This document shows, piece after piece, positions 1-25,841 of a stretch of 25,841 nt of DNA. The translations under genes and the position numbers were made by a program. The stretch covers positions 1 to 25,841 of the IMG/VR virus record IMGVR_UViG_3300025617_000101; one strand, 5' to 3'. Within the stretch, counting starts at the first letter, position 1; each line of letters begins with the position of its first letter. The notes below the pieces were generated by a model. That model was given only the letters and a program-made list of their open reading frames with translations, searched no databases and was not told the DNA's origin. Source of the stretch: a virus.

Positions 1-25
1 CTTGTTGTTCTTCTGTGAGTTGCAT
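1..25 (-). CDS. Start of a gene cut by the window edge
   Basis: An ATG at 25-23 on the minus strand opens a frame that runs off the window after eight codons (MQLTEEQQ). An AAGGA sits a good distance upstream of the ATG, and the gene lies about 20 nt after the stop of the preceding minus-strand gene, which fits the last visible member of the same operon. Nothing can be said about function. Confidence 0.45.
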
Positions 26-45
26 TGTGGTTTCCTTAAAAATTT

Positions 46-669
46 TTACCGCGGGTCGCTGTCGCTTGCTTTCTTCAGCAGGCGCTCTGCTTGCTTTTTG
101 GCTCTTGCTCTGTTGGGACTGTCAGGCTCTAGTGTTTCTTGTGTGACCACAGTCTTTTTCAGTCGAGGATCCCATACGGCTCTAACCCTGCCATTGGCTT
201 CTGCTCGGCTTGGTTCTGGCACTAGATCACCTAGTGTAGGCACGGGTTGATCAACACCATGTCTGAGGTCATATGCGGCTTGCTTCTGTGCCCGTCCCTG
301 CTCATTCCATTCACCATCTCTCTGCATACGTTCTTCATCCCACCATGAACTCTCCTGTGGAAAGCCGTTGGGTGTTTGAATCCATACCAATCGCTGTCGT
401 TGGTTCTTTGAAAGACTCCATGCAAATTCATAACAGTCTGCACGGTTGTGAAACACGGCTCCTTCTACTCTAAAGGGCCAATCATGATAGCATGAGTAGT
501 CACTTTCTGTGTAGTGGGCTAGATATACTTCATCACCCTCGGGTTCTCTGCCCAACCATGCTTCAGGGTAGTGTGGAGGGACTTCACCCCATGTAACGAG
601 TTCTTCGGGGCTAGGTCCGGCACCTGATCGAACATAACTGGTGCTCTTGGGATTGGCTTTGTCTGACAT
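46..669 (-). CDS. Hypothetical protein, hydrophilic, 207 aa
   Basis: I do not recognise this protein. The frame is open further upstream, but ATG 669 is chosen because AAGGAG lies just before it and the protein then begins MSDKANPKS. The body is rich in Trp, Tyr, Arg and Glu, and the C-terminal 50 residues are strongly basic and Arg/Lys-rich (ending KKQAERLLKKASDSDPR). There is no signal peptide or membrane segment. It is the third gene of the operon started by the promoter at 1488-1516, after the Api92-like protein and a 66-aa protein, and is probably expressed early. The basic tail could bind nucleic acid, but that is a guess. Confidence 0.7.
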   Translation of the reverse strand: MSDKANPKSTSYVRSGAGPSPEELVTWGEVPPHYPEAWLGREPEGDEVYLAHYTESDYSCYHDWPFRVEGAVFHNRADCYEFAWSLSKNQRQRLVWIQTPNGFPQESSWWDEERMQRDGEWNEQGRAQKQAAYDLRHGVDQPVPTLGDLVPEPSRAEANGRVRAVWDPRLKKTVVTQETLEPDSPNRARAKKQAERLLKKASDSDPR

Positions 670-695
670 ATGGGTTCTCCTTGTTATAGGAATAT

Positions 696-896
696 TTATG
701 AAGGCTTGGTGATCTCTCTGATGATCTTGGCAGCATCTGGATATTCCCTCATCGCATCTACCCAACCATCGATCATTTCAATCTTAGCCATTTGCTCTTG
801 AACCGAGAGTGGCTGTTCATAGAATGGATTGTAAGACGTGGGCAGATATGGTTGCGTCCACGAGGTGCCGTAGCCCTCAAAAGGTTTACCAGCCAT
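696..896 (-). CDS. Hypothetical protein, 66 aa
   Basis: A small soluble protein without a recognised domain. Its ATG overlaps the TAA stop of the upstream gene (TAATG), so the two are probably translationally coupled. The N-terminal third is rich in Pro, Tyr and Gly (YGTSWTQPYLPTSYNPFYEQ); the C-terminal half is a predicted helix (EQMAKIEMIDGWVDAMREY). It may be a small adaptor or inhibitor of a host protein, as many early phage proteins are, but the sequence does not show a target. Confidence 0.65.
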   Translation of the reverse strand: MAGKPFEGYGTSWTQPYLPTSYNPFYEQPLSVQEQMAKIEMIDGWVDAMREYPDAAKIIREITKPS

Positions 897-1441
897 TATG
901 CCATCTCCTCATCTTCGTCTTTCCACATTTCGTAATTCTCAACCAGTGCATACTCTTCGTCCAGTCGATTGAACAGGTCCGAACGTTCGTCCTCTGCTAG
1001 TTCACACTGCTCGGTGAGGTCCTCACAGTATTCGTCTCCGTTCTCTGAACTCCAAAAGCCTGCGAAGTCCATGCCAGGCTCGTGGTAACTTGCTTCAATT
1101 GAACAGCCGTCCATGTCATCACAGAACTGCTCGTATGCACCAATAGGTGGAGCCCATGCTGAGTCGAACCAACCTGTTATCTCGGCTGTGCCGTCACCAT
1201 TGTCCACGAACTCCAAGCCTTCGTCTGAGACATCCCACTTGGTGCCCCAGTTAGAGACACGCCATGAATACCAGTCCTGTCCATCTTCGCTAGGAGCAGT
1301 CGTGCCATCTAGTTCTTGAGGCATAGGCGCCATTGCATTGAGTAGACCAAAGTCGTCGCCTACATGAGCATCGTCCCACAGTTGCTTGATTGTGTCTGTT
1401 GAACCTGAGATTGTGATTGAATTATTGCACCAATTTGGCAT
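896..1441 (-). CDS. Api92-like / DUF1281-family protein, 181 aa
   Basis: The N-terminus MPNWCNNSITISG is the hallmark of the Api92-like (DUF1281, ferredoxin-like fold) family found in phages and plasmids, and a later Trp/Gly-rich stretch (WYSWRVSNWGTKWDV, then WFDSAWAPPIGAYEQFC) is also typical. ATG 1441 is preferred over an in-frame ATG four codons upstream because GGAGGG lies directly before it. The C-terminal third is very acidic (about 40 Asp/Glu). Function in the family is unknown. It is the first gene after the early promoter at 1488-1516 and is coupled to the next gene by a TAATG overlap. Confidence 0.75.
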   Translation of the reverse strand: MPNWCNNSITISGSTDTIKQLWDDAHVGDDFGLLNAMAPMPQELDGTTAPSEDGQDWYSWRVSNWGTKWDVSDEGLEFVDNGDGTAEITGWFDSAWAPPIGAYEQFCDDMDGCSIEASYHEPGMDFAGFWSSENGDEYCEDLTEQCELAEDERSDLFNRLDEEYALVENYEMWKDEDEEMA

Positions 1442-1487
1442 ATTGCCCTCCATTTGATTGTTTAGTGTTAGCCCTTATTGTCTTTAC

Positions 1488-1516
1488 AGTATAGCCTCAC
1501 TAGACTATAAAGTCAA
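1488..1516 (-). promoter_or_regulatory. Early sigma70-type promoter copy 1
   Basis: Minus strand: TTGACT, 17-bp spacer, TATACT, preceded by the block TTGGTAGATAAGAGG. The palindrome downstream of the -10 is degraded here (only the near half CTGTA is kept). It heads the operon 896-1441, 696-896, 46-669. Confidence 0.85.
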
Positions 1517-1532
1517 CCTCTTATCTACCAAT

Positions 1533-2186
1533 TTACTTCATAAAAGTGTGATTGCCTATGACACCGATGTAGTGTTTACGGTCTGCCCAAGTAGGATAAA
1601 CTAGGTGATGAGCATAATAAAACACGGCTCCGTAGGTGTTATCAGATATATCAATTGCGGTATAACCTGAGACCCAAAGTGCCGCTTGGATTGAATCAGT
1701 CCATGCTCGTGCGTTCATCTTAATCAATTGGTCTGTGCCTTCTTTGTTAGCCCAGATCACATCACGAACGCCGTCACAATACCAACTGAACTGACAACGA
1801 TGCTTGACAGGATAAAATACTGCATCGTCAGGATCGGCTGTCTGTCGAGTCTTCCATGACTCGCGAACAGGGCCTTGCCCGACTACTTCGCAATAGGTAT
1901 TGGGCCATCGCTTGTCGTTCACACGGTTGCGGGTGACATTGCCTACTGCGGCCTTGCCATTCATGCTCTCTGCTCGTGCTTCAAAATAGATATTCGATGC
2001 TAGGCACAAGAGTTCGTCTTTTTGCTCCAGACCGTGAATGTTTTCATCTGCTGTCATGCTGTGAAAGATAACCGAGGCTTGACTGCTCAACTCAACACCC
2101 AAAGAACCTTCTGCGGCAGGTGCTGAATCAGCATATGATCCTAGCATTGCGAACACAACCGCTCCAACTGCGAATGGTTTAATCAT
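1533..2186 (-). CDS. SleB-type cell wall hydrolase (endolysin), 217 aa
   Basis: A secreted peptidoglycan hydrolase of the SleB / Hydrolase_2 family. Residues 1-25 form a signal peptide (hydrophobic FAVGAVVFAMLGS, then ADSAPAAE). The catalytic domain covers about residues 57-217: YFEAR (67-71, with the likely catalytic Glu 69), CQFSWYCDG (131-139) and the C-terminal YAHHLVYPTW (191-200) are standard SleB landmarks. Start 2186 has AAGGA upstream and overlaps the end of the previous gene by 8 nt. It probably degrades peptidoglycan from the periplasm after Sec export, acting as a signal-endolysin. Its place in an early-type operon is unusual for a lysis gene. Confidence 0.88.
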   Translation of the reverse strand: MIKPFAVGAVVFAMLGSYADSAPAAEGSLGVELSSQASVIFHSMTADENIHGLEQKDELLCLASNIYFEARAESMNGKAAVGNVTRNRVNDKRWPNTYCEVVGQGPVRESWKTRQTADPDDAVFYPVKHRCQFSWYCDGVRDVIWANKEGTDQLIKMNARAWTDSIQAALWVSGYTAIDISDNTYGAVFYYAHHLVYPTWADRKHYIGVIGNHTFMK

Positions 2187-2421
2187 TTGACAATCCTTTG
2201 TCTGAAATTTTGATATAAGCCGGTTTGTTTGGATCTTCCCAAAGGTCTCGATTTAATACTACCTGAGCACCTTCAACTGGCGCATTGTCACGTTCAAACT
2301 GAGTTACCTTAGCAACCAATTGAGCAATACGAACATCAAAGTCATATTCTCTAAGGTCGCCTGTGACGTAAAGATGCTTGAGATCTTTAAGTTCGTCTAT
2401 TTGATCTAAAATGTCAATCAT
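2179..2421 (-). CDS. Hypothetical protein, 80 aa
   Basis: First gene after the early promoter at 2453-2481, with AGGAG upstream of its ATG. The N-terminal half is acidic and probably helical (MIDILDQIDELKDLKHLY), followed by a region resembling a coiled segment (VRIAQLVAKVTQFERD). No domain recognised. It overlaps the SleB hydrolase by 8 nt, so it may be coupled to it; an accessory role in lysis is possible but not shown. Confidence 0.65.
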   Translation of the reverse strand: MIDILDQIDELKDLKHLYVTGDLREYDFDVRIAQLVAKVTQFERDNAPVEGAQVVLNRDLWEDPNKPAYIKISDKGLSND

Positions 2422-2452
2422 TGCCTTTTCTCCTTTGCCTCATTGTTTATAC

Positions 2453-2481
2453 AGTATAGCCTCACTCGACAGTGAAGTCAA
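2453..2481 (-). promoter_or_regulatory. Early sigma70-type promoter copy 2
   Basis: Minus strand: TTGACT, 17-bp spacer, TATACT, with upstream block TTGGTTAATAAAAGG. Drives the 80-aa protein and the SleB hydrolase. Confidence 0.85.
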
Positions 2482-2488
2482 CCTTTTA

Positions 2489-2737
2489 TTAACCAAAAGT
2501 GTATTCAGGGACCACACCGTTTACTGCCTGTTTGATCTGATCGTTTACAGATTGGGTGTGTTTGCATTTACCGCGAAAGGTAAATCCAGGACAATCACAA
2601 GCGAAACCTTTGGGCTCTAGTGTGATCGAATACTCGCCTGTTCCTTTTGAATTCGCTCTCGTCCAAGTGATGCCTTCGAACAAGTCACGAGCAAACTCAA
2701 AGTCCGGCTTCATGTATTTCTGTGTGAACTTAGGCAC
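2489..2737 (-). CDS. SWIM zinc-finger protein, 82 aa
   Basis: Residues 47-60 carry CxC-x8-CxH (C47, C49, C58, H60) within FACDCPGFTFRGKCKH, the zinc-binding signature of the SWIM family, which usually mediates protein or DNA contacts. The region before it (about residues 22-46) contains a beta-rich stretch (GEYSITLEPKGFACDCPG) typical of SWIM domains. The start is probably GTG at 2737, which overlaps the upstream stop; no other start has a better ribosome site. Stand-alone SWIM proteins are known in marine phages with no assigned role. Confidence 0.75.
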   Translation of the reverse strand: MPKFTQKYMKPDFEFARDLFEGITWTRANSKGTGEYSITLEPKGFACDCPGFTFRGKCKHTQSVNDQIKQAVNGVVPEYTFG

Positions 2738-2924
2738 CGTCGTCCATCTCCAGTTCGTTGTGGATTAGTGCTGAAAGAGTGTCTTCAGGTAGGTATGCTT
2801 CTAAGATTCCTGTGTGAACATCAGCGAACATTTCGTGGATGGCTGTGGTGTCTTTGTTTTGTAGATCATTGCTGATCTGTTGTGCTACCAATTCAACCAA
2901 GTCTTCTTTGTAGGTATTGCTCAT
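2730..2924 (-). CDS. Hypothetical acidic protein, 64 aa
   Basis: ATG 2924 has GGAGAGG upstream and forms an ATGA overlap with the stop of the tiny membrane-protein gene before it. The protein is acidic and predicted helical (YKEDLVELVAQQISNDLQNK, then ILEAYLPEDTLSALIHNELEMDD). No domain recognised. Part of the four-gene operon that starts at 3314-3342. Confidence 0.65.
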   Translation of the reverse strand: MSNTYKEDLVELVAQQISNDLQNKDTTAIHEMFADVHTGILEAYLPEDTLSALIHNELEMDDGA

Positions 2925-3004
2925 TTTGGGTCCTCTCCGTTCCAAGCAATTAGCATCGCAATAGGCAATGCCAACATGATAATCGTTATGATCAAGCCGA
3001 ACAT
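2921..3004 (-). CDS. Tiny single-span membrane protein, 27 aa
   Basis: ATG 3004 opens a 27-codon frame: a hydrophobic segment of about 20 residues (MFGLIITIIMLALPIAMLIA) followed by the polar tail WNGEDPK. GGAG lies 5 nt before the ATG, the start overlaps the end of the upstream gene by 13 nt, and the stop overlaps the next gene's start as ATGA. This tight coupling on both sides supports a real gene. It would be an inner-membrane micro-protein of unknown role. Confidence 0.6.
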   Translation of the reverse strand: MFGLIITIIMLALPIAMLIAWNGEDPK

Positions 3005-3282
3005 AATGCTCCATAGGTCCGATGCTTTTTGATCTGCCACTTCTCAATCACAGGCAATCCAAACTCGTCTTCGTCAACGCAGATGTATGCCACAGTCTTC
3101 TTGACGTTCGCATAGCGCCAGCCAGTCATACCGCATATGCCGCGTCCACCTACCCACACCTTGTGTGGAAAGTCTTCGCCCATATTCATTGGATCGTCGT
3201 TAGTGGAGAACTCAAAATAATTGTTGGTGTCTCGCTCTACGAACGCTCCGATTGGATCTTTGGTGTAAGTGTAATATGCCAT
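2992..3282 (-). CDS. Conserved-type phage hypothetical protein, 96 aa
   Basis: First gene after the early promoter at 3314-3342, with GAGGG before the ATG. It is rich in Gly, Trp and Tyr; the stretch VWVGGRGICGMTGWRYANVKK and the acidic loop VDEDEFGLPVIEKW suggest a compact beta-rich protein. No family can be named with certainty. Its end overlaps the 27-aa membrane protein. Confidence 0.7.
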   Translation of the reverse strand: MAYYTYTKDPIGAFVERDTNNYFEFSTNDDPMNMGEDFPHKVWVGGRGICGMTGWRYANVKKTVAYICVDEDEFGLPVIEKWQIKKHRTYGALCSA

Positions 3283-3313
3283 GTCTTGCCCTCATTGCCT
3301 AACTGTTATATAC

Positions 3314-3342
3314 AGTATAGCCTCAACAGCCTGTGATGTCAA
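3314..3342 (-). promoter_or_regulatory. Early sigma70-type promoter copy 3 with perfect palindrome
   Basis: Minus strand: TTGACA, 17-bp spacer, TATACT, upstream block TTGGTAAAATAAAGG. The perfect 15-bp palindrome ACTGTTATATACAGT lies at 3302-3316, overlapping the end of the -10 and the expected start site. It heads the operon 2992-3282 to 2489-2737. Confidence 0.88.
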
Positions 3343-3361
3343 CCTTTATTTTACCAATTTG

Positions 3362-3991
3362 TTAGATTTTTCCAACATTCAAACGAGGCAGGATTCCTGT
3401 TTCATTTTGGATGCGTGTGAGGTAGGCCTTTTCTATCTGCTTGTGATAAGTGGTAAACGTCTCAAATGGCTCGCCGTAGAGTTTGGATTTGATACCGATC
3501 ATGTCACATCGTTTTGCCCAGATACTGACTTTGCCAACGGCTTGACAGGCCTCTTCGTGTAGGGCCGAACGGATTCGAACGTCGGTATCTCGTTGCCAAC
3601 TGTCTTGGAAGGTCTTGCCAAAGCCTCGCAAGCGTCCTAGTCGACAGGTAGTGCTGATAATCGGTTGCGAAAGATCGCCTCGTTTGGATTGGATACCTAG
3701 TGGTAATCCGGTCTCTCCAATCTTAACAATTTCTTCACCGACAACGATTGCATAGACCCAACTGTTATGATCCTCATACAGGCTTGGTCGTTGTTCTACC
3801 AAGCGCCATGTGCCATCATATGGATCTGCTTCAACATCTGCTACAATTTTGAAGCCGTCCTGTTCATATGTTTTGATGTTCAATAATTCTAAGACTGCCA
3901 TCTGCTTTTTGATCTCCGTAATTTTAAAGGTCGAAAACCGTTGGTTGACTTCTTCAAATAGGCTATCGAATGTGGTGTTGATATTAGTCAT
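3362..3991 (-). CDS. GIY-YIG-like protein, 209 aa
   Basis: Residues 78-94 (WVYAIVVGEEIVKIGET) resemble the GIY-YIG core of T5orf172/MUG113-type proteins (VYxI...VKIGxT), followed by a downstream Arg (SKRGDL, 103-106). The N-terminal 70 residues and the C-terminal half (FKTYH-type helices) are not recognised. ATG 3991 is chosen over an upstream TTG; GGAG precedes it and the gene overlaps the upstream nuclease-like gene by 8 nt. GIY-YIG domains cut DNA in homing and restriction enzymes, so a nuclease role with its operon partner is plausible. The GIY-YIG match is weak and could be wrong. Confidence 0.6.
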   Translation of the reverse strand: MTNINTTFDSLFEEVNQRFSTFKITEIKKQMAVLELLNIKTYEQDGFKIVADVEADPYDGTWRLVEQRPSLYEDHNSWVYAIVVGEEIVKIGETGLPLGIQSKRGDLSQPIISTTCRLGRLRGFGKTFQDSWQRDTDVRIRSALHEEACQAVGKVSIWAKRCDMIGIKSKLYGEPFETFTTYHKQIEKAYLTRIQNETGILPRLNVGKI

Positions 3992-4568
3992 GAGAAAGAA
4001 CTCCTTCAATCAGTTTTCTCTGTGCGTCTGCTTTGATTTGTTTATAGTTTAGTTGGACAGTCTCCTGAACGGAAACGTCAGTGGGTTTGAACATAAAGGT
4101 CAGTTCCTCGAAAGGAATATGCGCCTCAATGCCGTCAGCCACTCCAACTAGGAACGGCTCAACTTCTTTGAATGATATGATTGCGATTGCATCCTGTTGG
4201 CCTATCATGTAATAGTCTGCAGGGTCTGAAATCGTTGTGCCTTTGTTGGCACCTAGGCTGTTCTTAAGTTTGACCTTGACTACCTTCTTTGGAGTCTTGC
4301 CTTTCTTTGTGAACAATCCGTCAGCCACGTATTTGAATTCTAAATCGTAGCCTGTTTCTGTGTCGTGGTGATCACGCCCAATGTCGTCAACCCACTTAAG
4401 GCGTCCGTTGGTATATACCTCTAGGCTCTGTTCGATTATGTCGCTCTTGTCAAATCGATCCTTGCGATCGTTGAGCGTAGTGCCGAGACTTTCGATCAGT
4501 GTGGCGTAGGCTGTTTTATTGAGTGCTTCATTTAAGGTAGAAGCATAAACCTGAGTGTTGGTAGTCAT
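3984..4568 (-). CDS. PD-(D/E)XK nuclease-like protein, 194 aa
   Basis: The central region reads YDLEFK (74-79) followed by a beta strand VVKVKLKNSLG (96-106), then DPADYYMIGQQDAIAIISF. An acidic residue before an ExK, then a hydrophobic strand with K.KNS.G, is the layout of type II restriction endonucleases of the PD-(D/E)XK superfamily; E77 and K79 are the likely catalytic pair. It is the first gene after the early promoter at 4605-4633 and overlaps the GIY-YIG-like gene. No methyltransferase is next to it, so host-DNA degradation is a more natural guess than restriction-modification. The assignment rests on motif layout alone. Confidence 0.6.
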   Translation of the reverse strand: MTTNTQVYASTLNEALNKTAYATLIESLGTTLNDRKDRFDKSDIIEQSLEVYTNGRLKWVDDIGRDHHDTETGYDLEFKYVADGLFTKKGKTPKKVVKVKLKNSLGANKGTTISDPADYYMIGQQDAIAIISFKEVEPFLVGVADGIEAHIPFEELTFMFKPTDVSVQETVQLNYKQIKADAQRKLIEGVLSHD

Positions 4569-4604
4569 TGCAGACTCCTATTTACTATTTCAACTTATAT
4601 ATAC

Positions 4605-4633
4605 AGTATAGTCTCGAAACAGGAGGCTGTCAA
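4605..4633 (-). promoter_or_regulatory. Early sigma70-type promoter copy 4
   Basis: Minus strand: TTGACA, 17-bp spacer, TATACT, upstream block TTGGTAAAAAAGAGG. The palindrome (4593-4607) has two mismatches to the perfect copies. Drives the two nuclease-like genes. Confidence 0.85.
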
Positions 4634-4651
4634 CCTCTTTTTTACCAAACC

Positions 4652-4912
4652 TTACGAATATGCTCGGAACGAACGGATAGGTGAACGATCGCGAACTGCG
4701 CCTTCCTTAACCTCTACGGTGATGTTCTTCAACTTAGCCGCTTTGATGAACTTGGGCATATCGCAATCTTCTTCAAGGTATGCTGTCTTGCCTTTGATGT
4801 ATGAGAATGAGGAAATGTCTGCTTCAATGCCCAACATCTTTAGATCATCCAACTTCACCGCCAACCAGCCGTGACTGGGATCTGAGTGATATACTTTTTT
4901 CATTACTGCCAT
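4652..4912 (-). CDS. Conserved phage/plasmid-type hypothetical, 86 aa
   Basis: ATG 4912 is chosen because AGGAG lies 7 nt upstream; the longer frame beyond it has no ribosome site. The protein begins MAVMKKVYHSDPSHGWLAV and contains SSFSYIKGKTAYLEEDCDMPKFIKAAK, a pattern I associate with small proteins of phages and plasmids of unknown function. It is compact and beta/alpha in character. Second gene of the operon started at 5254-5282. Confidence 0.72.
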   Translation of the reverse strand: MAVMKKVYHSDPSHGWLAVKLDDLKMLGIEADISSFSYIKGKTAYLEEDCDMPKFIKAAKLKNITVEVKEGAVRDRSPIRSFRAYS

Positions 4913-4922
4913 TTTTTTCTCC

Positions 4923-5222
4923 TTATACTTCCATTGAAGCAAGATTATCTTGTTGCATTCCTTGCTCGGTAAAATCCAAGCCCATGATATTAGTGTAGTT
5001 GGCTGCCGCCTCACTGAACGCAGAGTCAGTATAGACATCCCAGGTGCTGTCGTGTTCAACAGCCACATGGCCAATCACTGCACCTTCGTCACCTTCGTCG
5101 CAATCTTCATAGGTGTCAGCGTTCATATATTGAACTGTGAAGCCGGTGAGTGTAACCTCACGTCCTGCTTCTGCACCCCAGTAGCCGTCGCCAGCAAGTT
5201 TGATTGAAAGTGTCTGTGTCAT
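4923..5222 (-). CDS. Hypothetical acidic protein, 99 aa
   Basis: First gene after the early promoter at 5254-5282. It is strongly acidic, with an Asp/Glu cluster DTYEDCDEGDEGA around residues 36-48, and otherwise looks beta-rich (VTLTGFTVQYMNA; AVIGHVAVEHDSTWDVY). No domain recognised. The negative charge would suit a DNA mimic or an inhibitor of a DNA-binding host protein, but the sequence does not prove this. Confidence 0.7.
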   Translation of the reverse strand: MTQTLSIKLAGDGYWGAEAGREVTLTGFTVQYMNADTYEDCDEGDEGAVIGHVAVEHDSTWDVYTDSAFSEAAANYTNIMGLDFTEQGMQQDNLASMEV

Positions 5223-5253
5223 GCTATTCTCCTATTTCCTAACTGTTATATAC

Positions 5254-5282
5254 AGTATAGTCTCACTTGATTGTGAAGTCAA
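5254..5282 (-). promoter_or_regulatory. Early sigma70-type promoter copy 5 with perfect palindrome
   Basis: Minus strand: TTGACT, 17-bp spacer, TATACT, upstream block TTGGCAAAAAAGAGG; palindrome ACTGTTATATACAGT at 5242-5256. Drives the genes at 4923-5222 and 4652-4912. Confidence 0.88.
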
Positions 5283-5301
5283 CCTCTTTTTTGCCAAAAA
5301 G

Positions 5302-5478
5302 TTAATGAATGGTGTCAACACCTTGTTGAGGACCATCATGCTCGATGATGCTCATAATGTTCGCTGGCTTTACCTCAGGACATTCTTCTTCCAGGGTTAG
5401 ACAAGCGTCTGCGAAACTCATAGCAACGACTTCATAGATCTCATTGCTGTCTAATTCAAAATGAAATAATTTAGGCAT
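5302..5478 (-). CDS. Hypothetical protein, 58 aa
   Basis: ATG 5478 has GGAAGG just upstream and overlaps the end of the AT-hook gene. The protein (MPKLFHFELDSNEIYEVVAM...) looks like a small alpha/beta domain with an acidic helix ADACLTLEEECPEV. It resembles many short phage proteins beginning with a FxFEL strand, with no known function. Last gene of the operon from 6414-6442. Confidence 0.65.
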   Translation of the reverse strand: MPKLFHFELDSNEIYEVVAMSFADACLTLEEECPEVKPANIMSIIEHDGPQQGVDTIH

Positions 5479-5674
5479 CTTTCTTTCCTTCCGGATTCTT
5501 TTTAGGACGACCGCGACCATATTTGAATTTGTAGGTCACTTCTTCGCTAGTGGTGCATGGTGGACAGATTTCTATTTTTCCGCCCTTGGCTTTGAATTCC
5601 TCTATCTGTTTATTGAGAGTGTTTCTTGCCTTATCTTTATCTTCACGATAATGTTCATCTTTATTATGAGTCAT
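5471..5674 (-). CDS. Small AT-hook protein, 67 aa
   Basis: Residues 53-59 read GRGRPKK, the core of an AT-hook, which binds the minor groove of AT-rich DNA. The N-terminal 35 residues are a charged helix (EDKDKARNTLNKQIEEFKAK) and residues 37-40 give CPPC, a possible half zinc site. AGGAG lies 5 nt before ATG 5674. It is probably an early DNA-binding protein acting on phage or host DNA. Confidence 0.7.
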   Translation of the reverse strand: MTHNKDEHYREDKDKARNTLNKQIEEFKAKGGKIEICPPCTTSEEVTYKFKYGRGRPKKNPEGKKDA

Positions 5675-5684
5675 CTTTCTCCTA

Positions 5685-5870
5685 TCAGTTATTGGTTAAA
5701 TTTTTAATCTTATCAAACGCATCAGGTTCGGTCTGTTCTTTTACCCATGCCGCTCCGTTGTTGATGCCCTGCTTCATACGTGCGCCAGCATCCTCAAGCG
5801 TCTGTGGAGTAAGAACTCCGTAGCCTACAAGAGCCACAACGATAGCCGCTCCTAAAATCATCTTAAACAT
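5685..5870 (-). CDS. Small membrane-anchored protein, 61 aa
   Basis: The N-terminus MFKMILGAAIVVALVGYGVL is a hydrophobic segment that could be a signal anchor. The rest (TPQTLEDAGARMKQGINNGAAWVKEQTEPDAFDKIKN) is a polar amphipathic helix, probably in the periplasm or cytoplasm. AGGAGG precedes the ATG, a very strong ribosome site. It overlaps the upstream gene by 8 nt. Role unknown. Confidence 0.7.
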   Translation of the reverse strand: MFKMILGAAIVVALVGYGVLTPQTLEDAGARMKQGINNGAAWVKEQTEPDAFDKIKNLTNN

Positions 5871-6093
5871 CTCTACCTCCTAAAAAGTCAATCTGCATTT
5901 TTCTAAAAAAGGGCGAATTGTAAATTTCAATCACTCTGCGATTGTATTCGTCCTCGGTAAGCGCCAGCCCAACCAACTTTCGGCTCCACATTCCGCGGAC
6001 TTCTTCTGACAGTGATTTGTCATCAATCATTCGCTGGATGGCTTGGGCTCGTTGCCACTGTTTTTGTTCTGAGAATGGCCCCATGTTAGGCAT
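5863..6093 (-). CDS. Hypothetical protein, 76 aa
   Basis: A helical soluble protein (EQKQWQRAQAIQRMIDDKSLSEEVRGMWSRKL...). GGAGAGG precedes the ATG, and the start overlaps the upstream gene by 8 nt. A second in-frame ATG three codons in is an alternative start. No domain is recognised; the spacing of charged residues suggests a helical hairpin. Confidence 0.68.
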   Translation of the reverse strand: MPNMGPFSEQKQWQRAQAIQRMIDDKSLSEEVRGMWSRKLVGLALTEDEYNRRVIEIYNSPFFRKMQIDFLGGRDV

Positions 6094-6379
6094 CCTCTCC
6101 GATGCCTAGTTTGGTTAGCATAGTTCCTGGAACTCTCCATTGGGTGCCGGTAGCACTCTCGTTCACAATGATGTATTTCTTGTTCACCTTGCGGACTTGG
6201 CCTGTGACTTGCACACCGTTTTTCTTAACGAAGCCTACAATGTCTCCTACAAGGAAACTTCTCACAGCCTGTTTGGCTAGGTATGTTCGTTTGAGTTTGA
6301 TTGCTTCAATCAAATCGTTCAGTTGATTATTGTCCATTTGGTAGACAAGTTCTGTTGCCTTGGTTACTAGATTGTTCAT
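6086..6379 (-). CDS. Hypothetical protein with SH3/KOW-like C-terminal half, 97 aa
   Basis: Residues 1-38 form helices (LVYQMDNNQLNDLIEAIKLKR). Residues 42-90 look like a small beta barrel: FLVGDIVGFVKKNGVQVTGQVRKVNKKYIIV...WRVPGTMLTKL, a layout common in SH3/KOW-like RNA- or protein-binding domains. It is the first gene after the promoter at 6414-6442, with AGGAG upstream of the ATG. A nucleic-acid-binding role is possible. Confidence 0.7.
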   Translation of the reverse strand: MNNLVTKATELVYQMDNNQLNDLIEAIKLKRTYLAKQAVRSFLVGDIVGFVKKNGVQVTGQVRKVNKKYIIVNESATGTQWRVPGTMLTKLGIGEDA

Positions 6380-6413
6380 GTGCCTATTCTCCTATTGCCT
6401 AATTGTTATATAC

Positions 6414-6442
6414 AGTATAGCCTCAGTTGATTTAGAAGTCAA
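6414..6442 (-). promoter_or_regulatory. Early sigma70-type promoter copy 6
   Basis: Minus strand: TTGACT, 17-bp spacer, TATACT, upstream block TTGGACAATAAGAGG; the palindrome at 6402-6416 has one mismatch. Drives five genes from 6086-6379 down to 5302-5478. Confidence 0.85.
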
Positions 6443-6461
6443 CCTCTTATTGTCCAAAATC

Positions 6462-6647
6462 CTAATATTCTTCATCATGCTTCATTATGTCAGGATTGGA
6501 CTTGGGTCCTTTCCATTTGAGGTAGCCTTGGTCAATAAGACTATCAATAGTATCAACGATCCCACTCTTTCGACCTCGTTCAATTCCCCAATAGAAACCA
6601 AAACCTGTGCCTGCTATGTAGGCAAATAAAATAAAAAGTTCTAACAT
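6462..6647 (-). CDS. Small inner-membrane protein, 61 aa
   Basis: The N-terminal 21 residues (MLELFILFAYIAGTGFGFYWG) form one membrane span, followed by a basic turn ERGRKSG that would face the cytoplasm and a soluble tail (IVDTIDSLIDQGYLKWKG). Two adjacent ATGs exist; 6647 has the better distance from AGGAG. It follows the 171-aa gene by a few bases in the same operon. Function unknown. Confidence 0.65.
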   Translation of the reverse strand: MLELFILFAYIAGTGFGFYWGIERGRKSGIVDTIDSLIDQGYLKWKGPKSNPDIMKHDEEY

Positions 6648-6655
6648 CATATCTC

Positions 6656-7171
6656 CTATGCCGCTTGTTTATTATTAAGTTCTAAATACCGCTTCAACAT
6701 ATTGATATGATCGTTGACAGCGTCAGCCAACAACGGCTTCATATCTGCAATGTCTTTCGCAGGATTTGTGTCAGTGGTATAGAACCATTCATATTTGGGC
6801 TTGTCAGCGGTTCCGATATCTTTTAAGACATAAAGGAATTCCTCACCACAGTTGAATGCCTCATCCAATAAGCAGACTCCGTTCATATGCGTCTTAGGAC
6901 CAGTGTCTTTCTCACCACGGTCTCTACCATAATAACAGTTCTGAACATCGTGACGTGGATCTTTTCTATCGTCAAAGTCAATTTGCTCACCAACCATGAA
7001 TCTCCATGATGAAGCATCTCCTAGTTGGATTCCTGATTCAACTTTGGAATAGTCTGTCCAATGATCAATTAAAGTGTAACCAAGTCCGCCTGGGTATCCG
7101 TCCCAGTGTTGGTATGATGAAATGTATGAACCATCTGTAAGTTCTAACGCAATTCTTGCTCGTGTTGCCAT
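6656..7171 (-). CDS. Conserved phage-type hypothetical, 171 aa
   Basis: The N-terminus (MATRARIALELTDGSYISSY, then QHWDGYPGGLG) carries the QHWDGYPxGxG signature seen in hypothetical proteins of many phages and some bacteria; function is unknown. The rest is a mixed alpha/beta protein with an acidic middle (VGEQIDFDDRKDPRHD) and a C-terminal helix (INMLKRYLELNN). First gene after the promoter at 7209-7237; no strong Shine-Dalgarno sequence is seen before ATG 7171. Confidence 0.78.
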   Translation of the reverse strand: MATRARIALELTDGSYISSYQHWDGYPGGLGYTLIDHWTDYSKVESGIQLGDASSWRFMVGEQIDFDDRKDPRHDVQNCYYGRDRGEKDTGPKTHMNGVCLLDEAFNCGEEFLYVLKDIGTADKPKYEWFYTTDTNPAKDIADMKPLLADAVNDHINMLKRYLELNNKQAA

Positions 7172-7208
7172 AATTTTGTGCCTTTCTGTTTGCCTAACTG
7201 TTATATAC

Positions 7209-7237
7209 AGTATAAGGTCAACATCCTAAGATGTCAA
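7209..7237 (-). promoter_or_regulatory. Early sigma70-type promoter copy 7 with perfect palindrome
   Basis: Minus strand: TTGACA, 17-bp spacer, TATACT, upstream block TTGGTAAAATAAAGG identical to copy 3; palindrome ACTGTTATATACAGT at 7197-7211. The spacer differs from other copies. Drives 6656-7171 and 6462-6647. Confidence 0.88.
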
Positions 7238-7253
7238 CCTTTATTTTACCAAT

Positions 7254-7577
7254 TTACATTGACCAATATGATTCTCTGCTTGGATCCATGTAGGCCGGAG
7301 TGTTCACACTCTGTCTAATGCTAGGACCATCTGGGTTCATCATTGACTTTACATATTCGAACTTTTCAATCTTCTCGTGATAGTGTCCTGCTTCAGCAAT
7401 ACCATTTTGGTATAATGGATATTCTGGATTTGTTGGAAGCATACCGCTTGCCTTGCAGATGCGAGTCAATGCCGCCTTTGCCGCCGCCATTGTTTTATAC
7501 TCAGCCTTCAAATAATGTTTACCCTTTGTTGGGTTTGAAATGATTGCTGATGTTGCCTTGTTGTAAATGTAAAACAT
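7254..7577 (-). CDS. Conserved phage-type hypothetical, 107 aa
   Basis: Single gene after the promoter at 7611-7639. It begins MFYIYNKATSAIISNP and has an alanine-rich helix (YKTMAAAKAALTRICKASG) and the C-terminal stretch YVKSMMNPDGPSIRQSVNTP, a pattern seen in short proteins of marine T4-like phages. No function known. GAGGG lies before the ATG. Confidence 0.72.
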   Translation of the reverse strand: MFYIYNKATSAIISNPTKGKHYLKAEYKTMAAAKAALTRICKASGMLPTNPEYPLYQNGIAEAGHYHEKIEKFEYVKSMMNPDGPSIRQSVNTPAYMDPSRESYWSM

Positions 7578-7610
7578 ATTTTTGCCCTCTGTTTCCTAAC
7601 TGTTATATAT

Positions 7611-7639
7611 AGTATAGCCTCACTGAGGTCAGAAGTCAA
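7611..7639 (-). promoter_or_regulatory. Early sigma70-type promoter copy 8
   Basis: Minus strand: TTGACT, 17-bp spacer, TATACT, upstream block TTGGCAAAAAAGAGG identical to copy 5; palindrome at 7599-7613 with one mismatch. Drives 7254-7577. Confidence 0.85.
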
Positions 7640-7746
7640 CCTCTTTTTTGCCAAAAGATGAAAAAAGATTTTGGTTGACCTACAGAAGAATTGGGTGTAT
7701 TCTATCCAAAATGTTCACAAAATGGTAAAAACTTGATGAGATGAAC

Positions 7747-7998
7747 TCAGTAGACGACTGTGGAACTCCAGTTGGTTCCGTCGTATCCTTGTTCGCGCCT
7801 GCTTTGGTGTTGGGCGGCGAACGGTTCGTTGGGGATGAAGATCCAATCCTCTCCACAGATGATGCACGGCTCTGCCAAAGTTTCTGACGCGGCAGGCTGA
7901 CCTCTGAGCCATTCATTGCTATGAGTGGTTTTGTGTAGTGAGCACCCTGTAGTGAGGAACCCTATTGATAGTAATAATATAGTGAGCCTAGTTTTCAT
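7747..7998 (-). CDS. Small outer- or inner-membrane lipoprotein, 83 aa
   Basis: Residues 1-19 are a lipoprotein signal: MKTR, a hydrophobic core LTILLLSIGF and lipobox LTTGC with C19 as the lipidated residue. The mature part is 65 residues with CIIC (45-48), polar and without repeats. ATG 7998 has AGGA upstream; a longer TTG start would spoil the signal peptide. It follows the 58-aa membrane protein by 10 nt in one operon. A membrane protein plus lipoprotein pair recalls Rz/Rz1 spanins, but the upstream protein lacks the expected periplasmic coiled coil, so this is only a possibility. Confidence 0.75.
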   Translation of the reverse strand: MKTRLTILLLSIGFLTTGCSLHKTTHSNEWLRGQPAASETLAEPCIICGEDWIFIPNEPFAAQHQSRREQGYDGTNWSSTVVY

Positions 7999-8008
7999 AG
8001 TGAGTATC

Positions 8009-8185
8009 CTATACAAGTTCTTCAAAGATGCCTAATAATTCGGCAATGATTAGTAATACAGCCGTACTCATTACAAGTAGGTTACCTGGTAGGGCAAGAT
8101 AAAGGCATACGCCTGCCCCAATGCGTAGGACACTTTTTACGAGTGATACGTAGAAATGCCCCTTACCTGGATCTTTTAAGTTCAT
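8009..8185 (-). CDS. Small two-span membrane protein, 58 aa, possibly leaderless
   Basis: A frame from ATG 8185 to TAG at 8009-8011 encodes MNLKDPGKGHFYVSLVKSVL then two hydrophobic stretches (LRIGAGVCLYLALPG and LLVMSTAVLLIIAELLGI). The -10 hexamer of the promoter at 8193-8221 ends only 7 nt before the ATG, so transcription should begin at or next to the start codon and there is no room for a Shine-Dalgarno sequence. It is followed after 10 nt by the lipoprotein gene. Role unknown. Confidence 0.65.
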   Translation of the reverse strand: MNLKDPGKGHFYVSLVKSVLRIGAGVCLYLALPGNLLVMSTAVLLIIAELLGIFEELV

Positions 8186-8192
8186 AGTACAT

Positions 8193-8221
8193 ACTATACA
8201 CTAGTACGTACAGGCTGTCAA
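8193..8221 (-). promoter_or_regulatory. Early-type promoter copy 9, diverged
   Basis: Minus strand: TTGACA, 17-bp spacer, TATAGT, with the upstream TTGGTAAA kept but a changed spacer and no palindrome. It overlaps the stop codon of the 54-aa gene. Predicted start site coincides with ATG 8185. Confidence 0.7.
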
Positions 8222-8382
8222 TGGCCTCGGTTTACCAATTTGTCTTTTGCGTGACGTTTGTTTAACTTTTGACAAACCGTAGTGGCTAACTTCACCGCAC
8301 GGACTTTGAAAACAATCATGTCTTGGAAACTGTCAACAACAATATGATTACCGATGTCGTCTTGAAAGATTTGATATCTCAT
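8218..8382 (-). CDS. Small hypothetical protein, 54 aa, possibly leaderless late gene
   Basis: ATG 8382 starts MRYQIFQDDIGNHIVVDSFQ and the frame ends in a basic helix (VKLATTVCQKLNKRHAKDK). A CTAAATA box at 8388-8394 on the same strand lies 5 nt before the ATG and there is no Shine-Dalgarno sequence. The frame is open further upstream, but that part crosses the repeats and is unlikely to be coding. No domain recognised. Confidence 0.5.
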   Translation of the reverse strand: MRYQIFQDDIGNHIVVDSFQDMIVFKVRAVKLATTVCQKLNKRHAKDKLVNRGH

Positions 8383-8387
8383 ACAAA

Positions 8388-8394
8388 TATTTAG
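8388..8394 (-). promoter_or_regulatory. Late promoter box (minus strand)
   Basis: CTAAATA on the minus strand, 5 nt before ATG 8382; diverges from the plus-strand box at 8459-8465. Confidence 0.5.
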
Positions 8395-8398
8395 CAGA

Positions 8399-8454
8399 AC
8401 CGCACAGCGGGGCCTAGCGTTTGAAGACAGATCAGAAACCGCACAGCGGGGCCT
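8399..8454. repeat. Twin 17-bp repeat with small hairpins at the strand switch
   Basis: ACCGCACAGCGGGGCCT occurs at 8399-8415 and again, identical, at 8438-8454, a period of 39 bp. Each copy contains the inverted repeat CCGC-ACA-GCGG. The pair lies between two divergent late boxes, so it could be an operator or a pair of short RNA hairpins. It is unusually GC-rich for the surrounding DNA. Confidence 0.75.
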
Positions 8455-8458
8455 TTCA

Positions 8459-8465
8459 CTAAATA
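8459..8465 (+). promoter_or_regulatory. Late promoter box
   Basis: CTAAATA followed by ATATT, 26 nt before ATG 8492; first late box of the plus strand. Confidence 0.6.
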
Positions 8466-8491
8466 ATATTACAGCCAAAAGGAGAACCCTG

Positions 8492-8707
8492 ATGCATGTA
8501 AAGACTTTACAACTAAACCTCAAAGTAGGACAAAAAATCAAAGTAGGTAAAGGAGATGCAGTTGCTGAGATTACTAAGATTGAATACTTCCCCAAGAGCG
8601 GCGACATTGAAATTAACACAACTCGAGGACCTCGCAAGGCATTAACTTTTAAACTACTAGATGTTGATGATGACGATTACGAATGTACAGCGGATAAATA
8701 TAGATAG
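8492..8707 (+). CDS. Hypothetical protein, 71 aa
   Basis: First plus-strand late gene, with AAGGAG before its ATG. It looks like a small beta-barrel: LKVGQKIKVGKGDAVAEITKIEYFP, then GDIEINTTRGPRKALTFKLL, ending in an acidic tail DVDDDDYEC. The layout is like small KOW/SH3 proteins. A late promoter box for the next gene lies inside its last codons. Confidence 0.7.
   Translation: MHVKTLQLNLKVGQKIKVGKGDAVAEITKIEYFPKSGDIEINTTRGPRKALTFKLLDVDDDDYECTADKYR
8694..8700 (+). promoter_or_regulatory. Late promoter box inside the end of a gene
   Basis: ATAAATA made by the last codons (GAT AAA TAT) of the gene at 8492-8707; 8 nt before ATG 8709. Confidence 0.5.
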
Positions 8708-8708
8708 T

Positions 8709-8948
8709 ATGCGAATAGAAGATATAGATGAATCAGTATTAGACGAAGCGAAGGCTAGTGCAAAGTTATGCAAGAGTTCCCGCTCAAACGACTCATTGGG
8801 AGCGAGCGCATTGGCATCATGTAAGAGCCAAGGCTATCGCCGACGTGAAGGTAAAAAGTCACACAAGGTAGGCAAGTCTAGAAAGACTATGGGTGGCAAG
8901 AAAATCCGCGGCAAGAAGTACGGCGGACCTATTCCGGATTGGAGTTAG
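8709..8948 (+). CDS. Basic Gly/Lys-rich protein with capsid-targeting-like N-terminus, 79 aa
   Basis: The protein starts MRIEDIDESVLDEAKAS, an acidic peptide with two (L/I)xE sites (IDE before S, LDE before A), and continues as a strongly basic tail (YRRREGKKSHKVGKSRKTMGGKK) ending GGPIPDWS. An acidic leader before a basic body is the design of T4 internal head proteins, which are packaged via the leader and cut by the prohead protease. There is no Shine-Dalgarno sequence; a late box lies 8 nt upstream. It could be a DNA-bound internal head protein. This is inference. Confidence 0.6.
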   Translation: MRIEDIDESVLDEAKASAKLCKSSRSNDSLGASALASCKSQGYRRREGKKSHKVGKSRKTMGGKKIRGKKYGGPIPDWS

Positions 8949-8949
8949 C

Positions 8950-9495
8950 ATGACTTATCCTGTATACACAGGCAAATTACTCGTTGCAACGCCTACAATA
9001 GATGACGACCCTACATTTAAAGAATCAATTGTTTACATCACCGAAGAGAAGGACTCTACTGTTTACGGCTTTATTCTTAACAAGCCTACCACAATGAAAA
9101 TATCTGATGTTGTTTCGGCTGTTGGCGGTACTGAAACATTTATTAACGAGCAAAAAGTCCACATGGGCGGACCAGTTGGTCAAGAAGCATTGTTTCTTTT
9201 ACACTCTGATGAATGGTACGCCAAGACAACTAAACAGTGCCAAAATGGTATAGCAGTTTCGAGCGACTATGTAATGCTTGAAAAGATCACAACAGGCAAC
9301 TTACCATTTGATTATAAATTAATGGCAGGTATTAGCACATGGCATCCAAGACAACTAGCAATGGAAATTCACAAAGGTGGTTGGTTAGTAGTTGACGAGC
9401 CCAAACTAGAAGCAATGTTTTCACACACTGGCAAGAATGCTTGGACGAAAGCAATTGAACAAGCCGGTTTACAAACCATTAATACTTTCTTTTAA
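8950..9495 (+). CDS. YqgE/AlgH family protein, 181 aa
   Basis: A full-length member of the YqgE/AlgH (DUF179) family. Landmarks: GFILNKPT (40-47), HMGGPV (71-76), and GISTWHPRQLAMEI (127-140) followed by the conserved Trp 145. The normal cellular protein is about 185 residues and its function is not settled; in Pseudomonas AlgH affects alginate and virulence gene regulation. ATG 8950 is chosen for GGAG just upstream; it begins two bases after the previous stop. Phage-borne copies are unusual, so this is probably a host-derived gene used to adjust cell physiology. Confidence 0.9.
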   Translation: MTYPVYTGKLLVATPTIDDDPTFKESIVYITEEKDSTVYGFILNKPTTMKISDVVSAVGGTETFINEQKVHMGGPVGQEALFLLHSDEWYAKTTKQCQNGIAVSSDYVMLEKITTGNLPFDYKLMAGISTWHPRQLAMEIHKGGWLVVDEPKLEAMFSHTGKNAWTKAIEQAGLQTINTFF

Positions 9496-9502
9496 GTAAA
9501 TA
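9496..9502 (+). promoter_or_regulatory. Late promoter box
   Basis: GTAAATA followed by CTATT, then directly ATG 9508; overlaps the end of the YqgE gene by less than a few bases. Confidence 0.5.
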
Positions 9503-9507
9503 CTATT

Positions 9508-9873
9508 ATGAACAAGATGAACCAATGGTTGCTTGTCATTGGACTCTTGTTTACTTCTTCAGTCACACTAGCCCAAGAACAACAACCTAACACAAATGAT
9601 TTTGCAACAGTACTTCCAGTAGGAGTATTATGCGGATCACGCGAAATGATAATCAATCCGATTATTCGATCTGGTGAAGTGTTAGTAGCAAAAAACCTGA
9701 CGCAGTTTCGAACAGTAGACGGCGAACCACTTGCGTCAATTGGCGAAATATGGATCAATCCTGAAACTAAAAGTTTTTCGTATGTGTTATCATTTCCTGA
9801 TTCTCCTAATGCGTGTTACATGTTTGGCGGACAAGAGTTTACCGCCGCAGGAACCCCCGGCCAACCTACCTAG
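9508..9873 (+). CDS. Secreted hypothetical protein, 121 aa
   Basis: Residues 1-22 are a Sec signal peptide (MNKMNQWLLVIGLLFTSSVT, then LAQ as a cleavage site). The mature part has two cysteines (CGSRE near 44 and NACYMFGG near 105) that could form a disulphide in the periplasm, and a beta-rich core (EPLASIGEIWINPETKSFSY). I do not recognise a family name, though similar short exported proteins occur in marine phages. There is no Shine-Dalgarno sequence; a late box ends 5 nt before the ATG, so the mRNA may be leaderless. Confidence 0.72.
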   Translation: MNKMNQWLLVIGLLFTSSVTLAQEQQPNTNDFATVLPVGVLCGSREMIINPIIRSGEVLVAKNLTQFRTVDGEPLASIGEIWINPETKSFSYVLSFPDSPNACYMFGGQEFTAAGTPGQPT

Positions 9874-9885
9874 TCAGACTAGGTA
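9867..9885 (+). terminator. Hairpin at the end of the secreted-protein gene
   Basis: An 8-bp stem TACCTAGT / ACTAGGTA with a CAG loop covers the stop codon. No T-run follows, so it may be a processing or partial termination signal rather than a classical terminator. Confidence 0.4.
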
Positions 9886-9952
9886 TGCAAAAATCGTATA
9901 ACGGCAATGCAAAAAAAGCACTCGACTTTAGTTGAAGATTAGTCTATATTAA

Positions 9953-9960
9953 TATAAATA
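9953..9960 (+). promoter_or_regulatory. Perfect T4-type late promoter
   Basis: TATAAATA, identical to the T4 late consensus; start site expected near 9966. It drives the structured leader and the AOX cassette. Confidence 0.75.
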
Positions 9961-9965
9961 TAGGG

Positions 9966-10126
9966 GAAGATGGTACAGCCGTACTATTTTACAACTCCTT
10001 AAGCGACTTCGGCTTGTAAAAAAAGAAGGGCATGTCCTATGCCATAAAAAGGTGACGCTGGAAGAGACCAGGGTACGTGACGAACCTTAGAAATCACACA
10101 CACATATAGACAAATAGGAGAGTAGC
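9966..10126 (+). ncRNA. Structured 5' leader RNA of the DUF1127-AOX cassette
   Basis: About 160 nt without a gene between a perfect late promoter and ATG 10127. Four successive hairpins are visible: TGGTAC/GTACTA (9971-9986); an 8-bp stem TTTTACAA/TTGTAAAA (9987-10021); GGCAT/ATGCC (10029-10043); and an outer stem AAGGT/ACCTT (10049-10088) enclosing CTGG/CCAG (10058-10071) with GTGACG repeated on both sides of the inner stem. A Shine-Dalgarno AGGAG follows unpaired. It does not match a riboswitch class I can recall. It could be a regulatory leader, a riboswitch or a stable small RNA processed from the leader. Confidence 0.55.
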
Positions 10127-10387
10127 ATGACTACACTAATCGCAACGGCCAATACATTTGGCATGACCGGACTGGCTAACTGGTTTAAAAAAGTACAAGC
10201 CAAACTCGCTTACAGAGCAAAAGTAAAACGCACAATCAAAGATCTTTCAAGACTATCAGACTATGAGTTAAATGACATTGGTTTGACTCGCGGTGACATC
10301 TATGGTGTTGCTACTGGCGATAGTACGCTTGAGCGTGTTCGCAGAAGTGCAGTTGACACCAACACTAATCTCAAGGGGTGGGTGTAA
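10127..10387 (+). CDS. DUF1127 protein, 86 aa
   Basis: The core KRTIKDLSRLSDYELNDIGLTRGDI (about residues 35-59) is the DUF1127 signature: a basic helix, then L-x-D-x-x-L-x-D-I-G-L-x-R-x-D-I. The family is abundant in Alphaproteobacteria; one Rhodobacter member, CcaF1, is an RNA-binding protein acting in sRNA maturation and RNA turnover. The phage protein has an N-terminal extension with a second basic helix (NWFKKVQAKLAYRAKVK). AGGAG precedes the ATG. First gene of the cassette that ends in alternative oxidase; it probably binds RNA, perhaps its own structured leader. Confidence 0.88.
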   Translation: MTTLIATANTFGMTGLANWFKKVQAKLAYRAKVKRTIKDLSRLSDYELNDIGLTRGDIYGVATGDSTLERVRRSAVDTNTNLKGWV

Positions 10388-10614
10388 TGCAAGTATCACT
10401 AGAAGCAAAACGTAACGGCGTTGCATTTAGACGTCCAACTTTTCAAAACCCATTACCTAAAATGTTTAAATCAATCGGTAAAGGCTTAATGGCTGTGTTC
10501 ATCGGCATCATCGCAATTGGTGAGTCAGCAGGCAGAGCAAGAGCGGCGGCAGAACTATCACGCCAAGGCTATCATGAAGAAGCACGAGCACTAATGTTGA
10601 AGGAGCACGGATAA
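10387..10614 (+). CDS. Small protein with A-x-L-x-x-G-Y/L-x-x-E-A motif, 75 aa
   Basis: ATG 10387 overlaps the DUF1127 stop (TAATG), with AAGGGG upstream. The N-terminal 30 residues are basic, the middle is one hydrophobic segment (GLMAVFIGIIAIG), and the C-terminus is a helix-turn-helix-like hairpin (RARAAAELSRQGYHEEARAL). Similar short sequences sit next to DUF1127 genes in alphaproteobacteria. It may be membrane-bound. Function unknown. Confidence 0.75.
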   Translation: MQVSLEAKRNGVAFRRPTFQNPLPKMFKSIGKGLMAVFIGIIAIGESAGRARAAAELSRQGYHEEARALMLKEHG

Positions 10615-10748
10615 TGTGGAAACGTTTTATCAAAGCAATGGAATACCGTTCTTACTGTATGGCAATTCAACAACTACGTAGCAAAGGCTTGTACAAAGAA
10701 GCCCAGCGTGTGAGTGAATATAAACATGCAATGTACGAAACTTTCTGA
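10614..10748 (+). CDS. Small protein sharing the same helical motif, 44 aa
   Basis: ATG 10614 again overlaps the previous stop (TAATG) and the frame runs to TGA at 10746-10748. The 44 residues are basic and helical, with AIQQLRSKGLYKEAQRV matching the layout of AAELSRQGYHEEARAL in the preceding protein. Because the start is coupled and the motif is shared, it is likely a real gene and a partial paralogue of its neighbour. The AOX gene begins inside its end. Confidence 0.65.
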   Translation: MWKRFIKAMEYRSYCMAIQQLRSKGLYKEAQRVSEYKHAMYETF

Positions 10749-11325
10749 TCGAGTAGCATACGGCTTAACTATGTCCTTTCGCTGGTTCGCGGACACGTTC
10801 TTCGCCAAGCGTTATGGACATAGGGCCGTAGTTTTAGAAACTGTAGCAGGAGTTCCTGGTATGGTTGCTGGCATGTGGAATCACTTGCGTAGCCTAAGAA
10901 AGATGCAACCAGACGAACGTGGTTGGATCAAGACTCTGCTAGACGAAGCAGAGAATGAGCGTATGCATCTAATGATCTTTATTGAGATTGCCAAGCCCAA
11001 CTGGTTCGAACGTTTGTTAATAATGTTTGCTCAGTTTGTGTTTTGGCATTTCTATTTTATACTGTACGTGTTCTTCCCCCAGACAGCACATCGTATGGTA
11101 GGATACTTTGAAGATCAGGCTGTAATCAGTTATACGCAATACCTAGAAGAGATTGATGCAGGACGCATTGAGAATATCGAAGCACCAAACATTGCCAAAG
11201 ACTACTATGGTTTAGATTATGATTCAACACTACGTGATGTTGTTATTGCTGTGAGAGCAGACGAACAAGGCCACGCAGATGTTAATCATGAAATGGCAAA
11301 TCAACTGTTGACAAACACTAAATAA
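10726..11325 (+). CDS. aox: Alternative oxidase (ubiquinol oxidase), 199 aa
   Basis: A full di-iron alternative oxidase, which passes electrons from ubiquinol straight to oxygen without pumping protons. All six metal ligands are present (numbered from ATG 10726): E38 in LETVAGVPGM, E78 and H81 in NERMHLM, E129 in GYFEDQAVISYTQYL, and E180 and H183 in RADEQGHADVNH. Hydrophobic stretches (IMFAQFVFWHFYFILYVFF) give the interfacial membrane helices. The length fits short bacterial AOX and the sequence follows the proteobacterial type, not the plastid PTOX of cyanophages. GTG 10714 is a possible longer start. Last gene of the cassette behind the structured leader. It would bypass cytochrome oxidase during infection. 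Confidence 0.93.
   Translation: MQCTKLSDRVAYGLTMSFRWFADTFFAKRYGHRAVVLETVAGVPGMVAGMWNHLRSLRKMQPDERGWIKTLLDEAENERMHLMIFIEIAKPNWFERLLIMFAQFVFWHFYFILYVFFPQTAHRMVGYFEDQAVISYTQYLEEIDAGRIENIEAPNIAKDYYGLDYDSTLRDVVIAVRADEQGHADVNHEMANQLLTNTK
11318..11324 (+). promoter_or_regulatory. Late promoter box made by the AOX stop codon
   Basis: ACT AAA TAA, the last codons of AOX, spell CTAAATA followed by ATACG; 48 nt before ATG 11372. Confidence 0.6.
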
Positions 11326-11371
11326 TACGTTATATTAATAACACTACACACAGAGACACAAGGAGAAAACA

Positions 11372-11683
11372 ATGTCAAAAGTAGAAACTACCTATGGGGA
11401 GACTATCCTCAAGCAAACACAAGAAATTGCCGATATGTTTAAACAGGCAATGCCAAAAGTATCAACAAATAAGAACGGTTACGAAATCCGCACAAAAGTG
11501 CTAGAGATGGCACAGAATAATGTATGGCAAGATTACCATGCTAAAATGGGTGCGTTTGAAACTACAGTTGCCAAAGAAGGTGACGAAGTAGTAACTAAGG
11601 TAACAATGCCAGAAGTACCTGGTGTTGATGCTGTAATGGAAGCCGCTGATAAGTTTTATGCTTTTGTGAATGGTAATAAATAA
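11372..11683 (+). CDS. Conserved marine T4-like phage protein, 103 aa
   Basis: AGGAG lies 7 nt before the ATG and a late box starts its own transcript. The middle NKNGYEIRTKVLEMAQNNVWQDYHAKM followed by a Pro-containing stretch and a C-terminal helix (VMEAADKFYAFVN) recalls a short helical protein family of marine T4-like phages, sometimes found with virions. It superficially resembles phasins because of its amphipathic helices. Followed by a strong terminator. Probably abundant late in infection. Confidence 0.7.
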   Translation: MSKVETTYGETILKQTQEIADMFKQAMPKVSTNKNGYEIRTKVLEMAQNNVWQDYHAKMGAFETTVAKEGDEVVTKVTMPEVPGVDAVMEAADKFYAFVNGNK

Positions 11684-11765
11684 TAGACTAACAGTTTAAA
11701 ACTATGTAAAGAAACGGGCATAGCCTATAAAATAACAAGTAGTAAAATTATAGAGAACAGGTAAG

Positions 11766-11802
11766 CCCCTATACCATAAAACGTATAGGGGTTTATTCTT
11801 TT
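11766..11802 (+). terminator. Intrinsic terminator
   Basis: 9-bp stem CCCCTATAC/GTATAGGGG with an 8-nt loop, followed by a T-rich run (TTTATTCTTTT). Confidence 0.85.
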
Positions 11803-11816
11803 CAATAACTAATTAT

Positions 11817-12380
11817 ATGCTAGAAGTTATTGACAATTTTTTACCACAATCATATCAAGATGAGATAGAACAGACTGTTTCGAGACATGACTTTCCGTGG
11901 TACTACCAACCAAACATTACAACAGGTAAACCTAAAGTACAAGACAACCGTTTTATGTACAGTCACGGGTTTACTCATCAGTTTTATCATCAAGAGCACG
12001 GAGTGCAAAGTGCGTTTTGGGGACTTGTACAAAACCTACAACATTTTGTTCCTCACAACACTATGGGATATTATAGGCTGAAAGCAAACTTGACTGTGCC
12101 AGTTACTGGCTGGTCCAATGATACAGTCCAAGAGCCGCATGTTGATATGCCTATTCCTCATCTCGTATGTTTATACTATGCAAATGATAGTGACGGCGAT
12201 ACATTCTTCTTTGATCAAACGTTCAACGAAAAGGCTGAGCCAGACGAATTTACAGTACTCAAAAGAGTTACTCCAAAGAAAGGCCGAGCAGTTATTTTTG
12301 ACGGGCTTCGTTATCATGGTAGTAACAATCCTATAGAAACTCAAGCAAGATTTATTATTAATGCAGGACTGATTATATGA
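11817..12380 (+). CDS. 2OG-Fe(II) oxygenase A, 187 aa
   Basis: A 2-oxoglutarate/Fe(II)-dependent dioxygenase of the prolyl-4-hydroxylase-like type common in marine phages. The metal triad is H108-x-D110 (EPHVDMP) and H167 (LRYHGSN), with R178 in ARFIINAG as the 2OG-binding residue. The conserved stretch YYANDSDGDTFFFD sits between them. Substrate unknown. No Shine-Dalgarno sequence precedes ATG 11817; the nearby ACTAATTAT may be a weak late box. Its stop overlaps the start of a close paralogue. Confidence 0.88.
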   Translation: MLEVIDNFLPQSYQDEIEQTVSRHDFPWYYQPNITTGKPKVQDNRFMYSHGFTHQFYHQEHGVQSAFWGLVQNLQHFVPHNTMGYYRLKANLTVPVTGWSNDTVQEPHVDMPIPHLVCLYYANDSDGDTFFFDQTFNEKAEPDEFTVLKRVTPKKGRAVIFDGLRYHGSNNPIETQARFIINAGLII

Positions 12381-12955
12381 TAGAGGTTGTTGATAATTTC
12401 TTACCTGAAAGTTATGCAGATGAGATTGAAACTACTTTAGGGAACTACAACTTCCCTTGGTACTATAGGCCAAGTATTAATAACGGCAAGCCTAAACTAC
12501 ATGACTCACGGTTTAAGTATGCTCACGGATTTGTTCATAACTTTTTTAATGACGAACAAGGACCCATGAGTAATTATTATCCTACAGTTAGCACACTTAA
12601 ATACTTTGCAGAGAAACATGGCTTTAATAATAGCGGCTATCACAGACTGAAAGCAAACTTAAATGTACAAATACCTAACTGGCAAGATGGACAATGTCAA
12701 GAACCTCATACTGATATGCCCAGCGATCATATGGTACTCATCTATTATGTTAATGATAGCGATGGGGATACTTTTATATTCGATCGTAAGTTTGATCCTA
12801 TGGATCCCAACCCTGGTGAGTTTAATATCAAACAAAGAGTAAGTCCTAAAAAAGGAAGAGCCTTACTATTTGACGGTAACTTTTATCATGCCGGAAGTTA
12901 TCCTATCCAGCACAGTCATAGGATAATGCTTAACGCAAACCTAATTACTACTTAA
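12377..12955 (+). CDS. 2OG-Fe(II) oxygenase B, paralogue of A, 192 aa
   Basis: Tandem duplicate of the preceding gene. Both begin M-[LI]-E-V-[IV]-D-N-F-L-P and share FPWYY, GKPK and YxNDSDGDTF. Metal ligands are H111-x-D113 (EPHTDMP) and H171 (NFYHAGS), with R182 (SHRIMLNAN) for 2OG. ATG 12377 overlaps the stop of gene A as ATGA. The two are clearly diverged at the protein level, so the duplication is old or they came from related phages; they may have different substrates or form a heterodimer. Confidence 0.88.
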   Translation: MIEVVDNFLPESYADEIETTLGNYNFPWYYRPSINNGKPKLHDSRFKYAHGFVHNFFNDEQGPMSNYYPTVSTLKYFAEKHGFNNSGYHRLKANLNVQIPNWQDGQCQEPHTDMPSDHMVLIYYVNDSDGDTFIFDRKFDPMDPNPGEFNIKQRVSPKKGRALLFDGNFYHAGSYPIQHSHRIMLNANLITT

Positions 12956-12970
12956 TCATTATCTGCGCAC

Positions 12971-12977
12971 ATAAATA
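12971..12977 (+). promoter_or_regulatory. Late promoter box of the ALA synthase gene
   Basis: ATAAATA followed by GTTGC and then ATG 12983. The start site would lie at or within a few bases of the ATG. Confidence 0.6.
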
Positions 12978-12982
12978 GTTGC

Positions 12983-14179
12983 ATGATAGACAAGACACCG
13001 TTTGAAAATCTAATCAACAGCCTAAAAGATGACGGAAAGTATCGTACGTTTAACGACATATTGCGTGAACGTGGAGAGTTTCCTAATGCTATCTGGTACG
13101 GCAAATATGCAATTAAGAACATTGTGAATTGGTGCTCAAACGATTATCTTGGCATGGGTCAGAACAAGGTTGTTCTAGACGCAATGCATACTGCACTAGA
13201 TCAAACTGGAGCAGGCTCGGGCGGCACCCGTAACATTGCAGGCACATCTCACTATCACGTGGCGCTCGAATACGAGTTGGCTCATTTGCATAGCAAAGAG
13301 TCGTCGCTCTTATTCACGTCTGCTTATGTAGCAAACGAATGGAGTCTGGTGGCACTAAAACGCATCATTCCCGACATTGTGTTCCTAAGTGACAGCAAGA
13401 ATCACGCTTCCTTAATACAAGGAATCCGACACAGTGGTGCTGACAAACAAATATTCAGGCACAATGATCTTGACCACCTAGAGGAATTACTAAGAGACGT
13501 CGAAGGCACCCCTTGCATAGTCTTCGAATCCGTGTATAGCATGGACGGGTACGTGAGTAAACTTCCAGAGATTTGTGCATTAGCAGAAAAGTACAATGCC
13601 ATTACCTATCTTGATGAAGTTCATGCAGTGGGGCTGTACGGGAGTACAGGCGCGGGGTATGCAGATGAACTTGGCTGTCTTGACAAGATAGATATCCTAA
13701 ATGGTACACTTGGTAAAGCCTTTGGGGTGCAGGGCGGATACATAGCAGGGAATCGCTCTGTCATAGACGCTATCCGCTCTGTCGCCTCAGGCTTTATTTT
13801 TACAACATCAATGAGTCCTGTACTTTGTGCAGGGGCATTGGCAAGTGTAAAGTATCTTAAGGATCATAACGAACTAAGACAACAACACCAACAAAGAGCG
13901 AAGGCTCTAAAAGTAGCATTGGCTAACGCAGAGATCCCTGTAATGGAAAACTCAACACATATTGTTCCAGTAATGATAGGTGACGCTAAACAAGCAAAAG
14001 CAATGAGCGATTTGTTATTAGACGATTATAATATCTATTGCCAAAGTATTAACTATCCAACTGTTGAAGTAGGAACAGAACGCTTGCGTTTTGCTCCCAC
14101 ACCATATCATACAGATGCTATGGTCAGCAACTTAATTGATAGTTTGCGTAAGGTTTTTAAGCGTAGCCAAGGATACTGA
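12983..14179 (+). CDS. hemA: 5-Aminolevulinate synthase (ALAS), 398 aa
   Basis: Complete PLP enzyme of the alpha-oxoamine synthase family that joins glycine and succinyl-CoA to 5-aminolevulinate, the first step of heme in the Shemin pathway. Diagnostic regions: NDYLGMGQ (53-60), [17 protein letters not shown] (76-92), [14 protein letters not shown] (136-149), [12 protein letters not shown] (209-220) and GTLGKAFG (241-248) with K245 as the PLP lysine, then FIFTTSMSP (271-279). GTRNIAGT and the late FAPTPYHT favour ALAS over its relatives KBL and BioF. Length matches bacterial ALAS (about 400). No ribosome site; late box 5 nt upstream. Function in the phage is presumably extra heme or other tetrapyrrole. 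Confidence 0.95.
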
Positions 14180-14189
14180 AAGGAATAAC

Positions 14190-14609
14190 ATGAATAAAAT
14201 AAAAAAATATCTATGGATGGGACTTGGTTTCTTATCTTTAGGAATGGCATACATTGGAGTAATAGTTCCGGGCATTCCATTCAGTATCTTCTTAGTGTTC
14301 TCGGCATATTGTTTTGCTAAGAGCAGTAAGCGTATGCATGATTGGTTATACAATCACAAATACTTTGGACCGTTCCTAACTAATTGGGTACAGAAAAGAG
14401 TATTCCCTACCAAAGGCAAGTATGCGATGGTGGCAGTAATGTCGTCCTCGTTAGCATTCCTTTGGTTTACAACAGGCAACATCAAAGCAGTACTATGGAG
14501 CGGAGGCTTTATGGCATTGGTCGCTCTGTGGGCATGGCGTTTTCCAGGTTCAGTTGCCGAACACGAAAAGCGTACTAAATTAGGCAAGAGGATTGGATGG
14601 CTCAAATAG
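14190..14609 (+). CDS. DUF454 (YbaN-like) membrane protein, 139 aa
   Basis: The N-terminal part LGFLSLGMAYIGVIVPGIPFSIFLVFSAYCFAKSSKRMHDWL followed by NHKYFGPFLTNW is the DUF454/YbaN signature: two hydrophobic segments, a P-G-x-P turn, A-x-C-F-A-[KR]-S-S and a [NH]-x-x-F-G-P. Two more spans lie around residues 75-110. AAGGA precedes ATG 14190, 10 nt after the ALAS stop, so the two are one operon. Cellular DUF454 proteins have no proven role, but some lie near heme-uptake genes; with ALAS next door a heme link is possible. Confidence 0.85.
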   Translation: MNKIKKYLWMGLGFLSLGMAYIGVIVPGIPFSIFLVFSAYCFAKSSKRMHDWLYNHKYFGPFLTNWVQKRVFPTKGKYAMVAVMSSSLAFLWFTTGNIKAVLWSGGFMALVALWAWRFPGSVAEHEKRTKLGKRIGWLK

Positions 14610-15166
14610 ATAGTATTGTTACTTGGGACAACTTCTTCCCTGACGATGTGTTTGCAGACCTTATTGCAAAAAGTGAATATGTTCCGTGGAAGTATTGTGA
14701 AGTAGTGAGTGAAAGTTCAGGACTTACACAAGAGCACCTTGTTGAACGTTTTATGACGTGGAACATATATGAAGAAGGTGCAATTCATTTTGATCCAATG
14801 AATATTATGCAACCCATTGACGAGTATTGTCGTACTAATATTCAACAAACCTATCCCGATGCAGATGTGCATGACATGAAACGATTGCGCTTTAATGGCA
14901 CTATGAAAGGTGAAGGTTATGTAATGTGGCCACACGCAGATATACATGGTGACCAACCAACTGTCTACACTATTGTTGTATATCTAAATGGCGATGGTGG
15001 CACATCTTTTTACGATCAAAAAGGTGGCAACATAATTAAGACAGTAGACTTCAAACCTAATCGTGCAGTAATGTTTCCAAGCACAATGTGGCACAATGCT
15101 GAATCACCAACACAAAGTTATTTTAGAACGAGTCTTGGTATAGTTTATATGATTGATAATATTTAG
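14597..15166 (+). CDS. 2OG-Fe(II) oxygenase C, 189 aa
   Basis: A third dioxygenase, distinct from A and B. Metal ligands: H113-x-D115 (WPHADIHGD) and H166 (TMWHNAES), with R177 (YFRTSLGIVY) for 2OG. The strand YTIVVYLNGDGGTSFYD is typical of the phage prolyl-hydroxylase-like group. It overlaps the DUF454 gene by 13 nt, with AGAGG before its ATG, so it belongs to the ALAS operon. Substrate unknown; a strong two-way terminator follows. Confidence 0.87.
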   Translation: MAQIDSIVTWDNFFPDDVFADLIAKSEYVPWKYCEVVSESSGLTQEHLVERFMTWNIYEEGAIHFDPMNIMQPIDEYCRTNIQQTYPDADVHDMKRLRFNGTMKGEGYVMWPHADIHGDQPTVYTIVVYLNGDGGTSFYDQKGGNIIKTVDFKPNRAVMFPSTMWHNAESPTQSYFRTSLGIVYMIDNI

Positions 15167-15167
15167 A

Positions 15168-15197
15168 AATAAGCCCCCATTGGGGGCTTATTGTTTT
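15168..15197. terminator. Strong bidirectional terminator
   Basis: 11-bp stem AATAAGCCCCC / GGGGGCTTATT, loop ATT, with GTTTT on the plus side and A-rich DNA on the other. It lies between two convergent genes and can end both. Confidence 0.9.
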
Positions 15198-15372
15198 AAC
15201 GCATGTTTGGTTTAATACCATGTATTAAACATTGATATGCATAGTTAGGATCGTTACGATATTCCGTTTCTACCCAACGCTGAACATCAGCGTGTCTCTT
15301 TGTATTTGCTTGGGACAGGGATGAGACAGCAGTCATCATCACACGACCCAGTGCTTTTGCTATCTGTGTCAT
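15196..15372 (-). CDS. Small minus-strand protein inside the late region, 58 aa
   Basis: ATG 15372 to TAA at 15196-15198 encodes a basic helical protein (MTQIAKALGRVMMTAVSSLS, then KRHADVQRWVETEYRNDPNYAYQCLIHG). AAGGA lies 8 nt upstream, and the gene ends exactly at the bidirectional terminator. On the minus strand a CATAAATA box at 15459-15466 would give an 85-nt leader with hairpins (15404-15413 and 15414-15429). No family recognised. Confidence 0.65.
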   Translation of the reverse strand: MTQIAKALGRVMMTAVSSLSQANTKRHADVQRWVETEYRNDPNYAYQCLIHGIKPNMR

Positions 15373-15458
15373 TTTGTTTTCCTTATGTAATGATGTCGTT
15401 TAAGGCGGACGCCAGTTGTGCTACCAACTACTCAGGTCGAGAACTTATCTTGCCGTAC

Positions 15459-15466
15459 TATTTATG
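15459..15466 (-). promoter_or_regulatory. Late promoter box (minus strand)
   Basis: CATAAATA on the minus strand, about 87 nt before ATG 15372; diverges from the plus-strand box at 15502-15509. Confidence 0.5.
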
Positions 15467-15501
15467 TATAACCCACTTGACATACAAATTAATGGTGTTA
15501 C

Positions 15502-15509
15502 TATAAATA
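15502..15509 (+). promoter_or_regulatory. Perfect T4-type late promoter
   Basis: TATAAATA, with a TTGACA at 15477-15482 upstream (19 bp from TATAAA). It drives the structured leader and transporter gene. Confidence 0.72.
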
Positions 15510-15513
15510 ATCG

Positions 15514-15604
15514 TAGGAGCATTGGGCTCCGTGCAGGGCAACGTTGAGCCCTGTCTTAGTATGTGAGCGCCGTGGTAAAAGCGGCAAGCAGAGGAGAAAT
15601 AATA
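15514..15604 (+). ncRNA. Structured 5' leader of the PiT-like gene
   Basis: About 90 nt between a perfect late promoter and ATG 15605 with three hairpins: GGAGC/GCTCC (15516-15530), CAGGGC/GCCCTG (15534-15553) and GCCG/CGGC (15569-15585), then an unpaired GAGGAG ribosome site. The density of GC stems is high for this AT-rich region. It may control translation or stability. Confidence 0.5.
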
Positions 15605-16564
15605 ATGGACGCACTCACCCTATGGATGGCTGTTGGTTTCCTGTTCGCAGGTTACGCAGTTATCGCAAATGATAGTGTACAAACTCTCGGTACATGGATC
15701 GCAAGTAATAACGAACGTTTTAATTGGAAAGTGATGTGGGGAGCGGCTAGTGCTGTTCTACTGTATACACTTTGGTATGGTTGGTACGCCAACGGTGGAG
15801 ATATTAGTTATGGACGACTAAACAAAATACCGTTTCAAGAGATACAATGGTATCATGCTATGGCACCGGGTCTACTATTAATACTCACACGAATAGGTGT
15901 ACCGGTATCAACTTCCTTTCTAGTGTTGAGTGCTTTCGCAAGTACCTTTGTGCTGGAAAAGATGTTGATGAAAAGCATGATGGGCTATGCAGTCGCGGCT
16001 GTGGCGGCATATTGTATTTGGATAGTAGTTACTCGACTACTCGACGAAGCAAAGCCTGTTAAAGAAGAACATAAACGAGCATGGCGAATAGCACAATGGG
16101 TGACAACAGGCTTCCTGTGGTTTACTTGGCTAAGTCATGACATGGCAAACATTGCTGTGTTCCTTCCAAGACAAGTTCCATGGGACCTAATGATCCTAGT
16201 GAGTCTTGTGTTTGTTGTAGGACTTGCGTTTATGTTTAAAGAAGGCGGAGGAAAGATTCAAAAGATTGTACTTGAGAAACACAATACTAGATATGTAAGA
16301 AGTGCTACCATCATTGATGGTGTGTACTGGCTAATATTGTTTTTCTTTAAAGAACTAAACGATATTCCAATGTCAACAACATGGGTGTTCGTAGGTTTAC
16401 TGTGTGGACGAGAACTTGCTATGGCAACTATAACAGGCAAGGAAAAGTTCAAGACAGTGTTTCCGTTAGTGACCAAAGACTTCTTCAAGATGATGATTGG
16501 ACTAGGTGCTTCGGTAGGCGTAGTGTTAATGATACACTATGTTATAGTACCAAACGGACTGTAA
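15605..16564 (+). CDS. PiT-like (inorganic phosphate transporter family) membrane protein, 319 aa
   Basis: Polytopic inner-membrane protein with about nine hydrophobic spans. It shows the inverted-repeat plan of the PiT family: VIANDSVQTLGTWIAS (19-34) and FTWLSHDMANIAVFLPR (173-189) match the two PiT signatures (GxNDxANxxGT and SHGxNDxANxxxP), and GVPVSTSFLVLSAFAS (98-113) and DIPMSTTWVFVGLLCG (253-268) match the paired (I/V)PxST motifs. It is shorter than cellular PiT (400-500 residues) and the second ND has become HD. ATG 15605 has GAGGAG upstream. Substrate could be phosphate or another anion; this rests on motif reading only. Confidence 0.72.
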   Translation: MDALTLWMAVGFLFAGYAVIANDSVQTLGTWIASNNERFNWKVMWGAASAVLLYTLWYGWYANGGDISYGRLNKIPFQEIQWYHAMAPGLLLILTRIGVPVSTSFLVLSAFASTFVLEKMLMKSMMGYAVAAVAAYCIWIVVTRLLDEAKPVKEEHKRAWRIAQWVTTGFLWFTWLSHDMANIAVFLPRQVPWDLMILVSLVFVVGLAFMFKEGGGKIQKIVLEKHNTRYVRSATIIDGVYWLILFFFKELNDIPMSTTWVFVGLLCGRELAMATITGKEKFKTVFPLVTKDFFKMMIGLGASVGVVLMIHYVIVPNGL

Positions 16565-16569
16565 TAATT

Positions 16570-16598
16570 AAGGCAGGGTGCAACGGCTCTGCCTTTTC
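16570..16598 (+). terminator. Intrinsic terminator
   Basis: 7-bp stem AAGGCAG/CTGCCTT with a 12-nt loop and a TTTTCTATT tail, just after the transporter gene. Confidence 0.75.
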
Positions 16599-16634
16599 TA
16601 TTGAGGTTGTAACACTAACAACATAATTACTATT

Positions 16635-17378
16635 ATGAATATTACTATCGCAGGCTATGGGTTCGTTGGCCAAGCACATTACGAACTACTCAAAGATTTC
16701 TTTGACATAACAATTTATGATCCTGCGAAGGGCCATAATAATTTTGGCAACCCAGATGCAGTTATTATATGTGTGAGTACACCACAAGGCTCGCACGGAG
16801 GCTGTCATATGGATAATGTGTATGACGTTATTGATCGTAGTCCTAAGGTTCCTATTCTAATTAAAAGTACAATCAGTGTGGAAGGTTGGGATATGATTGA
16901 ACATTGTTTCCCAATGCATAGTTTAACTTTCTCACCAGAGTTCCTACGTGCGGCAACAGCAGTAGAAGATTTTAAAAATACTAAAACTATTTTGTTAGGT
17001 GGCGGCAACACATCCGTTTGGGCTGATGTGTTTATTAAGGCAATGGGTAAAATTAACATCAGTGTTGCACAACCCAAAGAACTAATCCTAGCCAAGTACG
17101 CTCGCAATAGTTTTCTTGCTCTTAAGGTTGCATACTTTAATCAAATGTATGACTTATGCAACTCTCTTAATATTGATTATGCATCAGTAGCCGAGTATAC
17201 TGGAATGGACAATCGTATCGGTAATAGTCATATGGAGATAACTGACCAGCGTGGCTTTGGTGGACATTGCTTTCCTAAAGATACTAGCGCACTCGTAGTA
17301 ACAGGCCAACGCGGTAACGTTGACCTGTCAATTTTGAAAGAAGCAATTAATTACAATAAAAGTATTCGTAAAGATTAA
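16635..17378 (+). CDS. Short UDP-glucose/GDP-mannose dehydrogenase-like protein, 247 aa
   Basis: N-terminal Rossmann domain with G-x-G-x-x-G (GYGFVG, residues 7-12) and STPQG (48-52), then SPEFLR (100-105, E102), LAKYARNSFLALKVAYFN (152-169, K154) and GGHCFPKD (209-216) with the catalytic Cys 212. These are the dehydrogenase hallmarks. At 247 residues it lacks the C-terminal UDP-sugar-binding domain of cellular enzymes (about 390-450 residues), so it may use a different substrate or act as a partial enzyme. Start ATG 16635 has no Shine-Dalgarno sequence. It is followed tail-to-tail by the lipase gene. Confidence 0.85.
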   Translation: MNITIAGYGFVGQAHYELLKDFFDITIYDPAKGHNNFGNPDAVIICVSTPQGSHGGCHMDNVYDVIDRSPKVPILIKSTISVEGWDMIEHCFPMHSLTFSPEFLRAATAVEDFKNTKTILLGGGNTSVWADVFIKAMGKINISVAQPKELILAKYARNSFLALKVAYFNQMYDLCNSLNIDYASVAEYTGMDNRIGNSHMEITDQRGFGGHCFPKDTSALVVTGQRGNVDLSILKEAINYNKSIRKD

Positions 17379-18157
17379 TGCTGGCTGTTCTCTTTACCTG
17401 AAGCATACATTTCTAAATAGTTTATATAGTTGGTCATTGAGTGATCTGAAAAGTTATCGATTTGACCTTTCTTCAGTCCCATCCACATACCACGCAACTT
17501 ATCTTTAAACAACTGCCAACCTGTAGGCTTGCGAACATTGCCGTATGCGTTTAGATAATGTAGTTCTCCGTGATGTTTGTAACCCATCACAGCAAGAGGA
17601 ACAGTAGTGACGATGTCGTTGTTGTTCTTCCAGCGATGATGTGTTACACCTAAATTATCACAGTATGCTTTCCAGCCCACCCTTGGCGAACCATATGTAT
17701 ACAGTTCTTGTACAGGTTCAATGCCTGGATATAAGTGACAACGGCTTGCCATAATGGTTGCCATTGCGGCTCCTAAACTGTGTCCACAGAACCAAATCTT
17801 TTTCTTATCGTTTGCTTTGCGTTGTAAATCTTCTAACACCATTGGCCATAGTTCGTCTACTTCTGCTTTGAAGCCTTGATGCACTCTACTAATAGTTTCG
17901 GCTATTACTGGTAGTGCTTTTAGATCTGCTTTGATGTCGTTAAACTCTGTTGGCTCTGTGCCTCGACACGCAATGACTAAGTCTTCTTTGTTCATAAAGC
18001 GGTATGCCTGTGCGCCGTCTTTTGCGTAAAACTCGGTCGTTGTAAAACCTAATTTACGTGCTTGTTTTGTTGCAGACTCCTCGTCCAAGTAGGCAATTTG
18101 TGCTAATTGAGCGAATAAGAGACTGCGTTCTTTGATATCTTGTGTTATAATACTCAT
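17375..18157 (-). CDS. Class-3 lipase-like alpha/beta hydrolase, 260 aa
   Basis: Contains GHSLGAA with nucleophile S127, an acid candidate D181 (NNNDIVTTVP) and H239 (SDHSMTNY), the triad of the Lipase_3 family, plus CRGTEPTEFND (64-74), which matches the oxyanion-side RGT motif. No signal peptide, so it would act inside the cell or be carried in the virion. ATG 18157 has GGGAGGG upstream. A minus-strand late box at 18180-18187 drives it, back-to-back with a plus-strand box. It could hydrolyse host lipids late in infection. Confidence 0.87.
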   Translation of the reverse strand: MSIITQDIKERSLLFAQLAQIAYLDEESATKQARKLGFTTTEFYAKDGAQAYRFMNKEDLVIACRGTEPTEFNDIKADLKALPVIAETISRVHQGFKAEVDELWPMVLEDLQRKANDKKKIWFCGHSLGAAMATIMASRCHLYPGIEPVQELYTYGSPRVGWKAYCDNLGVTHHRWKNNNDIVTTVPLAVMGYKHHGELHYLNAYGNVRKPTGWQLFKDKLRGMWMGLKKGQIDNFSDHSMTNYINYLEMYASGKENSQH

Positions 18158-18179
18158 ATGTGCCCTCCCGGTTCAAACA

Positions 18180-18187
18180 TATTTATT
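18180..18187 (-). promoter_or_regulatory. Late promoter box (minus strand)
   Basis: AATAAATA on the minus strand, 22 nt before the lipase start; diverges from 18197-18204. Confidence 0.55.
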
Positions 18188-18196
18188 TGTAAAAGC

Positions 18197-18204
18197 CATA
18201 AATA
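18197..18204 (+). promoter_or_regulatory. Late promoter box
   Basis: CATAAATA followed by GTTAT, 19 nt before ATG 18224. Confidence 0.6.
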
Positions 18205-18223
18205 GTTATAAGGAAACTGTGTT

Positions 18224-18484
18224 ATGAAAAAACGAACTAGATCAATATTAGAAGAACTAAACAATCTGCATCGCGAACGTGACAACGATTCGTTTATTGC
18301 CACCACTGGTACAAACATTATTGAAAGTGCTGTGAACTTGATTGGGAAGATCAATGAAACTTACGGTGAGCAAGAAGCGTTGGATCTAGAGCGAAGATTC
18401 CTAAACAGTATTAGAACAGGCGACTCTAAAAAGTTTCGCAGAGGAGTTCAAAAAGTTCAGGAGAGTAAACGTAATGATTCTTAA
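18224..18484 (+). CDS. Conserved marine T4-like phage protein, 86 aa
   Basis: The sequence SILEELNNLHRERDND near the N-terminus, IIESAVNLIGKINETYG in the middle and FLNSIRTGDSKKFRRGVQK at the end follow a small protein family I associate with marine T4-like phages. It is charged and helical, with no enzyme motif. AAGGA lies 9 nt before ATG 18224. It overlaps the next gene by 11 nt and opens the operon of the nucleotidyltransferase-like proteins. Residues ILE before E could be a prohead protease site. Confidence 0.75.
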   Translation: MKKRTRSILEELNNLHRERDNDSFIATTGTNIIESAVNLIGKINETYGEQEALDLERRFLNSIRTGDSKKFRRGVQKVQESKRNDS

Positions 18485-19235
18485 AGAAGGCGGCAACGTA
18501 TTCAAAAACGACAGCGGCGAAGCATCAACACAACGTATTAATCAAGCCGATGTTGACCCTACACTAGCATGGGCAGAAAAGATTGTTGGACTAGATTTGG
18601 TCAACAACAAACTTGGCTCAACAGGTATTCGCAGTACTAGCGGAGACTTAGACATTGCAGTAGACAAGGACAAATACAACAAAGATCAAATTGTTGCTAA
18701 ACTAAAAGCATGGAAGGACAAGAACGCCCCTAACGATGATGACCGTGCATGGATTGCAAAGTCAGGCATCAATGTGCATTTTAAAACTCCGATCAAAGGA
18801 GATGCTAAGAACGGGTTTGTACAACTAGATTTAATGTTTGGCGAGCCTGAGTTCATGAAGTTTGCTATGAAGGGTGCAGGCGATAACACGCCGTACAAAG
18901 GAGTGCATAGAGCAATCCTTATTTCAAGTATTGCAAAGTATCATGGTTATAAATTTAATAGTCAAACAGGACTTGTAGACAGAATTACAAATAAAACAAT
19001 TTCAAAAAATGCAGACGAGATTGCACAATACATTTTAGGTGACAATGCCAAAGGCACTGACTTAGACAGTGTAGAAACTATTGTTGCTAAGATCAAAACT
19101 GATCCTAATTACAAAGCAATGGTAGATGATGCAAGAAAGTATTTTGAAAAAGACGGACTTGAACTGCCTGAAGCAGTACAATACGAAGGCCGTGAATGGT
19201 TTAGAAAAACATTGGACTTGCTAAATGAGGTATAA
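18474..19235 (+). CDS. Nucleotidyltransferase-fold protein, 253 aa
   Basis: Residues 48-64 (GSTGIRSTSGDLDIAVD) give the pol-beta-like nucleotidyltransferase signature: G-S, then D58-x-D60, with a third acid at D119 (VQLDLMF). The N-terminal MILKEGGN includes LKE before G, a possible prohead protease site. The rest (YKGVHRAILISSIAKYHG; FEKDGLELPEAVQ) is conserved-looking but unnamed. It overlaps its neighbours on both sides and sits directly before a ligase-like protein. Nucleotide and acceptor are unknown; it might modify RNA, protein or a small molecule in the host. Confidence 0.75.
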   Translation: MILKEGGNVFKNDSGEASTQRINQADVDPTLAWAEKIVGLDLVNNKLGSTGIRSTSGDLDIAVDKDKYNKDQIVAKLKAWKDKNAPNDDDRAWIAKSGINVHFKTPIKGDAKNGFVQLDLMFGEPEFMKFAMKGAGDNTPYKGVHRAILISSIAKYHGYKFNSQTGLVDRITNKTISKNADEIAQYILGDNAKGTDLDSVETIVAKIKTDPNYKAMVDDARKYFEKDGLELPEAVQYEGREWFRKTLDLLNEV

Positions 19236-20859
19236 AGATATTAAAGAGGCTCCTAAGAAGCCAGAAGTAGCAACTGACAAGCCTAAAACTTTTACAGACA
19301 AATTACAAAATCCTGAAAAAGGACCAAGCCTAGCCCAGCGAGCAAAGGCAACTTGGGACAAAGGCCAGAAGTGGCGCAAAACAGGTACAGGTAAAGGTGA
19401 TGCATCTGCCGCAGGTATTCTTAAAACTGCATTCAAAGCAGGCAAAGACATCAAGGATCTTGTTAAAGGTCCAGACGATAAAGAAGAACCTACTAAGAAG
19501 GCAGAACCACAAGTTGCAACAAACCCAACACAATCCAACTCTTACAGCACTGACAAGATTAATAGCATTAGAAATTTAAAAGATGGAAGTGCTTTTAGAA
19601 GTGACGACGGAACAACTTATACATATCAATCCAATGCCAAAGGTTGGCTACCGAACGTAAAAGGAAAGCCTGGCATTAATACGAAAAAAGGTCTTGACAT
19701 GTTTAACTTGGCCAAGGATAGAAAAAAGGTAGAATCTAAAAGCAATACCGATAAGCCATTGTTTGAAGCAGAGGCACGTATTCAACATGCGGAAGACCTT
19801 GTGTTCTTCCAAGGCAGTGCAGGCGCCAAACGTGCATTGACACAGTTAAAGGAATTAGCAGATGGCGGACAAGACAACGTTACAGTTAAATGGGACGGAA
19901 GTCCAGCAGTCATTTTCGGCAGAGACGAAGACGGAAACTTTATGCTGTCCGACAAAGGCGGCTTTAGTGCAAAAGGGTATGACGGTAAAAACAAAAGTCC
20001 TGAAGCAGTAGAGAAAATGTTTATGAATCGTCCGGGTGCTCAGCGTAATCCAGAAGGATTTAAAGCACTAGCGACAAATATGAAAAAAGCCTATACCATT
20101 ATGGATAAAGCAACACCAAAAGATTTTAGAGGATACTTTAAAGGGGATATGCTTTATTTCAATACGCCAAACTTAGAACAAGACATGTATATGTTCAAAC
20201 CGCAAATTGTACAGTACTTGGTCAAGAAAGATAGTCCTATCGGACAGCGTATTGGACAAAGTCAAGTAGGTGTTGTTATCCACCGAGTGGTTGACGAACA
20301 GGGCAACGAGACTCCGTTGAAAGAGTTTGATATGTTCCAAGGTAATGACTTGTATGTATTACCTCCAGTAACAGTAACCGAGGCTCCAAAGGTTGACGAA
20401 ACATCAATTAATAAACTTGAAGCACTAATTAATAAGAACTCAGGAGCAATTGATAGTTTCCTTGACAAAGAAAAATTAAAAGCAATGAAAGTCTCTGACT
20501 TTGATAAGATACTTTATTCCTATATTAACAGCAAAGTAGATACAGGACTAGACAACTTAGGCAAAGACTTTATTAAATGGCTAGACACTTCTAAAGTAAG
20601 TGCGCCCAAGCAACAGAAATTAATGCTATATATTAAAGAAAACATTAATACGTTTAGTGCCATGTGGGACGTAGTTAATGGTATTATGAAAGTTAAAGAT
20701 AATATCATTGCTCAACTTGAATCACAAGATGCTGATGTCGTTGCATCAATCAACGGACAACCCGGAGGAGAAGGCTATGTGCTATCTGATCCAAAAGGGG
20801 ATATGAAACTTGTTAACCGCAGAGGATTTAGTGCGGCTAACCGAGCACAAATGAGATAG
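19225..20859 (+). CDS. KxDG nucleotidyltransferase / ligase-like protein (DUF6267 type), 544 aa
   Basis: The centre carries VKWDGSPAVIFG (221-232) with K222-x-D-G, the adenylation motif of DNA/RNA ligases and capping enzymes; FRGYFKGDMLYF (301-312) resembles motif III, GGEGYVL (514-520) motif IV and MKLVNR (527-532) motif V. About 180 N-terminal residues are Lys-rich and disordered, starting MRYKDIKEA with IKE before A, matching a T4 capsid-targeting leader and its cleavage site. A long helical insertion (390-500) separates the motifs. It overlaps the nucleotidyltransferase gene by 11 nt. No nick-sealing activity should be assumed. Confidence 0.75.
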   Translation: MRYKDIKEAPKKPEVATDKPKTFTDKLQNPEKGPSLAQRAKATWDKGQKWRKTGTGKGDASAAGILKTAFKAGKDIKDLVKGPDDKEEPTKKAEPQVATNPTQSNSYSTDKINSIRNLKDGSAFRSDDGTTYTYQSNAKGWLPNVKGKPGINTKKGLDMFNLAKDRKKVESKSNTDKPLFEAEARIQHAEDLVFFQGSAGAKRALTQLKELADGGQDNVTVKWDGSPAVIFGRDEDGNFMLSDKGGFSAKGYDGKNKSPEAVEKMFMNRPGAQRNPEGFKALATNMKKAYTIMDKATPKDFRGYFKGDMLYFNTPNLEQDMYMFKPQIVQYLVKKDSPIGQRIGQSQVGVVIHRVVDEQGNETPLKEFDMFQGNDLYVLPPVTVTEAPKVDETSINKLEALINKNSGAIDSFLDKEKLKAMKVSDFDKILYSYINSKVDTGLDNLGKDFIKWLDTSKVSAPKQQKLMLYIKENINTFSAMWDVVNGIMKVKDNIIAQLESQDADVVASINGQPGGEGYVLSDPKGDMKLVNRRGFSAANRAQMR

Positions 20860-20868
20860 GAGCAAACT

Positions 20869-21294
20869 ATGAAACTTAAAGAAATGTTAGATGACGTCAA
20901 AGTAAAAGAAATTGACGACGATATGAGAGATTTAGATCTTGGTAATGTAGGTTCAGAATTAGATAAGGATGATGACCTAGCACCAGGCTTTAAACAACAA
21001 CCAATGATTACACAAGTAATGAAAGTGTTAGATAGTAGAGGCAATCCAAAGCCAGTTGAAACAGTTACAACAGACGATGGCAAAGAGCATAAGATTACAG
21101 CAAGCCAAGCATCTACACTTAAAATGTTTTTAACTGCTGATTACGACAGTAAAGTCAAACGCCAATTTACATCAGACGTTCAACAGTCAGATACTTTAGC
21201 CGAACTGTTGAAAGGAAAAACTCCACAGGAAATGCAGGCTATCTTCTTAGACAAGTATAAGCCACAAGGCCGCGAGAAGAGTAACTACTCTTGA
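20869..21294 (+). CDS. Hypothetical late protein, 141 aa
   Basis: AGGAG precedes ATG 20869. The N-terminal 45 residues are highly acidic (MKLKEMLDDVKVKEIDDDMRDLDL, then ELDKDDDL), the middle contains a beta-rich stretch (VMKVLDSRGNPKPVETVTTDDGKEHKI), and the C-terminus is helical (LKGKTPQEMQAIFLDKY). No domain recognised. It lies between the ligase-like gene and a 291-aa late protein with a TGATG overlap and is probably a virion or internal protein. Confidence 0.7.
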   Translation: MKLKEMLDDVKVKEIDDDMRDLDLGNVGSELDKDDDLAPGFKQQPMITQVMKVLDSRGNPKPVETVTTDDGKEHKITASQASTLKMFLTADYDSKVKRQFTSDVQQSDTLAELLKGKTPQEMQAIFLDKYKPQGREKSNYS

Positions 21295-22169
21295 TGGATT
21301 TTTTAGCAGAACTTCACGAAGCAAGAATGACTCGCGATTCGAGTAATCAACGAGTGTTGACCTATTCTGATTGTTGCGAGAGATTATACTTGTCAATGCT
21401 AGTGTTACAACTACTCAGACAGTATCCACAGTTTGCTCCATTTGCTTCTGGCTATGCTAAAAAGACTATAGACAAAGACAACTATAAACATTTTAGAGCC
21501 TACAATACAGACTTGTATAACTTTGCATACTTTGTTACAGGTGATGAGGACGCTATTAATAAACTAAAAGATCCTACATCAGCAATGGCTAGACGTGAAA
21601 AGACTACGTTACCTACTATGAATTTTAATCGTTACTTGAGTAATCTAAGCACAGGCCGAACAACTACGATGGATGATCAACAAGTGTTTGTTCGTATTGA
21701 AAATGCGTTAGCCATTACTAACTCAGACTACAAAGACATTCGTCGAAATGTTTTTAACATAGATAGACTAGCAACCGGTGACAAGAAAAAAGTAGTAACA
21801 CGTTTGTTGTTTGCTGTTCGAGCAAAACTTCGTTCAAGTGACATTATCGAATACTTAGAGAAACTTGCGGCAGTAAGAGATTTAGAAAGTTCTAAAGTAA
21901 ACGACCCAGAACCAACAGTAAGTGTGCCAGACATTACTGTTACTGGTAGAGACCTAGCATTATACAAATACCTAGTAGGAACTAAAAATCTTATGATGGC
22001 TAAGAAGTTTTTAGAACTTGCAAAGGACGGTAAAAGTATTCCGCAACAGTTCGTACAAGCATATCTGCCAGCCATTACAACAGTAGATAATATTGTAAAA
22101 GGCGGCCCAGCCTTTGTTAGTATGCTACGAGCACTTGAAAAACGTGCAAAACAACAGCATAAACAGTAA
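21294..22169 (+). CDS. Hypothetical late protein, 291 aa
   Basis: ATG 21294 overlaps the preceding stop (TGATG). The protein is basic and almost entirely helical, with no cysteine-rich or enzyme motif. It begins MDFLAELHEAR, where LHE before A fits the (L/I)xE prohead protease rule. The central region (YKHFRAYNTDLYNFAYFVTGDEDAINKL) looks like a compact helical bundle. Similar unnamed proteins exist in marine T4-like phages beside this gene set. Probably a structural or internal head protein. Confidence 0.7.
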   Translation: MDFLAELHEARMTRDSSNQRVLTYSDCCERLYLSMLVLQLLRQYPQFAPFASGYAKKTIDKDNYKHFRAYNTDLYNFAYFVTGDEDAINKLKDPTSAMARREKTTLPTMNFNRYLSNLSTGRTTTMDDQQVFVRIENALAITNSDYKDIRRNVFNIDRLATGDKKKVVTRLLFAVRAKLRSSDIIEYLEKLAAVRDLESSKVNDPEPTVSVPDITVTGRDLALYKYLVGTKNLMMAKKFLELAKDGKSIPQQFVQAYLPAITTVDNIVKGGPAFVSMLRALEKRAKQQHKQ

Positions 22170-22184
22170 TTTTTTCCAAAAAGA

Positions 22185-22191
22185 CTAAATA
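22185..22191 (+). promoter_or_regulatory. Late promoter box
   Basis: CTAAATA followed by ATAAT, 76 nt before ATG 22268. The leader has a CTTCGT/ACGAAG hairpin (22202-22219) and an AGGAG ribosome site. Confidence 0.62.
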
Positions 22192-22267
22192 ATAATAGCA
22201 ACTTCGTAGAGTAACGAAGATGTCCATTTAAGAGAGAATATATCTCACTAACAACAGGAGAAAAAAA

Positions 22268-22591
22268 ATGGCAGGAATCACAAAAGTAAACGGCGTAAAC
22301 GTACTTGCAGGCAACGGCATTGGCCCACGCACACGTATTTTATCGCTAACAAAAGCGGCAATCACAACTACAGCGATTGCAGATCTTAATGCAGTAGTAC
22401 AAGCATTAACAGCAGGCGGCGTAGAAGGCACAGACGATGCAGTAAGCATTGCAGGCGTTGCTTACACAAGTTCAGGCGTTGCACACGTTGCAGTACAAGG
22501 TACAGGCGCACTAACAGCAGGCGACGACTACCGCGGTGTAGCAGGTGTAACAATGGCACTTGTTGCTGATTTTGATCAGAACCCAGCATAA
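22268..22591 (+). CDS. Putative abundant virion (decoration-type) protein, 107 aa
   Basis: Rich in Ala, Gly, Val and Thr with very few charges (ITTTAIADLNAVVQALTAGG; GVAYTSSGVAHVAVQGTGAL), which is typical of beta-rich head or tail decoration proteins. It has its own late promoter, a leader hairpin, AGGAG before the ATG and its own terminator, the layout of a strongly expressed single-gene unit. No signal peptide and no named family. Virion location is inferred from composition and gene setting. Confidence 0.7.
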   Translation: MAGITKVNGVNVLAGNGIGPRTRILSLTKAAITTTAIADLNAVVQALTAGGVEGTDDAVSIAGVAYTSSGVAHVAVQGTGALTAGDDYRGVAGVTMALVADFDQNPA

Positions 22592-22640
22592 TAAATCCTA
22601 ACTACCTTAGGAACCGTGATGTTATAACAGGCGTCACATT

Positions 22641-22672
22641 AAAAGCGTCACTTTTTAAGTGGCGCTTTTTTT
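22641..22672 (+). terminator. Strong intrinsic terminator
   Basis: 13-bp stem AAAAGCGTCACTT / AAGTGGCGCTTTT with one G-T pair and a TTT loop, ending in a T-run. Confidence 0.88.
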
Positions 22673-22677
22673 ATGAC

Positions 22678-22685
22678 TATAAGTA
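22678..22685 (+). promoter_or_regulatory. Variant late promoter box
   Basis: TATAAGTA followed by ATAGT and ATG 22691, the same spacing as other leaderless candidates. Confidence 0.45.
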
Positions 22686-22690
22686 ATAGT

Positions 22691-23113
22691 ATGAAGATTA
22701 TAGTTAAAACACTGCTAGACATTACTGAAACTAAGAAGCACAAGCACAACTCGTATGACAAACGTGATGTTAACCAGCAGAGTAACTTTATGAGTTTCTT
22801 TAACTGTTTGAGTATGCGTTTTAATCCTTACTATGAAGTTGGCCCGACTGTTAGTAAAGTAGATGTCAAAGGGCTAGGGTTCGGATCCAAGTATACTGGC
22901 AAGCATAATGTATGGGAATTTGAGTTTGACTTGGAACTTGCAGTCGCTGGCATCGATCATAGCACATTAGTTAATGACTTTGATTTAATACCAGTTATAC
23001 CCGATCTAAATGAAACTATTAAAGTAAATAACAATATGTTTAGGACCAAGGACAAAGAACTGATAAACATACTCTTTATACTACCAGATAATAATGTCAG
23101 TGACCCCAACTAA
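22691..23113 (+). CDS. Hypothetical late protein, 140 aa
   Basis: ATG 22691 (MKIIVKTLLDITETKKHKH) is preferred over an in-frame ATG six codons upstream, which falls on the terminator tail. The protein has a basic N-terminal third, then a beta-rich middle (YEVGPTVSKVDVKGLGFGSKY; WEFEFDLELAV). It resembles unnamed single-domain proteins of marine T4-like phages. It has no ribosome site, and a late box variant ends 5 nt upstream. Confidence 0.68.
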   Translation: MKIIVKTLLDITETKKHKHNSYDKRDVNQQSNFMSFFNCLSMRFNPYYEVGPTVSKVDVKGLGFGSKYTGKHNVWEFEFDLELAVAGIDHSTLVNDFDLIPVIPDLNETIKVNNNMFRTKDKELINILFILPDNNVSDPN

Positions 23114-23116
23114 ATA
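23110..23116 (+). promoter_or_regulatory. Late promoter box over a stop codon
   Basis: CTAAATA followed by CATAT, formed by the stop of the preceding gene; about 90 nt before ATG 23208. Confidence 0.6.
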
Positions 23117-23207
23117 CATATAAGAAATAGGCAACTTTACATTTTAATTTAGGTACGAACATTAGGCCCCTTGCACGATAATTTAACTAATTGCATGGAG
23201 AGAATAA

Positions 23208-23444
23208 ATGGCAAAAGCAACACCATTAGAAAAACAAAACCTTGAAGCACACGTAGACTTATGCGCTCAACGCTACGAAGTCTTAGAAGGTCGCCTTACC
23301 AAAATTGAAGAAAAAGTTGAAGACATCCACAATGACATCACAAACGGCAACAAGTCGATGATCAAAGTATTAATTGGTGCCGCTGGCACTATTGTTGCAG
23401 GACTACTATCTACTATTGTAGTCATCCTAATATCCCAATCATAA
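23208..23444 (+). CDS. Small C-terminally anchored membrane protein, holin-like, 78 aa
   Basis: Residues 5-50 form a charged coiled coil (YEVLEGRLTKIEEKVEDIHND) and residues 52-77 a single membrane span (IKVLIGAAGTIVAGLLSTIVVILIS). This is the plan of XhlA/haemolysin-type phage proteins and some holins. GGAGAG precedes the ATG. A lysis role is plausible but it is far from the SleB gene, and a structural role cannot be excluded. Confidence 0.7.
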   Translation: MAKATPLEKQNLEAHVDLCAQRYEVLEGRLTKIEEKVEDIHNDITNGNKSMIKVLIGAAGTIVAGLLSTIVVILISQS

Positions 23445-23452
23445 TTTAAACG

Positions 23453-23459
23453 CTAAATA
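23453..23459 (+). promoter_or_regulatory. Late promoter box
   Basis: CTAAATA, 8 nt before ATG 23468, with no Shine-Dalgarno sequence between. Confidence 0.55.
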
Positions 23460-23467
23460 CTTGTGTT

Positions 23468-23755
23468 ATGCTAGTAAATGAAATTGCCATATCACTTGAC
23501 GAAAAACAAATATGGGCTCGATCCGGTAAAAAAGTCGTGCGCAAATATCGATGTGGGTCAGGACAGCGTAAAGGACGTATTGTATCTAAAATAGGACAGT
23601 GCTTTGCGGCACCAAATGTCAAAGCAAAGATACGCATGAAAAAGACTCGTGCTAGATTAGGAGTTAGAATGGCTCGCAAGGCCAAGCGTACTAAACGTAT
23701 TAATCCAGCAAGTGTTAGAGTGCAACGTATGAATAAAAAGAGTAAGCGTAGATGA
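23468..23755 (+). CDS. Highly basic two-cysteine protein, paralogue 1, 95 aa
   Basis: Starts MLVNEIAIS and soon becomes strongly basic: GKKVVRKYRCGSGQRKGRIV, then a second Cys (QCFAAP) and an Arg/Lys tail (RMARKAKRTKRIN...NKKSKRR). The core K-[KL]-V-R-K-Y-R-C-x-S-G-x-R-K-G-R-I-V with a Cys about 14 residues on recurs in the next gene. It probably binds DNA or RNA, with the two cysteines as a metal or disulphide pair. It may be an internal head protein. Its stop overlaps the next start as ATGA. Confidence 0.72.
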   Translation: MLVNEIAISLDEKQIWARSGKKVVRKYRCGSGQRKGRIVSKIGQCFAAPNVKAKIRMKKTRARLGVRMARKAKRTKRINPASVRVQRMNKKSKRR

Positions 23756-24078
23756 GACTTGATGAGGTTACTGAAGGCGCATTATCGATTATGGGGCGCA
23801 AAGGCAACAAACTTGTTCGCAAGTATCGTTGTACTTCGGGGACTAGAAAAGGACGTATTGTTGCTAGTCCGTCGACATGTAACGCTCCTAAAAGAGTTAA
23901 GAGTAGTATCAACCTTAAGAAGGCAAAAGCAAAACGCGGATCAGCAATGGATATTGCATCCTCAAGAACAAAGAGAACATCAGGTGCTTCAAAACGGCTA
24001 AGTAGAATTAACAAGTCGGGTAGACGCAACTTAAAAAATGTTAGACCTAAAACAAGGTCACGCAAAAGGAAACGCTAA
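23752..24078 (+). CDS. Highly basic two-cysteine protein, paralogue 2, 108 aa
   Basis: Starts MRLDEVTEGALS, with LDE before V and VTE before G, then shares the core with its neighbour: NKLVRKYRCTSGTRKGRIV, CNAP and a Lys/Arg-rich tail (KKAKAKRG...RKRKR). Acidic start and basic body match the design of T4 internal proteins. It overlaps both neighbours (ATGA and TAATG), so the set is translationally coupled. A gene duplication with clear divergence is the simplest origin. Confidence 0.72.
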   Translation: MRLDEVTEGALSIMGRKGNKLVRKYRCTSGTRKGRIVASPSTCNAPKRVKSSINLKKAKAKRGSAMDIASSRTKRTSGASKRLSRINKSGRRNLKNVRPKTRSRKRKR

Positions 24079-24602
24079 TGAGATACAATGAATTTCAACT
24101 AAATGAAAACGAACTTAGAGATCTAGCACGTAAGCGTTATCCTGATCTATCAGAAGAACAACTAGACGAAGTATTACCAGCCATTGGTGCTATTGCCGGT
24201 AAGGCAGCAGGCATGGCGGCTAAGATGGGTGCGAAAGCAGTTGGAGCCGCGGCAAAGACCGCTGGCAAGGTTGGAGCCCAAATGGGTAAGGCCGCTGTTA
24301 AAGGCGCCGCTAAGGTTGCTGGTCAAGCCGCTAAGAGTGCAGGACAGAAACTAGCACAAAAAGCCGCAGGAAAAGTACAAGACAAAGCCGTTGGTAAAAT
24401 GGCACAGCAGGTATTAAAGCCTGGTGTAAAACTACCGATGCCAGACGCAACTGGAAAAGAGCAAGAGTTTGAAATTGACCAAGTTAAAGGTAAAGAAGTA
24501 ACTCTTAAGAATCCAAAACGCAAACCTGGCGAACCACTAAAGACAGTCCATGACAAAAAGGATTTAGATCCAATTTTACAACAACTTGCCGGAGTGCAAT
24601 AG
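24078..24602 (+). CDS. Ala/Lys/Gly-rich late protein, 174 aa
   Basis: Residues 1-30 are acidic and helical (MRYNEFQLNENELRDLARKR) with LNE before N and LDE before V, resembling a capsid-targeting leader. Residues 34-115 are a low-complexity repeat of Ala, Lys, Gly (AGKAAGMAAKMGAKAVG and similar), basic and helical like H1-type histone tails. The C-terminal 55 residues form a small beta-rich domain (EQEFEIDQVKGKEVTLKNP). Likely a DNA-associated internal head protein; the low complexity makes homology hard to judge. Confidence 0.7.
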   Translation: MRYNEFQLNENELRDLARKRYPDLSEEQLDEVLPAIGAIAGKAAGMAAKMGAKAVGAAAKTAGKVGAQMGKAAVKGAAKVAGQAAKSAGQKLAQKAAGKVQDKAVGKMAQQVLKPGVKLPMPDATGKEQEFEIDQVKGKEVTLKNPKRKPGEPLKTVHDKKDLDPILQQLAGVQ

Positions 24603-24605
24603 TAA

Positions 24606-24821
24606 ATGAAGATCAATGAACTATTAAACAAGTTTACTATTCAAATGAGTAACGAAGAACGAGATATGCTCGAACGTATGGGAACTGAAATACGTACTAT
24701 ACATTCGTTTACAGAAAGAGAACGTTTCATAATTGAAAGCCTTATACGTAAGGCATTAGTAAGTAAAGTAGTTAAGAATGGGTCAATGTTGGTGGTTGCA
24801 AATGAATCCTACAAATCGTGA
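24606..24821 (+). CDS. Hypothetical late protein, 71 aa
   Basis: Begins MKINELLNKF, another short leader with INE, and continues as helices (EERDMLERMGTEIRTIHSFTERERFIIESLIRKALVSK). No enzyme motif. Three bases after the preceding stop and overlapping the next gene by 20 nt, so part of the same coupled operon. Unknown function. Confidence 0.68.
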   Translation: MKINELLNKFTIQMSNEERDMLERMGTEIRTIHSFTERERFIIESLIRKALVSKVVKNGSMLVVANESYKS

Positions 24822-25233
24822 TGTAATACAACATCTAAATGAAATTATCGAGGACGGTGTTTCTCGTTATCCTGTCCCTGTGAAAAAAGGAAATAGCATT
24901 AGAATAAAAAATGTTGTTGTCCGTAAAAACAAAAAAGGATATCATATTTTCAACCTAGCCGATAAAGAGTATCATAATTACACGTACTCGCTAGCCACAG
25001 CATTAGCAATAGCACACACAATTGCAGTAGATAAATGTAGTGATGTAGAGAAGATTGAATATTTAGATGCTAAATTAAGTAAATACTATAACGATGCGAT
25101 ATTTCATAAGTATACATTAGAACACAGTGACGATGAAATCCGCAGAGATTCGGCAGAAATGCGTTATGATATTGCATTGGACGAGTGCCGTAGGCTCAAA
25201 CAACAGATAGAAGACTACATATTTGATAAATAA
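24802..25233 (+). CDS. Hypothetical late protein, 143 aa
   Basis: ATG 24802 is chosen over an upstream ATG in the same frame because the protein then begins MNPTNRDVIQHLNEIIEDG and the overlap with the previous gene is short. The middle SIRIKNVVVRKNKKGYHIFNLADKEYHNYTYSLATALAIAH looks like a beta hairpin followed by helices, and the C-terminus is helical (DECRRLKQQIEDYIF). Similar unnamed proteins occur near the end of this late block in marine T4-like phages. Confidence 0.7.
   Translation: MNPTNRDVIQHLNEIIEDGVSRYPVPVKKGNSIRIKNVVVRKNKKGYHIFNLADKEYHNYTYSLATALAIAHTIAVDKCSDVEKIEYLDAKLSKYYNDAIFHKYTLEHSDDEIRRDSAEMRYDIALDECRRLKQQIEDYIFDK
25225..25232 (+). promoter_or_regulatory. Late promoter box over a stop codon
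   Basis: GAT AAA TAA, the last codons of the preceding gene, spell GATAAATA; 25 nt before ATG 25258, with AAGGA between. Confidence 0.6.
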
Positions 25234-25257
25234 GTATAGTTAAAGGAACACAATATT

Positions 25258-25841
25258 ATGAGAGTTGCACATTTTAATAAACCGATCACAACTAACACTC
25301 TTAATGAGAGTTTAGAGAAACGATTTGGAGAGAAAGTTAATGTTGAATCATTTTCAACAGAACAATTACAAGACGCAAGAAACAAATTGCGCACTAAAAT
25401 TCACGACATTGAAACTAATGAATCTTTTGATGCAGTAGCAGACGACAATTATCAGAAAACTAATATGTTCCTTAAAGTTATTAATAAGGCAATTGAAGAA
25501 CGTGCAAGCATCGTTGAAGCAGACATTGATGATGATGCAGAAACTGTTACCGAAGGCGCCGAAGAAGCCGCAACACTTGTTATGGCAGCCAAAGATATGG
25601 TAGACAGAGTTACTGGTTGGATGGAAGACACAGCAGAGATGCAAACAGAATCCATGTTAGAAATTGGTGACAAGATTAGAGACGAAATGGGCAGTGAGCA
25701 ATCAGAGTCATTTATTGGCACAGTTAAGCCAGCACTAGAACAACTTTTCACAACATTAGAAACTACACGCGATGCACTAACTGGTGGCGTAGCCATCTTA
25801 ACAGGCGAAGGTGAAGCACCTGCTATGGGCGACGAAGAAGT
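25258..25841 (+). CDS. Acidic helical structural protein, partial (cut by window end)
   Basis: ATG 25258 with AAGGA upstream opens a frame that stays open to the window end (194 codons seen). The N-terminus MRVAHFNKPITTNTLNESLEK has LNE before S, a likely prohead protease site. The body is acidic and helical (TVTEGAEEAATLVMAAKDMVDRVTGWM; IGDKIRDEMGSEQSESF), like conserved structural or core proteins of marine T4-like phages. The reverse-strand frames here are artefacts of its codon pattern. Confidence 0.78.
   Translation, partial: MRVAHFNKPITTNTLNESLEKRFGEKVNVESFSTEQLQDARNKLRTKIHDIETNESFDAVADDNYQKTNMFLKVINKAIEERASIVEADIDDDAETVTEGAEEAATLVMAAKDMVDRVTGWMEDTAEMQTESMLEIGDKIRDEMGSEQSESFIGTVKPALEQLFTTLETTRDALTGGVAILTGEGEAPAMGDEE

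Follow-up and report, generated by a model that had tools for sequence, protein, structure and literature searches.

The 5-aminolevulinate synthase (ALAS) gene of the marine phage record analyzed here is probably read from its own T4-type late promoter as a leaderless mRNA, and is probably one of a class of such genes in ALAS-carrying T4-like phages and SAR11 phage HTVC008M. The record is a fragment of 25,841 nt (25.8 kb), referred to here as the window. In the mechanism we propose, RNA polymerase carrying the phage sigma factor gp55 would use the T4-type late promoter of ALAS, the transcript would begin at the A of the ALAS AUG, and the 5′-AUG of the leaderless message would be bound by 70S ribosomes; the DUF454 protein and 2OG oxygenase encoded on the same RNA would be translated from ordinary ribosome sites. 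A fixed subset of late genes, including those for terminase, tail tube and neck proteins, would carry the promoter 4–5 nt before the ATG, the rest having it at ~17–30 nt together with a Shine-Dalgarno (SD) sequence. We infer the actual 5′ ends, 70S initiation, timing, activity of this ALAS and benefit of ALA from sequence, and read-through from upstream could yield leadered ALAS copies as well. As the earlier note on this DNA had stated, viral ALAS genes have been reported before. Since phage ALAS is already known and the CB_2 phage copy was shown to be active (Wegner et al., 2024, PMC11480375), the enzyme itself is not new; what appears to be new is the predicted arrangement for its expression.

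The ALAS enzyme and its gene neighborhood

The ALAS ORF has no internal stop and matches the ALAS model TIGR01821 at 4e-175 (582.5 bits; cut-off 338.6). Among solved structures, the best matches are the bacterial ALAS 7x98 and that of R. capsulatus, 2bwn, and the start codon call is supported by an alignment to 2bwn from residue 8 and by M1, which is invariant in 16 viral homologues. The PLP lysine and substrate residues of R. capsulatus ALAS, which we take to be K248, H142, D214, T83, N85, R374, and T365, have their counterparts in K245, H141, D211, T82, N84, R369, and T360. All are kept and invariant in the 16 viral copies; they comprise the catalytic lysine, the histidine that stacks on PLP, the aspartate, and the residues for succinyl-CoA and glycine. 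Within the GGTRNI motif (80–85), G80-T82-R83-N84-I85 are likewise invariant. The earlier note's description of an intact ALAS with PLP lysine and substrate motifs is borne out by these matches. The heme-feedback residues are absent: His342 of R. capsulatus is replaced by Q337, and Cys400 has no C-terminal Cys as counterpart, the nearest residue being S395. Many viral ALAS proteins lack these residues (PMC11480375).

Relatives of the window ALAS are encoded in at least 507 viral-contig stretches, and the phage isolate collection has no close one (all <60% identity). In a quick version of a tree with viral and cellular sequences, the kind of placement proposed in the earlier note, viral ALAS formed one clade with support 96, made up of 44 viral rows and 6 from MAGs or bacteria, and Pelagibacteraceae stood as its sister group. 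It is extremely improbable that the protein is instead another alpha-oxoamine synthase, such as BioF, glycine C-acetyltransferase (KBL) or serine palmitoyltransferase. These enzymes belong to the same fold family and their models gave weaker matches, each under its own cut-off, but TIGR01821 is the only model with a score above its cut-off, the residues on the succinyl-CoA side are retained, and the tree places the protein beside Pelagibacteraceae ALAS. Judged by its sequence, the ORF is an intact ALAS and no sister enzyme, and this copy is presumably active.

The window consists of a minus-strand block with sigma-70-like promoters (46–7577) and a plus-strand block with T4-type late promoters and a head/packaging gene at its end (Table 1). 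Phage isolates offer only distant relatives of its proteins, most of them in cyanophages and some in pelagiphages and methylophages. Searches of the window for tRNAs and Rfam families gave no match.

Table 1. Features of the ALAS region and of putative late gene starts in the window
Feature	Position	Strand	Remarks
Small ORF, TAAATA-N8-ATG	8709..8948	+	G009 homologue (64% identity) has TAAATA-N5-ATG
ORF, signal-peptide-like start, TAAATA-N5-ATG	9508..9873	+	TAAATA at 9497-9502
2OG-Fe(II) oxygenase paralogue	11817..12380	+	PF13640 0.0014, under Pfam cut-off
2OG-Fe(II) oxygenase upstream of ALAS	12377..12955	+	PF13640 2.4e-05, just under Pfam cut-off
T4-type late promoter element CATAAATA	12970..12977	+	Predicted +1 is A of ALAS ATG
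5-aminolevulinate synthase (vAlaS), 398 aa, ATG	12983..14179	+	Predicted leaderless first gene of operon
DUF454 (YbaN-like) membrane protein, AAAGGA ahead	14190..14609	+	PF04304 1.9e-29
2OG-Fe(II) oxygenase downstream of DUF454	14597..15166	+	PF13640 6.3e-07
Terminator-like hairpin AATAAGCCCCC-ATT-GGGGGCTTATT-GTTTT	about 15168..15196	+	Read by eye
Leadered-type late promoter CATAAATA	18197..18204	+	19 nt with AAGGA, then virion protein ATG at 18224 (phrog_11854)
ORF, TAAGTA-N5-ATG	22691..23113	+	G007 and G009 homologues (41%, 37% identity) have TAAATA-N4-ATG
ORF, TAAATA-N8-ATG	23468..23755	+	G009 homologue (69% identity) has TAAATA-N5-ATG
Leadered-type late promoter GATAAATA	25225..25232	+	25 nt with AAAGGA, then head/packaging gene at 25258 (phrog_14154)

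ALAS is predicted to head an operon with DUF454 and a 2OG oxygenase, as the earlier note had proposed. The DUF454 gene starts 10 nt past the ALAS stop, the oxygenase gene overlaps it, both have their own SDs, and the hairpin closes the unit; a terminator scanner that needs five T did not report this hairpin. Of 62 non-redundant viral loci, 26 have DUF454 immediately after ALAS, and this frequent adjacency suggests a tetrapyrrole-related role for DUF454. No such adjacency was seen among the matches listed for 96 alphaproteobacterial genomes, and a literature search on a heme link of DUF454 turned up passing mentions only. The order DUF454-ALAS-PcyX occurs in four loci (L062, L073, L074, and L079). 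A cassette of HemO with PcyA or PcyX is present in some viral ALAS loci and stand-alone ALAS copies occur too (PMC11480375); PcyX was found in 3 of 69 relatives, and neither HemO nor PcyX was found among the scanned ORFs neighboring the window ALAS.

An alternative oxidase (AOX), a heme-free ubiquinol oxidase, is encoded at 10726–11325 of the window (PF01786, 2.3e-79). It has relatives in at least 115 stretches of viral contigs; Phage C48C1 is the sole isolate record with one, annotated as hypothetical, and no paper on phage AOX outside cyanophages was found in the literature searched. ALA would feed heme and, with AOX 1.7 kb upstream of ALAS, respiration may be the target. AOX was also considered as a second leaderless gene and rejected, since the promoter motif is present at none of ~47 viral AOX starts and the AOX start in the window overlaps an upstream ORF.

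A promoter position that predicts no leader

At the ALAS start, CATAAATA is followed by GTTGC and then by the ATG. In T4, late promoters occupy −13 to −6 (PMC1524935); because the element ends 6 bases before the ATG, this numbering places the predicted +1 at the A of the ATG. No SD was found in the 45 nt upstream of the ATG and no sigma-70-like site at the start, and the predicted message is unpaired over its first 15 nt. From the density of TAAATA in the window, a spacing of 5 nt would be expected by chance at ~0.02 of its ~40 gene starts; it was observed at two (9508 and 12983). The claims in the earlier note of a private late promoter and of no ribosome site both agree with this layout, and its suggestion of a possibly leaderless mRNA gains weight from the recurrence of the arrangement at ALAS genes of many lineages with unrelated upstream DNA and at core late genes of related phages. 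The terms "late" and "leaderless" as applied to ALAS are predictions from promoter position. In the window, short spacings occur at the starts 8709, 9508, 12983, 22691, and 23468, and the starts at 18224 and 25258 are leadered.

Upstream regions of other viral ALAS genes were compared using 153 usable starts, which gave 88 distinct 35-nt sequences. TAAATA was found 4–9 nt before the ATG in 63 of these, with a mode of 5 (1, 22, 10, 9, 18, and 3 sequences at 4, 5, 6, 7, 8, and 9 nt, respectively). Spacings of 7–9 nt predict leaders of 2–4 nt, and such messages would be near-leaderless, not strictly leaderless. TAAATA stood at 24 nt in two sequences and was absent within 30 nt of the ATG in 23. 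About a quarter of viral ALAS genes, then, have a different start arrangement; because of these 23 sequences, and because some ALAS starts abut or overlap an upstream stop codon, leaderless expression is not required for ALAS in all phages. The DNA flanking viral ALAS loci is often unrelated, with the motif and its spacing alone persisting. Many loci also carry a second, opposite-facing TAAATA a few bases upstream, and the divergent transcript has an SD (e.g., TAAATATTCAATCGGAGATTA on the reverse strand of L186), which provides a built-in control. Such back-to-back late promoters, TATTTA-(few nt)-TAAATA, with one side leadered with an SD and the other leaderless, occur in L186, L195, L208, L215, and others.

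ALAS could alternatively be translated from longer read-through transcripts that start upstream of the 2OG oxygenases, either through coupling to the stop codon at 12955 or through non-SD initiation in an A/U-rich context, with CATAAATA being minor or inactive. The stop of the upstream 2OG gene, 27 nt before the ALAS ATG, would suit such coupling, as would the ALAS genes of some other phages that abut or overlap an upstream stop. We consider this explanation unlikely, however, as the motif reappears at precisely this spacing where the upstream DNA is unrelated, and a divergent promoter ahead of ALAS in many loci means that there is no co-directional reading from just upstream. Initiation by A/U-richness is further countered by permuted A/T hexamers, which form no spacing peak (see below).

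A predicted leaderless class of late genes in related phages

The reading of ALAS as leaderless extends to a genome-wide set comprising three long ALAS-phage contigs (275, 237, and 147 kb) and HTVC008M. TAAATA-to-ATG spacing in this set is bimodal, with 18 starts at 4 nt, 50 at 5 nt, none at 6 nt, and a broad group at ~17–30 nt. SD-like tetramers precede 6 of 77 leaderless-type starts (3–8 nt) vs. 73 of 105 leadered starts (~17–30 nt). Permutations of the A4T2 composition, with shifted readings of the motif excluded, gave at most 7 starts at spacings 3–9, and this lack of a peak argues against plain A/U-richness as the cause. A pattern search for the arrangement was positive in all 14 ALAS-phage records searched, with 99 matches vs. 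19 for the reversed pattern. The leaderless-type genes include those for terminase large subunit, tail tube, head-tail adaptor gp13, and virion proteins, and orthologues in different phages retain the short spacing at 60% (terminase), 52% (neck-type protein), 41% (virion protein), and 40% (tail tube) identity. About 12 sites with a spacing of 5 nt in HTVC008M coincide with annotated CDS starts; starts with TAAATA-N5-ATG in this phage include 6280, 7562, 11972, 18943, 19456, 31132, 49760, 75559, 75830, and 142360. TAAATA also lies 4–5 nt before the ATG of a cyclase-annotated gene in HTVC008M (11972–13807) and of a gene in one long contig (G007:133242–135299; phrog_35576), and the two starts are similar.

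The short-spacing peak was absent in the controls T4, Syn9, P-SSM2, Cr30, and phiM12. The TAAATA peak of T4 lies at 26–28 nt and those of Syn9 and P-SSM2 at ~20–26 nt; Cr30 and phiM12 have no peak, and Mosig and Melnitz have about one short-spacing TAAATA each. Taken together, the shared spacing, the absence of SDs and the retention in orthologues suggest that ALAS belongs to a predicted leaderless late class that spans the clade. This set, predicted to lack both leader and ribosome site, seems to be a kind of late mRNA that has not been described before; the open-licence literature yielded no account of leaderless late genes in T4-like phages.

The promoters have the form known from T4 late genes, (N)ATAAATA ahead of late genes and no −35 element at the TAAATA sites. 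A gp55-type late sigma is encoded by two other ALAS phages (G121 and G122; phrog_12791, 7e-79 and 2e-80), in which it was first reached by a phrog_12780 search. Searches of the first ALAS-phage records with Mosig gp55, phrog_12791, and phrog_234 gave no match among virus records, and gp55 was found neither in the window, itself a fragment, nor in G007, G009, or G016. A separate promoter type occurs in the window (1473–7663) as eight near-copies (59–83 nt) of a strong sigma-70-type promoter, TTGACT-N17-TATACT, with leader and SD, before minus-strand genes.

It is conceivable that TAAATA at a spacing of 4–6 nt is instead a host sigma-70 −10 element, in which case ALAS would be an early leaderless gene and not a gp55-dependent late one. 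There is precedent in Deinococcus-Thermus, in which −10 elements beside ORFs make leaderless genes (PMC12340547); as here, the promoter element is placed for a transcript start at the start codon, although there it is a host −10 element in bacteria and here a predicted phage late sigma site. Such an origin is nevertheless highly unlikely, given that the TAAATA sites lack a −35 element, that structural genes belong to the TAAATA class, that ALAS phages encode gp55, and that the minus-strand genes of the window bear a different, sigma-70-like promoter.

A broader idea, which is speculative and in our view rather doubtful, is that a clade of T4-like phages of alphaproteobacteria uses a single type of late promoter for two modes of translation. 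Selection would keep ALAS and the genes for terminase, tail tube and neck proteins leaderless, and their messages would be favored once ribosomes or initiation factors are altered in late infection, amounting to a translational switch through promoter placement.

Comparison with known systems and the likely host

Sigma-factor switching is classically illustrated by the late genes of T4, whose messages are leadered and depend on an SD. The ALAS phages resemble T4 late transcription (gp55/gp33/gp45; TATAAATA at −13 to −6) in the promoter element, the lack of a −35 element and the gp55-type sigma of related ALAS phages. The late promoter of T4, Syn9, and P-SSM2 lies ~20–30 nt upstream, however, whereas in the ALAS-phage subset it lies at 4–6 nt, which would leave no leader. 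Leaderless mRNAs are well known in alphaproteobacteria, with 375 in Caulobacter and 171 in S. meliloti; in Caulobacter they are common, are translated as well as leadered ones and include hemE (PMC4117421). These resemble the messages predicted here in having the AUG at or near the 5′ end and no SD, and the likely host group would be accustomed to translating such messages, but they derive from cellular genes and promoters and not from a phage late regulon. The vAlaS of Wegner et al. (2024, PMC11480375) is similar in its occurrence in pelagiphage-related phages, its lack of heme-feedback residues and its clade beside Pelagibacteraceae ALAS. In contrast to it, the window ALAS heads a DUF454 and 2OG oxygenase operon with no adjacent HemO or PcyX. 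No description of a vAlaS expression signal was found in the parts of that paper considered here.

If a conserved subset of core late mRNAs of a marine T4-like clade does start at the AUG, the way in which start codons are called, promoters predicted and expression modeled in these phages would need to change. The cultured pair of HTVC008M and SAR11 HTCC1062 makes the class directly testable. The arrangement would also offer a specific means of expressing a viral gene through which the host is committed to making more tetrapyrrole in late infection.

The earlier note took ALAS to point to an alphaproteobacterial host. ALAS alone does not imply this, as a gammaproteobacterial host has been proposed for one ALAS phage (Wegner et al., 2024, PMC11480375), yet such a host is likely because of AOX, DUF1127, a phasin-like ORF and the membrane-protein gene at 15563. 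Kin of the latter gene (15563–16564) occur in 9 of 385 alphaproteobacterial genomes. It encodes a polytopic membrane protein with a weak PHO4 match that is up to 96% conserved between ALAS phages and is absent from phage isolates. Phage-type ALAS also turns up in bacterial assemblies. That of Neisseriaceae bacterium PsAf (L255:6001–7188) shares its contig with LptD and ABC transporter genes and branches within the viral clade, and is possibly a case of phage-to-bacterium transfer. Three contigs of one Rhodobacteraceae bin (L256, L259, and L318), which carry a phage-type ALAS with DUF454 downstream, are probably misbinned phage DNA.
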